From positions 1 through 64,000 of the forward strand of contig JAGVVD010000031.1 of assembly GCA_019135865.1 (NCBI GenBank): a stretch of DNA of 64,000 nucleotides, read 5' to 3'. Position numbers and translations under genes: made by a program. This document shows, one piece after another, positions 1 to 64,000 of this stretch. The notes below the pieces were generated by a model. That model saw only the letters and a program-made list of their open reading frames with translations, was not told the origin of the DNA and did not search any database. The number at the start of each line of letters is the position of its first letter. The stretch's first letter is position 1. The DNA comes from Elusimicrobiota bacterium. GTDB lineage: Bacteria; Elusimicrobiota; Elusimicrobia; Elusimicrobiales; UBA9959.

Positions 1-330
1 CACCCCCGAACAGCTCGGCACCATACGCACCCTGCGCCAGGTAGGCGACTATCTCGCCGCCGGCATGCCAGCCGCGGTCCCGGCCGCGCAGACCGCCGCC
101 GCCCCCGCTGCCGCCGCCAGTCTCGACGCTTCCAAGGTACTGCTCGAGATAGTCTCCGGCCAGACCGGCTATCCCGTGGAATCGCTCAATCCCGACATGG
201 ACATGGAGTCCGACCTCGGCATAGACTCCATCAAGCGCGTCGCCATACTCTCCGAACTCCAGGAGAAGCTCCCGCAGGCCCCGCGCATCACCCCCGAACA
301 GCTCGGCACCATACGCACCCTGCGCCAGGT
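1..330 (+). repeat. Exact 42-bp direct repeat from tandem ACP domains
   Basis: Bases 1-42 are identical to bases 289-330, including synonymous positions. The offset is 288 bp (96 codons), which matches one ACP plus its Ala/Pro linker. Two consecutive ACP modules are therefore nearly identical at the DNA level. This suggests recent duplication or gene conversion in the tandem ACP array of the PUFA synthase. Confidence 0.9.
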
Positions 331-2785
331 GGCCGCACATCTCAACGCCGGCGCGGCGCCCGCTCCCGTCGTTCCGTCCAGGGCCCCCGCGGCCTCCGCG
401 GCCGCGATGGAGACCGAGCTGACGCGCGAAGTGCTGCGCCTGGCGGACCTCGATCCCGCCGCCCGCGGGGAAAAGCTGGACCTGGACAAGTCGCTGCCGG
501 TCTGGGTCGCGGACGACGGTTCCAAGCTCGCCGACGCCGTGGTCAAGGACCTCTCCGGCCGCAGCTATAAAGCGGAAAAAGTTCCGCTCGAAGTACGCGC
601 CGTTCCGCCCGCCCTGGCCGCGCTCATCGTACTCGCCCCGGCCGCGAAGCTCGGCCGCAAGGACTTCTGGGCCGCCTCCTCGGAGGAGTTCCTCAAGAAG
701 ACCTTCCGGCTGGTCCGCGCCGCCGGCCCCGCGCTGCGCGCCGCCGGCAAGAAAGGCGGCGCCTGCCTGCTGACCGTCTCCCGCCTCGACGGCGCTTTCG
801 GCCTCGACGGCCTCAAGGCCGAGCAGGACCCCGTCTTCGGCGGCCTGGCCGGCCTGGCCAAGACCGCTGGACATGAATGGCCCGAGGTCGCCTGCCGCGC
901 CCTCGACGCCGCCTCGGGCTGGGACCATACGGTCTCGGTGGCCCGCGCCGTCGCCGACGAACTCTTCTACAAAGGGCCCGTGGAACTGGGCCTCTCGGAG
1001 ACCGGCGGCAAGGTGGTGCTGCTCAGCGCCTCCGAGCGCTCCGCGCCGGGAAAATTCCCGCTGGCCAAGGGCGACGTGGTCCTGATAACCGGCGGCGCGC
1101 GCGGCGTCACCGCCGAGGCCGCCGCCGCCCTGGCCCGGACCTGCGGCGCCGCGCTGGCCCTGGTCGGCCGCAGCCCGCTGCCGGCCGCCGAGGAGCCCTG
1201 GCTCGCCGCCTGCGACTCCGAAGCCGGCATAAAAAAGGCCCTCATCTCCCGCAATCCCGGCATGACGCCGAAAGAGGCGGGCGAGCGCTGCGCGAAGCTG
1301 CTGGCCGCCCGCGAGATACGCGCGCAGCTCAACCGCTTCGAGGCGGCCGGCTCGCGCGCCGCCTACTATTCCGCCGACATACGCGACGCCGCCGCGGTGA
1401 GGGAGACCGTCGCCCGCATAAAGAAGGAACTGGGCCCCGTGCGCGGACTGGTGCACGGCGCCGGCGTGCTGGCCGACAAGTTCATACTCGACAAGACCGA
1501 CGCGCAGTTCGATTCGGTCTTCGACACCAAGGTGGCCGGCCTTCGCAACCTGCTCGGGGCGCTGGACCTGGCCGCGCTGAAAGCCGTCGCGCTCTACTCC
1601 TCGTCCACCGCGCGCTTCGGCCGCACCGGCCAGTGCGATTACGCCATGGCCAACGAGGTCCTCAACAAGACCGCCCGCCTGCTGGCCAGGCGCCTGCCCG
1701 GCTGCCGCACGGCCTCTTTCAACTGGGGCCCCTGGGACGGCGGAATGGTCAACGACGGCCTCAAGGCCCTCTTCGCCAAAGAAGGGGTGGGCGTGATAGG
1801 GCTGGAAGAGGGCGGGAAGTTCCTCGCCGACGAACTGTCCGCCGCCGACGGCCCGGCCGAGGTGGTGGTAGTCTCCAGGCCGAAGAAAGCGGTCACGACG
1901 GCTCCCTCCGCGGTCCCGGCCGGTCAGGCCGCTGGCGCCAATAAGGACCTGTCCCGCGCTTTCGAGCTGAAGCTCTCCGTGGCCGACTGCCCGTTCCTGC
2001 GCTCCCATGTCATAAACGGGCGGGCCGTGGTGCCGACGGCGGTCATGGCCGAGTGGCTGGCCCACGCCGCGCTGCACGGCAATCCCGGCCTGCTCTTCCA
2101 CGGCTTCGACGGCCTCAAGATCTACAAGGGCATACTGCTGCCCGGCGGGGAGTACAGGCTCTCCGCCTTCGCCGGCAGGTCCTCCAGGAAGGACGGCCTG
2201 TTCCGCGTGCCCGCCGAACTGCGCGGGCCCGGCGGCGAGCTGCACGCCGGCGCCGAGATAGTACTGGCCGCCTCGCTGCCGGCCGCGCCGGTCGCCGCGC
2301 CGGACTTCCCCGTAAAAGCCTACGGCCGCACGCCGGAGAAGGCCTACGACGGGATACTCTTCCACGGCGAGGACATGCGCTTCATAACTTCCGTGGCCGG
2401 CATCTCGGAGCAGGGCATAATCGCGGACGCCGCGGCTTCGCTGCCGCCGGCCTCGTGGATGCGCGGCGCGCCGCGCGACCGCTGGCTGGCCGACCCGGCG
2501 GCCCTGGACGCCGCCTTCCAGGCGCTGATACTCTGGACCTTCGATAATTCCGGCGCCTGTTCGCTGCCCAACTCCGCGGCTTCATACAGGCAGTACGCGG
2601 CCTTCCCGGCCGGCGGCACCCGCCTGGCCGCGCGAGTCACCCGCTCGGCGGAACACGCCTGCGCGGCGGACATAGATTTCACCGACGGCAAAGGAAAGCT
2701 GATAGCGAGGATGACGGGCTACGAGTCCACGGTGGACCCGGCCCTCAATTCCGCTTTCGCCAGGAAGGAGCTCAGCGCGGCTTGA
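2..2785 (+). CDS. pfaA: PfaA-type PUFA synthase subunit, 3' part (ACP-ACP-KR-DH), truncated by the window edge
   Basis: The frame is open from base 2, so the gene starts upstream of the window. Visible order: the tail of one acyl carrier domain, a complete ACP with the LGIDSIKR motif (phosphopantetheine Ser codon at 227-229), a ketoreductase with the TGGARGV nucleotide loop and catalytic Tyr at codon 1640 (YAMAN), and a PKS-type dehydratase with HVINGRAVVP (His codon 2006) and DAAFQ (Asp codon 2507, Gln codon 2519). This is the C-terminal half of PfaA/Pfa2, which carries growing acyl chains on tandem ACPs and reduces and dehydrates them. The KS and MAT domains expected upstream are not visible. 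The stop overlaps the TTG start of the next gene (TTGA), so translation is probably coupled. Ile codons are mostly ATA, which is odd for such GC-rich DNA. Confidence 0.9.
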   Translation, partial: TPEQLGTIRTLRQVGDYLAAGMPAAVPAAQTAAAPAAAASLDASKVLLEIVSGQTGYPVESLNPDMDMESDLGIDSIKRVAILSELQEKLPQAPRITPEQLGTIRTLRQVAAHLNAGAAPAPVVPSRAPAASAAAMETELTREVLRLADLDPAARGEKLDLDKSLPVWVADDGSKLADAVVKDLSGRSYKAEKVPLEVRAVPPALAALIVLAPAAKLGRKDFWAASSEEFLKKTFRLVRAAGPALRAAGKKGGACLLTVSRLDGAFGLDGLKAEQDPVFGGLAGLAKTAGHEWPEVACRALDAASGWDHTVSVARAVADELFYKGPVELGLSETGGKVVLLSASERSAPGKFPLAKGDVVLITGGARGVTAEAAAALARTCGAALALVGRSPLPAAEEPWLAACDSEAGIKKALISRNPGMTPKEAGERCAKLLAAREIRAQLNRFEAAGSRAAYYSADIRDAAAVRETVARIKKELGPVRGLVHGAGVLADKFILDKTDAQFDSVFDTKVAGLRNLLGALDLAALKAVALYSSSTARFGRTGQCDYAMANEVLNKTARLLARRLPGCRTASFNWGPWDGGMVNDGLKALFAKEGVGVIGLEEGGKFLADELSAADGPAEVVVVSRPKKAVTTAPSAVPAGQAAGANKDLSRAFELKLSVADCPFLRSHVINGRAVVPTAVMAEWLAHAALHGNPGLLFHGFDGLKIYKGILLPGGEYRLSAFAGRSSRKDGLFRVPAELRGPGGELHAGAEIVLAASLPAAPVAAPDFPVKAYGRTPEKAYDGILFHGEDMRFITSVAGISEQGIIADAAASLPPASWMRGAPRDRWLADPAALDAAFQALILWTFDNSGACSLPNSAASYRQYAAFPAGGTRLAARVTRSAEHACAADIDFTDGKGKLIARMTGYESTVDPALNSAFARKELSAA

Positions 2786-5700
2786 AACAGGAACCCGTAG
2801 CCATAGTCGGCGCCGGCGGCATCTTCCCCGGCGCCCCCGACCTCCGCGCGTTCTGGGAGAACGTGGCGGGAGGCGTCTGCTCGTCCCGCGAAGCGCCGGC
2901 TGGCCGCTGGCTGCTTTCCCCCGACGAGGCCTTCGACCCCCGCAAGGGCGAGCCCGACAAGGTCTATTCCAAGAAGGCCTGCTTCATAGAAGGCTTCTCT
3001 TTCGACCCGGCCGGCCTGGACCTGCGCCCCGGTTTCCTCGAGCGGCTCGACCCGGTCTTCCACCTGGCGCTGCACGCGGCGCGGCAGGCGCTGCTCGACG
3101 CCGGGGAGAAGCGGGTGGACCGCTCGCGCACCGGCGTCATCATCGGCAACATAGTCCTTCCCACCGACACGGTCTCGGCGCTGGCCGTCGAGACCCTGCT
3201 GCCCGTATTCGGCGAAACCGTGCTCGGCAAAAAGCTCCCGCCCCCCGGCGCGACGGACCCGCTCAATTACAGGCCGGCCGGCCTGCCCGGCGCCGTCATA
3301 GCCCGCGCCCTGGGGCTCGCCGGCGGCAGTTTCACTCTCGACGCGGCCTGCGCCTCCTCGCTTTACGCGCTGAAGCTGGCCGCGGACGCGCTGCGCGAGG
3401 GCCGCGCCGACGCCATGATCACCGGCGGCGTCTCCCGCCCCTCCTCGCTCTACACGCAGATGGGCTTCTCGCAGCTGCGCGCGCTCTCCCCCTCGGGCCG
3501 CCCCGCGCCTTTCGACGCCGCGGCCGACGGCCTGGTGGTCGGCGAGGGCGCCGGCATGTTCGTCCTCAAGCGCCTCGGCGACGCCGTGCGCGCCGGCGAC
3601 CGCATTTACGGCGTGATCACCGGCATCGGCCTTTCCAACGACGTGGGCGGCAGCCTGCTGGCGCCCAATACGCAGGGGCAGCTGCGCGCCATGCGCGCGG
3701 CCTACCGCCAGGCCGAGCTCTCCCCCTCGCAGGTGGACCATATCGAATGCCACGCCACCGGCACGCCCACCGGCGACCCGGTGGAGGTGGAGAGCCTGCG
3801 CGCCCTCTGGGGCGAGCGCGGCTGGAGCGAGGGGCAATGCGCCCTGGGCTCGGTCAAGTCCAATGTCGGCCACCTGCTGACCGGCGCCGGCGCCGCGGGC
3901 CTGATGAAGACGCTGCTGGCCTTCGAGAACAGGACCATCCCCCCGACGGCCAATTTCACCAGGCCCGGTCCGAAGGTGCGCCTGGACGGCTCTCCTTTCC
4001 GCGTGCTCTCCTCCGCGGAGGCCTGGCCGCAGCGCGACGGCCGGGCTCCGCGCAGGGCCGCGCTCAGCGCTTTCGGCTTCGGCGGCATCAACGCCCATGT
4101 CCTGGTGGAGGAATACCAGCCCGCCTCCTCGCCGTCCTTTAAAAAACCCCGCCAGTCCCCCGCGGCTCCCGTCGCCATAGTCGGCCTGGCGGCCCGCTTC
4201 GGGGCCCTGGGCGATATACGCGAATTCCAGGAGGCGGCGCTCGGCCTGCCGCGCACCGGACCGGCGGAACTCCCGGCGGAACGCCGGCGAGGCCTGCCGG
4301 CGGGACCGAAAGGACATTATCTCAAAGAGGTCGGCGTTCCGGCCGACGCCTACCGCATCCCTCCCAGGGAAATGGAAGAGATGCTGCCGCAGCAGCTGCT
4401 GATGCTCGACACCGCGGCGCGGTCCATCGCGGACGCGGGAGGGAAAGGCCTCGAGAACGCCGGAGTTTTCATCGGCCTCGAGCTCGACCAGAACACCACG
4501 AATTTCCATTTCAGATGGTCGCTGGCCTCCCTGGCGAAAGAGTTCGCCGCGGAAAAAGGCTGGCGGCTTACGGAGGAGCAGGAGCGCTCCCTGACCGCCG
4601 CGCTGCGCGAAAAAGCCGGGCCGGCTCTCTCGGCCAACCGCACGATGGGCGCGCTGGGCGGCATAGTGGCCAGCCGTATCGCCCGCGAGTTCCATGTCGG
4701 CGGGCCGGGCTTCACCATCTCCTCGGGGGAGACCTCCGGCATGAGGGCGCTCGAGGCCGCCGTGCGCGCGCTGCGCGCCGGCGAGCTGGACACGGCGCTG
4801 GCCGGGGCGGTATCTCTCGACGGCGATCCTCGCGCGCTGGCCGCGGCCTCCGCCCTGCGGCCCTTCGCCGGGGACCCGAAACCTTTCGACGCGGCCGCCG
4901 CCGGCTCGCCGGCCGGCGAGGGCGCCGTCGCCCTGGTCCTCAAGCGCCTGGACGACGCCCTGCGCGACGGCGACCGGGTCTACGCGGTGATAAAAGGCCT
5001 TGGCTTCGCCTCGGGCGGCGGCGTGGATTCGCCGGCGCCCGCGCCGCGGGCCTGCGCCGCCGCCATGCGCCGGGCTTACGCCGAAGCGCAGGCCGATCCC
5101 TCCACCGTCGGCTACCTCGAAACTTCGGGCAGCGGCGTTCCGGCCGAGGACGAGACCGAAGCCGAAGCGCTGGCCGATTTTTACGGAGTTTCCGCGGCCC
5201 CGCTGCCCTGCGCGCTGGGCTCGCTGAAACCCCTGATAGGGAACGCCGGCGCCGCCGCCGGTCTGGCCGGCGTGGCTAAAGCGGCCCTCGCTCTTTACCA
5301 GGAGATACTGCCGCCCGCCTCGTCGATAAGACCGCTGCCGGCCCTGGCGCGCGCGAAGAAAAGATTCCACCTGCCCCCGGAGCCGCAGTACTGGCTGCGC
5401 AACCGGGCCGAGGGCCCGCGCCGCGCGGCGGTCAGCGCGCTCGGCCCCGACGGCAACTGCGCCCACGCGGTGCTGGAGGCGCTCGAAGGACAGGACGGCG
5501 AGCGGCAGCAGCTCGAGCGCCGCCAGCCGCTCGGCGCCGCCAGAGAGGCCCTTTTCTCCGTCGAGGACGACGACGCCGCCGGCATCGCGGCCGGCCTCGG
5601 CGAACTGAAGTCCTGGCTGGCGGGGCAGGAGCGCGGCGCCGGCATTGAGAAACTGGCGCGCCTCTGGCTCGCCCGGACCGGGCGGCGGCCGGCGAAAAAG

Positions 5701-8700
5701 CGGGCCTGCGCGCTGGTGGCCTCCAGTCCGGCGGAACTTTCCTCGCTTTGCGCCGAGGCCGCGGCGGCCCTGCGAGCGAACCCGGAAAAGGCGGTTTTCG
5801 GCGACAGGATATACTATTCCCCCGCCGGGCTCTACCGCCCCGGCAACCTGGCTTTCGTCTTCCCCGGCTCGGGCAATCATTACATCGGCATGGGCCGCGG
5901 TCTCTGGACCCGCTGGCCCGAGATACTCCGCCGGCTCGACGCCGAGAACGGCTACCTGCGCGGCCAGATGGCGCCGGGGCTCTTCATGCCCTGGCGGCTC
6001 ACCTGGGAGGACGGCTGGCAGAAGGAAGCGGAGCTGGCCATAGTGGACGATTACAAATCGATGGTCTTCGCCTCGGTCTCGCACGGCACCGCCGTCAGCG
6101 ACCTGGTCCGCTCGCTCGGCGTTTCGCCGGCCTCGGTCATCGGCTACAGCCTCGGCGAGGTGGCCGCGCTTTTCGCCGCCAGGGCCTGGACGGACAGGGA
6201 CGAGATGCTGCGCCGCGTCAACGAGTCCAGCCTCTTCGTCAGCGACCTCGCCGGCCCCTGCGACGCCGCGCGCCGCTTCTGGAACCTGCCCAAGGACGAG
6301 AAGGCGGACTGGGTGCTGGGCGTGATAGACCGCCCGGCCGAGACCGTCCACCTGGCGCTCAAGGGCGCCGAACGCGCCGCGCTGCTGATAGTCAACGCGC
6401 CGCTCGAATGCGTCGTGGGAGGGTACCGCAAGGCGGTAGACAACCTGGTCAGGGGCATGGGCTGCGTCTTCCTGCCGCTGCAGGGGGCCACGGTGCATTT
6501 CGAGGCGGCGAAACTCGTGGAGAAGCAATACCGCGAACTCCATCTGCTGCCCACCAACCCTCCGCCCGGGATAAAATTTTACAGCGGGGCCTGGCGGCGC
6601 CCTTACGAGGTCACGCGAGAGAGCGCGGCCGACTCGGTGGTCGCCCAGGCCGTGCACGCCCTCGATTTTCCCGCCCTGATAAACCGGGCCTACGAGGACG
6701 GCCTGCGCGTCTTCGTCGAGCTGGGCCCGCAGGCCTCCTGCGCCAGGATGATAGACAAGATACTCGCCGACCGGCCGCACGCCGCGCGCTCAGCCTGCGT
6801 CAAAGGACCGGACGCCGCCGGCGCGCTGCTGCGCCTGCTGGCCCGCCTGCTGGCCGAGCGCGCGCCCGTCGATCTGGACGCGCTTTACGGCCGCGAGACC
6901 CTGGCCGCCGGCCACCGCGAAAAGCGGGCCCCGGCGAAGCGCATAAACGCCCCTCTCTCTGTGCCCGCGCCGTCCCCGCTGGACTGGACGCCGGCCCCCG
7001 CGGCGCCCGCCATTGCGGCCGCTCCCGCACAGCCGGCGGCCGTGGCGCCCCGGGCGCGGATCGCGGCGCGCGCCGAAGCCGCGCCGGCCATTCAGCCCCC
7101 GACGGGCGATATTCCCGCGCCCAGGCCCGCCGCGGGCGCCGTTCCGGGAGAGGCCCCGGAATATCTGCGGGCTTTCTCGGCGGCCTCCGCAGCCAAATCC
7201 CGGGCACATGACATTTTCCTCCGGCTCTCCAATAATTTCACCGGGATGCAGGCCCGCAATATCGCCTTCCAGGCCGAGCTGGCCCGGTTAAGCGGTACCG
7301 GGATCCCCTCCGCAGATGCCCCGGCGCCCGTGCCGCCCGCGCCCGTAACGCCGCTGAAACTCTCCGGTTCCGCGGCGGCCCCGAAAGTCTGCATGGACCG
7401 CGCGCAGTGCATGGAATTCGCCGTAGGCTCCATCGCTAAAGTCCTCGGCCCGGCCTTCGCGGAGGCCGACACTTATCCCACGCGGGTGCGCCTGCCGGAT
7501 GAGCCGCTGATGCTGGTGGACCGGATACTCTCCGTGAAAGGAGAGCCCGGTTCGCTGAAGTCCGGCAATGTCGTGACCGAACACGACATCCTGCCCGGCG
7601 CCTGGTACCTCGACTGCGGCCGCATCCCTACCTGCATAGCGGTGGAGGCGGGCCAGGCCGACCTCTTCCTCTGCGGCTACCTCGGCATAGACGCCCGCAC
7701 GCGGGGCCTGGCGATGTACCGACTGCTCGACGCCGAAGTGACCGTGCACCGCGGCATGCCGGAGCCCGGCCGCGTGATACGCTACGACATCAACATCGAG
7801 CGCTTCGCGCGCAACGACGATATCTGGCTTTTCTTCTTCAACTACGAGAGCTGGGTGGACGGCGAGCGCTTCATCAGCATGAAGAACGGCTGCGCCGGCT
7901 TCTTCACGCCGGAAGAGCTGGCCAAAGGCAAGGGCGTGGTGCTCACCGCCGAAGAGCTGGCGAGCGCGCCGGGCAAAGCCCCGGAGGGCTGGCGGCCGCC
8001 CGCCCCTTTAGAGGCCGAAAAAGAGTCCTACGACGACGCCCAGCTCGACGCGCTGCGCCGCGGCGACTACGCCGCCTGTTTCGGCCCGGCCTTCGCCGGC
8101 CTGCCGCTCAAAAAGCCGGTCGGCCTGCCGTCGGGCAGGATGAAGCTGGTGGACAGGATCCTGGAGCTCTCGCCGCGCGGCGGCCGCTACGGCCTGGGCA
8201 CGGTCAAAGGCGAGATGGACATCCATCCCGACGCCTGGCACCTGGTCTGTCATTTCACCGACGACCATGTCATGCCGGGCACGCTGATGTACGAATGCTG
8301 CCTGCACACCTTCCGCGTCTTCCTGATGCGCATCGGCTGGACGGCCGAGGAGGGTTCCTGCTGGTACGAGCCCGTTCCCGGCGTCACCAGCCGGCTCGAA
8401 TGCCGCGGCCAGGTGCTGCCTTCCACGAAGAAGGCGATGTACGAGATCGTGGTGAAGGAGATCGGCTATAAGGCCGACGGCACGCCCTACGCCATAGCCG
8501 ACGCCTTCATGTACGCCGACGGCCGGCGCATCATCCACATCCACAATATGTCGATACGCATGGGCGGCGCGCGGAAGGACGCCATAGAGGCGCTCTGGAG
8601 CGGTTCCGCCGCGGCGCCGGCCGCTGCGGCGGATCCCGGGCCGCGCCCCGCCATTTTCGACAATGCCAGCATCACCGCCTTCGCCGTCGGCAAGCCTTCC

Positions 8701-9729
8701 GAGGCCTTCGGCGAACGCTACAAGGTCTTCGACTCGGAGCGCGTCATCGCCCGCCTGCCCGGCGACCCCTACAAGTTCCTCGACCGCGTGGTTAAGATAG
8801 AGAACTGCCGCCAGTGGGAGCTCAAGGCCGGGGGATACATAGAGGCCGAGTACGATGTCCCGCCGGGCGAATGGTATTTCGGCTCGGGCGGACAGAAGTC
8901 CATGCCCTTCGCCGTGCTGCTGGAAGTCGCCCTGCAGCCCTGCGGCTGGCTGGCGGCCTATCTCGGCTCGGCCCTGACCAGTCCGGCCGATCTCTCTTTC
9001 CGCAACCTCGGCGGCACGGCGACGCAGTACGCCGAGGTCATGCCCGACGCCGGCATCCTCGTCACCAAAGTGAAAATAACCAAGGTCTCGCAGTCGGGCG
9101 GCATGATCATACAGGACTACGACATGGAAGTGCTGTGCAAGGGCCGCACGGTCTACAAAGGCGTCACCCAGTTCGGGTTCTTCTCTAAGAAAGCCCTTGC
9201 CGAGCAGGTGGGCGTGCGCGGCGCTCAGCGATACGCCCCGTCCGCCGCGGAACTCTCCGCCGCGGAGCCGCTGCACCTCGCCGCCCTGCCCGCCCTGCCC
9301 GGCAAAGAACTGATAATGCTCGACTCCGCGGAAACTTATATCCCGGCCGGCGGGCCGAAGGGACTCGGCTTCATCCGCGGCGTCAAGAAAGTGGACCCCG
9401 CCGAATGGTTCTTCAAGGCTCATTTCTACCAGGACCCGGTCTGCCCCGGCTCGCTGGGACTGGAGTCCTTCATAAATCTAGTGAAAGCCGCCGCCCTTAA
9501 GCGCTGGCCGGACCTGCCGAAGGACGCCCGCTTCGAGTCCATGGCCGTCGGGCGGAAGCATACCTGGATCTACCGCGGCCAGGTGATACCTAAGAACGGC
9601 CTCGTCACCGTGGAAGCTTATATCACCGCGGCCGACGACGCGTCCAGGACGCTGACGGCGGACGGCTTCCTGCTGGTCGACGGCCTGGTGATATACCAGA
9701 TGAAGGATTTCGCGGTAAAACTGGTTTGA
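2782..9729 (+). CDS. pfaC: PfaC/Pfa3-type PUFA synthase subunit (KS-CLF-AT-DH-DH-DH-DH)
   Basis: A 2315-residue megasynthase. The ketosynthase at about 1-450 has Cys190 (DAACASS), His324 (HATGTPTGDP) and His364 (NVGH). A second KS-like domain at about 460-930 has Glu650 where the Cys should be, so it is a chain-length factor. An acyltransferase at about 1023-1340 has GYSLGE with Ser1123. After an Ala/Pro linker (about 1383-1473) come four FabA-like hotdog domains at about 1564-1723, 1765-1930, 1962-2140 and 2170-2315. Domains 2 and 4 keep the CHF/AHF histidine (His1824, His2214); 1 and 3 lack it, as expected for pseudo-dimeric pairs. The order resembles myxobacterial Pfa3, without its C-terminal acyltransferase. 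The TTG start is chosen because it overlaps the upstream stop and has GGAAGGAG upstream. No PfaD/Pfa1 enoyl reductase lies in the window. Confidence 0.93.
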   Translation: MKQEPVAIVGAGGIFPGAPDLRAFWENVAGGVCSSREAPAGRWLLSPDEAFDPRKGEPDKVYSKKACFIEGFSFDPAGLDLRPGFLERLDPVFHLALHAARQALLDAGEKRVDRSRTGVIIGNIVLPTDTVSALAVETLLPVFGETVLGKKLPPPGATDPLNYRPAGLPGAVIARALGLAGGSFTLDAACASSLYALKLAADALREGRADAMITGGVSRPSSLYTQMGFSQLRALSPSGRPAPFDAAADGLVVGEGAGMFVLKRLGDAVRAGDRIYGVITGIGLSNDVGGSLLAPNTQGQLRAMRAAYRQAELSPSQVDHIECHATGTPTGDPVEVESLRALWGERGWSEGQCALGSVKSNVGHLLTGAGAAGLMKTLLAFENRTIPPTANFTRPGPKVRLDGSPFRVLSSAEAWPQRDGRAPRRAALSAFGFGGINAHVLVEEYQPASSPSFKKPRQSPAAPVAIVGLAARFGALGDIREFQEAALGLPRTGPAELPAERRRGLPAGPKGHYLKEVGVPADAYRIPPREMEEMLPQQLLMLDTAARSIADAGGKGLENAGVFIGLELDQNTTNFHFRWSLASLAKEFAAEKGWRLTEEQERSLTAALREKAGPALSANRTMGALGGIVASRIAREFHVGGPGFTISSGETSGMRALEAAVRALRAGELDTALAGAVSLDGDPRALAAASALRPFAGDPKPFDAAAAGSPAGEGAVALVLKRLDDALRDGDRVYAVIKGLGFASGGGVDSPAPAPRACAAAMRRAYAEAQADPSTVGYLETSGSGVPAEDETEAEALADFYGVSAAPLPCALGSLKPLIGNAGAAAGLAGVAKAALALYQEILPPASSIRPLPALARAKKRFHLPPEPQYWLRNRAEGPRRAAVSALGPDGNCAHAVLEALEGQDGERQQLERRQPLGAAREALFSVEDDDAAGIAAGLGELKSWLAGQERGAGIEKLARLWLARTGRRPAKKRACALVASSPAELSSLCAEAAAALRANPEKAVFGDRIYYSPAGLYRPGNLAFVFPGSGNHYIGMGRGLWTRWPEILRRLDAENGYLRGQMAPGLFMPWRLTWEDGWQKEAELAIVDDYKSMVFASVSHGTAVSDLVRSLGVSPASVIGYSLGEVAALFAARAWTDRDEMLRRVNESSLFVSDLAGPCDAARRFWNLPKDEKADWVLGVIDRPAETVHLALKGAERAALLIVNAPLECVVGGYRKAVDNLVRGMGCVFLPLQGATVHFEAAKLVEKQYRELHLLPTNPPPGIKFYSGAWRRPYEVTRESAADSVVAQAVHALDFPALINRAYEDGLRVFVELGPQASCARMIDKILADRPHAARSACVKGPDAAGALLRLLARLLAERAPVDLDALYGRETLAAGHREKRAPAKRINAPLSVPAPSPLDWTPAPAAPAIAAAPAQPAAVAPRARIAARAEAAPAIQPPTGDIPAPRPAAGAVPGEAPEYLRAFSAASAAKSRAHDIFLRLSNNFTGMQARNIAFQAELARLSGTGIPSADAPAPVPPAPVTPLKLSGSAAAPKVCMDRAQCMEFAVGSIAKVLGPAFAEADTYPTRVRLPDEPLMLVDRILSVKGEPGSLKSGNVVTEHDILPGAWYLDCGRIPTCIAVEAGQADLFLCGYLGIDARTRGLAMYRLLDAEVTVHRGMPEPGRVIRYDINIERFARNDDIWLFFFNYESWVDGERFISMKNGCAGFFTPEELAKGKGVVLTAEELASAPGKAPEGWRPPAPLEAEKESYDDAQLDALRRGDYAACFGPAFAGLPLKKPVGLPSGRMKLVDRILELSPRGGRYGLGTVKGEMDIHPDAWHLVCHFTDDHVMPGTLMYECCLHTFRVFLMRIGWTAEEGSCWYEPVPGVTSRLECRGQVLPSTKKAMYEIVVKEIGYKADGTPYAIADAFMYADGRRIIHIHNMSIRMGGARKDAIEALWSGSAAAPAAAADPGPRPAIFDNASITAFAVGKPSEAFGERYKVFDSERVIARLPGDPYKFLDRVVKIENCRQWELKAGGYIEAEYDVPPGEWYFGSGGQKSMPFAVLLEVALQPCGWLAAYLGSALTSPADLSFRNLGGTATQYAEVMPDAGILVTKVKITKVSQSGGMIIQDYDMEVLCKGRTVYKGVTQFGFFSKKALAEQVGVRGAQRYAPSAAELSAAEPLHLAALPALPGKELIMLDSAETYIPAGGPKGLGFIRGVKKVDPAEWFFKAHFYQDPVCPGSLGLESFINLVKAAALKRWPDLPKDARFESMAVGRKHTWIYRGQVIPKNGLVTVEAYITAADDASRTLTADGFLLVDGLVIYQMKDFAVKLV

Positions 9730-9746
9730 CGGTCTTTGTAGAGTGA

Positions 9747-9769
9747 GTCCCCGCTCGTGCCGCGGGGAC
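9747..9769 (+). other. Hairpin between pfaC and oleA
   Basis: Perfect 8-bp stem GTCCCCGC/GCGGGGAC with a 7-nt loop in the 58-bp gap between pfaC and oleA. No T-run follows on either side, so an intrinsic terminator is unlikely. It may be a processing or stability element that adjusts oleABCD expression relative to the megasynthase. Confidence 0.5.
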
Positions 9770-9787
9770 AATCGGTCAGAGAATGAA

Positions 9788-10807
9788 ATGAAATATTCAA
9801 AAGTATACATAGACGCCATCGGCTACGAACTGGGCCCCAATGTCGTCACCTCTTCCGAGCTCGAGAAGCGCGTGCGTCCCATGCTGGACGCCCTCCATAT
9901 CCCCGAGGGCCAGCTCGAGGCGCTGACCGGCATACGCGAGCGCCGCTGGTGGGACGAGGGCTTCGAGCTTTCGGAAGGCGCCGCGCGCGCTGGCCGCAAG
10001 GCGCTGGACCAGGCGGGACTGAAGCCTTCCGATCTGGGCGCGCTGGTCTACGCCGGCGTCTGCCGCGAGCACAGCGAACCAGCCACCGCCACCGCCGTGG
10101 CCGCGAAACTGGGCGCCGGCCCCGAGACCGCCGTCTACGACGTCTCCAACGCCTGCCTCGGCGTGCAGAACGGCATGCTCGACGTAGCCAACCGCATCGA
10201 GCTGGGCCATATCCGGGCCGGGCTCGTCGTCTCCTGCGAATCCTCGCGCGAGATCAACGAGAGCATGATAGCCGAGATGCTGCGCGACCGCGGCTTCGAG
10301 AATTTCCGGCTCTCCATAGCCACGCTGACCGGCGGGTCCGGCGCCGTCGGCGTCGTGCTGACCGACGGCTCCTTCCCCGGAACGCACCGGCGCCACCGGC
10401 TGCTCGGCGGGGTTTACCGCGCGGCCTGCGAGCATCACAAGCTCTGCATCTGGCACCGCGACCATATGCTGACCGACGCCACCGCGGCGCTCAAGAACGG
10501 CGTGGAGCTCGGCCGGCGGACCTGGGACGCGCTGCTCGAAGAACTCGGCATGAAGGCGGAACAGTTCGACCGCACCGTCTGCCACCAGGTCGGCTCGACC
10601 CACCGACGCAGCATACTGGAAGCGCTCGGGATACCCGAGGAGAAGGATTTCCAGACCTACGAATATCTCGGCAATATGGGCTCGGCGGCGCAGCCGGTGA
10701 CGGCCGCCATAGCCGACGAGCGCGAGTTCCTGCTGCCGGGCCACAAGGTGGCGCTGCTGGGCATAGGCAGCGGCCTCAATACGATCATGATGGGAGTGGA
10801 GTGGTAA
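9788..10807 (+). CDS. oleA: OleA, acyl-CoA/ACP head-to-head condensing thiolase
   Basis: 339 residues, the usual OleA length. OleA joins two activated fatty acyl chains by non-decarboxylative Claisen condensation to a 2-alkyl-3-ketoacid. It has the thiolase-fold triad Cys123 (SNACLG), His266 (CHQVG) and Asn296 (GNMGSA), the EPATA segment expected of OleA near the region of the catalytic Glu, and the C-terminal GIGSGLNTIMMGVEW loop. The start is set at ATG 9788, where family similarity begins; an in-frame upstream extension to 9743 has no similarity. It lies 58 bp after pfaC and 2 bp before oleB, so the acyl donor is plausibly the PUFA synthase product. FabH-like functions are the alternative, but the four-gene context settles it. 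Confidence 0.92.
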   Translation: MKYSKVYIDAIGYELGPNVVTSSELEKRVRPMLDALHIPEGQLEALTGIRERRWWDEGFELSEGAARAGRKALDQAGLKPSDLGALVYAGVCREHSEPATATAVAAKLGAGPETAVYDVSNACLGVQNGMLDVANRIELGHIRAGLVVSCESSREINESMIAEMLRDRGFENFRLSIATLTGGSGAVGVVLTDGSFPGTHRRHRLLGGVYRAACEHHKLCIWHRDHMLTDATAALKNGVELGRRTWDALLEELGMKAEQFDRTVCHQVGSTHRRSILEALGIPEEKDFQTYEYLGNMGSAAQPVTAAIADEREFLLPGHKVALLGIGSGLNTIMMGVEW

Positions 10808-10809
10808 AA

Positions 10810-11706
10810 ATGAGCTATCTTCCGAAAGGCGTGACCCCGGAGATGTATCCTTTCAGCGGCAAATACCTGGCCGTGCGCGGCGGGCTGAAGCTGCATTACC
10901 TCGACGAGGGCGCGGGTAAGCCTGTGCTGATGCTGCACGGCAACCCCTCCTGGTCCTTCTACTACCGGGACCTGGCGCTGGCGCTGCGGGATTCGCGCCG
11001 CGTCATAGTCCCCGACCATATCGGCTGCGGGCTTTCCGACAAACCCGGCGACCGCCGCTATGATTACACCCTGCAAAGCCGCGTGGAGGACGTAGAGGCA
11101 CTGATAGATTCTCTGGCCCTGAAGGAAAAGATGACCCTGGTCGTCCACGACTGGGGCGGCATGATAGGCTTCGCCGCGGCCGCGCGCAGGCCGGAGCTTT
11201 TCGAAAAACTGGTCGTCCTCAACACCGCCGCCTTCTTCCTGCCCGGCGGCAAGACCTTCCCGGGCCTGCTGCGGCTGACCCGCACGCCGCTGGGCTCGCT
11301 GCTGGTGCGCGGGTTCAACGCTTTCGCCCGCGGCGCGGCCTGGACCGGCTGCCGCCGGCGCCGCATGCCGCCGGAACTGCGCGACGCCTACTGCGCGCCC
11401 TACGGCGGCTGGGGCGACCGCATAGCCACGCTGCGCTTCGTGCAGGATATCCCGCTGGCGCCGGGCGACCGGGCCTGGAGCCTCGTAGAGGAGACCCAGA
11501 AGAAGCTCCCGTCCCTGTCCTCCCTGCCGATGCTGATATGCTGGGGGCCGGAGGATTTCGTCTTCGACCGCCACTTCCTGGAGGAATGGCGCCGGCGCTT
11601 TCCTTCCGCGACGGTGCGCGAATTCCCGGACTGCGGCCATTACATACTGGAAGACGCCAAAGAGGAAGTCGTGCCGCTGGTGAAGGATTTCATTCTCCGC
11701 TCCTGA
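10810..11706 (+). CDS. oleB: OleB, alpha/beta-hydrolase beta-lactone decarboxylase
   Basis: 298 residues, haloalkane-dehalogenase branch of the alpha/beta hydrolases. The HGNPSWSF oxyanion-hole region, nucleophile Asp114 in VVHDWGG and catalytic His277 in CGHYILED are all visible. OleB proteins decarboxylate the cis-beta-lactone made by OleC to the final cis-olefin. The ATG at 10810 is 2 bp after the oleA stop. The gene ends in TGATG, overlapping the oleC start by one base. In many bacteria oleB and oleC are fused; here they are separate but translationally coupled. Confidence 0.9.
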   Translation: MSYLPKGVTPEMYPFSGKYLAVRGGLKLHYLDEGAGKPVLMLHGNPSWSFYYRDLALALRDSRRVIVPDHIGCGLSDKPGDRRYDYTLQSRVEDVEALIDSLALKEKMTLVVHDWGGMIGFAAAARRPELFEKLVVLNTAAFFLPGGKTFPGLLRLTRTPLGSLLVRGFNAFARGAAWTGCRRRRMPPELRDAYCAPYGGWGDRIATLRFVQDIPLAPGDRAWSLVEETQKKLPSLSSLPMLICWGPEDFVFDRHFLEEWRRRFPSATVREFPDCGHYILEDAKEEVVPLVKDFILRS

Positions 11707-13304
11707 TGACGCCGCCGCCTGACATCTCTTCGCTTATAACCGACCGGGCCCGGGAGCTGCCGGACAGGCCGGCCGTTATATCCGGCGGCCGCTCCGTCAC
11801 TTTCGCGGAGCTCGAGGCCGATGTGTCGCTGCTGGCGGCCGGCCTGCGCGCCGCGGGGCTCCGGCCCGGCGCGCGCGCCGCGCTGATGATAACTCCCTCG
11901 GCCGATTTCGTCGCCCTGACCTTCGCGCTGTACCGGGCCGGCGCTATAAGCGTTCTCATCGACCCGGGCATAGGCCTGCCCAACATGAAGCGCTGCCTGG
12001 CCGAGGCGGCGCCGGAGGCCTTCGCCGGCATACCGAAAGCCCATATCGCCAGACTCCTTTTCGGCTGGGCTCCCTCGTCGAAGCTCAATATCACCGCGGG
12101 CCCGCGCCTGTTCTGGGGCGGCCTGACGCTCGACGGGCTGCGCCGGCTGGGCCGCGGAGCCCCCGCGCCGGACCCCGCCGATACGCCGGAAACCGCCTCG
12201 ATAAATTTCACCTCGGGCAGCACGGGCGCGCCGAAAGGCGCGGTATACACCCACGCCATGCTGCACGCCCAGGCCGCCATGCTGCGCGATTACTTCGGCA
12301 TAAAGCCCGGCTTCGCCTCCGTCCCGACCTTCCCTCTCTTCGCCCTCTTCGACATCGCCCTGGGCCTGACCATCGCCATACCGGAGATGGATTTCACCCG
12401 CCCCGCGGCCGCCGACCCGGCCATGCTCTGCCGGCTGATGAACGGACACAAGGCCGTGCAGCTTTTCGGCTCGCCGGCGCTGATCGACAATCTCGGCCGC
12501 TACGGCGAAATGACGGGGACCCGCCTGCCTTCGCTGGAGCGCGTCATCTCCTGCGGGGCGCCGGTCCGCATGGAGGTCATAGAGCGGGTCTCGAGGATGC
12601 TGCGGCCCGGCGTGCCGGTGCATACCCCTTACGGCGCCACCGAGGCGCTGCCCGTCGCCTGCGTTTCGGGCAGGGAACTCGCGGCCATAGGCCCGGGTTT
12701 CGGGGTCTGCGTCGGAAAACCCTGGCCCGGCGTGGAAGTCTCCGTGATAAAGATATCCGACGGCCCGATAGGGGAATGGTCGCCCGACCTCGCCGTCCCG
12801 GACGGCGAGATCGGCGAGATAATGGTCAAAGGCCCGATAGTCTCCCCCTCCTACTTCAACCGGCCCGACGGCGACGCTCTCGCCAAGATAAAAGGCCCGG
12901 GCGGCGAAATCTATCACCGCATGGGCGACGCCGGCTGGCGGGACCCTGAGGGCCGCCTCTGGTTCTGCGGGCGCAAGAGCCACCGCGTCGTCACGCCGGA
13001 CGGCGCGCTTTTCACCATCCCCTGCGAATCGGTCTTCAACGCCCACCCGGATGTGCGCCGCACGGCGCTGGTCGGCGTCGGTCCGGCGGGGGCGAAGCGG
13101 CCCGTCGTCTGCGTCGAACTGGAACCCGGAAAGAGGCCGCGGGCGGGCCTCACCGGAGAACTCCTGGCGCTGGGCGCAGCTCGGGCCCACACAAAGACGA
13201 TAAAGGATATACTCTATCATCCCGGTTTTCCCGTCGATATCCGTCACAACGCCAAGATAGGCCGCGAGAAGCTGGCCGCCTGGGCGGAGGAGCGGCTCTC
13301 ATGA
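11706..13304 (+). CDS. oleC: OleC, beta-lactone synthetase (acyl-adenylate-forming family)
   Basis: 532 residues of the AMP-forming ANL superfamily. The phosphate-binding loop TSGSTGAPKG is at 169-178, followed by YGATEALP and the GRKSHRV hinge region near the C-terminus. OleC activates the 2-alkyl-3-hydroxyacid from OleD with ATP and closes it to a beta-lactone. The ATG at 11706 overlaps the oleB stop, and the ATGA overlap at 13301-13304 links it to oleD. Sequence alone would also allow a fatty acyl-CoA ligase; the neighbours make OleC far more likely. Confidence 0.92.
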   Translation: MTPPPDISSLITDRARELPDRPAVISGGRSVTFAELEADVSLLAAGLRAAGLRPGARAALMITPSADFVALTFALYRAGAISVLIDPGIGLPNMKRCLAEAAPEAFAGIPKAHIARLLFGWAPSSKLNITAGPRLFWGGLTLDGLRRLGRGAPAPDPADTPETASINFTSGSTGAPKGAVYTHAMLHAQAAMLRDYFGIKPGFASVPTFPLFALFDIALGLTIAIPEMDFTRPAAADPAMLCRLMNGHKAVQLFGSPALIDNLGRYGEMTGTRLPSLERVISCGAPVRMEVIERVSRMLRPGVPVHTPYGATEALPVACVSGRELAAIGPGFGVCVGKPWPGVEVSVIKISDGPIGEWSPDLAVPDGEIGEIMVKGPIVSPSYFNRPDGDALAKIKGPGGEIYHRMGDAGWRDPEGRLWFCGRKSHRVVTPDGALFTIPCESVFNAHPDVRRTALVGVGPAGAKRPVVCVELEPGKRPRAGLTGELLALGAARAHTKTIKDILYHPGFPVDIRHNAKIGREKLAAWAEERLS

Positions 13305-14302
13305 AAGCGCTGGTCACGGGCGGCGGCGGCTTCCTCGGCGGCGCGATAGTCCGGCTGCTGCTGGCCCGGGGGGCCGAGGTGCGGGTGCTGGCGCGCGGGT
13401 ATTACCCGGAACTGAAAGCGCTGGGCGCGGAGTGCCTGCGCGGCAGCGTGGCCGACGAGGAAGCGGCCGCGCGCGCCTGCCGGGGGCGGGACACGGTCTT
13501 TCACGCGGCCTCCAAGGTGGGCATGTGGGGCGCTTATAAAGATTTCTATAACGCCAACGTACTGGGCACGGCCGTCATGCTGGCCGCGGCCAAGGAGGCG
13601 GGCGCGGCCCGCTTCGTCTATACCAGCACCCCCAGCGTGGTCTACCCGGCCGGCGGCGCCGAGGTCGAAGGGTGGAACGAAAGAGCCCCTTACCCGGAAA
13701 GGTCGGAATCGCGTTACGCCGAGACCAAGGCCAGGGCCGAGCGGCTGGTGCTCAAGGCCAATTCCACGCGCTTTTCCACCGTGGCACTGCGCCCCCACCT
13801 GGTCTGGGGCCCGGGCCGCGACCACATGATCTCCACGATAATCGCGCGCGGACGGGCGGGCAAACTGCGCCGCATAGGCTCTTTCAACAAACTGATAGAC
13901 ACCACTTATATCGACGACGCGGCCGAAGCCCACTGGCTGGCGGCCGAAAAACTGTCGCCGGGCTCCGCCTGCGCCGGTAAGGCGTATTTCATCAGCCAGG
14001 GCGATCCCCGGCCCAACTGGGACATAGTGAACATGATACTCTCGGCGGCCGGGGCCCGGCCGGTCACCGAACGCATACCCTATCCCGCGGCCCTGGCCGC
14101 CGCGTCCGTACTGGAAACGGCCTGGCGCCTGTCCGGCGCGGCGTCCGAGCCGCCCCTGACGCGCTTCGTAGTGAGGCAACTCACCACCGCCCATTGGTTC
14201 GACATCTCCGCCGCCCGCCGGGACCTGGGCTACGCCCCTTCGGTCACCATCGAGGAAGGCATGAACCGCCTCTCCGCCTGGCTCCGCTCCGCCGGCAAAT
14301 AA
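13301..14302 (+). CDS. oleD: OleD, NAD(P)H-dependent 2-alkyl-3-ketoacid reductase
   Basis: 333 residues, extended short-chain dehydrogenase family. The N-terminal Rossmann motif is TGGGGFLGG and the catalytic YxxxK is Tyr139/Lys143 (YAETK). OleD reduces the OleA product to the beta-hydroxyacid used by OleC. It overlaps oleC by 4 bp and is the last gene of the plus-strand set. Its stop codon lies next to a hairpin that serves the convergent minus-strand operon. Confidence 0.92.
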   Translation: MKALVTGGGGFLGGAIVRLLLARGAEVRVLARGYYPELKALGAECLRGSVADEEAAARACRGRDTVFHAASKVGMWGAYKDFYNANVLGTAVMLAAAKEAGAARFVYTSTPSVVYPAGGAEVEGWNERAPYPERSESRYAETKARAERLVLKANSTRFSTVALRPHLVWGPGRDHMISTIIARGRAGKLRRIGSFNKLIDTTYIDDAAEAHWLAAEKLSPGSACAGKAYFISQGDPRPNWDIVNMILSAAGARPVTERIPYPAALAAASVLETAWRLSGAASEPPLTRFVVRQLTTAHWFDISAARRDLGYAPSVTIEEGMNRLSAWLRSAGK

Positions 14303-14323
14303 AAAGCCCGCCTTGCGGCGGGC
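14301..14323 (-). terminator. Intrinsic terminator of the minus-strand operon
   Basis: 7-bp stem GCCCGCC/GGCGGGC (14306-14312 and 14317-14323) with a TTGC loop. The A-run beside it at 14301-14305 reads as a U-tract on the minus strand. It follows the zincin gene and overlaps the oleD stop, separating two convergent transcription units. Confidence 0.75.
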
Positions 14324-14346
14324 CAGCCGACCTATCCGGCGCTTTT

Positions 14347-14703
14347 TCAATAGAGACCCTTCTCCTCCAGCTCGTCGTCGTCCATGCCGAAATAATGGGC
14401 CAGTTCGTGCATGACGGTATGGCGGATCTCCTCCTCCAGTTCCTCGCGGGTGGAGCATTCCGCTTCCAGGTTGTCCTTAAAAAGGGTGATCTTGTCCGGC
14501 ATGGCGCCGCTGTAGTCCTGGCCGCGGTCGGGCAGCGGCACTCCTTCATACAGACCCAGCAGCCCCTCGCCGAACTCGCGGTCCTGCGCGCGGGTGGGCA
14601 GCGGTTTCACGGCCAGCACCATGTTGTCCAGCGCGCCCTTGAGTTTCGGCGGCAGGGACTTCACGGCCTCGGCTGCGACTTTCTCGAATTCCCTGACCGT
14701 CAT
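14347..14703 (-). CDS. Small zincin-like metallopeptidase (Zincin_1 family)
   Basis: 118 residues with a single zinc-binding motif HELAHYFGMDD near the C-terminus (HExxHxxGxxD), typical of the minimal-zincin family PF06262. No signal peptide is seen, so it is probably cytoplasmic. The substrate is unknown for this family. It is the last gene of the minus-strand run, 10 bp downstream of the ZIP transporter, which may matter because the peptidase needs zinc. Confidence 0.82.
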   Translation of the reverse strand: MTVREFEKVAAEAVKSLPPKLKGALDNMVLAVKPLPTRAQDREFGEGLLGLYEGVPLPDRGQDYSGAMPDKITLFKDNLEAECSTREELEEEIRHTVMHELAHYFGMDDDELEEKGLY

Positions 14704-14713
14704 AAGGAAGGGG

Positions 14714-15610
14714 TCACTTCATCAGCAGCAGGCTCAGCGCCATGACGGCCATACCGGCCACCAGGCCGAGGAGGCTGTCGTGGCCTTTGCCGTAGGCGCG
14801 GCTCGTCGGCAGCAGCTCGTCCACGCTGATATAGACCATGACGCCGGCGACGCCGGCGAAAAGCGCGCCCATCACCTGCGGCGGCACGACCCCGCCGGAA
14901 CCGAGGAAGAAGCGGATGGCCAGCCAGGCTATCAGCGCGCCCACCGGCTCGGCCAGGCCGCTGAAGAAGGAATACAGGAAGGCCTTCCGCCTGTCGCCGG
15001 TGGCGTAGAAGATAGGCACCGAGACGCTGACGCCCTCGGGGATATTGTGCAGCGCCACGGCCACGGCTATGGCGACGCCCAGGCCCGGATCGTTGAGCGC
15101 GGCCAGGAAGGTGGCCAGGCCCTCGGGGAAATTGTGTATGCCTATCGCCAGCGCGGTGAAGAGGCCCATCCGCATCAGTTTCCCCTTGCGGATATGCTCG
15201 TGCGCGCCGGGCACGCCGGCCACGGTCGCCTCATGGCATTCCCTGGCCGTCGGCACGTGAGCCTTGGGGTCGTGCAGCGGCGCCTCCTCGGCCTCGCTGT
15301 GCGTCTCGTGCGGGTTCTCCGAGGAGGGGATGAAATTGTCTATCAGGCCGATCAGCAGCATGCCGGCGAAAAAAGAACCCGCGTTGACCCAGTGGCCGGC
15401 GGGATCACCGCAGGCCTCCACCAGCGCCGCGGAACCCTTGTGGAAGATCTCGACGAAAGAGACGTAGAGCATGACGCCGGCGCTGAAGCCGGTGGAGACG
15501 GAGAGGAAGCGGTAATCGGTCCTTTTGGCGGCGAAGGCGATGAGGCTGCCCACGCCGGTGGCCATGCCCGCGAACAGGGTCAGGCCGAGAGCGAAGGCGA
15601 CGTTCTCCAT
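14714..15610 (-). CDS. ZIP-family divalent metal transporter (ZupT-like)
   Basis: 298 residues, multi-pass inner-membrane carrier. The two family signatures HNFPEG and HNIPEG, which line the metal path in TM4 and TM5, are both present. A His/Asp/Glu-rich cytoplasmic loop ([10 protein letters not shown] to HEHIRKGK) lies between TM3 and TM4. ZIP proteins import zinc, iron or related cations into the cytoplasm. The start is set at ATG 15610 (MENVAFALG), the first residue of the membrane domain; an upstream in-frame extension would overlap the TPR gene. It sits 14 bp after the TPR gene, in the same operon. Confidence 0.88.
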
Positions 15611-15624
15611 GCGGGAGGTCCTTT

Positions 15625-16812
15625 TTACGGCGGGGGGAGGGAACCGGGGAGGTCGGTTTTCGCGAAGGGGCTCTTGAAATAAGGCTTGATGTATTCCCCG
15701 AAGCCCCACTCGTCCTTGTACGAGAGCGCCTCCCTGTAGTACTCGCGCGCCTTGTCGCGCAGACCCTGCAGGTCCAGCGCGTGGCCGGCGCGCACCACGG
15801 CCCAGACGGCCCAGCGCGTGGGATGCGCGCCGGGGTCCTTCGCGAGCGTCTGGCGGGCGCGCAGGAACATCTCGAGCCCCTTCTGGTATTCGTGCTCGAC
15901 CAGGTAGATGGTGCCGAGCGCGACCAGTATGCGCGGCAGGTAGTTCGGACGGTAGACCGGGTCGCCGCTCTCGAGGCGTTCGAGGTAGTTCTCCGCCGAG
16001 GTACGGCTCTCGGCGTACTGCCGGTTCTCGAACAGGGACACGATCTCGACGAAATGCATCTGCGCGTGGTCGGGGTATCTGGCGCGCAGTTCCCGCGACC
16101 ATTTCACGGCCGTCCGCGGGTCGGCGTACCGGCTGCCGGTCTGGGTATAGATCTCGATGAGAATGAGTTCGGCGGCGGTGGAGTTGAAATAGCCCTTCTC
16201 GCGGCAGAGGTTGAGATATTTAAGGCCCTGTTCCGCGTCGCCTTTCATGAAGAGCTTCGCCAGCACCTTCACCACGCCGGACAGGGTGCCGGCGTAGTAC
16301 TCGTACATGCCCAGGCCCAGGTAGGCGTCGTAAAGCTCCGGGTCCAGTTCCAGGGCCTTGCGCGTATGGGACAGGGCTTTCCTGCCCTCGAAATAGGCCT
16401 TTATCCAGCGGTGCTGCAGCAGCGCCAGTCGCGCCCTGAGGCCGTGCATGCCGCCGATGCACATATGGGCGTTGGCGTCGCCGGGATGCCTCTTCAGCCA
16501 GGAGTCGCCCACGGATATCGCCTTGTCCGTCAGCGCCTCGTATTCCTCGTCCAGGGCCGGATCCGACTCGTCCTCCAGGTATTCGAAATGCGCCCATTTC
16601 ACCATCGCGACGCCGAAATGACCGAAGGGATGGTCCGGGTATTTCTTTACGGCTTCGTCGAAATAGCCCTGGGCCTCGGGCAGCGTGACGGCGTAGACCG
16701 CGTCGAGCCCTTTCCTGGAAAGTTCGCGCAGCTCGGCCGGCAGCGGCTCGTAGGAGGTTTTCGCGGCGGAAGCCGGCACGGCCAGCAGCGCGCAGAGCAC
16801 GAGAGACTTCAT
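15625..16812 (-). CDS. Secreted TPR-repeat protein of unknown function
   Basis: 395 residues. An N-terminal signal peptide ([16 protein letters not shown], likely cleaved after ASA) is followed by helical repeats through the chain, for example [40 protein letters not shown] and the C-terminal region about 325-370. TPR arrays hold protein partners; no enzymatic motif is visible. It starts 13 bp after the preceding secreted protein and probably acts in the periplasm. Confidence 0.75.
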
Positions 16813-16825
16813 TTTTGGCAGCTCC

Positions 16826-17383
16826 TTAGCGTTCTTCGACGGCGCCCGGCGGGGTCCGGACGGGCGCCGTTCCGGGGGCCTCGAAAGGGATCTCGAATTC
16901 CCTGGGCAGCACGTCCGCCGCGTCGCCGGCGCGGGGTTCCAGCATCACCCTGATCCTGAGCGAAAGGGGCCTGAAGCCGGTCCCCCTGAGGCGCCCGAGA
17001 TGCGAGTTCAGATTCACCTGGTAGATGCTGACTTCCTGGGCGGAACCGGGCGCGAGCCTGGAGACGCGGGTCTCGCTGATGTGGAAAGGCACCGCCCAGA
17101 AACCTTTCCCGCTCCCGGAAGAGATGGAGATGGAGAAGTCGTAACGCAGGACCAGTCCTTCGACCGGTCTGGAGGAATTGTTTGATATGGCGAGACGGAC
17201 CCTGGGCCTGCCGGCGAGCACGCCCGACTGCGAGAGCTGCAGGGACGCGACGTCGCGGTAGGGGAGCCGTTTCTGGCCCGCGGCGGCCGAAAGCTGCCAG
17301 GCGGCGCCCGAGACGCGGGGCTGGGCGTAGGACGCGGGAACCGCGAAGACCAGCAGGAGGGCCAGATTAACGGCCAGCCTCAT
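16826..17383 (-). CDS. Secreted protein of unknown function
   Basis: 185 residues with a clear signal peptide (MRLAVNLALLLVFAVPASYA). The mature part looks beta-rich: segments such as RVRLAISNNSSRPVEGLVLRY and LSLRIRVMLEPR resemble an immunoglobulin-like or FxLYD-type fold, but I do not recognise a family. The start is set at ATG 17383, which overlaps the stop of the CheC-like gene by 4 bp; the open frame continues upstream without similarity. Translation coupling suggests joint production with the signalling pair upstream. Confidence 0.7.
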   Translation of the reverse strand: MRLAVNLALLLVFAVPASYAQPRVSGAAWQLSAAAGQKRLPYRDVASLQLSQSGVLAGRPRVRLAISNNSSRPVEGLVLRYDFSISISSGSGKGFWAVPFHISETRVSRLAPGSAQEVSIYQVNLNSHLGRLRGTGFRPLSLRIRVMLEPRAGDAADVLPREFEIPFEAPGTAPVRTPPGAVEER

Positions 17384-17976
17384 GAAGCCCCGCCGGTAGG
17401 GAAAAGCCTGTAAAACAGCGCTTTTTCCATGGCCAGCAGCACCGAGCACTCGGCCTCGCCGTCCTTGCAGGAGAGGGTGAGGCGCAGTCTGGCCGCCGCG
17501 TCCCCCCGGGTTACCCCCGGCGAGCCGCGGAAAGCCGTGTCGATGATGTCCAGTCCCCCCTGTATGCAGTGCGGTACCGAGGGGAGCATCACCTCCCCGA
17601 CCCGCGCCGAGATGACCGAGAGGAACGAATTGAACAGGATATTCCCGACCTCCGAGACCAGCAGTTCCTCCGCCTTGTTCATGGAGCTCATCTTGACGAA
17701 GGAATAACCGAGGAAGCACCGGGAAACGGCTTCCACGTCGCGGGCCCGGAAAGTCAGGAGCGCGCGCAGGGAACCGGGGCCGGCGACGGTGAAGATCACG
17801 CCGGCGCCGGGCTCCTCGCCGGGAGCCCGCAGCGCTTCGGAATTCACCGCGGCCTCGATATCCTTTATCGTCCAGCTGCCGGAAGAGATCCTCGAGAGCT
17901 TGGCCACCGACCGCGTCACCGCCTCCGACGCGAGCTCGTGCCAGGCGTCCGTCGCCGTATTTTTTTCCTTTCTCAT
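17380..17976 (-). CDS. CheC/CheX-like phosphatase-domain protein
   Basis: 198 residues. The central SEVGNILFNSF segment followed about 20 residues later by LPSVP matches the CheC-type active-site pattern ExxN...P, which removes phosphate from CheY-like receiver domains. It overlaps by 4 bp (ATGA) with the receiver-domain gene upstream, its likely substrate. No other chemotaxis genes occur in the window, so the pair may control something other than flagella. The N-terminal 50 residues are unassigned. Confidence 0.7.
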   Translation of the reverse strand: MRKEKNTATDAWHELASEAVTRSVAKLSRISSGSWTIKDIEAAVNSEALRAPGEEPGAGVIFTVAGPGSLRALLTFRARDVEAVSRCFLGYSFVKMSSMNKAEELLVSEVGNILFNSFLSVISARVGEVMLPSVPHCIQGGLDIIDTAFRGSPGVTRGDAAARLRLTLSCKDGEAECSVLLAMEKALFYRLFPTGGAS

Positions 17977-18332
17977 ACTTTGACCACCGTCTCGATGAAA
18001 GTCTTCAGTTCGGACATCGTAAAAGGCTTGCGCAGCACTCCCGCGCCGCCCAGTTCGCGTATCCTGGCGTCCACGCCCGCCTGGTCCACCGCCGTGACCA
18101 CGGCCGCCTTCGTGGCGGGGAACTCCCCCCGCAGCGCGGCCAGCAGTTCCAGCCCGTCCCGGCCCGGCATGACCAGGTCCACGAAGACCAGGTCGGGAGC
18201 CGACTTCCTGCAGGCGGCCAGGGCCGTCTCGTAATCCTGGGCCGGCTCGGGCACTTCGTGACCCAGGCTTTCGAGAGCGGTCCTGAGGATGACGGCCGCC
18301 AGCAGGTTATCGTCCACCACCAGTATCTTCAT
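17973..18332 (-). CDS. Stand-alone CheY-like response regulator
   Basis: 119 residues, a single receiver domain. Acidic pocket VVDDN near the N-terminus, phospho-acceptor Asp in DLVFVDLVMPG, Thr in VVTAVD and Lys in LRKPF are all present. There is no output domain, so it must act by protein contact or phosphorelay. No histidine kinase is near. It is the first gene of a six-gene minus-strand run that ends at 14347, beginning 22 bp after metK. Confidence 0.88.
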   Translation of the reverse strand: MKILVVDDNLLAAVILRTALESLGHEVPEPAQDYETALAACRKSAPDLVFVDLVMPGRDGLELLAALRGEFPATKAAVVTAVDQAGVDARIRELGGAGVLRKPFTMSELKTFIETVVKV

Positions 18333-18354
18333 ACCCCCCCCTCCGGACCGCGGC

Positions 18355-19560
18355 TCAGGCCTTCACGGCGGTCCTGCGGACCGCGCGGCCGCCCAGCGCC
18401 CGGCGCTTGAGCGCGGCCGCCTTGTCGGTCCTCTCCCAGGAGAACTTCGCGTCCATGCGCCCGAAATGCCCGTAGGCCGCGGTCCGCCTGAATATCGGCG
18501 CGCGCAGGCCCAGGGTCCTTATGATGCCCTTGGGAGTGAAGTCGAACACCTTCATCGCGATCTCCGAGAGTTTCGAATCGTCGACGAGGCCGGTGCCGTG
18601 GGTGTCCACGTAGAGGCCGACGGGCTCGGCCACGCCGATGGCGTAGGCCACCTGCACGGTGCACTCGCGGGCCAGGCCGGCGGCCACGATGTTCTTGGCC
18701 GCGTAGCGGGCCATGTAGGCCGCCGAGCGGTCGACCTTGGTCGGGTCCTTGCCGGAGAAGGCGCCGCCGCCGTGCGGGGCCACGCCGCCATAGGTATCCA
18801 CGATGATCTTGCGGCCGGTGACGCCGGCGTCGCTCTGCGGGCCGCCGACCACGAACTTGCCGGTCGGGTTGATGAGGAACCGGGTGTTCTTGTCGATCAG
18901 TTTTTTGTCTATCACCGGCAGGATCACGTTCTCGACGATCTCGCGCCGGGACTTCTCGGTTATCTGATGGCCCGTCGAGTCCAGGATGTCCTCGGTGTGC
19001 TGGGAGGAGATCACGACGGTGTCCACGCGCACGGGACGGCCGTCGAAGTACTCGACCGTGACCTGCGACTTGCCGTCGGGGCCCAGGTAGGGCAGGACCT
19101 TCTTCTTGCGGACCTCGGCCAGGCGCATGGAAAGTTTCTGCGCCAGCGTCAGCGAGAGCGGCATCAGCTCGTGGGTCTCGTCGCAGGCGTAACCCACCAT
19201 CATGCCCTGGTCGCCGGCGCCGCCGGTGTCCACGCCCTGGGCGATGTCGGGGCTCTGGCGGCCTATCACGTTGAGCACCGCGCAGGTCTCGTAGTTGAAG
19301 CCGTACTTGGCGTGGGTATAACCGATGTCCTTCACGACCGAGCGGACCAGCGAGTCCACGTCGACGTAGGTCCTGGTCGTGATCTCGCCGCCCACCACGA
19401 CCATGCCGCGGGTGATGAAGGTCTCGCAGGCCACGCGGCCCGCGGGGTCCTTGCGCATTATCTCGTCGAGCACCGCGTCCGAGATCTGGTCGCAGACCTT
19501 GTCCGGGTGACCCTCGGTCACCGACTCCGAAGTAACGTACCTCTTTCCCTTGTAGTTCAT
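18355..19560 (-). CDS. metK: S-adenosylmethionine synthetase
   Basis: 401 residues, full length. Makes S-adenosylmethionine from methionine and ATP in the cytoplasm. Family motifs include [27 protein letters not shown] and [16 protein letters not shown]. An AAAGGAG ribosome-binding site lies about 10 bases upstream of the ATG. Ile codons here are mainly ATC, unlike the pfa genes, as expected for a highly expressed housekeeping gene. Confidence 0.97.
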
Positions 19561-19602
19561 CTCTTCTTTTCTCCTTTAAGTCCGCCCCGTTAGAGGCCCG
19601 TC

Positions 19603-19643
19603 CCCGCCTTCCGGCGGGCGGCTGAGGCCGCCCCTCGGCGGCC
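19603..19643 (-). other. Two adjacent GC-rich hairpins in the metK upstream region
   Basis: Stem CCCGCC/GGCGGG (19603-19608, 19613-19618) and stem GGCCGCC/GGCGGCC (19626-19632, 19637-19643) lie between the phosphohexomutase stop and metK. No U-tract follows. They could be a readthrough terminator or a structured metK leader. I compared them by eye with SAM and SAH riboswitch cores and did not find a convincing match. Confidence 0.45.
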
Positions 19644-19659
19644 CGGCAACGGTCAGCGG

Positions 19660-21075
19660 TTATTTCCCCTCGACCAATCCCTTGGCGAAGGCCAAAAGCT
19701 TCTTGACGCCGTCGGCGGAAGGCGCCTCGGCGTAGGTGCGCAGCAGCGGCTCGGTGCCCGAGGGCCGCATCAGCAGCCAGCTGTCGTCCTCCAGGACTAT
19801 CTTGAGGCCGTCGAGCGTGACCGCGTCCTGGATCTTCTTCCCGATGACGGTCTTGGGCAGCTTCTTCTTGAGCTTCACGGCGAAGGAGTGCTTGTTCGGG
19901 ATGGCCTTCTCCAGCTTGAAATCCACGCGTTCGAAATGGGAGGTCCCGTACTTCTTCTCGATGTCCCTGTAGAGCTCGGTAATGGTCTTGCCCGTTTTCG
20001 CCGTCATCTCGGCGAAGGCCAGCGCGGTCAGCACGCCGTCGCGCTCGGGAAGACTGCCCTTCCAGGCGTAGCCGCCGGATTCCTCCACGCCGAAGGACAC
20101 GTCCTCGGAGATCATCTTCTCGGCTATGTACTTGAAGCCGACCGGGACCTCCTCGAACTGCAGGTTATGGGCCCGCGCGATGCGCTTGGTCAGGTAGCCC
20201 ATCGACACGGCCTGGATGACCTTGCCCTTGAGCTTGTCGCGCTGGATGAGGTACTCGAGCAGCATCGGCGCGATCTGGCAGGGGGTCATGTAGACGCCCT
20301 TGTCGCTGACCAGGGCGAAGCGGTCGGCGTCGCCGTCGAGGGCCACGCCCAGCCGGGCCTTCTTCTCCTTCACGGTCTTCACCAGGAGCTGGAGATTCGA
20401 CTCCACCGGTTCCGGGGAATGTATGCCGGGGAAGAGCGGGTCGCGCTCCTCGTGCAGGCGGACGACGTTCTTCGCGGAGAAGACGTCGGCGGCCAGTTCA
20501 GCGCCGCAGCCGTACATGAAATCCACGACGACCGGCCCCTTCACTTTCTCGAAAATCTTCGCGTAGGGCAGCCGGGAGTTCAGGTAGGAAAGATAGTCCT
20601 TCATGAAGGGCCGTTTCGGCACGCCGGCGGACTTCACCTTGTGGGGAGAAGCCTTGAAGATATAGGTCTCGAGCTCCGCCGTGGCCGTGGGCGGGGCCGA
20701 GCGCCCGCCCTGCTTGAGTTTCACGCCGTTGTAGAAATACTTGTTATGGCTGGCGGTTATCATGATGCCGTAGTCGAACTTGCCGGAGGTGAGGAAGCTG
20801 ACGGCCGGCGTCGGCAGCGGCGAGTCGGACAGCGTGCAGTCCACGCCCTGCGAGGCCAGCACGTCGCCGAACACCTCGGCGAACCGGTCGGACATGAAGC
20901 GGCGGTCGTAGCCTATGACCACCCTGGGCTTCTCGCTGGTCCGCATGTACTTATAGGCGAGGAAATCGCTGAAACCCTGCGCTATCCTGCGCAGGGCGTC
21001 GAACGTGAAGTCCCTGGAGATCACTCCCCTGAAGCCGTCCGTTCCGAAAGAGATGTTGTGGGAATTGGCGCTCAT
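19660..21075 (-). CDS. Phosphoglucomutase/phosphomannomutase family enzyme
   Basis: 471 residues, alpha-D-phosphohexomutase superfamily. Visible motifs in order: FGTDGFRG near the N-terminus, catalytic phosphoserine loop TASHN, metal-binding DGDADR, sugar-binding EESGG, and the phosphate-binding RPSGTEPLLRTY at the C-terminus. It interconverts hexose 1- and 6-phosphates, feeding glycogen, trehalose or envelope sugar pathways. Which sugar is preferred cannot be decided from motifs. Glycogen/trehalose genes lie 4-10 kb away. Confidence 0.9.
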   Translation of the reverse strand: MSANSHNISFGTDGFRGVISRDFTFDALRRIAQGFSDFLAYKYMRTSEKPRVVIGYDRRFMSDRFAEVFGDVLASQGVDCTLSDSPLPTPAVSFLTSGKFDYGIMITASHNKYFYNGVKLKQGGRSAPPTATAELETYIFKASPHKVKSAGVPKRPFMKDYLSYLNSRLPYAKIFEKVKGPVVVDFMYGCGAELAADVFSAKNVVRLHEERDPLFPGIHSPEPVESNLQLLVKTVKEKKARLGVALDGDADRFALVSDKGVYMTPCQIAPMLLEYLIQRDKLKGKVIQAVSMGYLTKRIARAHNLQFEEVPVGFKYIAEKMISEDVSFGVEESGGYAWKGSLPERDGVLTALAFAEMTAKTGKTITELYRDIEKKYGTSHFERVDFKLEKAIPNKHSFAVKLKKKLPKTVIGKKIQDAVTLDGLKIVLEDDSWLLMRPSGTEPLLRTYAEAPSADGVKKLLAFAKGLVEGK

Positions 21076-21157
21076 TGTTCGCTCCGGCCGGTCCCCGCCC
21101 TGGCGGAAGGACCGGTTTTGATAATCAAGGTGTATATATTAATAAATAAAGGCGGAG

Positions 21158-22291
21158 CTAGTCCACGGCGGCGCCTATCTCGCGCGCCGCCGCCGCCGCG
21201 GCTTTCCCGAGCAGGCCGCCGCAGCGCCGGGAGGTGTCGAGACCGGGAAAAAGACGGGACAGCGGATAAACCTTCCTGACCCCCAGTTCCCGCAGGTCGC
21301 GGAGCGGCAGCGGTTCGTACTGCCCGCAGAAGACGAAGACAGGCTTGCCCGCGGCCGCGGCCAGCCGCGCCGCGGCCGCGGGGGCCTTGCCGTAGAGGGT
21401 CTGCCGGTCGAAACGTCCCTCGCCGGTGACCAGCGCGCCGCAGGAGGCCAGGGCGCGGGCGAAACCGGAATTCTCCAGCACCCAGGCCGCGCCGTCGATG
21501 AGCTTGGCGCCGAAAAGCGCGGCCAGCCCGGCGCCGAGCCCGCCCGCCGCGGCGCCGCGGGGCAGGACGGCGGCGTCCACTCCCAGCAGCGGCCGGGCCG
21601 CGCGGGCCCAGCGCGCCAGGGCCTTCTCCATCTCCCTCACCTGCGCGGGGGAGGCCCCTTTCTGCGGCCCGTAGACCCGGGCCGAGCCCTCCGGCCCGCA
21701 GAGCGGATTGATCACGTCCGCCAGCCCCGTTATCCGCACGCCGCGGAAGAGCCCGGCGCCGGGGCCCGCCTCTATGCGCGCGAGCGCCGCCAGCCCGGCG
21801 GCACCGTCGGGGACGGGCCGGCCCCCGGCGTCCAGCAGCCTGAAGCCGCAGGCGGCCGCGCAGCCGGCGCCGGCGTCGTTCGAGGCGCTGCCGCCGAGCC
21901 CGACGAAGATCTCGCGCGCGCCCGCCAGCGCCGCGGCCCGCATCAGTTCCCCTACGCCGCGGGTCGTCGCGCGCATCGGGTCCTTCCGCCGGCCGCCCAG
22001 CCGCCGCAGGCCGGCGGCCTCCGACATCTCTATCACGGCGCGGCGGCCCGGCAGCATCAGGAAGCGGGCGGAGACCGGCGAACCCAGCGGCCCGGCCACG
22101 CGCCGGCGCAGGAAAGTCCCGCCGCGGCAGTCCCGGATCACCTCCGCCAGCCCGTCCCCCCCGTCGGCTATGCCGGGGAAGGCGCGCGCGCCGGCCGCGC
22201 CGCCCCGGCGGAGGCCCACGGCCAGCGCGCGCGAGGCCGCGGCGGCGGTAAGCGTGCCCTTGAAGGCGTTGCAGGCGCAGAGTATTTTCAT
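21158..22291 (-). CDS. Glycerate kinase (GarK/GlxK family)
   Basis: 377 residues, typical for the family. Motifs include NAFKGTLTA at the N-terminus, IADGGDG, GLGGSASNDAGAG and the TGEGRFDRQT segment with the conserved active-site Asp. It phosphorylates D-glycerate with ATP. The ATG at 22291 is 32 bp from a divergent radical SAM gene, so the promoters face each other in a very short gap. Confidence 0.9.
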   Translation of the reverse strand: MKILCACNAFKGTLTAAAASRALAVGLRRGGAAGARAFPGIADGGDGLAEVIRDCRGGTFLRRRVAGPLGSPVSARFLMLPGRRAVIEMSEAAGLRRLGGRRKDPMRATTRGVGELMRAAALAGAREIFVGLGGSASNDAGAGCAAACGFRLLDAGGRPVPDGAAGLAALARIEAGPGAGLFRGVRITGLADVINPLCGPEGSARVYGPQKGASPAQVREMEKALARWARAARPLLGVDAAVLPRGAAAGGLGAGLAALFGAKLIDGAAWVLENSGFARALASCGALVTGEGRFDRQTLYGKAPAAAARLAAAAGKPVFVFCGQYEPLPLRDLRELGVRKVYPLSRLFPGLDTSRRCGGLLGKAAAAAAREIGAAVD

Positions 22292-22311
22292 AAAGACCTG
22301 ATACCATATGA

Positions 22312-22317
22312 TAAAAT
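22312..22317 (+). promoter_or_regulatory. Candidate -10 box of a leaderless promoter for the radical SAM gene
   Basis: TAAAAT ends exactly 6 bases before the ATG at 22324. Transcription would then start at or next to the start codon. No Shine-Dalgarno sequence precedes the ATG, which supports a leaderless mRNA. Confidence 0.4.
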
Positions 22318-22323
22318 AATCCG

Positions 22324-22980
22324 ATGGAGAAGACCAAGCCGGCGATAGTCTACCGCTACGGCCGGGGGGCTTACGTCAACCTGACCAACCGCTGCCCGAC
22401 CGCCTGCTCTTTCTGCATAAAAAGGCGCTGGGAGATGGATTACAGGGGCAACAACCTGGATCTCGGCGGGGCGGAGCCTTCGCCGGCGGAGATCTCCGCC
22501 GCGCTGGCGCGCGAATACGCGGCGGCGCCTTTCTCGGAACTGGTCTTCTGCGGCTACGGCGAGCCCACGATGCGGTTCGGGGAACTGAAGGAGCTCTGCC
22601 GCCTCCTGCGCGCAGGCGCGGTCCAGGGCGTCCCCGCCGGACTGCGCGTGCGTCTCAACACCAACGGCCTCGCCGGCCTGATCACCGGCCGCGACGCGGC
22701 CGCCGAACTGTCCGGCCTGGTGGATTCCGTCCACGTCAGTCTCAACACGCCGGACCCCGCGGCGTGGCTGGAAATCATGCGGCCCGCGCCGCAGTACGCG
22801 GAAAAGGGCTTCGAGAGCGTCCTGGCCTTCGTCCGCTCCGCTTCGTCCGTCATGAAAGAGACCATGGTCACGGCGGTGGAGCTGCCGGGCCTGGACAAAG
22901 GGCGTTTCGCGGCCCTGGCCCGGGAACTGGGCGCCGAACCCAGGTTCAGGCCCGTGCTGGAGGAAGAAAATGGCGGTTGA
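22324..22980 (+). CDS. Radical SAM protein, TatD-linked type
   Basis: 218 residues. The [4Fe-4S]-binding cysteines are Cys24, Cys28 and Cys31 (NRCPTACSFC), a CX3CX2C motif; GYGEPT and LNTNG are the expected SAM-binding strands. The short length and NLTNRCPTACSFC opening resemble the small TatD-associated radical SAM family, but no tatD lies nearby. The reaction is unknown. The gene overlaps the next one by 11 bp, so it probably shares an mRNA with the CBM48 protein. Confidence 0.8.
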   Translation: MEKTKPAIVYRYGRGAYVNLTNRCPTACSFCIKRRWEMDYRGNNLDLGGAEPSPAEISAALAREYAAAPFSELVFCGYGEPTMRFGELKELCRLLRAGAVQGVPAGLRVRLNTNGLAGLITGRDAAAELSGLVDSVHVSLNTPDPAAWLEIMRPAPQYAEKGFESVLAFVRSASSVMKETMVTAVELPGLDKGRFAALARELGAEPRFRPVLEEENGG

Positions 22981-23428
22981 AAAACGCATAGTGCTCATCT
23001 GGGTGTCGGCGATCGCCCTGCTGCTGATAAGCGTGCCGAGCGTCATCTTCCACAAGGCCGTCAGCAGGTATTTCGGTTTCCTCGGCGGCTGGGAGACCGG
23101 CCTCATCAAACCTTCCCGGCCCTCCGCGATGCCGCCCATGCGCAAAGGCGCCGCCGCCCTCAACCCCCAGCCGGAACTGCGCTTCGTGAAATTCTCGCTG
23201 AAGGCGCCCAAGGCCTCCGAGGTCAGGCTGGTCGGCGACTTCAACAAATGGGACCCGGCGGCGCTGAGCCTGGTGAAGAAGAACGGCGGCTGGGAGACCA
23301 TCATACCGCTGCCGCCCGGCGAATACCGGTACGCCTACATCGTCGACGGGGACCGGGCGCCGGACCCGGACGCCTCCGGGACGGCCGACCGGCAGGGGGA
23401 GCGCGTATCCGTACGGAGGGTCAAATGA
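22970..23428 (+). CDS. Membrane-anchored glycogen-binding (CBM48/AMPK-type) protein
   Basis: 152 residues. One N-terminal membrane segment (about 7-27) is followed by a proline-rich linker and a carbohydrate-binding module with the hallmark VRLVGDFNKWDP and GEYRYAYIVDG. Such modules bind alpha-1,4 glucans. The topology suggests that the module faces the periplasm. It overlaps both neighbours and sits next to trehalose/alpha-glucan genes, so a role in alpha-glucan sensing or handling at the membrane is plausible. Confidence 0.8.
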   Translation: MAVEKRIVLIWVSAIALLLISVPSVIFHKAVSRYFGFLGGWETGLIKPSRPSAMPPMRKGAAALNPQPELRFVKFSLKAPKASEVRLVGDFNKWDPAALSLVKKNGGWETIIPLPPGEYRYAYIVDGDRAPDPDASGTADRQGERVSVRRVK

Positions 23429-25107
23429 GGCGGACCGCCGCGCTCCTCTGCTTCCTGCTGGCGGCCGCCGCTCCGCGCGCCCTGGCCGGCACCGCGCTGC
23501 TCTGGCTGCCCCACGCCGAGGAGGACCTGGCCCCGGTCCTGGAAGTTCTCGAACGCGATACCGCGCTGAAGCTCACGCTGGCCCTCGAATCCCAGCCTTC
23601 CGGCGCCGTCCTGGAAAGACTGCGCGCGCTGCTCGCCGCGGGCAGGGTGGAACTGGCGCTCCGCGCTCCCGAGGCGCCGCCGCTGTTCCTCCTTTATTAC
23701 CCGGACGACGCCGCCTCTTCCTGGAGCGGGAAAAGCGGCCGGCACCGGAACAACCCCTATTTCTTCGCCCTGCGGCTCATGGACGCCGGCAAAAGACTCC
23801 CGCTCTACGCCGAATACCCGCCGAAGGGCCTGGCCTCGCCGCCGGGCGGCATGGCCGAAGGCGCCCAGCCCGCCCTGCGCTCGCTCGGCCTCGCCTGGGC
23901 CGCCGGCGGCCCGCCGGCCTCCACGGATACGGCCCGTCTCCTTTCCGGGGGAGGCGTCGTCGCGGCCGCTTTCGAGCTGCTTTCCTCCACCGAGCCGGGC
24001 TCGCCCGGCTACCGACCCACCGCCGGCTGCTTCACGGCTCCCTGCTTCTTCGTCATAGACGGCTCGGCGCGGCCGCCGGCGCCCGCGGGCGCGGGCCTCG
24101 TCGATTACTGGCTGCCCGTGGCGGCGCCCGGCATGACCGTCTCGGAACTGCTGGCCTCCACCGCGGCGGCCGCGACGGACGCTCTCTCTCTGCCTCCCTG
24201 GACCGCCGGCTATGACCGCTGGGCGGGTTCGCCCCGCCAGGCCGGGGCTCTATCGGCCCTGTCCGGCCTGCGCGACACCATGACCCTTTACATGAACGAG
24301 CGCCCCGGCGAGAAAAAACTCGCGGCCGTAATGCAGGCCTATTTTTCCACCGGGGGAGGGGAGCAGCTGGCCGGACTGGCGGAACCCGACGAGGAGGTCC
24401 GCCGCGCGGCCGAGACCGGGTTCCAGGACCGGGCCGCCGACGTCTACCGCCTGATGGACAAGAGCCTGCCGCGCTGGATCTTCGACCCGCTGGAGAAACT
24501 CTCGCCGGAAGAGGACGGTACCGCCGCCTTCGCTTCGAGAAGGGAGGGCTCCTCTCTCGTGCTGGACAACGGCGCCGGGAAACCGAAGCTGCCGGGCGCC
24601 GCGCCGGCCCTTCCCGGCGGCCTGGACCCGGCGGAGGCCCTCAGGCTCAAGTCCCTCTCGGTGTCCTGGGACGGGGACCTCGTCTCTTTCACCTTCACGA
24701 CCGGGGCCGGCCCGGAGAAAGGCGTGGTAGAAGGGGTTACGGCGGAGCTTTATATCGATATCAACAAGCGCCAGCGCGCCGGCAGGACCGAACTGCTGAC
24801 GGCCGCGGCCCCGCGGCTCTATCCCGAGGACGCCTGGGAATACTCGCTCAGGGTCGACGGGGAAAAGGCCGAGTTCTTCACCGCCGCCCGGCGGCGGGCC
24901 GCGGAGGAGCTCGACGCCGAGACGAAGCCCGGCGGCAGGGTGACGGTCCGGGTCCCCCGCCGGCTGCTGGCCGGGAACCCCGAACGCTGGGGCTACGCCG
25001 CCCTTCTTTTCTACGGCGCCGCCGGTTCGCCGCCCGTTCTGACGGACGCGCTCTGCGCGGAGAACAGCGGCGGCTACGTCCACGCAGCCAGGCACGGGGC
25101 GAAGTAA
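23425..25107 (+). CDS. Secreted protein with glucodextranase-like C-terminal domain
   Basis: 560 residues with a signal peptide (ending in APRALA). The N-terminal 350 residues contain LLWLPHAEED and other scattered similarity to GH57-type barrels, but I see no convincing catalytic pair. The C-terminal 190 residues (FTFTTG...AELYIDINKRQRAGRTELL...AWEYSLRVDG) resemble the C-terminal binding domain of glucodextranases. The start is set at ATG 23425, in an ATGA overlap with the CBM48 gene; the open frame upstream has no similarity. It may be a carbohydrate-binding or degenerate glycosidase protein acting outside the cytoplasm. Confidence 0.65.
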   Translation: MRRTAALLCFLLAAAAPRALAGTALLWLPHAEEDLAPVLEVLERDTALKLTLALESQPSGAVLERLRALLAAGRVELALRAPEAPPLFLLYYPDDAASSWSGKSGRHRNNPYFFALRLMDAGKRLPLYAEYPPKGLASPPGGMAEGAQPALRSLGLAWAAGGPPASTDTARLLSGGGVVAAAFELLSSTEPGSPGYRPTAGCFTAPCFFVIDGSARPPAPAGAGLVDYWLPVAAPGMTVSELLASTAAAATDALSLPPWTAGYDRWAGSPRQAGALSALSGLRDTMTLYMNERPGEKKLAAVMQAYFSTGGGEQLAGLAEPDEEVRRAAETGFQDRAADVYRLMDKSLPRWIFDPLEKLSPEEDGTAAFASRREGSSLVLDNGAGKPKLPGAAPALPGGLDPAEALRLKSLSVSWDGDLVSFTFTTGAGPEKGVVEGVTAELYIDINKRQRAGRTELLTAAAPRLYPEDAWEYSLRVDGEKAEFFTAARRRAAEELDAETKPGGRVTVRVPRRLLAGNPERWGYAALLFYGAAGSPPVLTDALCAENSGGYVHAARHGAK

Positions 25108-25116
25108 GGGGGGAGC

Positions 25117-25875
25117 ATGGCGCGTCTAAAAGACATAGTGGCTTTCTCGGAACGGGAACTGCGTTCCTCCTCCTTCAGGGACGCCTCGCTCAACGGCCTG
25201 CAGGTGGAAGGAAGGCCGGAGGTGCGCGGGCTGGCGCTCGGCGTTTCCGCCTCGCTGGAGTTCCTACGGCGGGCGGCGGAGGCCGGGGCCGACCTGGCGA
25301 TAGTCCACCACGGTCTTTTCTGGAAAGGACACCCGGAACCGGTGACGGGCCCGCTCAAAAAGAAGCTGGCGCTGCTGCTGGAGAACGGCATGAGCCTGGC
25401 CGCCTGGCATCTCCCGCTCGACGCCCATCCCCGGCTGGGCAACAACGCGGCCCTGCTGCGCCTGCTCGGCGCGGGGGGCCTCCGCCCTTTCGGCTCGTAT
25501 GACGGCCAGACCATCGGTCTCTCGGGAACGCTCCGGCGGCCGCTCTCCCCCGCGAAGGCCGCGGCGCTGCTGGCCGCCGGCCTGGGCGCGAAGCCGCTGC
25601 TCTTCCCCTACGGCCCCAAGAAAATACGCCGCGTCGGCGCCGTCTCCGGCGGGGCCGCGCGCATGTTCCAGCAGGCAGCGGAGGCCGGCCTGGACCTGTT
25701 CGTCACCGGCGAGGCCGGCGAGCCCAGCCAGGAAAGCGCGCGCGAACTGGGCGTCAATTTCATATCCGCGGGACATTACAACACGGAGAAGGAAGGGGTC
25801 AGGAACCTCGGCCGCCTGCTCGGGCGCCGCTTCCGCGTGAAGACCTTCTTCGTGGACGTCCCCAACCCCGTCTGA
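25117..25875 (+). CDS. Nif3-like dinuclear metal centre protein
   Basis: 252 residues, normal family length. Metal-binding stretches VHHGLFW near residue 65 and the C-terminal GHYNTEKEGV, plus SLNGLQVEG at the N-terminus, are diagnostic. The family forms hexameric rings; its biochemical role is unsettled and the annotation as GTP cyclohydrolase I type 2 is doubtful. A GGGGAG site precedes the ATG. It is the last gene of the plus-strand set and converges on treZ. Confidence 0.9.
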   Translation: MARLKDIVAFSERELRSSSFRDASLNGLQVEGRPEVRGLALGVSASLEFLRRAAEAGADLAIVHHGLFWKGHPEPVTGPLKKKLALLLENGMSLAAWHLPLDAHPRLGNNAALLRLLGAGGLRPFGSYDGQTIGLSGTLRRPLSPAKAAALLAAGLGAKPLLFPYGPKKIRRVGAVSGGAARMFQQAAEAGLDLFVTGEAGEPSQESARELGVNFISAGHYNTEKEGVRNLGRLLGRRFRVKTFFVDVPNPV

Positions 25876-25884
25876 AGGACCGCT

Positions 25885-27768
25885 CTAGCCCGCCAGATAG
25901 ACCCTGAAACTTTCCGGCGCCAGCGCCGCGTCCGGCCGCCGTCCCTCGGAATCGAGGACCGCCCGCCACCGGCCCGTCGCAGAGCTCCGGGCACCGGCTG
26001 CGGCGAAAGCCGCCCTGTTCCGGCCCGTCGCAGAGCTCCGGGCACCGGCTGCGGCGAAAGCCGCCCTGTTCCGGCCCGGCGGCAGCCCGGGACGGGCCGC
26101 GGACCGGCCGAAATTATAGACGACGACGCTGGCGGAGCGGCCGCGCCGGCGGAACACCGAGATGGTCCCGCCGGACGTCCTCACCGAAACGTCCTTCCGG
26201 GGTACGCAGCCGAGCGCGGGGCAGGCCTTGCGCAGGGCGATGAGCCGCCGGTAGAGGTCCAGCATCTCCGCGTGCGCGCCGCGGCGGAGGCTGTCCCAGT
26301 CCAGCCGGCTGGCGGCGAAGGTCTCCACGCCCTGCGGGTCCGGCGGTTCCTTCTTCCAGCCGAAGGCGGCGAACTCCCGCTTGCGGCCCTCGCGCACGGC
26401 CTTTACGAGCCCCGGGTCGCCGTGGCTGACGAAATACCGGAAGGGGTTCTTCTCGGCGTATTCCTCGCCCATGAAGAGCATCGGGACATACGGGGAGAGT
26501 ATGACGGCTCCGGCCGCCAGCCGCAGCCGCCGCTCGCCGGCGAGGGCGGGGAGGCGCTCGCCCAGCAGCCGGTTGCCGACCTGGTCGTGGTTCTGCGAAC
26601 AGACGACGAATTTGCCCGGGTTAACGGACCTGGAACTGGAACCGTGCCGGCGGCCGCGGTGCGGCGACCAGGCCCAGTCGTAGACGAAGCCGTCGGAGAA
26701 GGCCTTGGCCAGCTGGCCGAACCCGCCGAAATCCTCGTAATAGCCGCCCCTCTCGCCGGTGAGCAGCGAGTGCAGCGCGTGATGGAAGTCGTCCGACCAT
26801 TGCGCGTCCATCCCCCAGCCGCGCGGGGCCGGCTCCAGCGCGCGCACGTCGTTGAGATCGCTCTCGGCTATCAGCGAGAGGCGCCGGCCGAGGAGGCGCG
26901 ACAGGTCCCGCGTCCTCTCCGAAAGCTCGGCCAGGAAATGCTTCGCCCCGAGATCGAAGATGCCGTGCACGGCGTCCAGCCGCAGCGCGTCGATATGGTA
27001 GTCGCGGAACCAGGCCAGCGCGGCCCCGATGAAATACTCGCGGACCGCCGGGCTGCCGCGGCCGTCGTAATTGACCGCGTCGCCCCACGGCGTGCGGTAG
27101 CGGTCCGTGAAATAGGGACCGTAGGAGCCCAGGTAATTGCCCTCCGGGCCGAGATGATTGTAGACGACGTCCAGCACTACGGCGAGGCCGGCCCGGTGGC
27201 AGGCGTCGACGAGACGCTTGAGGCCCTCAGGCCCGCCGTAGGAATCCTGCGGGGCGTAGGGATAGACCCCGTCGTAGCCCCAGTTGCGGGAGCCGGGGAA
27301 CTGCGAGACGGGCATCAGTTCCACGGCGTTGACGCCCAGGCTTTTCAGGTAGGGCAGCCGCGACTCCACGCCGGAGAAATCCCCCGCCGGGGTGAAGGTC
27401 CCGGGGTGCAGTTCGTAAATTATCATCCGCTCGGCCGGCAGGCCGCGCCAGGCCGCGTCGGACCAGGGGAAAGCGGAGTGGTCCACGGCCTCCGACGGTC
27501 CGTGAACGCCTTCGGGCTGGAAGGCCGACGCCGGGTCCGGCAGCTCGTCGCGCCCGCTCACGGCGTACTTATACCTGGCCCCCGGGCCTAAGCCGCGGGC
27601 GAAAGCTTTCCAGTAGCCGCCGCCGGCCTTCTTCATGCGCAGGGTCCGCCGGCGCGGAGAATATACGCGCACTTCCATCCTGGACGCGGAGGGGGCCCAG
27701 ACCGTGAACGACAGGCCGTTCCCGGAAGGGAAAGCCCCCTGCGGGGCCGTTGCCAGGCCTCCGCTCAC
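25885..27768 (-). CDS. treZ: Malto-oligosyltrehalose trehalohydrolase
   Basis: 627 residues, GH13. An N-terminal CBM48-like domain (FTVWAPSASRMEVRVY) precedes the barrel with nucleophile Asp265 (LRLDAV), acid/base Glu302 (IAESD) and Asp395 (QNHDQVG). It cleaves trehalose from maltooligosyl-trehalose. The start is set at GTG 27768: it overlaps the treS stop (GTGA) and has GGAGG about 7 bases upstream; the longer open frame runs into treS. The usual partner TreY is not in the window. The C-terminal domain carries a 17-residue tandem duplication. Confidence 0.93.
   Translation of the reverse strand: MSGGLATAPQGAFPSGNGLSFTVWAPSASRMEVRVYSPRRRTLRMKKAGGGYWKAFARGLGPGARYKYAVSGRDELPDPASAFQPEGVHGPSEAVDHSAFPWSDAAWRGLPAERMIIYELHPGTFTPAGDFSGVESRLPYLKSLGVNAVELMPVSQFPGSRNWGYDGVYPYAPQDSYGGPEGLKRLVDACHRAGLAVVLDVVYNHLGPEGNYLGSYGPYFTDRYRTPWGDAVNYDGRGSPAVREYFIGAALAWFRDYHIDALRLDAVHGIFDLGAKHFLAELSERTRDLSRLLGRRLSLIAESDLNDVRALEPAPRGWGMDAQWSDDFHHALHSLLTGERGGYYEDFGGFGQLAKAFSDGFVYDWAWSPHRGRRHGSSSRSVNPGKFVVCSQNHDQVGNRLLGERLPALAGERRLRLAAGAVILSPYVPMLFMGEEYAEKNPFRYFVSHGDPGLVKAVREGRKREFAAFGWKKEPPDPQGVETFAASRLDWDSLRRGAHAEMLDLYRRLIALRKACPALGCVPRKDVSVRTSGGTISVFRRRGRSASVVVYNFGRSAARPGLPPGRNRAAFAAAGARSSATGRNRAAFAAAGARSSATGRWRAVLDSEGRRPDAALAPESFRVYLAG
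25970..26071 (-). repeat. 51-bp perfect tandem duplication inside treZ
   Basis: Two identical 51-bp units (25970-26020 and 26021-26071), followed by 7 more matching bases, encode two copies of a 17-residue segment starting GRNRAAFAAAGARSS. The reading frame is kept. The segment lies in the C-terminal beta domain, between the NFGRSAARPG strand and the final strands. Confidence 0.95.
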
Positions 27769-30700
27769 GGCTTCGCCTCCGCCGGCGCGCATTCCCGCTG
27801 TTCCGGGCTCAGCAGCAGGCGCAGCAGCCTGGCGGGCACACGCGCCCAGTCGGGCCTGGCGGCTATATCCCCCTCCAGCTCGGTCACGGCCCTCTTCATG
27901 AGGAAAAGCCGCAGCAGGAGCTGGAGGTCGTCCGGGTTCTGCGGCAGCACCTGCGCGGGCCCGGCCGCGGCCAGGTAGCCGCGCAGGAAGGCGGCCGAAA
28001 TATGGGAGTACCACAGGTCCAGCCACGGCGCCATAGCGGGGAGGTCCTTGAGCGGCACGCCGCCGGTCTGAAGGAAGGGGGCGTGCGCCGCGTAGTACAG
28101 GGAGATCAGCGCGCCGGCCACGTCGCGCAGGGGCGAGCGCTTTATCCGGCGCTCGCCCGGCGTCTTCTCCGGGTGGCCCTCGAAGTCCTTCACCACGAAG
28201 TCCTTGCCGGTATAGAGCAGCTGCGACAGCAGGTAATTGCCGTGAATGCGGATCTTGCGGCAGGCGAACTTCTTCTCGTTGAGCCGCTGCATCTCCTTCA
28301 GTATCCTCTGCTGGTTCTCCAGCACGTAACCGGCCTCCTCCTTAACCTCCGGAGACATGTCCTTGAGCCGGCGGGACAGGTTGAGGAAGGCCTTCTTCGA
28401 CTGCCCCGACATCGACTGGAAGACGGAACGCTGGTAAAGGCGGGAGAACGGCTCCGGCGCGAAATCCGGCTCCAGCGGGGCGGCCAGCGCGGCGTGCATC
28501 TCTCCCGTCCGGCGGCCGATAAGTTCCGCCATCTCCAGGCAGAAGCCGCCGGAAAGGTTGACGAAGTCGGCGGGCGCCTCGGCCGGGCCGGCGCAGAAAG
28601 CCCCCGCCATAGGCGGCGGGGCCCCCGCGTCCGACGGCCTTGACTGCACCGCCTCGTAATAACGGGACGCCTCCCCGGCCATGAGCGCGAAGGCGTCCCC
28701 CTGGTTGGGGACGAAAGAGCGCAGGAAGCCGAGCGTTCCGTAGAATTTCCCCCCGCGTTCCAGGCTCAGCGAGCCGTAATACGAAGGGCCGTTGGGGAAC
28801 CCTCCGCCGGCGAAGAGTTTTCCCGTTTCCACGTCGGGGCTGACGCCCTCCTCCGCGCGGCGGCACAGCCGCAGGACGCAGGAGGGACCGTAGGCCACGG
28901 TCAGGCCGTTGGGCCCGGAGCGCAGGACGCGCGACTCCGGGACCCGGCCCTCCGGCAGCGGGACGGCGCGGAAGGCCGGCGAAGCCGAGGCTCGCAGCGC
29001 CGACCCGCCCGAGCGCGGCCGCCGGCCGGAGGAGAAGAGCGCGAACAGGTCGGCGTGAAAGGCCGGGTCCTGTCCCGCGTCGTAAAGATATCCCCCGCCG
29101 CCCGCGAGCTCCAGCGAAGCGACCAGCGCCTGCGGGTATTTCCTGGCCGCCTCTTCCGCCTTCTCGCCGGCCGCGAAGGCCAGCGGGACGACGTAGGTCT
29201 CCACCCAGCCCTGCGCGTGCACGGCCTCCACCAGGACCAGGCTGGCGCCGGAAGCCAGCGGGAAAGCCTCCATGACCCTGAGCCTGCGGGGCGCGGCGCC
29301 GCGGCCGAAGCAGCGGCATTTCTTCACGTAAGCCGACAGCGCCGGCTCCAGGCCGCGGGGGCCTATCGCGCCGAAGAAATCCTTCCATTCCAGGTCCGGC
29401 AATTCCAGCGATGGGATAGGCCTGTCGCCGGGGGTCTCGGCCTGCTGCTCGGGCCTGCGCAGCAGGAACCAGTAACAGTTATGCACGCCCGGGGTGAAGA
29501 GGTAAGGTTTGTCGGTTATGGGCGGAAAGTCGCTGCCGCTGAAGACCTCGGTAGGGATATAGCCGGCGTAGCGGGAAAGGTCGAGCGAGGCCGCCTGCGA
29601 GAAACGCGACAGGTTGGCGGCGAAGAGCACGATCTCGTCGCCGTGGCGGCGTATGAAGGCCAGCACCTTGGCGTTGTCCGACTGCACCGGCTCCAGCGTG
29701 CCGCGGCCCAGGGCCTTGTAGTTCTCGCGCATGGCGATGACGCGCCGCATCCACCAGAGCAGGGAGGAGAGGTTGCCTTCCTGGCTCTCCACGTTGACGG
29801 CCTCGTAATGGTATTCGGGATCGGTCACCACCGGCAGGAAAAGTTTCTGCGGGTTGACCCGCGAGAAGCCGGCGTTGCGGTCGGGGCTCCACTGCATCGG
29901 AGTGCGCACGCCGTTGCGGTCGCCCAGGTAGAAATTGTCGCCCATGCCTATCTCGTCGCCGTAGTAGAGCACCGGGGTGCCCGGCAGCGAGAGCAGCAGC
30001 ATGTTCATCAGCTCTATCTTGCGGCGGTTGTTGCCCAGCAGCGGGGCGAGACGCCTGCGTATCCCGAGGTTTATCCTGGCCTTGGCGTCGCGGGCGTAGA
30101 CCTTGTACATGTAGTCCCGTTCCTCGTCGGTGACCATCTCCAGCGTCAGCTCGTCGTGGTTGCGCAGGAACACCGCCCACTGGCAGTTCTCCGGTATGGC
30201 CGGCGTCTGCTCCAGTATGTCGGTTATCGGAAAACTGTCCTCCATCCACAGCGACATGAAAAGCCGGGGCATGACGGGGAAGTGGAAGGACATGTTGCAT
30301 TCGTCGCCGGCGCCGAAATAGGCCGCGGCGTCCTCGGGCCACTGGTTGGCCTCGCAGAGCAGCATCCGGTCCTTGTGCTTCAAGTCCACGTGCGCGCGCA
30401 GCTTCTTGAGGAAGGCGTGGGTCTGGGGCAGGTTCTCGCAGTTGGTCCCCTCGGCCTCGTAAAGGTAGGGCACGGCGTCGAGCCGCAGTCCGTCCACCCC
30501 CATGCCGAGCCAGAAATCGACGACCTTGAGCAGCGAGCGCTGCACGGCGGGGTTCTCGAAGTTCAGGTCGGGCTGGTGGCGGTAGAAGCGGTGCCAGAAA
30601 TAGGCCCCGGCCTCGTCGTCCCAGGTCCAGTTGGAGGTCTCGAAATCCTTGAAGATCACGCGGGCGTCCCGGTATTTCTCCTCGGTGTCGCTCCAGACAT

Positions 30701-31103
30701 AGTAATTCCGGGCGGCCGAGCCGGGCCTGGCCTTGCGGGCCCGCTGGAACCAGGGATGCTGGTCGGAGGTGTGGTTGACGACGAGCTCGGTTATCACGCG
30801 CAGGCCCAGAGCGTGAGCCTCGCGCAGGAAGTCGCGGAAATCGCCCATGTCGCCGTAATCGGGGTTTATCCCGTAATAGTCGGAGATGTCGTAACCGTCG
30901 TCCCGCAGCGGCGAGGGGTAGAAAGGCAGCAGCCACAGGGCCGTGGCGCCCAGGCTCTTGAGATAGGGGAGCCTGCCGATCAGGCCCCTGAAATCGCCGA
31001 TCCCGTCGTTATTGCTGTCGCAGAAGGACTTGACGTGCAGTTCGTAGATGACCGCGTCCTTGTACCACAGAGGGTCGCCGGGCCGCTTTTTTTTGGACGT
31101 CAT
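27765..31103 (-). CDS. treS: Trehalose synthase fused to maltokinase (TreS-Mak)
   Basis: 1112 residues. The GH13 part (about 1-560) interconverts maltose and trehalose; its triad is Asp209 (LRLDAV), Glu251 (LLCEANQW) and Asp317 (RNHDELT). The remainder matches the maltokinase part of TreS-Pep2 fusions: a cap domain (LSAYVKKCRCFG) and a kinase fold ending in KDFEGHPEK and RSPLRDVAGAL. The kinase motif usually HGDYHLGQ reads HGNYLLSQ here (His954, Asn956, Gln961), so the catalytic Asp is replaced and kinase activity is doubtful. It overlaps treZ and the MFS gene by 4 bp each. Confidence 0.93.
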   Translation of the reverse strand: MTSKKKRPGDPLWYKDAVIYELHVKSFCDSNNDGIGDFRGLIGRLPYLKSLGATALWLLPFYPSPLRDDGYDISDYYGINPDYGDMGDFRDFLREAHALGLRVITELVVNHTSDQHPWFQRARKARPGSAARNYYVWSDTEEKYRDARVIFKDFETSNWTWDDEAGAYFWHRFYRHQPDLNFENPAVQRSLLKVVDFWLGMGVDGLRLDAVPYLYEAEGTNCENLPQTHAFLKKLRAHVDLKHKDRMLLCEANQWPEDAAAYFGAGDECNMSFHFPVMPRLFMSLWMEDSFPITDILEQTPAIPENCQWAVFLRNHDELTLEMVTDEERDYMYKVYARDAKARINLGIRRRLAPLLGNNRRKIELMNMLLLSLPGTPVLYYGDEIGMGDNFYLGDRNGVRTPMQWSPDRNAGFSRVNPQKLFLPVVTDPEYHYEAVNVESQEGNLSSLLWWMRRVIAMRENYKALGRGTLEPVQSDNAKVLAFIRRHGDEIVLFAANLSRFSQAASLDLSRYAGYIPTEVFSGSDFPPITDKPYLFTPGVHNCYWFLLRRPEQQAETPGDRPIPSLELPDLEWKDFFGAIGPRGLEPALSAYVKKCRCFGRGAAPRRLRVMEAFPLASGASLVLVEAVHAQGWVETYVVPLAFAAGEKAEEAARKYPQALVASLELAGGGGYLYDAGQDPAFHADLFALFSSGRRPRSGGSALRASASPAFRAVPLPEGRVPESRVLRSGPNGLTVAYGPSCVLRLCRRAEEGVSPDVETGKLFAGGGFPNGPSYYGSLSLERGGKFYGTLGFLRSFVPNQGDAFALMAGEASRYYEAVQSRPSDAGAPPPMAGAFCAGPAEAPADFVNLSGGFCLEMAELIGRRTGEMHAALAAPLEPDFAPEPFSRLYQRSVFQSMSGQSKKAFLNLSRRLKDMSPEVKEEAGYVLENQQRILKEMQRLNEKKFACRKIRIHGNYLLSQLLYTGKDFVVKDFEGHPEKTPGERRIKRSPLRDVAGALISLYYAAHAPFLQTGGVPLKDLPAMAPWLDLWYSHISAAFLRGYLAAAGPAQVLPQNPDDLQLLLRLFLMKRAVTELEGDIAARPDWARVPARLLRLLLSPEQRECAPAEAKP

Positions 31104-32326
31104 TTATCTTCTCCGTATTCCAGGCGCGGTATGAGCAGGACCAGCGCCGAGAGCGCCAGCACCCCGCAGGCGTTGAGCAGCACGCTGAAGCCCACCGAGC
31201 GGCTCTCGGCCAGCAGGCCGTTGAGCATGAAAGTGAGGGGCAGGACCGCGTAGCTGACGGTGGTGAGCACGGAGAAGAACCGCCCCTTCATCTCCTCCGG
31301 CACCGTGCGCTGGAACAGCGTAAGCGCCACCGCGTTGCCGGTCCCCAGTGCGGCCCCGACGAGGAAAAGGAGAGCGCAGATGTGCAGCCGGTCGGCGGTG
31401 AAGTAGAGCCCCAGGAAAGGCAGACCGACGGCCACGACCGAGGCGAAGAACCAGCCGTAGATGTTCCGGTAGCCGGACTTGAAGCTCATAGCTATCGCCG
31501 CCAGCGCCGAACCGGCCGCGAAGAAGGTCTCGAACACCGCCAGCCACCGGACCGAGCCGTTCACCACGAACTTGACTATCATCGGTATCAGTATGAGTAT
31601 GGGGCCGACGAAGAAGTTCAGCGCGGCGAAGGAGAGGAGCAGCGAGAGCAGCGGCCTGTTGCCGCCGATATAGCGCAGGCCGGCCTTGAGCTCGTCGAAA
31701 TACGGGGCCTGCCCGCCCCTGCGCGCGCTCAGGTCCGAAGAGATGGACCGGACCGCCAGGAACGACAGGGCGTAGGTGAACGAGTTGAAGAAGAAAGCCC
31801 CGGCCGCGCCCAGGACCGCTATCAGGACGCTGCCCAGGGCCGAACCGAAGACGCTGGAGAGCTGCATCACCGAGGAATCGGCGGCGGTGGCGGCGCCCAG
31901 GTGCTCCTCCGAGGTGAGCCGCAGCAGGGAGCTGGAGACCGAAGCCTCGAACATCGGCCCGAACCCGGCTATCATGAAGCAGAGCCCGTAGAGCATCCAG
32001 AGCTCCAGGCGGCCGGACCAGGTCAGCAGGCCGAGCGTGAAGACCAGCAGCAGCCTGGCCGCGTCGGCCCAGAGCATGGCCAGCCGCTTGTCGCTGCGGT
32101 CCACCAGCGCGCCGAAGAAGGGCCCGAAGAGGACTACCGGCAGGAAGGTCATCGCCATGATCATGCCCAGGTGGAACTTGCCGTGCTCGCCGGCGCCGCT
32201 GAGCACCCACCAGGCTATGGCTATAGCGAAGAACTTGTCGCCCACGGCGGAGACTATCCGGCCGGCAAAAAGGCGGCGGAAATCGGGATATACCCCGAGG
32301 GGATGCTTCTTCAGGGCCTTTCTCAT
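31100..32326 (-). CDS. Major facilitator superfamily transporter
   Basis: 408 residues with about 12 hydrophobic segments and the GALVDRSDKR loop between TM2 and TM3, as in MFS_3 (macrolide-efflux-like) proteins. The start is set at ATG 32326 (MRKALKKHPLG); an upstream in-frame extension overlaps the divergent gene. Its ATGA overlap with treS-mak puts it first in a three-gene MFS-treS-treZ operon. The substrate cannot be read from the sequence; a sugar or a glucan-derived compound is only a guess from the neighbours. Confidence 0.85.
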   Translation of the reverse strand: MRKALKKHPLGVYPDFRRLFAGRIVSAVGDKFFAIAIAWWVLSGAGEHGKFHLGMIMAMTFLPVVLFGPFFGALVDRSDKRLAMLWADAARLLLVFTLGLLTWSGRLELWMLYGLCFMIAGFGPMFEASVSSSLLRLTSEEHLGAATAADSSVMQLSSVFGSALGSVLIAVLGAAGAFFFNSFTYALSFLAVRSISSDLSARRGGQAPYFDELKAGLRYIGGNRPLLSLLLSFAALNFFVGPILILIPMIVKFVVNGSVRWLAVFETFFAAGSALAAIAMSFKSGYRNIYGWFFASVVAVGLPFLGLYFTADRLHICALLFLVGAALGTGNAVALTLFQRTVPEEMKGRFFSVLTTVSYAVLPLTFMLNGLLAESRSVGFSVLLNACGVLALSALVLLIPRLEYGEDK

Positions 32327-32347
32327 CAGTAACGATTTTATAATATA

Positions 32348-33682
32348 ATGGAAGAGGGGATGGCTTCTTACTACAAAAAACTCAGAGCGGACCTGGAGGC
32401 GAGCGCCGGGGCCGGCATCATCACGCCGGAACAGGCCGCGGCCGTTTACGACCGCGTTTACGGCGCCAGGCCTTTCGCGGCCTTCCGGGCGGCCCACTGG
32501 ATAGGGGCGGCCGCGGGACTCTTCGTCGCGCTGGGCGTGATACTCATAGTGGCCAGCAACTGGGACAAGATAGACGCTCCCACCAAGATGTTCGCCTTCC
32601 TGCTGCTTTTCGCCGGCGCGGGCGAGGCGGCCGTGCGCCTGGACGGAAAGCCGGCCGCGGCCGTGCCGCTGGAGATGGTCTGGTTCTTCATGCCTATACT
32701 CGGGATCGGGCTCTACGCGCAGATCTTCAATCTCAGCGGCGACCCGGTGAAGCCGTATCTGGTCTGGGCGGCCCTCGCGGCCCCGGCGGCCCTGCTCTCC
32801 AGGCGCCCCTTCTCCGCCTATCTCTGCTCGGCGCTCCTCTTCTTCACCCTGTACTCCGGCACGCTCTCATCCAACAGCATCCTAACCCTGACCGCCGCGC
32901 GGCTGGCCGACGAGCAGCCGCTGTGGCACTGGGCCCTGGCCCTGGCCGTGCTGGCCGGCGGCACGGCGGTCTTCCCCGGCAGGAAACTTTCGCTGCCGCT
33001 GGGAGCCTCGGTAGTCTGGCTTTTCGTGATGCTGCTGGCCGACACCGCCATAAAGATAAGGTCTTCCGCCCTGATACTGCTTTCCGGCATGTCGCTGGCC
33101 GCGCTCTGGCTGACCTGGGGCAGCGAGCCGGAGGACGACAAGGCGGGACTTGCGCTCAAGACCTGGCTGGGGGCGGTGTACCTGACGACCTTCTTCTGGC
33201 ATTACAAGGGCGACGAATACGTGAACCGCTCCGGCGCCGACACGGCGGCCGGCGGAGCCCTGGCCTGGCTGCTCTTCGCCGGGGCGCTGCTCTCCGTCGT
33301 CTTCCGGCCCCAGCGCCTGCTGCCCGCCGGGGCCAGGGACGAGCTGGCGGGAAAGGTCCTGCTGACGGCCTCCATGCTCTGCTCCTTCCTGCTTTTCGAC
33401 GCCAATGAGGCCACCGCCAAGGCGGTGGCGGTAACGGCCAACCTCCTGCTGGCCGCCTTCGGGACCGTCTCGATAATGAGCGGCACCAGGGATTCGGACG
33501 AGAAACAGATAAACCTGGGCGTGGCCGTGCTGACCATCCTGGCCGTGACGCGCTTCATCGACATTTTCGGCAGTATGCTCAGGAGCGGCATGGCCTTCAT
33601 CGTGACCGGCCTGGCCTTCGGGGCCCTGGCCTATTTCGTCAACAAGGGCCGCAAGGCGCTCATAGAGTCGGTGAAGAAATGA
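32348..33682 (+). CDS. DUF2157 multi-pass membrane protein
   Basis: 444 residues. A short soluble N-terminus (YYKKLRADLEASAGAGIITPEQAAAVYDRVYG) precedes about 12 membrane segments; HWIGAAAGLFVALGVILIVASNWDKI is the DUF2157 signature region. Function is unknown in this family. The divergent MFS start is only 21 bp away; TATAAT at 32339-32344 probably serves this gene, and the start could be the first ATG or the in-frame ATG at 32360. It overlaps the next gene by 4 bp, a common pairing for DUF2157. Confidence 0.8.
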   Translation: MEEGMASYYKKLRADLEASAGAGIITPEQAAAVYDRVYGARPFAAFRAAHWIGAAAGLFVALGVILIVASNWDKIDAPTKMFAFLLLFAGAGEAAVRLDGKPAAAVPLEMVWFFMPILGIGLYAQIFNLSGDPVKPYLVWAALAAPAALLSRRPFSAYLCSALLFFTLYSGTLSSNSILTLTAARLADEQPLWHWALALAVLAGGTAVFPGRKLSLPLGASVVWLFVMLLADTAIKIRSSALILLSGMSLAALWLTWGSEPEDDKAGLALKTWLGAVYLTTFFWHYKGDEYVNRSGADTAAGGALAWLLFAGALLSVVFRPQRLLPAGARDELAGKVLLTASMLCSFLLFDANEATAKAVAVTANLLLAAFGTVSIMSGTRDSDEKQINLGVAVLTILAVTRFIDIFGSMLRSGMAFIVTGLAFGALAYFVNKGRKALIESVKK

Positions 33683-34206
33683 ACTGGAAAGGGAACCCCA
33701 ATTACCTGCGCCTGGTGCTGGGAACACAGGTACTTTTCTTCGCCGCCTGGGGCGGCTGGCTGTTCGCTTCCAGGAACACGGACTCGCCGGAGTTCTACCT
33801 GGCCACCGAGCCGGTGGACCCGCGCGACCTCTTCAGCGGCACCTACGTGGCGCTGAACTACGAGATCTCCTCCCCCCGGGGAGGGGACTGCCCGCGCCGC
33901 ACCCGCGACCTGGGCCGGCTCTTCGTGAAGCTGGAGGACAAGGGCAAAAAAGCCGTCACCGCGGCCGGCGAAGTCCCGGTCTACGAGGCCGTGGACTGCC
34001 ACGCCAACCCGCCGCAGGAGCCGGGCTGGGCGAAAGCCGAGATGATCTACCGTTTCGGCGGCCCGGTCGCCATGTACGGTATAGAACGCTTCTATCTCAA
34101 CGAGAACGATCCGCGCAAGGACGCCCGCAGCGGCTCCGTCCTGGCGAAGGTGAAGATAGACCGCAACCGCAGCCTGGTCCTGCTGGACCTCGTAGAGAAG
34201 ATCTGA
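33679..34206 (+). CDS. GDYXXLXY-domain membrane protein
   Basis: 175 residues with one N-terminal membrane segment. VDPRDLFSGTYVALNYEIS fits the GDYXXLXY pattern (here SGTYVALNY) that names PF14345. These proteins usually sit beside DUF2157 or DUF4401 membrane proteins, as here, and no function is established. The ATGA overlap with the upstream gene indicates coupled translation. Confidence 0.8.
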   Translation: MNWKGNPNYLRLVLGTQVLFFAAWGGWLFASRNTDSPEFYLATEPVDPRDLFSGTYVALNYEISSPRGGDCPRRTRDLGRLFVKLEDKGKKAVTAAGEVPVYEAVDCHANPPQEPGWAKAEMIYRFGGPVAMYGIERFYLNENDPRKDARSGSVLAKVKIDRNRSLVLLDLVEKI

Positions 34207-34208
34207 CC

Positions 34209-34261
34209 CGCCAGCCGGCTCCCTGCCGGTAGCCCGCTGGCGCGAACCGCCCGCGGTTCGC
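34209..34261 (+). other. Two hairpins in the region upstream of pyrB
   Basis: An outer stem CGCCAGC/GCTGGCG (34209-34215, 34236-34242) can instead fold internally as CCGGC/GCCGG (34215-34219, 34225-34229). A second stem GCGAACCGC/GCGGTTCGC follows (34242-34250, 34253-34261), then only CTTTCG. This could be a weak terminator of the upstream pair or an attenuator of pyrB. No PyrR-binding consensus was recognised. Confidence 0.4.
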
Positions 34262-34283
34262 CTTTCGAAAACAAGGAGAGTTC

Positions 34284-35351
34284 ATGGACAGGACGCAGTT
34301 AATGACCAGCATCAGCGCCGACTGGGATTCTTTCGTGAAGATGGACACGGCGGAGAAGCTGCCTTACTTCACCCGCAACGAGCGCATCTACGACTGCCTC
34401 TTCGCCCAGCAGCTGGACCGCGGGCGGCTGGCGCATCTCTTCAGGACCGCCGACTCCCTGCGGAAGATGACCAAGCACAAGGAAGGCATGGACACGGCCA
34501 ACTCGCTGCTCTCGCATAAGCGGGCGATGCTCTACTTCGTCCAGCCTTCCACCAGGACCTTCCTCTCCTTCCTCAACGCCTGCCATATCCTGGGCATCAA
34601 GACCTCCGAGATACGCGACACCACCACCTCCTCCGAGGTGAAGGGCGAGACCCCCGAGGACACGGTACGCACCTTCTCCAGTTATGTGGACATGATCATC
34701 ATGCGCCACCCGGCGCCCGGCTTCGTGGAAAAGACCGCCTGGCTGATGAACCGCACCGACCGCCCCGTGCCGATCATAAACGGCGGCTCCGGCAAGGACC
34801 AGCACCCCACCCAGGCCCTGCTCGACGCCTACACGCTGTACAAGAGCTTCGACGGCGAGATAGACGGCAAGACCATAGTGATGGTCGGCGACCTCAAGCG
34901 CGGCCGCACAGTGCGTTCGCTCTCCTACCTGATGAAGAACTACAAGGGCGTGAAACTGGCCTTCGTCTCGCCCAGGCAGTTCCGCATGGAGGACGACATC
35001 CTCGAATTCCTCCGCAGGCAGAACATCCCTTTCACCGAGACCGAGGACTTCCGGTCGGTCATGGGCGAGGCCGACGCCATCTACATGACGCGCATCCAGG
35101 ACGAGCACGACAAGGACGGGGAGTCGAAGAAGGGGGACTATTCCCCCTTCTACTTCAAGAAGGAACACCTCGGCGCGATAAAGAAGGACTGCGTCATCCT
35201 CCACCCGCTGCCGCGGCGTTTCGAGATAGACCCGGCCGTGGACGAAGACAGGCGGGCCATCTACTGGCGGCAGGAACGCAACGGCATGTGGGTGCGCGCC
35301 GCGCTGATGGCGCATATCTTCGGCGTGGACTCGGCGATAGCCCACGAATAA
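34284..35351 (+). CDS. pyrB: Aspartate carbamoyltransferase catalytic subunit
   Basis: 355 residues, slightly longer than the usual 300-310 because of an N-terminal extension of about 45 residues. Carbamoyl-phosphate loop PSTRTF, aspartate-side HPTQALLD, GDLKRGRTVRSL and HPLPR are all present. It makes N-carbamoyl-aspartate in pyrimidine synthesis. An AAGGAG site lies 6-7 bases upstream of the ATG. No pyrI, pyrC or pyrR lies next to it, so the gene stands alone between hairpins. Confidence 0.95.
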   Translation: MDRTQLMTSISADWDSFVKMDTAEKLPYFTRNERIYDCLFAQQLDRGRLAHLFRTADSLRKMTKHKEGMDTANSLLSHKRAMLYFVQPSTRTFLSFLNACHILGIKTSEIRDTTTSSEVKGETPEDTVRTFSSYVDMIIMRHPAPGFVEKTAWLMNRTDRPVPIINGGSGKDQHPTQALLDAYTLYKSFDGEIDGKTIVMVGDLKRGRTVRSLSYLMKNYKGVKLAFVSPRQFRMEDDILEFLRRQNIPFTETEDFRSVMGEADAIYMTRIQDEHDKDGESKKGDYSPFYFKKEHLGAIKKDCVILHPLPRRFEIDPAVDEDRRAIYWRQERNGMWVRAALMAHIFGVDSAIAHE

Positions 35352-35370
35352 GGCCCCCGGACCTGGAATA

Positions 35371-35399
35371 AAAAACCCCGGGCGGGCCCGGGGTTTTTT
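35371..35399. terminator. Bidirectional intrinsic terminator between pyrB and the SDR gene
   Basis: 8-bp stem CCCCGGGC/GCCCGGGG (35376-35383, 35386-35393) with A5 before and T6 after, so a U-tract exists on both strands. It separates convergent genes. Confidence 0.9.
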
Positions 35400-35415
35400 C
35401 ATGCCGAAGAGGCAG

Positions 35416-36975
35416 CTACCAGTCGGCCGGCTTATAATCCTTGAGGAATTTTCCCCAGACATGCCCGCCGGTGTTGAAACCGTCGATTATGGGGTCGACT
35501 ATGCGCGCCGCGCCGTCCACGATGTCCAGCGGCGGATGGAAGCGGTGCTCGCGGGTCTTGCGCTCGGCGATATGCGCCGGGTCCTCGTCCGTCACCCAGC
35601 CGGTGTCCACCGCGTTCATGTGTATGCCGTCCGAGTAATAATCCGCGGCGGCGGTGCGCGTCATCATATTGAGCGCGGCCTTGGCCATATTGGTATGCGG
35701 GTGCCGCGTGGTCTTGAACTTGCGGTAGAACTGCCCCTCCACGGCCGAGACATTGACGATATGCTTGTCCCGCTCCGGGGTGCGCAGCATCAGCGGTTTG
35801 AGCCTCGCGTTCAGTATGAAAGGGGCCACGGCGTTGACGAGATGCACTTCCAGCAGCTCGACCGCGGGGACCTCGGCCATCAGCATCCGCCAGGAATTGC
35901 GCCCTCGCAGGTCCACCTGCTGCAGGTCCTGGTCCAGCCTGCCTTCCGGGAAAAGGTCCCCCTGCGCCGAAAGCTCTTCGGGCAGCAGCGCGACCTGGGA
36001 AAGCGCGGCGGCGTGGGTCAGCCCCGCGGCCTCCGGCGGCGCCGATGAAGCGGCGGCGGCCAGCGCGCGCGGACCGGCGGCGGGGCCTTCGGGCAGCATA
36101 CTGTAGCCGCGCAGCCCCTCGTAGGCGCCCAGCAGCCGCCTGGCGGCTTCCGGCATGTCGCGCAGCGGGCCGTTCTCCCTCTCCATCATGTGCCTGTAGA
36201 AATCCGGCGGCCGGCGCACGGTCTGACAGGCGTTGTTGACTATGAAATCCAGCCGGGGGCGGGTCTCCACCAGGTGGCGGCAGAAGGCCTCCACGCTCGG
36301 GGTGTGCCGCAGGTCCAGACCGAAGATCTCGAGCCGGTCCTTCCACTCGCCGAAATCGGGCTCGGCCGCGTAGCGCATGGCCGCGTCGCGGGGGAAGCGC
36401 GTGGTGACTATCAGCGAAGCGCCGGCGCGCAGCAGCTTGATGCCCGCCTGGTAGCCTATCTTGACCCGGCCGCCGGTCAGCAGCGCGGCGCGGCCGCGCA
36501 GGTCCGCCGTCTCGCCGCGCTTGCGGTAGTTGAACTCCGCGCAGACCGGGCAGAGCTGGTCGTAGAAATGATGGATATCGGAATAATCGGTCTTGCAGAT
36601 ATAACAATTGCGCTCCGCGCGCGCCGGGGCGGGCGCCGGTCCTCCGGCCCCCTCGGGGACGAACCCGGCGGGGACCGTGTAATTAGGGGTGGTAAAAACG
36701 GTCTGGCGCCGCAGTTTCCGTATGCCGGTGCCGGACAGCGCCTCTTCCGCCTTCGCCAGCCGCTCCGCCCGGCGCCGGCGCTGCACGGCCTTTATCATCC
36801 GCCTGCGCGCCCGCGCGTCGGGACGCGAGACCTCGCCGGCGGCCTTCAGCAGGCGGTTGGTCTCTTCGCCCGAGACGCCGGCCAGCAGGCCGCGGTCGGC
36901 CGCGACCGCCTCCAGCAGCTCGGCGGCGGCGCGTATCTTGTCCGGCAGTCCTCGTTCGGGGCTTTCCATCTTCAT
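35416..36975 (-). CDS. SDR oxidoreductase with N-terminal zinc-finger-like region
   Basis: 519 residues. An N-terminal helical part (1-130) leads to a probable zinc site CYICK...CPVCAEF (two CxxC pairs), then a Rossmann domain beginning LRGRAALLTGGRVKIG. The usual YxxxK is replaced by TNMAK, preceded by HPH; the Ser side is NVSAVEGQF. This altered active site recurs in the family as far as I recall, so a non-classical chemistry is likely. The substrate is unknown. The start may be ATG 36975 or the third codon, ATG 36969. Confidence 0.75.
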   Translation of the reverse strand: MKMESPERGLPDKIRAAAELLEAVAADRGLLAGVSGEETNRLLKAAGEVSRPDARARRRMIKAVQRRRRAERLAKAEEALSGTGIRKLRRQTVFTTPNYTVPAGFVPEGAGGPAPAPARAERNCYICKTDYSDIHHFYDQLCPVCAEFNYRKRGETADLRGRAALLTGGRVKIGYQAGIKLLRAGASLIVTTRFPRDAAMRYAAEPDFGEWKDRLEIFGLDLRHTPSVEAFCRHLVETRPRLDFIVNNACQTVRRPPDFYRHMMERENGPLRDMPEAARRLLGAYEGLRGYSMLPEGPAAGPRALAAAASSAPPEAAGLTHAAALSQVALLPEELSAQGDLFPEGRLDQDLQQVDLRGRNSWRMLMAEVPAVELLEVHLVNAVAPFILNARLKPLMLRTPERDKHIVNVSAVEGQFYRKFKTTRHPHTNMAKAALNMMTRTAAADYYSDGIHMNAVDTGWVTDEDPAHIAERKTREHRFHPPLDIVDGAARIVDPIIDGFNTGGHVWGKFLKDYKPADW

Positions 36976-36985
36976 ACTATGATAT

Positions 36986-37015
36986 AAAAAACCCCCGGAG
37001 GGCCGGGGGTTTTTT
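36986..37015. terminator. Terminator of the 761-residue protein gene, abutting the SDR promoter
   Basis: 7-bp stem CCCCCGG/CCGGGGG (36992-36998, 37003-37009) flanked by A6 and T6, so it can stop transcription on either strand. On the minus strand its U-tract runs straight into TATATC, the likely -10 box of the SDR gene (36981-36986), 5 bases before that ATG. Confidence 0.85.
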
Positions 37016-37032
37016 CGTCCTTTCCGCCGGCG

Positions 37033-39318
37033 TCAATCGCTCAGCGTGGAAGGGTCGGCGAAGCGGTCGCGCAGCGAATTGGCGCCGTGCTGCTGCTGGC
37101 CGAAAGCCTGCCCGACCTCCGGGTTATAGACCTGGTAGGTATCGGAGACATTGGCCTCGTTCTTGATGCGCTTGTCGGTCTGGAAGTACAGGCTGGCGTA
37201 GAGGTTCTTGGGGTTCACCAGCTGTATGGCTATCTGCATCATGTTCTCGTAACCCAGGCGGCTCCTGCCGCGGCCGCTCATGATCTTGGAGAGCTTTTCC
37301 GACTTGGCGCGCCAGTCGCTCTCGTCGCGCACCGAGAAGATGTCGGCGATGACGCGGGAGGCGTGGTAGCAGGTCTGGCGGACCACGTCTATCGGGTCGA
37401 AGGAATCGTCGCCGGCGCGCTCGTAGCTCCTCAGCAGCTTGCGGGCCTCCTTCCAGTCGTAGTCGACCTTGCCGTCGTCCTTGACGCGCAGCAGGTGGCG
37501 GACCTTGTCCATGATCTCGCGGTCCAGGCCCTCCATCACGTTGAGCGTCGCCTTGAGTATCAGTTCGCCGGAAGCGCCCAGGATGTCGCGCACGGCGGTC
37601 TTGGTGAAGACCAGCGAGAAGGACATGATCGCGGACTTGTAGCTCTTGGAATCGAGGACCGGGCGACCCCATTCGTCCGTCTCCGCGGCGTTATCCGGGT
37701 CCAGTCGGGGAAAGAGGGCGTCGGTGTCTATGAGGTAGTCGCTGTTGGTGCCTTCGCCGCGGGCGCCGGCGTACTTGAGGATCTCGTTCATGCGCTCGAT
37801 CATGCCCTTGGCCTTGGACTCGTTGTGCTTGACGTAGCCCTCGTAGCGCTGGTAGACCACGGCCGCGTCGGAAACGCCGCCGCCGGCCGACTCGTAGTTC
37901 ACCACGTACATGCTCTGGTTGGTGGTGTGCTTGTAGATCTTGCCCAGAAGCGGGACGTTGATATTGCTCTCCGAGACGTTGCGGAAGGCGTTGTTCACGT
38001 GCATGACCTCGTCCGCCCCCAGCGCCTGGTAGCGGTCGTAGCGGTGGCCGGTATTACCCTCGCGCTGGTAGAGTATCGGCAGCGTGATATTGTGGCCGTT
38101 GGAATTGGAATTGTAGTGATCGGAACCGGTGAAGGTGGAGTTCAGGCCCAGTTCCTGGCCGACCGTCTGTTCGAACTCCTCCAGGGACTGCGCGCCGGCC
38201 GCTATATCGTCCTGCTCCGAATAATCGTTGACCTGCGCGCCGAGCTTTATCAGTTTGCGGATGACGGTGAGGTCGCCCTTGAGGAACTCCTCCAGCTTCT
38301 CGAGCTGCTCGCGGTTATTGGCGTCCAGGATGAACTCCATCAGGATCTTCTTGCCCTTGGTGCGGGTGTGGGAGAGACCGAAGCGGAAAGCGACGTATTT
38401 ATTGAACTCCTTCACCAGCGTCTTATTGAGTTCCTTGGCGAAGAAACCCTCGGCCTCGGGCAGGCCGATCATGCCCGCGTCGAACTTGGTATTGGCCGAG
38501 ACGCCGCCGCGGGTTATCACGGCCTGGTCCAGGCGTATGCGGAAGCGCAGGCGGTTCTCGTCCATCTTGAACAGCGTCAGGGAGGGCTTCTTCTCGCGGG
38601 TGTGGCCGAGCGAGAAGGAGAGGGTTATCCACGGCTGGACGGGGGCGCCCACTCCGCCGTTGACGGAGACGCTGAAGACCGCGGGGAACTTCCAGATCTC
38701 GCCGGGCTGCATCGCGCCCATGCGCCGGGCCGAGACCGGGAGGATGGTCTTGACCGTGCGGACGTCCAGGATGGTCAGGATCTCCTTGCAGTACTTGACC
38801 TCTTTGAGCTTGCGCACCACTATCGACTTGCCTTCCAGCCGGCCGCCTATGCCGATATTGAAAGGGTGCCCGCCGACGTCGAGGATGTCGGCGAAGGTGT
38901 GGCCCGCGTCCAGCTTGACGCCGACCTCGTCCACCAGCGCTATGCGGTTGTCGGGGTACTGCTTAAGGAAGCGCTTGAACTTGCCCTCTATGCCGCCGAC
39001 AGGATCAAAATCGACCCCCTCGCTGATATCGGGCTTTATCTCTTTGCAGACATCGTCAAAAACGTCTTCCTTGAGGTCTTCCCAGAAGTGAAGGAGTTCG
39101 TTATTGCCCTGCTGGGGCTGGACCGGCCTCGGCGCCGGGGCCTTGGCCTCGGGGACTTCCACGCCGGCCCGCATGGTAGCGACCAGGTCCCCCATATCGG
39201 CCGCGCCGTTGCGGAAAATGTCCAGTTCGCCGGAGGCGGCGAGCGCCTGCGAGGCGGGTATCTGGGCTATGAAGAGGGCTATCAGGGTTTTGAAAAGAGA
39301 TTTCGGGGTTTTGATCAT
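37033..39318 (-). CDS. Large secreted protein of unknown function
   Basis: 761 residues with a signal peptide (IALFIAQIPASQALA, cleaved before ASGELD). I do not recognise a family. The first third is alpha/beta with a Pro-rich linker near 60-70; the middle looks beta-rich (WKFPAVFSVSVNGGVG, PWITLSFSLGH, LRFRIRLDQ), followed by an Asn/Ser/His stretch and a helical C-terminal third. Cysteines are few. It stands alone between its own promoter and a strong terminator. TAAACT ends 6 bases before the ATG, with no ribosome-binding site, so the mRNA may be leaderless. Confidence 0.75.
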   Translation of the reverse strand: MIKTPKSLFKTLIALFIAQIPASQALAASGELDIFRNGAADMGDLVATMRAGVEVPEAKAPAPRPVQPQQGNNELLHFWEDLKEDVFDDVCKEIKPDISEGVDFDPVGGIEGKFKRFLKQYPDNRIALVDEVGVKLDAGHTFADILDVGGHPFNIGIGGRLEGKSIVVRKLKEVKYCKEILTILDVRTVKTILPVSARRMGAMQPGEIWKFPAVFSVSVNGGVGAPVQPWITLSFSLGHTREKKPSLTLFKMDENRLRFRIRLDQAVITRGGVSANTKFDAGMIGLPEAEGFFAKELNKTLVKEFNKYVAFRFGLSHTRTKGKKILMEFILDANNREQLEKLEEFLKGDLTVIRKLIKLGAQVNDYSEQDDIAAGAQSLEEFEQTVGQELGLNSTFTGSDHYNSNSNGHNITLPILYQREGNTGHRYDRYQALGADEVMHVNNAFRNVSESNINVPLLGKIYKHTTNQSMYVVNYESAGGGVSDAAVVYQRYEGYVKHNESKAKGMIERMNEILKYAGARGEGTNSDYLIDTDALFPRLDPDNAAETDEWGRPVLDSKSYKSAIMSFSLVFTKTAVRDILGASGELILKATLNVMEGLDREIMDKVRHLLRVKDDGKVDYDWKEARKLLRSYERAGDDSFDPIDVVRQTCYHASRVIADIFSVRDESDWRAKSEKLSKIMSGRGRSRLGYENMMQIAIQLVNPKNLYASLYFQTDKRIKNEANVSDTYQVYNPEVGQAFGQQQHGANSLRDRFADPSTLSD

Positions 39319-39360
39319 GCCTATAGTTTAGCGATAAACGGAGAGTTCCAATAGAAGCAT

Positions 39361-39415
39361 AGGGCCCAGGGCCCTTGCATATTCTTTCCTATTAAGAAGT
39401 GGGTCCTGCGGACCC
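39361..39415. other. Two palindromes between the GspF-like gene and the secreted protein gene
   Basis: AGGGCCC-A-GGGCCCT (39361-39375) and GGGTCC-TGC-GGACCC (39401-39415). Neither has a T-run, so they could be a weak terminator for the GspF-like gene or protein-binding sites upstream of the 761-residue protein. Confidence 0.45.
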
Positions 39416-39440
39416 GGAAGGGGGCCTTGTGGTCCCGGCC

Positions 39441-40763
39441 TTATCTGGTCCCGGACTTTATCACGGTGGGTTCGATCGCGGTGGGTCCCGCGGATCCGGC
39501 GGGGCGATCGAAGCCGCCGCCTATGGAGGTCTTGAGCCTGGGCTTAGGCGCGGCGGCCCCGGCCGGGGCCGCCGCGTTGGCTTTAATGAGATCGGCTATC
39601 TTCCCGCCCTGCTCGCGGTTGAACCTGGCGGTCTCGTCCCAGGAAGGGTCTCCCCCCGCCGTAGCCGGAGCCGGGCCGTCGCCGGAACGGGCCGCTCTTC
39701 CCGGCGGGGCGGAAGGGTCCGCGCCCGGCGAAGCCACGAAGGCCTCCCCCGCTCCCTTGAGCAGCCCCGGCAGGGGCCGCAGCAATATGTATATCAGCAG
39801 GAAACAGAGCGAGGCTAGCGCGATCAGGAGCGCTATCTTGAATACGGACATGGAAACCTTGAGCCGGTGCAGGTGCCTGTCATAGGCCGCCTTGCCCAGC
39901 CGCAGCAGCGTCTCGTCCAGCCGGCCGGTCTTTTCCGCCATCTCCAGACCCGGGCGGTCGGCCGGCGGCAGCAGCGGCTCCAGGCTCTCCGCCAGCCCGC
40001 GCCCCGAGGAGACCATGGCGGCGGCCCGCGCGAAGCGGCGCCGCGTCGGCGGGTCGTCGGCCGAGAACTGGTCCAGCACCGTCATTATGGCGCCCGGCGG
40101 CAGGCCGGCCTTGAGCAGCAGGCCGATGGTCGTGTAGATCTGGTAGAGCCTGGCCTGCTCCGCGAGGTAGCGGAAGCCGGGCAGCCAGTGGCCGGCCAGC
40201 GAGAGGGCCCTGCGGCCCGGAGCGGAACGCAGCGCGGCGCGGGCGGCCAGGAAAAGGACGAAGGCCGCGGCCAGCGCCGCCGGCCAGCCGGCGCAGAAAA
40301 GCCCGGCCGGCGCGTCCAGCCAGGCTGGACGGGGGAGAGCGGCGAGACCCGCGCTTTCGAGCGGGGCCATGAGGAGCGGGACGGCCTTGAACGCGACGGC
40401 GAGCAGCAGCAGCAGGACCAGCCCGGCGGCGAAAAGGGGGTAGATGAGCGCCCGCCCGATACGGCGCCGGAACTCCACCCTCACCTCCAGCATGCCGGCG
40501 TAGAGGTCCAGGAACTCGCCGGTCTTGCCCCCCTCCTCGCCGGCGCGCAGCAGCGCCAGGAAAACCGGCGGGAAGCCGCCCTGCGCCGCCAGGGCCTCGT
40601 GCAGCGCAGCTCCGCCGGCCGTGAGCCCCGCCGCGCCGGCCATCAGCCGGGCGTGCCCGCGGGAACGGGCCAGCGTGGCGAAAGCGTCGCTGAGCGGCAG
40701 CCCGCTCTTCACCGCGGCCGAGAGGTCGCGGCAGAAATTCATCAGTCTTTCGTCGGACATCAT
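39441..40763 (-). CDS. GspF/PilC-type inner-membrane protein, orphan
   Basis: 440 residues. Two T2SF domains (about 1-115 and 195-300), each with the GLPLSDAF/GLPPGAIM and GEEGGKTGEF/AEKTGRLDETL signatures, separated by membrane segments; the last membrane helix is near 310. Such proteins form the platform of type II secretion or type IV pilus machines. A 120-residue Pro/Ala-rich C-terminal tail is unusual. No other secretion genes are nearby. The start is set at ATG 40763; a TTG further upstream is in frame but lies in the A/T-rich promoter. Confidence 0.82.
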   Translation of the reverse strand: MMSDERLMNFCRDLSAAVKSGLPLSDAFATLARSRGHARLMAGAAGLTAGGAALHEALAAQGGFPPVFLALLRAGEEGGKTGEFLDLYAGMLEVRVEFRRRIGRALIYPLFAAGLVLLLLLAVAFKAVPLLMAPLESAGLAALPRPAWLDAPAGLFCAGWPAALAAAFVLFLAARAALRSAPGRRALSLAGHWLPGFRYLAEQARLYQIYTTIGLLLKAGLPPGAIMTVLDQFSADDPPTRRRFARAAAMVSSGRGLAESLEPLLPPADRPGLEMAEKTGRLDETLLRLGKAAYDRHLHRLKVSMSVFKIALLIALASLCFLLIYILLRPLPGLLKGAGEAFVASPGADPSAPPGRAARSGDGPAPATAGGDPSWDETARFNREQGGKIADLIKANAAAPAGAAAPKPRLKTSIGGGFDRPAGSAGPTAIEPTVIKSGTR

Positions 40764-40780
40764 GCGTTCAAATAATAACA

Positions 40781-40810
40781 AAAAAGGCGCGGCCCCGGGA
40801 GGACCGCGCC
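40781..40810 (-). terminator. Terminator of the His/Pro-rich repeat protein gene
   Basis: Stem GGCGCGG/CCGCGCC (40786-40792, 40804-40810) with an A-run at 40780-40785 that reads as a U-tract on the minus strand. The same A/T-rich stretch continues into the promoter of the GspF-like gene. Confidence 0.75.
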
Positions 40811-40829
40811 CTGAGGGCCTCCGGACCGC

Positions 40830-42002
40830 TCAGCGGTAGGAGGTCAGGTAACTTATCGTGTAAGCGGTGCCGTTGAGCCTGGCCTCGAGTATCACGTTGC
40901 CGCGGCTCTCGAGCCGGCGCAGTTCGCGCCGCATCTCCTCCCGGGCGTCGCTGGCGAACGAGAAATGACGGCTCTCGGTGCTCCGGATGGAAGAGCGCGC
41001 GGGCCCCTCGAAGGACAGGGAATAAGCGGAGCCGTTCAGCCGGCTCTCGAAGACGAGACAGCCGGTCTCGCGCAACTGGCGCACGGCCTCGAGCATGGAC
41101 CCGCGGGCGTCGCTGGTGAACGTGAAAGCGCCGCTGAAGAAGTCGAAGCGGCGGACGTTCCAGTCGGCGTCGTAATGGATCCCTTCGAGGTAACCGACGA
41201 CGAAGGCGCTCCCGTCCAGCCTGGATTCGAGCACGATCTTGCCGTCGCCTTTCAGTTCGCGTACGGCCTGAGCCAGCCCCTCGCGGGCGTCGCTGATAAA
41301 AGCGTAATTACCGCTGGAGTAGCGCTCTATCCGCGCTCCGGAAGGGGCCCTGAAGGCCAGCACGTAGCGGCCGCCCTCCAGCCTGTCCTCCGTGACGAGG
41401 ACGCCGGCCCCGCGCAGGTCGCGGACCGCGTCCCGCATCGACTCGCGGGCGTCGCTGGCGAAAGTGAAATATCCGCTCTCGAAGCGCAGGGTCTTCTGGT
41501 AGGCGCCCGGGTGGGACGGGTGCTGCGGCGCCGGGTGATGATGCCAGGGCGCATGATGCCAGACATCGTGGTCGTCATAATGTCCCGGGGTCCAGGGCTG
41601 CACGGGCTGCCAGGGATGGGCCGGTTGCGGCGGATGGACCGGGTGCGGGTTGGGGACCGGGGGCACCGGCGGAGTCCACGGGTTATGAGGATTCACCGGG
41701 TTGGACGGGTGCGAAGGATGCGACGGATGGGAAGGCTGCGGAGGATGGGAAGGATGCCCGCCGCCCGGCACCGAAGGATGACTCGGCTGGGACGGGTTCG
41801 ACGGGTGCGACGGCTGAGATGGATGCGACGGATGCGGGTTATGCGGCGGTTTGGGCGGTTTCGGCTTGGCAGCCTTCACCCCGTCGAGGAGAGCTTCTAT
41901 GCTCTCCGGATCATCGAAGTCGACGGAGTGCGCGGAAACGGCGAACGGACGAAGGATCATCGCCGCGGCGACGATCATGATCAATTTTGCGGTCTTCCTC
42001 AT
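40830..42002 (-). CDS. Secreted His/Pro-rich protein with four novel SDAR repeats
   Basis: 390 residues. Signal peptide (ends AVSA), then a low-complexity region (about 45-165) of HPSxPS-type tandem repeats with many His, then four repeats starting near 178, 233, 292 and 346. Consensus: F-x-SDAR-x2-M-x3-VR-x-L-x3-G-x-(I/V)-x-(T/E)-x-RL-(N/D/E)-G-(S/T/G)-x-Y. The length (about 45 core residues) and alternating pattern suggest a small alpha/beta unit with one helix. I do not recognise the family. The His-rich stretch could bind zinc, copper or nickel. AGGAGGGG lies upstream of the ATG, which decides the start over the longer open frame. Confidence 0.78.
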   Translation of the reverse strand: MRKTAKLIMIVAAAMILRPFAVSAHSVDFDDPESIEALLDGVKAAKPKPPKPPHNPHPSHPSQPSHPSNPSQPSHPSVPGGGHPSHPPQPSHPSHPSHPSNPVNPHNPWTPPVPPVPNPHPVHPPQPAHPWQPVQPWTPGHYDDHDVWHHAPWHHHPAPQHPSHPGAYQKTLRFESGYFTFASDARESMRDAVRDLRGAGVLVTEDRLEGGRYVLAFRAPSGARIERYSSGNYAFISDAREGLAQAVRELKGDGKIVLESRLDGSAFVVGYLEGIHYDADWNVRRFDFFSGAFTFTSDARGSMLEAVRQLRETGCLVFESRLNGSAYSLSFEGPARSSIRSTESRHFSFASDAREEMRRELRRLESRGNVILEARLNGTAYTISYLTSYR

Positions 42003-42143
42003 AACTTTACCCCTCCTGGCCGGTCTTGCCCCAATATCATACCTCCGGGAACACCGCCCCGGTATGAGCCATGGGGCCCCGCGGGCCCCTGTTTTTCGGC
42101 CCATTGAAAATGCGCATGGTCCTATTGCCCTGTCAAGACCGGG

Positions 42144-42176
42144 GCGGAAAAAAAGCCGGCCCTAAAAGGCCGGCTT
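42144..42176 (-). terminator. Terminator of the bPH2 gene
   Basis: 9-bp stem AAGCCGGCC/GGCCGGCTT (42153-42161, 42168-42176), loop CTAAAA, with an A-run on the left that becomes a U-tract on the minus strand. It lies about 40 bp past the bPH2 stop. Confidence 0.85.
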
Positions 42177-42217
42177 CTACGGGGAGGTTCGCTCCTGAAA
42201 AAGGATTCAGGCGGTAT

Positions 42218-42820
42218 TTAAAGACGCTTTTCGAGCGCCGCCCTTATCGCCTTGAGCTCCGCCAGTATCCGCTCCTGCATATCGAAGACGGGCCCCTTCT
42301 CCGGCTCAGGCTGCTGCCGGAACGCCGTTCCGTCGCGGCCGGAGACCGGCGCCTTCACCCTGGCCATGACGGCCTCCTTCACCCCTTCCAGGTCCTTTAT
42401 TCCCATGAAACTGAGCTCCGCGAAACCGCCTTGGGCGGCGGAAGCGCCGGCGGTCTGAACGTGCACGGTGCCCACTCCGTACAGCCGCTGCACGGGGCCC
42501 TGCGCGATGTCCACGTTCGTGATCTTGGAATAGGGCACCGTCACCCGCCGCTTCCAGAAGACGCCCGAATCGCAGCGCAGCGCGTCGTCGCCGATCTCGT
42601 ATTTCAGGGAGCCGTAGAAAGCCGGTATCCAGAGCGCCAGCAGCAGCGCGACCAGGAGCAGCAGGCCGATGAACAACGGTATCATGAACGTGCCGGGAGG
42701 GTCCAGCGGCACGAAAACCAGCACTGCGGCGAGAACGGCGACCGGGATGAATACCGGCGTCATATAAATATAGAAAAGGCTCTTGAGTTCCTGTTCCGGC
42801 TTTATATCTATCGTCTCCAT
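42218..42820 (-). CDS. Bacterial PH-domain (bPH2, YdbS-like) membrane protein
   Basis: 200 residues. Two adjacent membrane helices (about 20-65), then a bPH2 domain: LKYEIGDDALRCDSGVFWKRRVTVPYSKITNVDIAQGPVQRLYGVGTV is the diagnostic stretch. A C-terminal tail of about 50 residues ends in a short amphipathic helix (MQERILAELKAIRAALEK). Function in this family is unknown, usually linked to the envelope. CGGAGGA precedes the ATG. Confidence 0.85.
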   Translation of the reverse strand: METIDIKPEQELKSLFYIYMTPVFIPVAVLAAVLVFVPLDPPGTFMIPLFIGLLLLVALLLALWIPAFYGSLKYEIGDDALRCDSGVFWKRRVTVPYSKITNVDIAQGPVQRLYGVGTVHVQTAGASAAQGGFAELSFMGIKDLEGVKEAVMARVKAPVSGRDGTAFRQQPEPEKGPVFDMQERILAELKAIRAALEKRL

Positions 42821-43002
42821 CGTATCCTCCGGCCCGCTATTCTATTCCCATATGATAACAAAAACCGGCCTTTCAGCCAGTCCCTGGTCCTCCCCGCCCC
42901 TCCCTGTTTTGACATGCCACCCCAATCATGCGAAAGTATCAACACAGGGCTAATACGATGAACACCGCCGCCGCACGGCGCCCACACCCCGGTAACGCAA
43001 CT

Positions 43003-43940
43003 ATGCATGCGCATAAACACAACCGAGAAGTCATTATATTGGGACTGCCGCCTGTCACGCCCGGGGTCAAGGGCATGTGGCACAACGGCTACCCCGTGCA
43101 CAAAGGCGAGACCGAGACCAGCGTGAACTTCGCCACGCTCTACGCCCGGTAGCGCGGCATAGTCCCCGACCAGGACCGGCTGCGGCGGGAATGGCTGAAC
43201 TTCGTGGACACGCTGCTCCTGTCGGGATTCCACCTACACATCTTCCCTTTCCCCGCGGAGCTCAACCGCCCCGACAGCCTTTACCACGACGCCGTCTTCA
43301 TCCGCGACGATGGAATGATCTTCCGCAGCATCTGGATCAAGGGCCGCTTCAGCGTGAAGGACCACGTAACCGAGGGTGAGTTCCACACCTGGCTGATCTC
43401 CTCCAAACTCCACAAGACCGTGATCACCCGCCGAAGGACTCCTTCCTCGAAGGCGGTGACATCAACTTCCTCATGACCGAGGGCGGCAGTTATTATTTCG
43501 GCGGGCTCTCGCGCTCGACCAAAAAGGGACACGACTTCGTGCGCGACATCGTGCGCCCCGACCACCACATCCTGCTGGAGTCGGAAGGATACCACCTCGA
43601 CACCGTGTTCACACCGGTGGTCTCGGCGGAAAACCGCCTGGCCGCGCTGATAGTGGCCTCGGACAGCCTCAAACCCAGGAGCCGGGCCAGGCTCCGGGAA
43701 CTGAAGGTGCCAGTGATTGAAGTCTCCGCGCAGGACTCCACCGTCAGCGGCGACACGCTGGGCGATTACGCCGTCAACGCGCTGGTGGCCCCGGGAGTGA
43801 TGGTGAACTCCAGCCGCTTTTCCACGCCCGGCGTGGAAGAACGACTGAAGAAAATGGGCATCGAGCGCTACGTCTCCCCCCTAACCAGCTTCAAATACGC
43901 CGGCGGCTCCGTCCACTGCCTCACCAACGAGATCTTCTGA
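43003..43940 (+). pseudogene. Broken amidinotransferase/DDAH-family gene
   Basis: Three open segments join into one protein of the guanidine-group-modifying family (arginine deiminase, dimethylarginine hydrolase). An in-frame TAG at 43150-43152 interrupts the N-terminal part, and a one-base deletion near 43431 shifts the frame just before the LEGGD motif. The catalytic Cys region GGSVHCLTNEIF is intact at the C-terminus. Apart from the two lesions the sequence is well preserved, so inactivation is recent or an assembly error. The start is uncertain; homology begins at about 43021. Confidence 0.8.
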
Positions 43941-44033
43941 GCCCCGGTCCGTTTATCCGCAAGACGATCCGTCTTTGCCCCAAATTAGTAGAATACACCG
44001 GGGACCGCCGCATCAGTTCAGGAGATCACGATC

Positions 44034-45554
44034 ATGAGGTCGGTTTTCATATTTGCAGCATGTATTCTGTTCCTAAACACACCGTCTCCGGCCGGCTCTT
44101 CCTGCGCCACCCTTGACGAATGCCGCGCGGAATTAAAGGCCGGCTCCGCCCTGGACAGACGGGAAACTATAAAACGTCTGCCTCTGTTCAAGAAAGCGGC
44201 GGTCTCCGACCTGATTATAGCACTCAAAGACAAAGATCATTATGTCCGTCTTGAAGCGGCGCGTTCTTTGGGCGAAATAGGCCCCGAGGCAGAAGCCTCC
44301 TCCCCGAATCTGGCCGCGCTCCTGGGGGAAAGTTCGCAAGACTTACGGCAGTACGCCTCCGCCTCACTTGTAAGGATCGGAACGTCTTCCATCCCTTCAT
44401 TAATAGCCTTTCTGAACACCCCGAACCTGCTAGCACAGGACAATGCGGCGACGACGCTGTCAAGAATGGGAACACCCGCGATTCCGGCCCTGACGGCGGC
44501 GCTGCACTCTCCCGGCCGCCATCTCCAACGGGGAGCCGCTACCGCTTTGGGCGTCATTGGTCCGCCCGCAAAAGAGGCTGTTCCGCGCCTTGCGAAACTA
44601 CTGAACGCCGACGACTTTGAAGTCCAACGGGCGGCGGCTTTTGCAATAGGGAAGATCGGCCACGCCCCCGAAGAAGACATCCTGATGCTCGCGAAAAACC
44701 TGCAAAGCAGCGACAATACTGTCCTGGAACACACCATCATGGTTATAACAGGGCTAGGACCAGCAGGGAAAATCGCCGTCCCAATTATCACGCCCCTGCT
44801 TTTCAGCGAAGGCAAGCCGATTACCAGCAGGGTATTCGAGGCTCTTTTTGCGATCGGGCCCGGAGCTGCAGCGGCTGTTCCCACTTTGATCAGAATTCTT
44901 GACCACAGAGACGTTGAGACGCGAAAGCGCGCCGCGATATCATTGGGCGCCATAGGCCCCGGGGCAAAAAACGCCGTACCGTCACTGATAACCGCCCTCA
45001 AAGACCCGGCCGGGGAAGTCCAAAAGGAGGCGGCGGTTGCTTTAGGAAAGATAGGGCCGTCCGCTGCTGCCGCAGTCCCGGCCCTTATTGAGACGCTAAC
45101 TCATCTTCCGGATGCCGCTATCGCCTTAAACGCGATAGACCCTGCCGCATTAAAAAATAGCGCCTTGCCCCTGATAAAACTTCTGGAAAAGGCGGATTCC
45201 ATGGCGCAGGAGAACATCGCCCGGATACTTAGCGATATAGGGCCGGCGATAGTCCCGGCGCTGACCGCTGCTCTTACGGCCAGCAAGGACCCGGACATTC
45301 GGAATCATATCGCCGACGCACTGCGCGGCATCGGGCCCGCTGCGATAGAGGCGTCTCCAATCTTAATGGACATACTGAAGGAAACCCACGATATTCTTCA
45401 GCAACACCCGGACTACACCCCTCACGCTGACGGACACCTGGAACCGGTAAGGTGGCTCAATGGCACGGCGTGCCTGGCGCTATGGGATATAGATCCCACG
45501 ACGGCCGAAAATCTAGACCCCTCGCTCGACTGTTATGCCCCTTGCGGACTTTGA
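44034..45554 (+). CDS. Secreted HEAT-repeat protein
   Basis: 506 residues. Signal peptide (MRSVFIFAACILFLNTPSPAG) and then about 10-11 HEAT/PBS-lyase-like repeats of 30-40 residues; typical units contain RLEAARSLGEIGPEA, KRAAISLGAIGPGAKNAVP and KEAAVALGKIGPSAAAAVP. Such arrays bind proteins; no catalytic motif is seen. GGAGAT precedes the ATG and TAGAAT at about 43988 may be its -10. Base composition is less GC-rich than the pfa/ole region. It lies just outside the integrated element. Confidence 0.8.
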   Translation: MRSVFIFAACILFLNTPSPAGSSCATLDECRAELKAGSALDRRETIKRLPLFKKAAVSDLIIALKDKDHYVRLEAARSLGEIGPEAEASSPNLAALLGESSQDLRQYASASLVRIGTSSIPSLIAFLNTPNLLAQDNAATTLSRMGTPAIPALTAALHSPGRHLQRGAATALGVIGPPAKEAVPRLAKLLNADDFEVQRAAAFAIGKIGHAPEEDILMLAKNLQSSDNTVLEHTIMVITGLGPAGKIAVPIITPLLFSEGKPITSRVFEALFAIGPGAAAAVPTLIRILDHRDVETRKRAAISLGAIGPGAKNAVPSLITALKDPAGEVQKEAAVALGKIGPSAAAAVPALIETLTHLPDAAIALNAIDPAALKNSALPLIKLLEKADSMAQENIARILSDIGPAIVPALTAALTASKDPDIRNHIADALRGIGPAAIEASPILMDILKETHDILQQHPDYTPHADGHLEPVRWLNGTACLALWDIDPTTAENLDPSLDCYAPCGL

Positions 45555-45605
45555 CCCTATCTGGGCGCGAACTGACGCAAGGAGGCAAATCCTTTTCGGA
45601 TAAAT

Positions 45606-45631
45606 AAAAACCGGCCTTTCAGCCGGTTTTT
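45606..45631. terminator. Bidirectional terminator next to attL
   Basis: Stem AAAACCGGC/GCCGGTTTT with loop CTTTCA. It can end the HEAT gene on plus. Before integration it would have lain just downstream of tRNA-Gly, so it is probably the original tRNA terminator on minus. Confidence 0.85.
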
Positions 45632-45637
45632 TAAATC

Positions 45638-45684
45638 TTGGAGCGGGCGAAGGGAATCGAACCCTCGTCTGAACCTTGGCAAGG
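45638..45684. repeat. attL: 47-bp copy of the tRNA-Gly 3' half
   Basis: Identical to 62499-62545. It spans from the encoded CCA end through the T-arm to the anticodon stem. The tRNA 5' half is missing here, so this copy is not a functional tRNA. Confidence 0.95.
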
Positions 45685-45780
45685 GAGAAAATCGACTTTG
45701 TCGGTTTTTGACAATTTCGGTTCCTCATTGGAGAAACCAGCTCACACACACCAAGCTCGTTATACCGCTTTTGTCCATTT

Positions 45781-45811
45781 TAGACACTCAGTAGACACCA
45801 AAATGGACACC
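45781..45811 (+). promoter_or_regulatory. Candidate integrase arm-type sites, left end
   Basis: Three TRGACACY motifs in direct orientation: TAGACACT at 45781, TAGACACC at 45792, TGGACACC at 45804, spaced 11 and 12 bp, about 100 bp inside attL. An inverted half (TTGTCCA) lies at 45771. The same TGGACACC pair occurs at the right end. Confidence 0.6.
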
Positions 45812-45822
45812 CACAGCTTGCC

Positions 45823-46605
45823 TTACCACTCACTGGGCTTGCGGAAATCCCCTACGGAGTCCTGCATAGCCTCTGGGAACTGGCTTGCACTTAACACCCC
45901 CTCGCGAATTGGGCGAACGAATGTTGCGACCGAAGCCAATTTTCGGCTGACAGGCTTTTGCTGCGGATTAAAAACCCCCACTGTTTTACCAAGACCGATT
46001 GACAATCGTATCGCCTCATACAAATCTGAATCATTTGAAACGACAACGGCGACATCAAAATCATTATTGCAGGCATCATACACCAAATGTGTCGCCAAAT
46101 TCACATCAGATCCTTTCTCATCGGTTCTCAGAACGTACGCGCTTTGGATTTGATCCTTGGGGACCTGAGAGAACACAGCATGAACATCAAAATTATGCAA
46201 ATCCGTTTGAGAATAGTAGAGGTGTTGTTTCACCAACTCCGGACGCCCACCCGCCTCATTATTACTTCTGAAAAATAGAATATGGTTGTTTTTTCTTTGG
46301 CTTCTATCATACTCGCAATTAACCAATGGCATGCGTGTTTTTCTAGTTTGGAATTGTCCACAAATTATTTTGAGATTTGGGATGGTTCGTAACGCTCTAT
46401 AGTACATCTGCTGCCTGACCGGCTGTTGCGGATCATTCAGTCTTGCGCTCACCTGTGCCGTAAAGTATTTAATATTTCCAACAACATTTCTTTCCGACAA
46501 AAGCAATGAGCACATCTTTGACACATCAAGCCATTTATACTTTGACCTCTTCAAACTACCAAAGTACAAGTTAAATCCATCGATGTAAATATTCGTCCTA
46601 AACAT
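45823..46605 (-). CDS. NYN-domain (LabA/PIN-like) nuclease protein
   Basis: 260 residues. Acidic-pocket motifs of the NYN fold: YIDGFNLYFG at the N-terminus, EKGSDVNLATHLVYDA in the middle and VVVSNDSDL after it, giving the conserved Asp cluster that binds metal. Family members are RNA- or DNA-cleaving and common in defence islands. It is much more A/T-rich than its surroundings, indicating separate transfer. It ends about 140 bp inside attL and reads toward it. GGGGG upstream of the ATG may be the ribosome-binding site. Confidence 0.82.
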   Translation of the reverse strand: MFRTNIYIDGFNLYFGSLKRSKYKWLDVSKMCSLLLSERNVVGNIKYFTAQVSARLNDPQQPVRQQMYYRALRTIPNLKIICGQFQTRKTRMPLVNCEYDRSQRKNNHILFFRSNNEAGGRPELVKQHLYYSQTDLHNFDVHAVFSQVPKDQIQSAYVLRTDEKGSDVNLATHLVYDACNNDFDVAVVVSNDSDLYEAIRLSIGLGKTVGVFNPQQKPVSRKLASVATFVRPIREGVLSASQFPEAMQDSVGDFRKPSEW

Positions 46606-46880
46606 TTGGCCCCCAAATAGCTGAGGCCACCTTTCGGTGGCCTCGCACCCTAAGACCGAAGCCCCAGGGGGTGTATGAGGATATTATTATACAAAAACAT
46701 TGAGTTTTCAAGGCAAGCAGGCATTAATTTTTCTAATAGTCTTTATCCTGTTTATATTTTTTGTAGTCAACTGGCCAGCCTCCTTTAACTCCATACACCC
46801 CTTAAGTCAGGCGAGACGGTCTCCGAGAACAGGCGCGCGGCTAGATTTGGGAGGGTTGGGGTGGTGCCCCCAAGGCCCGC
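46606..46880. other. Non-coding gap with one hairpin
   Basis: Hairpin GAGGCCACC-TTTC-GGTGGCCTC at 46622-46643, then A/T-rich DNA with a hydrophobic open frame (46700-46921) that has no ribosome-binding site and runs into the neighbour; I do not treat it as a gene. The hairpin may end transcription from the peptidase gene or form a leader for the NYN gene. Confidence 0.5.
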
Positions 46881-47597
46881 TCAGCCCTGCCAGCGCTCGT
46901 GGCCGAGAGGCAGGTCGTTGAGCTCCTGCCTGGCCTCGCGCCAGTTCGGGCAGTGCTTTGTCAGAAGGCCAAGGAACCGCTCATCGTGCTTCGGGGCTAT
47001 CAGGTGAAGCATCTCGTGGAGCACGACATAGTCGAGTAGGTCCTTCGGCTTCTTGACCAACTCCGTGTTAATGCGGATATTACCGGCACGCCGGTTGCAG
47101 CCCCCCCACCTGGTCTTCATGCGCTGCAGAAAGTAACCCGAGACCTTCACCTTGAGGCGGGCCTCCCATTTTTTGATCAGCGGCGGCAAGGCCTCATGCA
47201 GGAGCTGCCTATGCCATTCATACATGACCTCGGCCCGCTTGGCCTGCGTGCTCCCGGTGCGAACGGACAGCGTCATCTTGCAGGGGGATAAGCGCACGGA
47301 AGGCTTAGCATCAACCTCCCGAACCTCAAGCAGATAGCGCCGCCCCCAGATATAATGCGTCTCCCTGCCGACAAACTTGCGAGCACCCTCCCGGGCCTGC
47401 CCGCGCAACTTGGCTTGCTGTTCCCGTATCCAGCCCAACTTTGAAACGGCATAGGCCCGGGCCACCTCTAGGCGGGTCCCCCTGGGGACCACCATGGAAA
47501 CACGGCCCACCGGCGGATAGACGGATAGGTGGACGTGCTTTATCGCTTTCCTGGTCACGGAAACAACGATATCGCCAAGGCGAAAGGTTTCAGGCAT
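46881..47597 (-). CDS. DUF45/YgjP-type metallopeptidase associated with type I RM
   Basis: 238 residues, DUF45/YgjP family. Zinc motif HEMLHLIAPKHDERF (HExxH plus downstream His/Glu) near the C-terminus and MKTRWGGCNRRAGNIRINTEL before it. The role is unproven; such genes very often directly follow hsdR, as here (adjacent at 47597). It probably belongs to the hsdMSR transcript and may act on the RM proteins or in the same defence unit. Confidence 0.85.
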   Translation of the reverse strand: MPETFRLGDIVVSVTRKAIKHVHLSVYPPVGRVSMVVPRGTRLEVARAYAVSKLGWIREQQAKLRGQAREGARKFVGRETHYIWGRRYLLEVREVDAKPSVRLSPCKMTLSVRTGSTQAKRAEVMYEWHRQLLHEALPPLIKKWEARLKVKVSGYFLQRMKTRWGGCNRRAGNIRINTELVKKPKDLLDYVVLHEMLHLIAPKHDERFLGLLTKHCPNWREARQELNDLPLGHERWQG

Positions 47598-50500
47598 CAG
47601 TAACCCGGCTGCTTTTTTATTATCTCGAACAGGGCCATCGTGGCCTCGCGGTTGCGGTCGAGGAGCGGGAACAGTGCGTTGAGAAGCTGCCTTTCACGCG
47701 GCTCGTCGCCCTTCCAGCCAGCGGGCGCGTGCTCCCGTATCGCACGGTCTATCTCCAGCGCCAGCTTCGCACGGCGCTCAACCTCTTCGGGCGTTGGCTC
47801 GGCGGCTGGGGAGGCTCCGCCCGAAGCCGCAGCAAGAACAGAGGGCAGGTTATTATAAATTACCGCCGCTTCGGGGTTGCTATGGAGCCCAACAGGCAAG
47901 CCAGCCGTTGGCAGCTTGGCCGCCAGCCGGCGCACCAGGTCTTCCGCATTTTTGAGGAAGGCCTCATAGGCCTTAGTGTCGCTCCTATTCTGCTTTATCA
48001 GGTCATCCAGCAACTTGGACATCTGGTCGTAGAACTGCGGGTCGGTCAGGCGATCGCGGATAATGGTCTTGCGAACGTTGTTGATGATGGCCTCGGCCAC
48101 CGCGTTCCGGGTAAGCTTGCCCTTTTCGTTCAGTTTCTTCGCGATAGCGTCATGTATCCCCGTTTCAATTATCATCTCGGTCAGGGACAGGTTCCCGAAG
48201 TGCCCGAGCTCAACGGCAGGGTCGGCCTGAACATAGGTATTAAGCAGATACCGCATATCGGCCTCGAACGGCTTAATATCCAGCTCCTCTCCGGAATACT
48301 TCTTAATCGCGGCGCGGATATCGGCGTAGAACTCCACCTCTTTCTGCAGTTTAGCAGCCTCTTCTTCTGTATAGCCGGCCTCGGTCAGGTTCGGAGATAT
48401 ATCCGCAAAAGCGCGAGCCAGCACGACAGCCGCCTTATAATAGGCGACCCGAAGCGCCTCGGTTTCATTCAGCGCCTCCGGGTTATCCGTATTCCCACAG
48501 AAATAATGCAGGTACTGCTCCAGTTCTCGCGGACGGGCTACCGGCTCGCAGAGATAACGCATCGCCTCGCGGGCGGTTTCCAGCTTCTTCCGCCCCTCTT
48601 CCAGCCAGTCCTTCAGGTGGACATTATTGTCCCCACCGTTGCCTGCCTCGGTGTCCAGCTCGTCTGAGCTGTAGACCGCTATCGCCTGCTGCACGTCGGC
48701 AAAAAGTTCCTTATAGTCCACGATATAGCCGTAATCCTTATCGTCACCATCTAACCTATTGGTGCGGCAGATGGCCTGGAACAGGTTATGATCATGTAGC
48801 TCGTTGTCCAGGTAGATATAGGTACAGCTCGGGGCGTCATAGCCGGTAAGGAGCTTGCTTACCACTATCAGCAGCTTCAGGTTCGCCGGTTCTTCAATAA
48901 ACTTGCGCTTAGCCTCGTCCTCGTACTGCTTGGTGGTCTGGCCGGGCCCGAGAACATGCTTCGTATAGGTGTCGAACTTGAAGCGTTCCTCGCTATTCAG
49001 TGGTTCGCGCGAGATGGCATTATGGTTGGGTTCGAAAGAAGTGATGATGCCGCAGTACATGCCGAAAGGGGTCTGTTTGAATAGGTTGTAGTAATGGCAG
49101 GCATCGTATATGGAGGCCACCACCAGCAAGGCCGTGCCGCGATCGTTGTTCAGGCGCGGTTTCAGACTAAAATCCTGAATAATGTCGGCTATGATGCGCT
49201 GCTTGCGCTCGCCGGCGCTCATCAGTTTTTCCATGGTGGCCCAACGCTGGCGCAGGACCGCTTTCTGGAAGTTGTTAAGCGTTTTGGTTTTCTGGTCGAA
49301 CCACGCATCGATGGCTGCCTGTGAGGTAAGGCGCTGGGGCACGGAGCGGGCCTCGTATTTGAGGTCGAGTATTACTCCGTCCCCCACGCCTTCGTGGAAC
49401 TTGTAGGTGTGGATATAGGTGCCGAACACATCCCGGGTCATCTGCTTGTCCTTGCGGAGCAGCGGTGTACCAGTGAAGCCGATGAAGATAGCGCTTTCCA
49501 GCCAGCGCTTCATCTGCTTGTTCATGTCGCCGCCCTGGGTGCGGTGGCATTCGTCCACAAATACGTAGAAGCGCCCGTGCACCGGTGGCGGCGGCCCGTC
49601 CAGGTCGGCCACATCGAACTTGTGGATAAGGGCACATAGCAGGCGCGGAGTGGTAGCCCCAAGAGCTTGAACAAACTGTGCACGAGAAGTTATGCGCGGC
49701 GAAGGCGCACCAGCTCCTATCACCCCGGCATTGCGCATTACTCCTTCTATCTGCTTATCCAGCTCGTCGCGGTCGGTCACAATCAGCACCCGGGCGTCCG
49801 GGTCCTGCTCAAGTATCCACTTGGCGAGCAGGACCATCAGGATGCTCTTGCCGCTGCCCTGGGTATGCCAGATAACACCGCCCTCGCGGCGGGCCACCCG
49901 CTCCTGGGCGGCTTTAATGCCGAAGAACTGGTGCGGGCGAGGCACCTTCTTCTGGCCGGCGTCGAATATTATGAAATTACGCATCAGGTCCAGCAGGCGG
50001 GATTTGCTGCAGAGCTGGGCCAGCGGGCGGTCCAACAGGGCCCCCGGGGCCGGCTGCCCTCCGGTGGCAGGAGCCTCATCTTTCCACTGTACATAGAACT
50101 GCTCGGGGGTACCGGTGGTGCCGTAGCGCAAGCCTTGAGAGTCGCTGCCGGCCAATAGTAGTTGCGCAGGGGCAAAGAAATGCTTATTGAAGATCTCTTC
50201 CTGGTTGGTAATAAGCTGGCGCACGCCGTCGGCCACCTCTACCGAACTGCGCTTGAGCTCGATTACCGCTACGGCTAGGCCATTAAGGTAAAGCACGATA
50301 TCGGGGCGGCGCTCATGGCCGCCTTTGAGGGTCACTTCCTCGGCTAAGGCAAAATCGTTTTTATCAGGATGCTCCCAGTCTATAAGGTCAATGGTTTCGT
50401 GCGCACGACCAGGAGCGAGTTGGACTTTTATTCCATAGCGCAACAGCTGATAAGTGCGCATATTGGCCTGATAGAGGGTTATGCCGGTGGTATCGGCGGC

Positions 50501-50719
50501 AGTCTCTAGTTTCTGCAGGGCGGCGGAGATATGTGCGTCGGAATAGCCGCGCGCCCCAAGATTGGCGCGCAGCAGGTCTGTTTCGATGGTGCGATTGTTT
50601 TCACGCTTGTGCCAGTCGCCAAGATAGCGATAGCCAAGGCAATCCGGGCGGGATTTGTCGGTAAACAAGGCCACAACCCTGTTCTGAGTTTTACGCTCGG
50701 AGCGGGGCTGGTCAGGCAC
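47597..50719 (-). CDS. hsdR: Type I restriction enzyme, R (motor/nuclease) subunit
   Basis: 1040 residues. N-terminal nuclease motif [20 protein letters not shown] (PD-(D/E)XK pattern), Walker A TQGSGKS, DECH box VDECHRTQ, and motif VI-like QAICRTNR. It pumps DNA past the HsdMS complex and cuts unmodified DNA. GTG 50719 is preferred: AGGAG lies 6 bases upstream and it overlaps the hsdS stop by 8 bp; TTG 50740 is an alternative without such a site. Confidence 0.95.
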
Positions 50720-51995
50720 GGGCAGCTCCTGTGGGGACAAGCCTGGTCTTACCGGTGAGAAGTTCCTGCATCATAGCCTGCTTGAGAGCGCGAGTCTTAT
50801 CACGGCGGGCTTCGAGAGCTGCGAGTTCCGCATCCATATCCGAGAGAAGAGTTGCGATTGCATTTTGCTCCGACACCTCTGGCAGGTTAATTTCTAAATC
50901 TCTCAAATCCTTGCCATGCAAATGATAAATTGTAATCCCCTTCGTCCTATGTGCGATAGCGTTTTTGTAAACATGCGTTAGGCTATAGGCAAGAAAAACA
51001 GAATCGCACGAGTTCGGAACTGGACGAATAATATTGATATCGCCGCCAAGCAACACATTAGGACACAGCAGTGCTGATGCTTTAGCTAAATCTATCCCGG
51101 TTGTAGTTGTTGAGCCGGGAATCAAAACATCACCAGTTTTTGACAGCCGTCCTTCGCGAATACTTGTACTGCTATAAACAGTATCTATTTTCTCCCTGTA
51201 GGTCGTAAATAATTCCCCATAAAGAATACAGGGGCACTCTCCAGATAGCGACAGCTTATCTTTTGACAAGCCCTGCCCTTTTGTAATTTCGGAAAAATTC
51301 GAGAGCATTTTCACACTCCAATCACCCCGAAAACCAGGGAGGCGAGTCTGACCGGTGAGGAGTTGCTGCATGGCGGCCTGTTTTAGATTACTTTTTTTGG
51401 CGATGAGCCGGTCGAGCCCACACAGCAGCGCATCCATATCACTCAACACCGCCGCGATGGCGCGTTGTTCGGGGAGGGTTGGAAGGGGAATCTGGAAAGG
51501 ACGCAGTGCGCCAGCATTCAGGACGCCCATAGTCCCGCCCTGGGCATGCCTGCTGAGTCTTGATTGAACGAGGTCTGACTCGAATTGGTACTTGAAGAAC
51601 CTCGGAAGGACTTTGCTTCGATCGAAAGAAAAGCGCAGAAGGCGGGGATTAATCACACCGGGTTGGGCTACATCGGGAACCTCAAGCAACTTGCCAGCTG
51701 TTCCGACAAGGCTTAGAAGGACATCCCCGGGCCGAACTGCGCAGCTTTCGAGTTCGCGGTACTTCTTCGCGCTGATGAAATAGTCGCCGAACAGGTAGTT
51801 ACCACGAATTACCTGTTCCTGTCCGTACACTTTGTATCCCTCGGCGACGTACTGGGCTTTCGTGAGGGAAGATCCAAATGGCCCAGCTTTGATCGCCGGA
51901 ATGCCACCGGAACCGAGCGAATCTAGATGTGGAGTATCCCAATCCTCTGGAATGACCCCCACATCCGTCTGCTTGTACCCAGGCCTCACTTCCAT
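50712..51995 (-). CDS. hsdS: Type I restriction enzyme, S (specificity) subunit
   Basis: 427 residues. Two target-recognition domains, each followed by a conserved helical spacer: [18 protein letters not shown]...LLTGQTRL and [18 protein letters not shown]...LLTGKTRL. The repeated spacers give the protein its pseudo-symmetry, and the two TRDs read the two halves of a bipartite site. The second TRD (about 230-350) is A/T-richer than the rest, as if exchanged. Overlaps hsdM by 10 bp. Confidence 0.95.
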
Positions 51996-54409
51996 ATCGC
52001 ACCCATTTTTTTAAGGTGCTCCTCAACGCGGGACGTTAAGGCGGCAATTCCTTTTTCCAACTGCGGCAGCGGCTCGGCGTACCGCGCGGCCAGTTCACGT
52101 ATGCGCCCGGCAAGAGCCTGAGAAACGCTGCTCATCTCCTCCTGCACGGCAGCGGAAAGATGGGCCATCCACTTATCGTCTACCACCAGGGTCTTTATCT
52201 CATCCTGCGTCAGCTTAGGGTATTTCTCGTAGGCAAGCTTATCCATCGCCGCGTCTAGTTCTTTTACCTGGCGCTTCAAGGCGGTTTCCTTGTCGGACAA
52301 GTCTAACCAGCGGACCAGCACTTTGGCCTCGTCTTTATCTTCTTTGCTGTCTTTTATCTCTTTCAGCCTGGCGTTAACCTCGGCCTTGGCTATCTTATCT
52401 AACGCGCCGAGATAGCCCTCCTCGCCGCCGTGCTCTTCTTCCAGCTCAGCTAGACCGGCAGAGGCGGCATCCAGCTCGGCCTGCTTCGCGTCCAGCACGG
52501 CCTGCTCTTTGGCAAAATATCGGGCGACAATAAAGTATTTTGGGACAAGGTCGCAGGCCCAGCCCTTGTCCTTGGTCTTACCCTTCTTATCGGTCTCAAG
52601 TATGCGGGTGGGCTTCGCCACCCAGCCATCCGCCGCCAGCAGGTAGGCGTCATCCTGCATGGTCACGACCCAATAGTCCATCAAATGCTGGTAAACATCA
52701 TAGGCGTTGAGAAGCGGCGCTTTACGGAAAGCCGCAAGCAGGTCTTCAGCGATGCCTTCGACCAGCGCCTTTGGGGGATGCCCCTTGCCGAAGGCTGTCA
52801 GGCGCGGGGTAACGGCCTTACGCCAGCCCGAAAATATCTTGGTGCCCGTCTGATTGAAGGCCACGAACTCGGGGTGGTTGAAAATGGTTTGTTTGACCTC
52901 GGCCAGCGGGACCTTTAGCGCCGCATACCCGGGCCGACCGGCTGACTTGAACAAAGCCGCCCTCACAGAGGGCAATACCGCCCAATACTCCCCTAGAGCG
53001 TCCAAATCGCGCACGGGGATACCACCGCGCAGGTGGCCGTCTATATCCTGAAGGTCTTCCGGCTCGGAACTGTCTATATAACGCGGCAGGTTAAGGTTGT
53101 AGTCGTTCTTCGGGTCGGCTATCTCGTCAAGCGGTACCATGCGGGCATACCGCTGGGTATCGGTTTGTTTTTCAAAGGTGTCCACTATCCTGTGGATATC
53201 CTGCTCGCGCAGGCGGTTCTTGTTGCCGTCCTTTACGAAACCCTTGGATGCGTCTATCATGAACACGCCTTTGCGGACGGCGGCATTCTCTTTATCGAGC
53301 ACTAAAATACAAGCTGAAATACCAACGCCGTAGAAGAGGTTGGCGGGTAATCCGATAATCCCCTTGAGATACCCCGACCGCACAAGCTGCTGACGTATTA
53401 CGGCTTCCGCGTTGCCACGAAACAGCACTCCGTGCGGCAATATGCATGCGGCCTTACCCGCGCTCTTCATGGAGCGGATAATATGAAGAAGGAAGGCATA
53501 GTCGCCCTGCTTTGTAGGCGGGACTCCCCAGGCAAAACGCTGATATGGGTCCGCTTCCGGGTTAAGGCCCGTGGTCCAGGTCTTGCAGGAGAAAGGAGGA
53601 TTCGCCACCACATAATCGTACGCACGCAGCTTTTTATCGCCATCCTTGAACTTGGGCGCGGCGAGGGTGTTTCCCTGCTGAATATTGGCTGTCGGGAAGT
53701 TGTGCAGGATCATGTTCATGCGGGCAAGACCCGCCGTGGTTACGTCCATCTCCTGCCCTTCTAGCGTAATTTGCCGCCCCGCCTGCGCGGCCAACCCTAG
53801 CAGCAGTGAGCCTGAGCCGCAGGTGGGGTCATAGGCGGTGGTAGAGGCCCTGGTGTTAGAGTGAGAGATGCCGATGACCTTGGCGATAACGCGGCTGACC
53901 TCCGCCGGGGTGTAGAACTGCCCCTTGCTCTTGCCGCTCTCCGTGGCAAAATGCCGCATCAAGTATTCGTAAGCGTCGCCAAGTATGTCGTCGTGCTCGG
54001 CGCGGTTCTGCGAAAAATCCAGCTCCGGCTTCTCGAAGATGGCTATGAGGCTGGTAAGCCGGTCCACCATAGCCTTGCCTTCGCCGAGCTTGTTGGGGTC
54101 GTTGAAGTCAGGGAAGTCGCTGCGGGCCAGGCGCTCGTTGGCCTCTATTAGGGGCTGGATTATCTGGGTGTTTATCAGGTCGCCTATCTTGGTGTTGCCC
54201 TTCAGCTTGGACATGTCCTTAAAGCTGGAGCCTTTCGGGATAACCACCGGGGGCGCGAAGTCCGTGCTGTCGCCATACTTGTCCGTGATGTACTTTAGGA
54301 ACAGCATGAACAGGACGTAGTCCTTATACTGAGAGGCGTCCATACCGCCGCGAAGCTCATCACAGGCGGACCAGATGGAGGAGTAGAGGTCAGATTTTTT
54401 TAGTGGCAT
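51986..54409 (-). CDS. hsdM: Type I restriction enzyme, M (methyltransferase) subunit, long form
   Basis: 807 residues, about 300 more than classical HsdM. N-terminal HsdM_N helical domain, SAM-binding YDPTCGSGSLLLG and catalytic VANPPF of N6-adenine methylases. The C-terminal extension (about 500-807) is charged and helical with likely coiled coil, a feature of one HsdM subgroup. It modifies self DNA together with HsdS. It is the first of hsdM-hsdS-hsdR-peptidase. Confidence 0.95.
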   Translation of the reverse strand: MPLKKSDLYSSIWSACDELRGGMDASQYKDYVLFMLFLKYITDKYGDSTDFAPPVVIPKGSSFKDMSKLKGNTKIGDLINTQIIQPLIEANERLARSDFPDFNDPNKLGEGKAMVDRLTSLIAIFEKPELDFSQNRAEHDDILGDAYEYLMRHFATESGKSKGQFYTPAEVSRVIAKVIGISHSNTRASTTAYDPTCGSGSLLLGLAAQAGRQITLEGQEMDVTTAGLARMNMILHNFPTANIQQGNTLAAPKFKDGDKKLRAYDYVVANPPFSCKTWTTGLNPEADPYQRFAWGVPPTKQGDYAFLLHIIRSMKSAGKAACILPHGVLFRGNAEAVIRQQLVRSGYLKGIIGLPANLFYGVGISACILVLDKENAAVRKGVFMIDASKGFVKDGNKNRLREQDIHRIVDTFEKQTDTQRYARMVPLDEIADPKNDYNLNLPRYIDSSEPEDLQDIDGHLRGGIPVRDLDALGEYWAVLPSVRAALFKSAGRPGYAALKVPLAEVKQTIFNHPEFVAFNQTGTKIFSGWRKAVTPRLTAFGKGHPPKALVEGIAEDLLAAFRKAPLLNAYDVYQHLMDYWVVTMQDDAYLLAADGWVAKPTRILETDKKGKTKDKGWACDLVPKYFIVARYFAKEQAVLDAKQAELDAASAGLAELEEEHGGEEGYLGALDKIAKAEVNARLKEIKDSKEDKDEAKVLVRWLDLSDKETALKRQVKELDAAMDKLAYEKYPKLTQDEIKTLVVDDKWMAHLSAAVQEEMSSVSQALAGRIRELAARYAEPLPQLEKGIAALTSRVEEHLKKMGAIWK

Positions 54410-54514
54410 GTCAATAATATTCGCAATATGAGTAATCTTATAAAATCCCGAACCGAGAGGGCAGGGACAAGATTTCTACCCCGAAAAGCATACCGACACC
54501 TCAGCTTAAATCAG

Positions 54515-55075
54515 CTATTTGCCTACAGCATTCTTATACTGCCCATACAGGAGCAACATTTCCTTCCACCTAGAGTCATCCTCTGCGCTATAATACAGCT
54601 CCCGAATTCTCTCATAGGTCAAGCCAAGCCCGACATCCTCAAGGTATCTGAAGGCTTTTTCTTTTGATATCTGCCTGTCTTTAGCACAAACTTCAACCAA
54701 CGCATGCACGTGCATGGCGTCATATAGTCCAGACCCCTTCTTTCTGCCACGGGTTCCAGGAGGGCGCTTATCAGAAAGCACCAAGTCATATAGTTTCCCT
54801 TGAACCCACGGGTGCTGAAAGAAAAAGGGATACTTACCGAGCAATCTCTTAAGAGCCCCAACATCACCGTCTTCGTATTTTTTCACATGCTCGTTGAACA
54901 CATCAGACACGTTCGCAAAAGCCTGTGCCAAGCTGCCCTTACTTGAGAACTGCGGGGCCTCAATTACAGGCCCATTTTTGCCGCTTTTAATTGAGCCCCC
55001 AGTTAGGGTTAATGGGACAAAAAGCCTTGCTCGCTGAGACTCCGCACCGCTTTTAGTTTTTTTAGCACGCTTCAT
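54515..55075 (-). CDS. Hypothetical protein upstream of hsdM
   Basis: 186 residues, very basic N-terminus (MKRAKKTKSG) and a helical C-terminal half (YDAMHVHALVEVCAKDRQISKEKAFRYLEDVG). I do not recognise a family. It lies 106 bp before hsdM on the same strand and is A/T-richer than the chromosome. GGGGGC precedes the ATG. It could be an accessory or regulator of the RM operon; there is no motif to prove it. Confidence 0.6.
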   Translation of the reverse strand: MKRAKKTKSGAESQRARLFVPLTLTGGSIKSGKNGPVIEAPQFSSKGSLAQAFANVSDVFNEHVKKYEDGDVGALKRLLGKYPFFFQHPWVQGKLYDLVLSDKRPPGTRGRKKGSGLYDAMHVHALVEVCAKDRQISKEKAFRYLEDVGLGLTYERIRELYYSAEDDSRWKEMLLLYGQYKNAVGK

Positions 55076-55189
55076 ACGCCCCCAAAGTTGTGGGGAAAAA
55101 CAGCAGATATTTCCCTACAGAGAGTCCCTCTGTCGTTCCGCTAGAATTAGTTTACCAAACTAAAACTGCATGCACACAGAGCCATAAAG

Positions 55190-57298
55190 ATGAACGCAAA
55201 TTTAAACAGGTTCCCCGACGACAACATCTCCCGTAAGCTAGCAAACGCGCTTGCCTACGCGGAAGAGGGCTGGGCAATACTACCTCTTCTTCCTGGAGAG
55301 AAGCGCCCACTGAACGGCAATGGCTTTAGAGGCGCGACAAAAGACCCGGCAGAAATCCGCGCTTGGTGGACCGAGCGCCCTGATGCCAATATCGGAATAG
55401 CGACCGGAGAGGTCTCCGGGATAGTCGTGATCGATGTGGACGTCAAAGGCGGGACAAACGGGAACGAGTCCCTCAAACAGCTAACGGGTTTACCTCCGAC
55501 GTTAACCGCACGCACCCAGAGCGGAGGCCTTCACTTATATTACCTCTATCCTTCCGGCGGTCTACGTTGCCGGGTCGCAGTCCTTCCAGGCATAGATGTT
55601 CGTGCTGATGGCGGCTACGTAGTCGCTCCAGGCTCTATCATCGGTGGCGTCCTTTACGAGTGGATCGACCCCGAAGTCAATATAGCGGCTCTTCCCGAAC
55701 ATATTTTGGCCATCCTGCGGGGCTCGACATCTCCCACGCCCCGGCAAGTCTCCGCCTCCCCCGCTGGATTAATCACACCAGGCGAACGGAACAGCTCTCT
55801 CACGCGGCTTGCCGGGTCCCTCCGCCGCAGCGGGGGCGACCAGATAGCGATCGAAGAAGCCTTACTAACAGAGAACGCCACAAAATGCAGCCCCCCGCTG
55901 CCCGAGACGGAGGTTCGCACGATCGCACGAAGTGTGTCCCGGTACGCCCCTGCGACTCGCCAAGCCCTTGCAGAGCGATTCAAGCCCAACGTAATAGCCG
56001 AGCGCCTCCGTGAGACACGGGACTACATCACTGCGCCCATCGACGAAGCTGGCATGGGCGTACGTCTGATGACATACAGGAACGGGGTCTTCCACCCAGA
56101 TGGAGAAAGCGAAGCTCGGCGCATTATTCATGAGATGCTAGGAGAAGACTCAAAGCCGGAGCGACTATCCTCCACCATCGAAATGCTGAAGGAGAGCACC
56201 AAGACCGACAGCCGCCTCCTAGACCCCCGCGCCGACGAGCTCATCAATGTCGAGAACGGGATGTTAGACTGGCGAACCGGGGAGCTGTTTCCACACTCCC
56301 CCGAGTACCGATCGACAATACAGATCCACGCCGCATACAGACGCGGAGCGGAGTCGAAAATCATTAATCAGTTCCTGCGCGAAGTATTCCCCCCCGATGC
56401 GCAACCGCTGACTGATGAATTCCTCGGCTACCTGTCGATACCGACCACCAAATATCAAAAGGCCTTCATGCTAGTTGGTGAGGGCGCCAATGGGAAAAGC
56501 ACGTTCCTCTCTATGCTCACCGAACTTCTTTGCCCAAGAAACGTTTCAAACGTCGCCCTACAAGACTTGGTCGGGAACAGGTTCGCCGCCGCCGAACTGC
56601 AGTGGAAGCTCGCTAACATCTACGCCGACCTGCCGAGCTCCGGGCTGGAGGAATCCGACGTCTTCAAGGCCGTGGTGGCCGGAGACAGCATCAAGGTCGA
56701 AAGGAAGTTCGGCCACCCGTTCAAATTGCGCCCTACCGCCCGGCTCATATTTAGCGCGAATGATTTACCACGAAGCCGAGACCTGAGTCATGCCTATTTC
56801 CGACGCTGGGTGATTATCCCATTCCCGAACACCTTCGAAGGCTCCGCCGCGAAGAAGGGATTACTTTCAGAGTTATGTACCGATGAGGCCCGCGCGGCGC
56901 TGCTGCAACGTGCAATCACAGGCCTCCGCCGGCTTGAAGAACAGCAAGAGTTCTCGGCCTGTCCAAGCGTACAAGCTGCCTGCCAGGCGTACAGGACCCA
57001 GTGCGACAGCGCCTATGAGTTCCTCACGACCGCCATCGAGAAGGACCAGGATTTCAGCTTGGGCAAATTGAAAACCTACGAGCGGTACACCGAGTGGTGC
57101 TCAAGCGCGGGCATCCACACCCCCGTTAGCCAGCGGGCCTTCAACAAGCGCCTGCAGGAGGTCTTCCGGGTCGCGGAAAAGCGCGACACCCTTGGCAGGC
57201 GCGTCTGGCCGGGCCTGCGCCTGCGTGATGAATTCGCGAGCAGCACGGACGACTCACCGGCTTCACCGGGTTTTTACAACTCTAAGGACGAATTATGA
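55190..57298 (+). CDS. Primase-helicase (Prim-Pol plus P4/D5-type helicase)
   Basis: 702 residues. An N-terminal bifunctional primase/polymerase domain (WAILPLLPGEKRPL, WWTERPDANIGIATG, VVIDVDVKGG with the acidic catalytic residues) joins a D5/P4-like SF3 helicase: Walker A GEGANGKST near 430, then the SANDLPRSRD and FRRWVIIPF segments. Such proteins start replication of satellites and plasmids at an adjacent origin. The nine-motif repeat array directly after its stop is the obvious candidate site. It is the first of a plus-strand set of replication and regulatory genes. Confidence 0.92.
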   Translation: MNANLNRFPDDNISRKLANALAYAEEGWAILPLLPGEKRPLNGNGFRGATKDPAEIRAWWTERPDANIGIATGEVSGIVVIDVDVKGGTNGNESLKQLTGLPPTLTARTQSGGLHLYYLYPSGGLRCRVAVLPGIDVRADGGYVVAPGSIIGGVLYEWIDPEVNIAALPEHILAILRGSTSPTPRQVSASPAGLITPGERNSSLTRLAGSLRRSGGDQIAIEEALLTENATKCSPPLPETEVRTIARSVSRYAPATRQALAERFKPNVIAERLRETRDYITAPIDEAGMGVRLMTYRNGVFHPDGESEARRIIHEMLGEDSKPERLSSTIEMLKESTKTDSRLLDPRADELINVENGMLDWRTGELFPHSPEYRSTIQIHAAYRRGAESKIINQFLREVFPPDAQPLTDEFLGYLSIPTTKYQKAFMLVGEGANGKSTFLSMLTELLCPRNVSNVALQDLVGNRFAAAELQWKLANIYADLPSSGLEESDVFKAVVAGDSIKVERKFGHPFKLRPTARLIFSANDLPRSRDLSHAYFRRWVIIPFPNTFEGSAAKKGLLSELCTDEARAALLQRAITGLRRLEEQQEFSACPSVQAACQAYRTQCDSAYEFLTTAIEKDQDFSLGKLKTYERYTEWCSSAGIHTPVSQRAFNKRLQEVFRVAEKRDTLGRRVWPGLRLRDEFASSTDDSPASPGFYNSKDEL

Positions 57299-57344
57299 CG
57301 ATGAATTTCATGAGAGTGCGTTCTTCCCGGATAAGCCGGTCTGG

Positions 57345-57462
57345 CCGTGGACCGCCCCTTGCCGACCGTGAAGCAGGCCGTGACCCACGCCGTGAAACCA
57401 CCGTGGGCAGCCCGGTCCGCCACCGTGACATAACCGTGAGGCCTACCGTGGCCCTCACCATG
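57345..57462 (+). repeat. Phased CCGTGR repeat array, candidate replication origin (iterons)
   Basis: Core CCGTG at 57345, 57366, 57378, 57390, 57401, 57423, 57434 and 57446, and CCATG at 57458; nearly all are followed by A or G. Steps are 21, 12, 12, 11, 22, 11, 12 and 12 bp, so all sites fall on one face of the helix with two empty slots. The motifs fall in two codon phases, which argues against a coding cause. The position right after the primase-helicase stop fits an origin bound by that protein. Confidence 0.7.
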
Positions 57463-57489
57463 ACCTAAAACAGAACTTGGGAGATTACT

Positions 57490-57858
57490 ATGCAAGAACA
57501 AGAAGAGTACATGCTCGTCGAAGACGGAGCCCGGCTTCTCGGAATTCCGGTCGGCCTGCTGCGGGACGCAGGTCGCAAAGGACGGATATCCTTCCACAAG
57601 AGCAACCGCATCGTCGAACGCGGGCAACTATACACATCGCCGATACTGTCAATAACACAGCTGGCAAAGGCATTACGGGTCCCCCGGAAAGCCCTCACCA
57701 AGGCCGCCAAGGCAGGGGAATTCGACACCTACCCGGCCCGCATGACGAGCGTGAAGAGCAAGCCGGACGGCCCCCGGTACGCCCCTTACCTGGCCGCCCT
57801 CCTATGGGCAATGACCCGGGCGCTGCCGGAAGCCGGAGGTGGCGACCATGCCCAGTAA
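57490..57858 (+). CDS. Small putative DNA-binding protein of the element
   Basis: 122 residues. Two segments look like winged-helix or excisionase-type helix-turn-helix units (MLVEDGARLLGIPVGLLRDAGRKGRI and ITQLAKALRVPRKALTKAAKAGEF). No family recognised with confidence. GGGAG lies upstream of the ATG. It overlaps the next gene by 11 bp and belongs to the run of small genes after the origin candidate. Confidence 0.65.
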   Translation: MQEQEEYMLVEDGARLLGIPVGLLRDAGRKGRISFHKSNRIVERGQLYTSPILSITQLAKALRVPRKALTKAAKAGEFDTYPARMTSVKSKPDGPRYAPYLAALLWAMTRALPEAGGGDHAQ

Positions 57859-57997
57859 AATCGTGTTGGTTCAATTACGGGTGCCGGAAAAGGCGTACAG
57901 GCGCATCGCGCGGCAGGCCGCCGCGTTGAACATGTCGCTCAACCAGTACCTCGTAAAGTCTACCCGGAAGTCGACCGGAAAGGAGGAAAAGCCATGA
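57848..57997 (+). CDS. 49-residue ribbon-helix-helix protein
   Basis: LVQLRVPEKAYRRIARQAAALNMSLNQYLV fits the ribbon-helix-helix fold of Arc/CopG/HicB-type regulators: a short beta strand, a helix and the SLNQYL second helix. Overlaps both neighbours, including ATGA with the next gene. Probably an autoregulator or plasmid-copy-type repressor of the element. Confidence 0.75.
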   Translation: MPSKIVLVQLRVPEKAYRRIARQAAALNMSLNQYLVKSTRKSTGKEEKP

Positions 57998-58125
57998 ACT
58001 ATAGCTATGAAGACCTGCTCGAAGCGCTCGAAGGCGTCGTGAAGGAACTGGGGCTGAGCCCGCGTAACCAGATCCAGACCCTGATCGACCGGCTCGAGGA
58101 AGAGCTGGAAGACGAGGACGAGTAA
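57994..58125 (+). CDS. 43-residue acidic small protein
   Basis: MNYSYEDLLEALEGVVKELG opens a helical, strongly acidic chain that ends EELEDEDE. A good AGGAGG site precedes the ATG, which overlaps the RHH gene stop. No family recognised. The pairing with a basic RHH protein suggests a partner or a DNA mimic, but that is inference. Confidence 0.65.
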   Translation: MNYSYEDLLEALEGVVKELGLSPRNQIQTLIDRLEEELEDEDE

Positions 58126-58138
58126 CCCTCGCCCGAAC

Positions 58139-58168
58139 GGGCCGAGGGGGAAGCGCCCCCCTCGGCCC
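58139..58168 (+). terminator. Strong hairpin after the small-gene run
   Basis: Perfect 12-bp stem GGGCCGAGGGGG/CCCCCTCGGCCC (58139-58150, 58157-58168), loop AAGCGC, followed by CCATTT. The T-run is weak, so it may act as partial terminator or RNA-stabilising stem ahead of the zinc-ribbon gene. Confidence 0.55.
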
Positions 58169-58188
58169 CCATTTACAGGAGATACGAT

Positions 58189-58359
58189 ATGCACACTCAT
58201 AAGAAAGTAGAGCGGGCCTGCGAGGTCTGCGGCGCAGCCTTCAAAGCCAGGGCGGCGGACCAGCGGGCCAATCGTGGCCGCACATGCTCCCCCCGCTGCG
58301 CAGGCAGGCTGGGAGGTCAGGCCAGGGCACGGCGCTACCCGCGCGCCCATCAGCGTTAA
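58189..58359 (+). CDS. 56-residue zinc-ribbon protein
   Basis: CEVCGAAFKARAADQ and TCSPRCAGRLGG give a CxxC...CxxxC zinc site in a basic chain. ACAGGAGA precedes the ATG. Such proteins are frequent in phage and satellite regulatory regions; precise role unknown. Confidence 0.7.
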   Translation: MHTHKKVERACEVCGAAFKARAADQRANRGRTCSPRCAGRLGGQARARRYPRAHQR

Positions 58360-58374
58360 CAGGAGAGAACCATT

Positions 58375-58593
58375 ATGGAAAGGAAATTATTAAACGTGAG
58401 GCAGTTGTCGGAATATATTTCGATGCCGGTGGCGACGATATACACCTACGTTCACACCGGCAAGATACCAAACTACTGCATCCGCCGCATAGGGCGGGCG
58501 CTAAAGTTCGATGTGGCCGAGGTCGACAGGTGGATTACTGAGGCTTCTGGGTCTCGAGCCAGCGCTCAAGGGCATAAACGATCTGCTCATTAA
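58375..58593 (+). CDS. AlpA/excisionase-type helix-turn-helix protein
   Basis: 72 residues. LLNVRQLSEYISMPVATIYTYVHTGKIPNY...FDVAEVDRWI is the HTH_17/excisionase domain, used by P4 AlpA and Xis proteins to control or assist integrase. AGGAGA precedes the ATG. The last 20 codons overlap a convergent RHH gene and look non-conserved. It lies 200 bp before the integrase, as expected of a recombination directionality factor. Confidence 0.85.
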   Translation: MERKLLNVRQLSEYISMPVATIYTYVHTGKIPNYCIRRIGRALKFDVAEVDRWITEASGSRASAQGHKRSAH

Positions 58594-58696
58594 GGGACCG
58601 GCGCTCCTTTTCCGCAATGGCCTTGAGCCTGTCCCTAACTTCAGAGGGGTAGCGCAGGTTAACGGATACAAGAGCGGCCTTTTTCCCTTTAGTCAT
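58535..58696 (-). CDS. 53-residue Arc-type ribbon-helix-helix protein
   Basis: Minus-strand frame: AALVSVNLRYPSEVRDRLKA then SLNEQIVYALERWL, a clear RHH pattern with the RSLNEQIV helix typical of Arc-like proteins. It overlaps the tail of the excisionase-like gene in antisense. A perfect TATAAT lies 6 bases before its ATG. It probably represses itself and/or the integrase promoter just to its right. Confidence 0.78.
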   Translation of the reverse strand: MTKGKKAALVSVNLRYPSEVRDRLKAIAEKERRSLNEQIVYALERWLETQKPQ

Positions 58697-58702
58697 AGTT
58701 AA

Positions 58703-58708
58703 ATTATA
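58703..58708 (-). promoter_or_regulatory. TATAAT -10 box of the Arc-like gene, leaderless
   Basis: TATAAT on the minus strand is followed by TTAACT and then ATG at 58696, so transcription would begin at the start codon. No ribosome-binding site could fit. Confidence 0.6.
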
Positions 58709-58759
58709 TCAAACGGCATCAAAATGGAGCCATTCCAGTATTAAACCATCACCATGTTG

Positions 58760-58803
58760 TGGTATAATATTGGTACTATTTTGGCACTATTATGGTATGG
58801 CTA
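58760..58803 (+). repeat. Four 11-bp tandem repeats at the integrase promoter
   Basis: TGGTATAATAT (58760), TGGTACTATTT (58771), TGGCACTATTA (58782) and TGGTATGGCTA (58793), exactly 11 bp apart. The first contains a TATAAT -10 box; the last runs over the integrase ATG. Cooperative binding here by one of the small RHH/HTH proteins or by integrase would shut the promoter. ACCAT motifs in the opposite direction lie just upstream. Confidence 0.65.
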
Positions 58804-59945
58804 TATTTAAGCGGCAAAATGTCTGGTGGATAGACTATTACGTTTGCGGAAAGCGCAAGCGCGAGAAGATCGGTCCCAGTCATAAGCTCGCGGAAGAGGT
58901 CCTCCACAAAAGGAAGGTCGAGATAGCCGAAGGCAAGTTCTTCCCCAACAGGCACAAGTCGGCCTCGAAATTCAACGTCGTGGCGGACCTTTATTGGGAG
59001 AACCACGCCAAGCACAAGCCCAGCATCAAGGCCGCCTATTACACCCTCAAGCCATTAAAGGCTTTCTTTAACGACAAGCCGCTGGACCAAATCACGACTT
59101 TGGACGTCGTTAAATATCTCAACGGCGTCCGGGAGCGCGCCTCCGCCGCCACAGCAAACCGCCATCACAACGTCCTCCGCGCGATATTCAACAGGGCCAT
59201 CGACTGGGAACTCTTCAGCGGCCAGAACCCCGCTTCTAAGGTAAAGCAGTTCAGGGTCGAGAACTCCCGCACCCGGTTCCTTGAGAATCAGGATATAACC
59301 CGCTTGCTCGCGGTCTGCGATCATGAAATACGCCCTATTGTGATAGTCGCGTTGCTCACAGGTATGCGGCACGGGGAGATACTCAACCTCCGGTGGGAGC
59401 ACATAGACCTCGCCAACGGGGTCGTCCATGTTCTAAAGACAAAGTCGGGCGAGCCGCGAGAAATTCCTATTATGCCACGACTAAGGGCCCTCCTGGAGTC
59501 GATACGAAGAGGAGACGGCGGGAGAATATTCGCGATATCAAGCCGCGCCCTCAACCGTCATTTCAGCAAGGCGCTACACCTCGCCGGAATCCAGGATTTT
59601 AGATTCCACGACCTGCGCCACACCTTCGCTTCGCACTTTGTAATGCGGACCAACGACCTCCCCGCCACGCAGAAACTCCTCGGGCACAAGTCCCCCCGCA
59701 TGACGCAGCGCTATGCACATTTATCAAAGGGGCACTTACAAGTGGAAATGCAGGTGTTCGAGTCAGGCTGGGCGAATATCTTAAAAGCACCTATTTTTGA
59801 CCCTCAAATAGCGCCAGCCAGCCAACCGGGCGGCATAACCCGGGGAAACCCAGAAAGAGGAGAAGTTCATGCAAATAATACGGGAGACGGCATACAATCT
59901 GCCGAGGGTGCGGAGCCTCAAGGCCCGAAACATCTTCGGCTTTAA
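58797..59945 (+). CDS. Tyrosine recombinase (integrase)
   Basis: 382 residues from ATG 58797. N-terminal Arm-binding-type strand region (MAIFKRQNVWWIDYYVCGKRKREKIGP), SAM-like core-binding domain (about 70-165), and catalytic domain with Arg in LLTGMRHGEILNLRW, FHDLRHTFASH (HxxR), the LLGHKSPRMTQRYAHL segment with His and nucleophile Tyr. It catalyses site-specific integration into and excision from tRNA-Gly. An upstream TTG (58770) is in frame but lies inside the promoter repeats. The end overlaps the mini-ATPase gene. Confidence 0.95.
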   Translation: MAIFKRQNVWWIDYYVCGKRKREKIGPSHKLAEEVLHKRKVEIAEGKFFPNRHKSASKFNVVADLYWENHAKHKPSIKAAYYTLKPLKAFFNDKPLDQITTLDVVKYLNGVRERASAATANRHHNVLRAIFNRAIDWELFSGQNPASKVKQFRVENSRTRFLENQDITRLLAVCDHEIRPIVIVALLTGMRHGEILNLRWEHIDLANGVVHVLKTKSGEPREIPIMPRLRALLESIRRGDGGRIFAISSRALNRHFSKALHLAGIQDFRFHDLRHTFASHFVMRTNDLPATQKLLGHKSPRMTQRYAHLSKGHLQVEMQVFESGWANILKAPIFDPQIAPASQPGGITRGNPERGEVHANNTGDGIQSAEGAEPQGPKHLRL

Positions 59946-60414
59946 AAAACTCAACCTATCGTTCTCGCCCGGGGTTAATCTGATTCTGGGCGGCAAGGGA
60001 GAGGGCAAGTCCAACTTGATAGCCCTACTTTCCGGGCCTATGAGGCTCGGCTTTATGCTGGCCGGAGAACCGATAGTTTATCGCGGGGCCACACGAGCCT
60101 CCCTTTTCGTCGAATATGAGATTTTTAAGTTCAGATATCGCAAGGACGGAATTCCTGGGGGCCATGGGCCGCTCGCCATGAGCTGCTTCAATGACATGAA
60201 GAAGTTTTTGCGGCATCTACCCAAGGACGACTGCTTCGTGACGGAACTCGACTGGCTGGTGGCTTTTAATCGCCAACCCGTGCCCTATAAAGCAGTGTGG
60301 GAGGCCTTTCTAAACGCCCGGTGCCAGATAATCGCCACCGCTTTCGACACATGCGAGGTCCCCTTACCGGAATCCGGCACAACAATACACCGACTGCCCT
60401 TAAGGCGGATGTAA
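59869..60414 (+). CDS. Miniature P-loop ATPase (RecF/SMC-like N-terminus)
   Basis: 181 residues. VRSLKARNIFGFKKLNLSFSPGVNLILGGKGEGKSNL is the N-terminal strand and Walker A of RecF/OLD/AAA_23 ATPases. The large middle part and ABC signature are missing; VTELDWLVAF and ARCQIIATAFD may be remnants of Walker B and the H-loop strand. Either a compact ATPase family or an internally deleted gene. AGGAG lies upstream of the ATG; it overlaps the integrase by 77 bp. Confidence 0.65.
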   Translation: MQIIRETAYNLPRVRSLKARNIFGFKKLNLSFSPGVNLILGGKGEGKSNLIALLSGPMRLGFMLAGEPIVYRGATRASLFVEYEIFKFRYRKDGIPGGHGPLAMSCFNDMKKFLRHLPKDDCFVTELDWLVAFNRQPVPYKAVWEAFLNARCQIIATAFDTCEVPLPESGTTIHRLPLRRM

Positions 60415-60450
60415 GATTTCGGGAGGCGAGAAGAGGACGGCAGGGGACAA

Positions 60451-60825
60451 CTATCGTTTCAGTATTTTATAGACCGCGCCAAGGGTTTCAGGGTCCCTTA
60501 GGGCCTTTAATATCGAGCGGACTTTCTCTTTCTGCTCTTTCGTTTTGCCGGCCAGAGCGGCCCGCAGTTGGCCGTCTAATTTTAAATCAGTGTTAGTGGC
60601 TTTACTATGCTCGACTTCCGAGAACAACTCGCCCGCCGAAACATTCAGACTCCGGGATATCTTCAATATCGTCCCGAGGCTAGGGGACTTCTTCCCGTTC
60701 TCGATATAGTTCAAAAATCCGCCGTCTATGCCCGCCATTTCCGCGAGCTGACTGATAGTCAGCCCCGCCCGCTTGCGAAGGGCTCTGATTTTTGCGCCGA
60801 CAGCCGAGATAGAGGCGTTTTCCAT
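60451..60825 (-). CDS. XRE-family (Cro/CI-type) repressor
   Basis: 124 residues. N-terminal HTH_3 domain: IRALRKRAGLTISQLAEMAGIDGGFLNYIENGKKSPSLGTILKISRSL. A C-terminal charged helical tail (KTKEQKEKVRSILKALRDPE) may dimerise. AAGGA ribosome-binding site before the ATG. Its promoter (TTGGGC, 16 bp, TATAAT at 60840-60845) contains a dyad over the start site, so it probably represses itself as well as the divergent barrel/TPR gene. Confidence 0.88.
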   Translation of the reverse strand: MENASISAVGAKIRALRKRAGLTISQLAEMAGIDGGFLNYIENGKKSPSLGTILKISRSLNVSAGELFSEVEHSKATNTDLKLDGQLRAALAGKTKEQKEKVRSILKALRDPETLGAVYKILKR

Positions 60826-60827
60826 TT

Positions 60828-60907
60828 TGTCCTTAAGACATTATATGGATAATACGCCATAGCCCAAATATCCGTAAGGACATGCGATATTAGTTGTCTT
60901 ATAGACA
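60828..60907. promoter_or_regulatory. Divergent promoters with TGTC-N5-GACA operators
   Basis: O1 TGTCCTTAAGACA (60828-60840) abuts the leftward -10 (60840-60845). O3 TGTCTTATAGACA (60895-60907) covers the -35 TTGTCT of a rightward promoter whose -10 is TAAAAT at 60916-60921. A degenerate O2 (60870-60882, matching ...TAAGGACA) lies beside the leftward -35. The layout is that of a phage-like repressor controlling both directions. Confidence 0.7.
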
Positions 60908-61040
60908 TTTTTTTGTAAAATAAACCAAAATCCTCGAGTATCGACACTCCATAGTAAGACACCCGGACTTGATAAGCGGCCCTTGGAAGAGACCGTAGAC
61001 GGGAGTTGTTTTTGCTTGCATAAAGGGCAGGAGGCATTCT

Positions 61041-62294
61041 ATGAAACCGCAGATTAAGATATTTTTAGCCGCTGTATTTCTCGCCCTTACCCCCACAACC
61101 GGCGCGGCGGAAGGAACATTGAAGTGGATTACCGAGTTGGATGTCTTTCTTCCGGCTCAGGCAGCCGACGGGGAGGAGTCTGATCTAAAGGAATTATCGC
61201 GCGATTATATCGCCGATGGCGGGGATTCCACTACCTCCACCATTGAAACAAAGGCAGCAATAGGCGGCAGACTTGGGATCCTATATCCGCACCCGCGAAT
61301 AGGCGACATCGGGCTGAGCGTAGGGTATATCAGCGGACCTAATTCCGATATACGATTTAGAGGATTCACCTCTGGTTTCTTCGCCGACACCCTTAACTAC
61401 ACCCGTAATTTGAGCTTTATCCGTGCGATGGTAGAATACCGGAAGGAGTCCCCAGCTTCGGACGGTTGGACTTTTTATCCCGCCTTTGGAGTAGGCAAAG
61501 CGTTCGGGGTCAGCAAGTGGGAGATTACCCAAGCGACCAACTATTATTCTGCGCTAAAGGGGCGAACTTTAAAAGAAAAGTGGGATGGCTTCACCTGGGA
61601 AGCCTCTCTGGGCTTTGCCCGAAAAATGGCGGGCTCCGATCTTACTTTCGCGATAAGATATGCGGCCTTCCCTGAACGAAAAGCTGCCTCGGGGAAAGAT
61701 ATCACCGAAATCAAATGGAACACCTTCGGCTGCTCCGTAGGTCTGAGCTTTGGAGGCAATGATCCGTACACTGAAACTTCTTCTTATCGTCCTCCGAGCA
61801 GGACCAGCGAGTATCGGCCCATGAAAGAGAGCTCTTTAGCCACCCCTGAACCGGCGCAAGCTGAAGAAATAATCGAAGAAGTAGAAGAAGAACTGCCGCC
61901 CGTGGATTATGACGCCGTCCTCCACTCCGCTGAAGGATATCGAAAACAGGGAGATTATCAGAAAGCGCTTGAGGAATACGGAAATGCTTTAAAAGCCCTC
62001 CCGGTTAATGACAAACGAGTAATTTATGTGCTTGAACGTCGTGGCCTTATGAACACGAAATTGGGAAACCTTTCAGGAGCCAAGGGTTCCTATGCGGGAT
62101 CCATAACTGCGGCAAAAAAGCTCAACATCGCAGATACGACCGTTATTAACGCCTATCTCGGCTTGGCCTACGCGCAGGAAAAGACCGGAGGAACACAGGC
62201 GGCCATCCGGAACTATCGGAAGGCTCTTCAGCTGACCAACGACCCAGGAACTAAAGCCCAAATCCAAAAGGCCCTTCAGCGGCTGGAGCGCTAA
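61041..62294 (+). CDS. Secreted beta-barrel-like protein with C-terminal TPR domain
   Basis: 417 residues. Signal peptide (ends TTGAA). Residues about 27-240 alternate in outer-membrane barrel fashion (IGGRLGILYPHP, DIGLSVGYISG, WTFYPAFGVGKAFG, FTWEASLGFARKM, FGCSVGLSFGG). An acidic linker (EEIIEEVEEELPP) leads to a TPR region (YRKQGDYQKALEEYGNAL, AYLGLAYAQEKTGGTQAAIRNYRKAL). GGAGG precedes the ATG. The cargo role is unknown; control by an element repressor is implied by the operators upstream. Confidence 0.75.
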   Translation: MKPQIKIFLAAVFLALTPTTGAAEGTLKWITELDVFLPAQAADGEESDLKELSRDYIADGGDSTTSTIETKAAIGGRLGILYPHPRIGDIGLSVGYISGPNSDIRFRGFTSGFFADTLNYTRNLSFIRAMVEYRKESPASDGWTFYPAFGVGKAFGVSKWEITQATNYYSALKGRTLKEKWDGFTWEASLGFARKMAGSDLTFAIRYAAFPERKAASGKDITEIKWNTFGCSVGLSFGGNDPYTETSSYRPPSRTSEYRPMKESSLATPEPAQAEEIIEEVEEELPPVDYDAVLHSAEGYRKQGDYQKALEEYGNALKALPVNDKRVIYVLERRGLMNTKLGNLSGAKGSYAGSITAAKKLNIADTTVINAYLGLAYAQEKTGGTQAAIRNYRKALQLTNDPGTKAQIQKALQRLER

Positions 62295-62395
62295 AAAACA
62301 CCCCAAGGATGGGCGCGCGGCTACATAACCCATGCCACCTACCCAGGAGGCGGCACATGGATGCCGGCTCCTCATTTATACCGCCTGTCCCTAGA

Positions 62396-62415
62396 TGGAC
62401 ACCTGCATGGACACC
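62396..62415 (+). promoter_or_regulatory. Candidate integrase arm-type sites, right end
   Basis: Two TGGACACC copies in direct orientation at 62396 and 62408, 12 bp apart and about 85 bp inside attR. They match the motif set inside attL. Confidence 0.6.
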
Positions 62416-62452
62416 AAAGGCCTAGAATAGCCCCCTAACCCATAAAACAAAA

Positions 62453-62477
62453 ACGGTGGATTTCTTCAATCCACCGT
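62453..62477 (-). terminator. Element-encoded terminator downstream of tRNA-Gly
   Basis: 10-bp stem ACGGTGGATT/AATCCACCGT, loop TCTTC, followed on the minus strand by TTTTTGTTTT. It lies just past the restored tRNA 3' end and replaces the original terminator displaced to the left end. Confidence 0.85.
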
Positions 62478-62498
62478 CGGGAAACTGCGGTTAAATTT

Positions 62499-62545
62499 TT
62501 GGAGCGGGCGAAGGGAATCGAACCCTCGTCTGAACCTTGGCAAGG
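62499..62545. repeat. attR: 47-bp direct repeat within intact tRNA-Gly
   Basis: Exact match to attL (45638-45684). It covers the tRNA from the CCA end to the 5' side of the anticodon loop, so the crossover probably lies in or near the anticodon arm. Confidence 0.95.
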
Positions 62546-62573
62546 TCCCGTTCTACCATTGAACCACGCCCGC
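62500..62573 (-). tRNA. tRNA-Gly (anticodon GCC)
   Basis: Minus strand, 74 nt with encoded CCA. Acceptor GCGGGCG pairs with CGCCCGC (62567-62573 with 62504-62510); discriminator U as usual for Gly. The anticodon loop TTGCCAA gives GCC at 62541-62539. T-arm AGGGTTCGATTCCCT is canonical. It is the attachment gene of the element and lies 43 bp downstream of cysS. Confidence 0.97.
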
Positions 62574-62616
62574 GTCAGGACTACAGGTCTATTCTAGCAA
62601 AGCCCCGGAACGCTTT

Positions 62617-64000
62617 TCAACTCGGACGCCGCCGCCACTTCTGGCCGGCGGAGGTATCCTCCACCAGCACGCCTTTGGCCGCCAGTTCGGCCCGGAGCTC
62701 GTCCGAGCGCTTGAAATCCTTCGCCTTGCGGGCGGCGGCGCGGGCTTCCACCAGCGCCAGCAGTTCCGGCTCCAGGTCGGCTTCCGCTTTCGGGGCGGCG
62801 AAGAGTTCCAGGCCCAGCACCTTGTCGGCCTCTTTCAGGAAGGCCAGGCGTTCCGCGGCCGGGACGGCTTCGTCGCGGGCGGCCTCCCAGGCGCAGGCCA
62901 GGGCCTGCGGGATATTGAGGTCGTCTTCCAGCGCGGCCTTGAGATCGGCCAGGTATTTTGCGGCTGGGGACGAGGGGACACCATGCGGCATGGTGTCCCC
63001 TTTTTCTGGGACCAGGCGGCGGGCCGCCTCGCGCAGGCGCTCGAGGCCCTTCGTGGCGGCGTCGAGGCCCTCCCAGGTGAATTCGAGCTGCTTGCGGTAA
63101 TGGGTCTGCAGGCAGTAGTAGCGGTAGGCCAGCGGGTCGTAGCCTTTCTTCGGCAGCAACGAGGTGGTGAGGAACTCGCCGGAGGATTTGGACATCTTGC
63201 CCGCGTCGCCGGTGACCAGGAACCTGGCGTGCAGCCAGTAATTTGCGAAGGGCTTGCCGGTGGCGGCCTCGCTCTGGGCTATCTCGTTGGTGTGGTGGAT
63301 GGCGACATGGTCCTCGCCGCCCCAGTGCATGTCCATGGTCTCGCCGAGGTGCTTCATCGCCATGGCCGAGCACTCCATGTGCCAGCCGGGGAAGCCTTTC
63401 CCCCACGGAGAATCCCATTCCATCTGGCGCTTCTCCTCCGGGGCCGAGAACTTCCAGACGGCGAAATCGGTGGGGTTGCGCTTGCCCTCGTTGGCCTCTA
63501 TGCGGGCGCCCTCCTGTATCCCCTCGATGTGCTTCTTCCCGGCCAGCTTGCCGTAATCGGGGAATTTGGAGGTGTCGAAATATATTCCATCGCCGTCTAT
63601 GCGGTAGGTGTATCCCTTCTTTTCCAGCGTCAAGCCGAGGTCGATCATTTCCTTGACGTAGTCGGTGGCCGCGCAGACCACGTCGGGCTGCACGCAGTTG
63701 AGGGCCTTGAAATCGGCGAAGAAAGCCTCGGTGTAGAATTTCGCCACGTCCCAGGCGCTCTTGCCCTCGCGGCGGGCGCCCTGCTCCATCTTGTCCTCGC
63801 CGGTGTCGGCGTCGGAAACCAGGTGCCCCACATCGGTGATGTTCATGACGCGCTTGACCTTCCAGCCCAGGAAGCGCATGGCGCGCACCTGCAGGTCCTC
63901 GGTGATGAAGGTCCGCATATTGCCGATATGGGCGTAATTATAGACGGTGGGGCCGCAGGTATAGATGCCGGCCTCGCCCTCTTTTATGGGCCGAAACTCT
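62617..64000 (-). CDS. cysS: Cysteine-tRNA ligase, N-terminus beyond the window
   Basis: Reads off the right edge; about 460 codons are visible. Class I signature YNYAHIGNMR (the HIGH motif, near 63920-63945) and KMSKS loop GKMSKSSGEF, zinc-site region GFPGWHMECSAMAMKHLG with WGGEDHVAIHHTNEIAQSEA. Charges tRNA-Cys. The helical linker after the catalytic domain contains a 27-bp perfect palindrome that encodes GDTMPHGVP and looks inserted. Confidence 0.97.
   Translation of the reverse strand, partial: EFRPIKEGEAGIYTCGPTVYNYAHIGNMRTFITEDLQVRAMRFLGWKVKRVMNITDVGHLVSDADTGEDKMEQGARREGKSAWDVAKFYTEAFFADFKALNCVQPDVVCAATDYVKEMIDLGLTLEKKGYTYRIDGDGIYFDTSKFPDYGKLAGKKHIEGIQEGARIEANEGKRNPTDFAVWKFSAPEEKRQMEWDSPWGKGFPGWHMECSAMAMKHLGETMDMHWGGEDHVAIHHTNEIAQSEAATGKPFANYWLHARFLVTGDAGKMSKSSGEFLTTSLLPKKGYDPLAYRYYCLQTHYRKQLEFTWEGLDAATKGLERLREAARRLVPEKGDTMPHGVPSSPAAKYLADLKAALEDDLNIPQALACAWEAARDEAVPAAERLAFLKEADKVLGLELFAAPKAEADLEPELLALVEARAAARKAKDFKRSDELRAELAAKGVLVEDTSAGQKWRRRPS
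62974..63000. repeat. Perfect 13-bp-arm palindrome inside cysS
   Basis: GGGGACACCATGC and GCATGGTGTCCCC flank a single G, followed on plus by TTTTT. It lies in a poorly conserved linker of CysS and keeps the frame. It resembles small palindromic repeats that can insert in genes. Confidence 0.8.

Follow-up and report, generated by a model that had tools for sequence, protein, structure and literature searches.

Just downstream of a primase-helicase gene in an Elusimicrobiota genome, a pentanucleotide recurs in one direction at steps of 11-12 bp or about twice that. The window analysed here is a stretch of 64,000 nucleotides of this genome, and its first-pass annotation read the repeats, at 57345-57462, as nine helically phased CCGTG motifs forming a candidate replication origin. 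Does the array indeed go with the primase, and if not, where might the origin lie and what might bind the repeats?

The repeat array and the element that carries it

The array is carried by an integrative element of 16.9 kb (45638-62545), which also bears the primase. The ends of the element are exact direct repeats of 47 bp, the left att repeat at 45638-45684 and the right one at 62499-62545, where it overlaps the 3' end of a tRNA-Gly(GCC) gene on the minus strand (62500-62573). From the left, the element encodes an NYN-domain protein, a YgjP-like metallopeptidase, type I restriction genes (assigned by reading ORF translations and backed by ORF matches among related loci), a 186-aa protein and the primase-helicase, followed by the array. 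The NYN-domain protein matches PADLOC HEC-09 with 131 bits. According to Pfam and PHROGs, the primase-helicase (702 aa; 55190-57298, plus strand) combines Prim-Pol, PriCT_1, a D5_N-DUF5906 helicase and a C-terminal winged helix (Pox_D5, RFX-like).

Further genes follow the array, the first five of them on the plus strand at the coordinates given. A 122-aa protein (57490-57858), whose gene starts 28 bp past the array, has a weak HTH_17 match at residues 53-78 (E = 9.5e-5, 23 bits, under the curated cut-off). It is followed by a 52-aa ribbon-helix-helix (RHH)-like protein (57839-57997; Pfam HicB, E = 5.5e-4, slightly under the cut-off) and a 72-aa protein resembling AlpA-type excisionases (58375-58593; HTH_17, 40 bits; phrog_66; PDB 8c3t, AlpA family). 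Next are a tyrosine integrase (58770-59945; Phage_integrase, 103 bits), a 181-aa mini ATPase of the AAA_23 type (59869-60414; Pfam), a Cro-like protein and a TPR protein.

On the plus strand, exact CCGTG motifs start at 57345, 57366, 57378, 57390, 57401, 57423, 57434 and 57446 (n = 8), within the longer pattern ACCGTGR. The coordinates and eight of the nine copies first claimed are therefore right, while the ninth site is CCATG (57458-57462), with one mismatch. The steps of 21, 12, 12, 11, 22, 11, 12 and 12 bp had been given correctly, as had the two codon phases of the motifs (0 and 2 mod 3), and the two longer gaps are filled by degenerate slots, CCTTG at 57357 and CCGGT at 57412. The array is a true direct-repeat array and more than a chance arrangement. 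When any 5-mer recurring at steps of 11, 12 or 21-24 bp was sought in 60 copies (64 kb) drawn from an order-3 Markov model trained on the window, chains reached at most five members, against eight in the window array. Within the window, no other 5-mer formed a chain of five or more with steps of 10-13 and 21-25 bp allowed. CCGTG as such is not enriched across the whole window (181 occurrences against 166 expected).

The best period of the array is 11.25 bp (R = 0.96), whereas at 10.5 bp per turn R is only 0.33. Because of this longer period, the sites do not share one face of the DNA, as had been supposed; neighbouring sites are turned by about 26 degrees at 10.5 bp per turn and so follow a spiral.

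The array occurs in two more genomes (see below), and its 24 sites in three genomes were compared. Since the search itself dictated the core, identity there is uninformative, and positions -1 and +5 were unselected. Position -1 is A in 19 of the 24 sites and every site has a purine at position +5, whereas the spacers agree at 28-33%, against 30% predicted from base composition. Since flanks agree while spacers match as random sequence would, it appears that sites rather than repeat units have been kept, and the pattern argues for binding sites over a minisatellite or a recent tandem duplication.

The array is decoupled from the primase

Matches to the primase were present in 32 of 341 genomes of the phylum, some of which are incomplete, and 16 homologous loci were read with long flanks. 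Nowhere in the fetched stretches of these 16 was there a chain of five or more of any 5-mer at steps of 10-13 bp, and five of the array-less primases are 55-61% identical to that of the window over the helicase and the C-terminal part. Absence beside homologous primases, the very outcome that the first-pass annotation had named as speaking against its proposal, is what the search returned.

Pattern and profile searches of the 341 genomes found further strong ACCGTGR arrays only in two genomes, designated G148 (nine copies, period 11.3 bp) and G034 (seven copies, 11.45 bp). Both belong to the same family as the window genome, and neither has a match to this primase. Of the many weak matches from the profile search, the ones given with loci amounted to short runs of no more than three sites, or to no run at all. 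The array, being absent at 16 homologous loci and present in two genomes that lack the primase, is thus decoupled from it. What stands of the proposed primase-linked iteron origin is a real direct-repeat array in a primase-bearing integrative element; the linkage itself is not supported.

Each array-bearing genome has a single strong array, which points to a binder carried by the element. In G148, the array lies upstream of an HTH_17 gene (34 bits), a mini ATPase, a methylase-HTH_17 fusion and an integrase, the integrase and the ATPase being 38% and 39% identical, respectively, to those of the window element. In G034, the array lies between two divergent, non-mobile-looking genes, and neither an HTH_17 gene nor an integrase was recognised near it.

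Four-copy CCGTG arrays with 11/12-bp steps were also found in 16 viral contigs, and in 10 of these contigs it falls within a gene matching or resembling a phage replication initiator. Eight of the assignments were made by PHROGs (L091, L148, L184, L269, L270, L271, L274 and L276); L153 was assigned solely from DUF1376 and its gene context, and L273 from near-identity to L271. In the viral contigs L104 and L140, CCGTG arrays lie downstream of a PrimPol primase. Repeats follow the primase in PrimPol phages as well, examples being GGGACAC spaced by 11-12 bp in R23.1 and ACCGTT in TP-778L. A pattern search of the viral contigs found no relatives of the window primase. Like these phage and post-PrimPol iterons, the window array consists of direct repeats of about 11 bp close to replication genes; unlike them, it is intergenic, runs in one direction and is missing beside homologous primases.

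The idea that CCGTG is a special motif was abandoned, a reversed-motif control having returned 14 and 25 viral loci where CCGTG returned 9 and 8. Because a control motif yields as many arrays, the spacing class alone is notable and not the CCGTG core, and this class of arrays at about 11 bp is a general one that identifies no function by itself. With the control motif GTGCCA, 11-bp arrays are common in viral contigs (L277-L308), some lying in initiator-like genes and some elsewhere, as judged by eye from translations.

An inverted repeat at the primase stop codon

The feature that homologous loci share beside the primase, in place of the array, is an inverted repeat, which the first-pass annotation had missed. 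In the window, it occupies 57256-57340 around the primase stop, with arms of 15 nt and two mismatches (57256-57270, ACCGGCTTCACCGGG; 57326-57340, CCCGGATAAGCCGGT) separated by a spacer of 55. Its left arm sits inside the primase gene, and the array begins just past the right arm. The DNA fold of this stem-loop has a z score of -2.76, and taken alone it is marginal (p about 0.1), with 4 of 58 random element windows scoring equally high. Among the relatives, an inverted repeat right after the primase stop beat all 40 dinucleotide shuffles at 12 of 16 loci; by the same score, L041, L042, L043 and L054 gave no significant inverted repeat. The relatives' spacers measure 49-69, and the outer end lies at most 131 nt from the primase stop. 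Their arms are often made of two tandem units of about 10 bp, for example TACCGGGAATACCGGGT and TGCAGACGCAGCAGACGCAG. The layout is constant between clades and the arm sequence varies (loci L039-L053), the ACCGG repeats of the window stem-loop being common to L039-L041, the nearest relatives having this motif. At loci of PrimPol phages, two of three have an inverted repeat within 170 nt past the stop that beats all background windows, with scores of 16 for R23.1 and 11 for a second, unnamed phage; TP-778L is without one.

A comparable arrangement has been described for the plasmid pRN1, whose origin is a stem-loop of about 100 bp (21-nt stem, 58-nt loop) downstream of a gene for a PrimPol-helicase-wHTH protein; replication requires this stem-loop, and a stem-loop origin has also been proposed for phages encoding the same type of protein (PMC4234260). 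The window primase likewise has PrimPol, an SF3/D5 helicase and a C-terminal wHTH in the same order on one polypeptide, and a large stem-loop lies beside the 3' end of its gene, with a spacer of 55 against the 58-nt loop and a structure that is kept more than its sequence in 12 of 16 relatives. It differs in having arms of 15 nt with two mismatches instead of 21, and in that the left arm falls within the primase gene. The CCGTG array lies outside this pRN1-type stem-loop.

From this comparison, the stem-loop at 57256-57340 is more likely than the array to be the replication origin of the element, and the inverted repeats beside Elusimicrobiota PrimPol-helicase genes are likely to be pRN1-type origins. 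If so, pRN1-type initiation, a mechanism described in plasmids of archaea and suggested for a small number of phages, would reach integrative elements in a bacterial phylum that has seen hardly any genetic work, and the candidate origin would now be narrowed to a fragment of about 85-130 bp. Two look-alike features can thereby be told apart, a stem-loop that is a candidate origin and is common to integrative elements with a PrimPol-helicase, and a direct-repeat array that is independent of it.

Could the array nonetheless consist of origin iterons? Replication would then start when the primase-helicase attached its C-terminal winged helix to the CCGTG sites, either by themselves or jointly with the neighbouring ACCGG inverted repeat. 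We consider this unlikely, although it is the chief competitor of the reading favoured below. Its position directly after the primase and the inverted repeat would suit such a role, as would the wHTH-like C-terminal match (Pox_D5/RFX-like), a DNA-binding domain of the kind asked of an initiator, and the ACCG core of the array is similar to the ACCGG repeats of the stem. The post-primase repeats of R23.1 and TP-778L, the arrays of L104 and L140 and the 10 of 16 viral arrays in initiator or initiator-like genes point the same way. Against these stand the absence of the array at all 16 homologous primases, its presence in two genomes without this primase, and the orientation of its sites, all of which run in the same direction with no inverted partner, unlike the common stem-loop.

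Candidate binders of the array

The reading that we tentatively favour, on comparative evidence and with confidence a little short of even, is that a small winged-HTH protein, the product of a neighbouring gene, binds the repeats head to tail in the manner of BldC or Xis. On direct repeats spaced by roughly one helical turn, protomers of BldC, lambda Xis and RdfS are aligned head-to-tail (PMC5859096, PMC11963761). The window array is similar in having a variable number of same-direction sites about one turn apart, with a putative HTH_17-type gene adjoining, in an integrative element; same-direction sites about one turn apart are found in all three arrays, with periods of 11.25-11.45 bp. It differs in that its motif is the GC-rich CCGTG and that its period of 11.3 bp is slightly longer; the consensus of BldC is rich in AT, and its repeats measure 9 bp.

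On the favoured reading, the array would occupy a regulatory region that separates the primase-origin block from the next operon. The binder would come from the HTH_17/MerR/Xis superfamily; the 122-aa product is the most likely candidate, failing which the 72-aa excisionase-like protein, and the 52-aa RHH-like protein is an alternative. Such a protein would occupy one ACCGTGR site per 11.3 bp or so and polymerise along the array. The resulting filament would regulate the operon that follows and thereby govern whether the element is excised or replicated. The array would then offer a defined site for identifying the protein that controls the element.

This winged-HTH reading is preferred because the array is decoupled from the primase and HTH genes lie beside arrays. 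Such HTH_17/MerR-type genes score 34 bits in G148 and 23 bits (under the cut-off) in the window; a gene in a further genome, G020, has E = 0.031, and none was recognised in G034. The reading is weakened by the low HTH score of the 122-aa protein, by five homologues of the G148 HTH protein that have no array adjoining, and by the context of the G034 array. It is weakened also by the HTH proteins of the window and G148, which could not be aligned with each other, by an AlphaFold model of the 122-aa protein too poor to use (pLDDT 44.7), by the divergent BldC consensus and by the sigma-70 promoter, which was sought and not found. The 122-aa protein had no homologues in 59 genomes of the family and no match in a PDB sequence search. 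With so few array-bearing genomes (n = 3), the association of arrays with HTH genes and with the ATPase may partly reflect shared ancestry of two elements.

The G020 array (L087:9160-9300) comprises 12 [TC]ACGG units at 11-12 bp, which are CCGTG-like but different, and lies upstream of the weakly MerR-like gene just mentioned (MerR_1), an excisionase-like gene, an integrase and tRNA-Cys.

The centromeres of Par systems (parC, tubC) are also direct repeats of 11-12 bp. A partition site, at which the 52-aa RHH or the HTH protein would bind the repeats and the complex would be acted on by an ATPase (possibly the mini AAA protein), is an improbable reading of the array. The likeness lies in the repeats, in the RHH gene downstream of the array in the window, and in the mini ATPase (174-181 aa). 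The mini ATPase was found in two of the 341 genomes, that of the window and G148 (L085:6593-7117), where the order is array, HTH gene, ATPase. Other matches in the 341 genomes were short P-loop matches only. Both genomes with the ATPase have an ACCGTGR array within 5 kb, linked to related integrases, so that array and mini ATPase co-occur exclusively. Yet the ATPase is of the AAA_23 type, and no ParA, ParM or TubZ was recognised among the proteins examined; moreover, the RHH gene was not seen at G148, and in the window the ATPase gene lies 2.4 kb off, past the integrase. Distinctly improbable, too, is that array, HTH adaptor and compact AAA_23-type ATPase together make up a new type of DNA-maintenance or replication-control module in integrative elements of Elusimicrobiota, beside a pRN1-type stem-loop origin.

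We give equally little credence to a functionless or decayed tandem repeat. Similar low-complexity arrays of about 11 bp are scattered in another genome, G338, and the abundance of GTGCCA control arrays makes CCGTG unremarkable; but while the spacers are random-like, 7-bp sites and flank preferences have been kept in three genomes. The G338 arrays, short runs of GTTCCGTGTCT at three places (L088, L089 and L090), were judged a different feature, being dispersed repeats that lie between ordinary genes or at their edges.

A leader RNA, protein-bound RNA repeats or a small protein is very improbable, for although RNA from 57340-57489 has a slightly more favourable fold than shuffled sequences (z = -1.99), no Rfam family matched, the 57-aa frame across the array matches no protein family and all frames of the G148 array hold stops, which bears out the earlier view that protein coding does not explain the motifs.

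The G034 array is flanked by a perfect 17-bp inverted repeat, CCGACAGCGTGGTGTCG (L086:9755-9771 and 9951-9967), which may represent a hairpin, a terminator or a repeat element. The notion of a mobile repeat bounded by this sequence was dropped, as the motif is dispersed and none was listed on the window contig; with two mismatches allowed, it has 11-15 dispersed copies in each of three genomes, against zero for the control.
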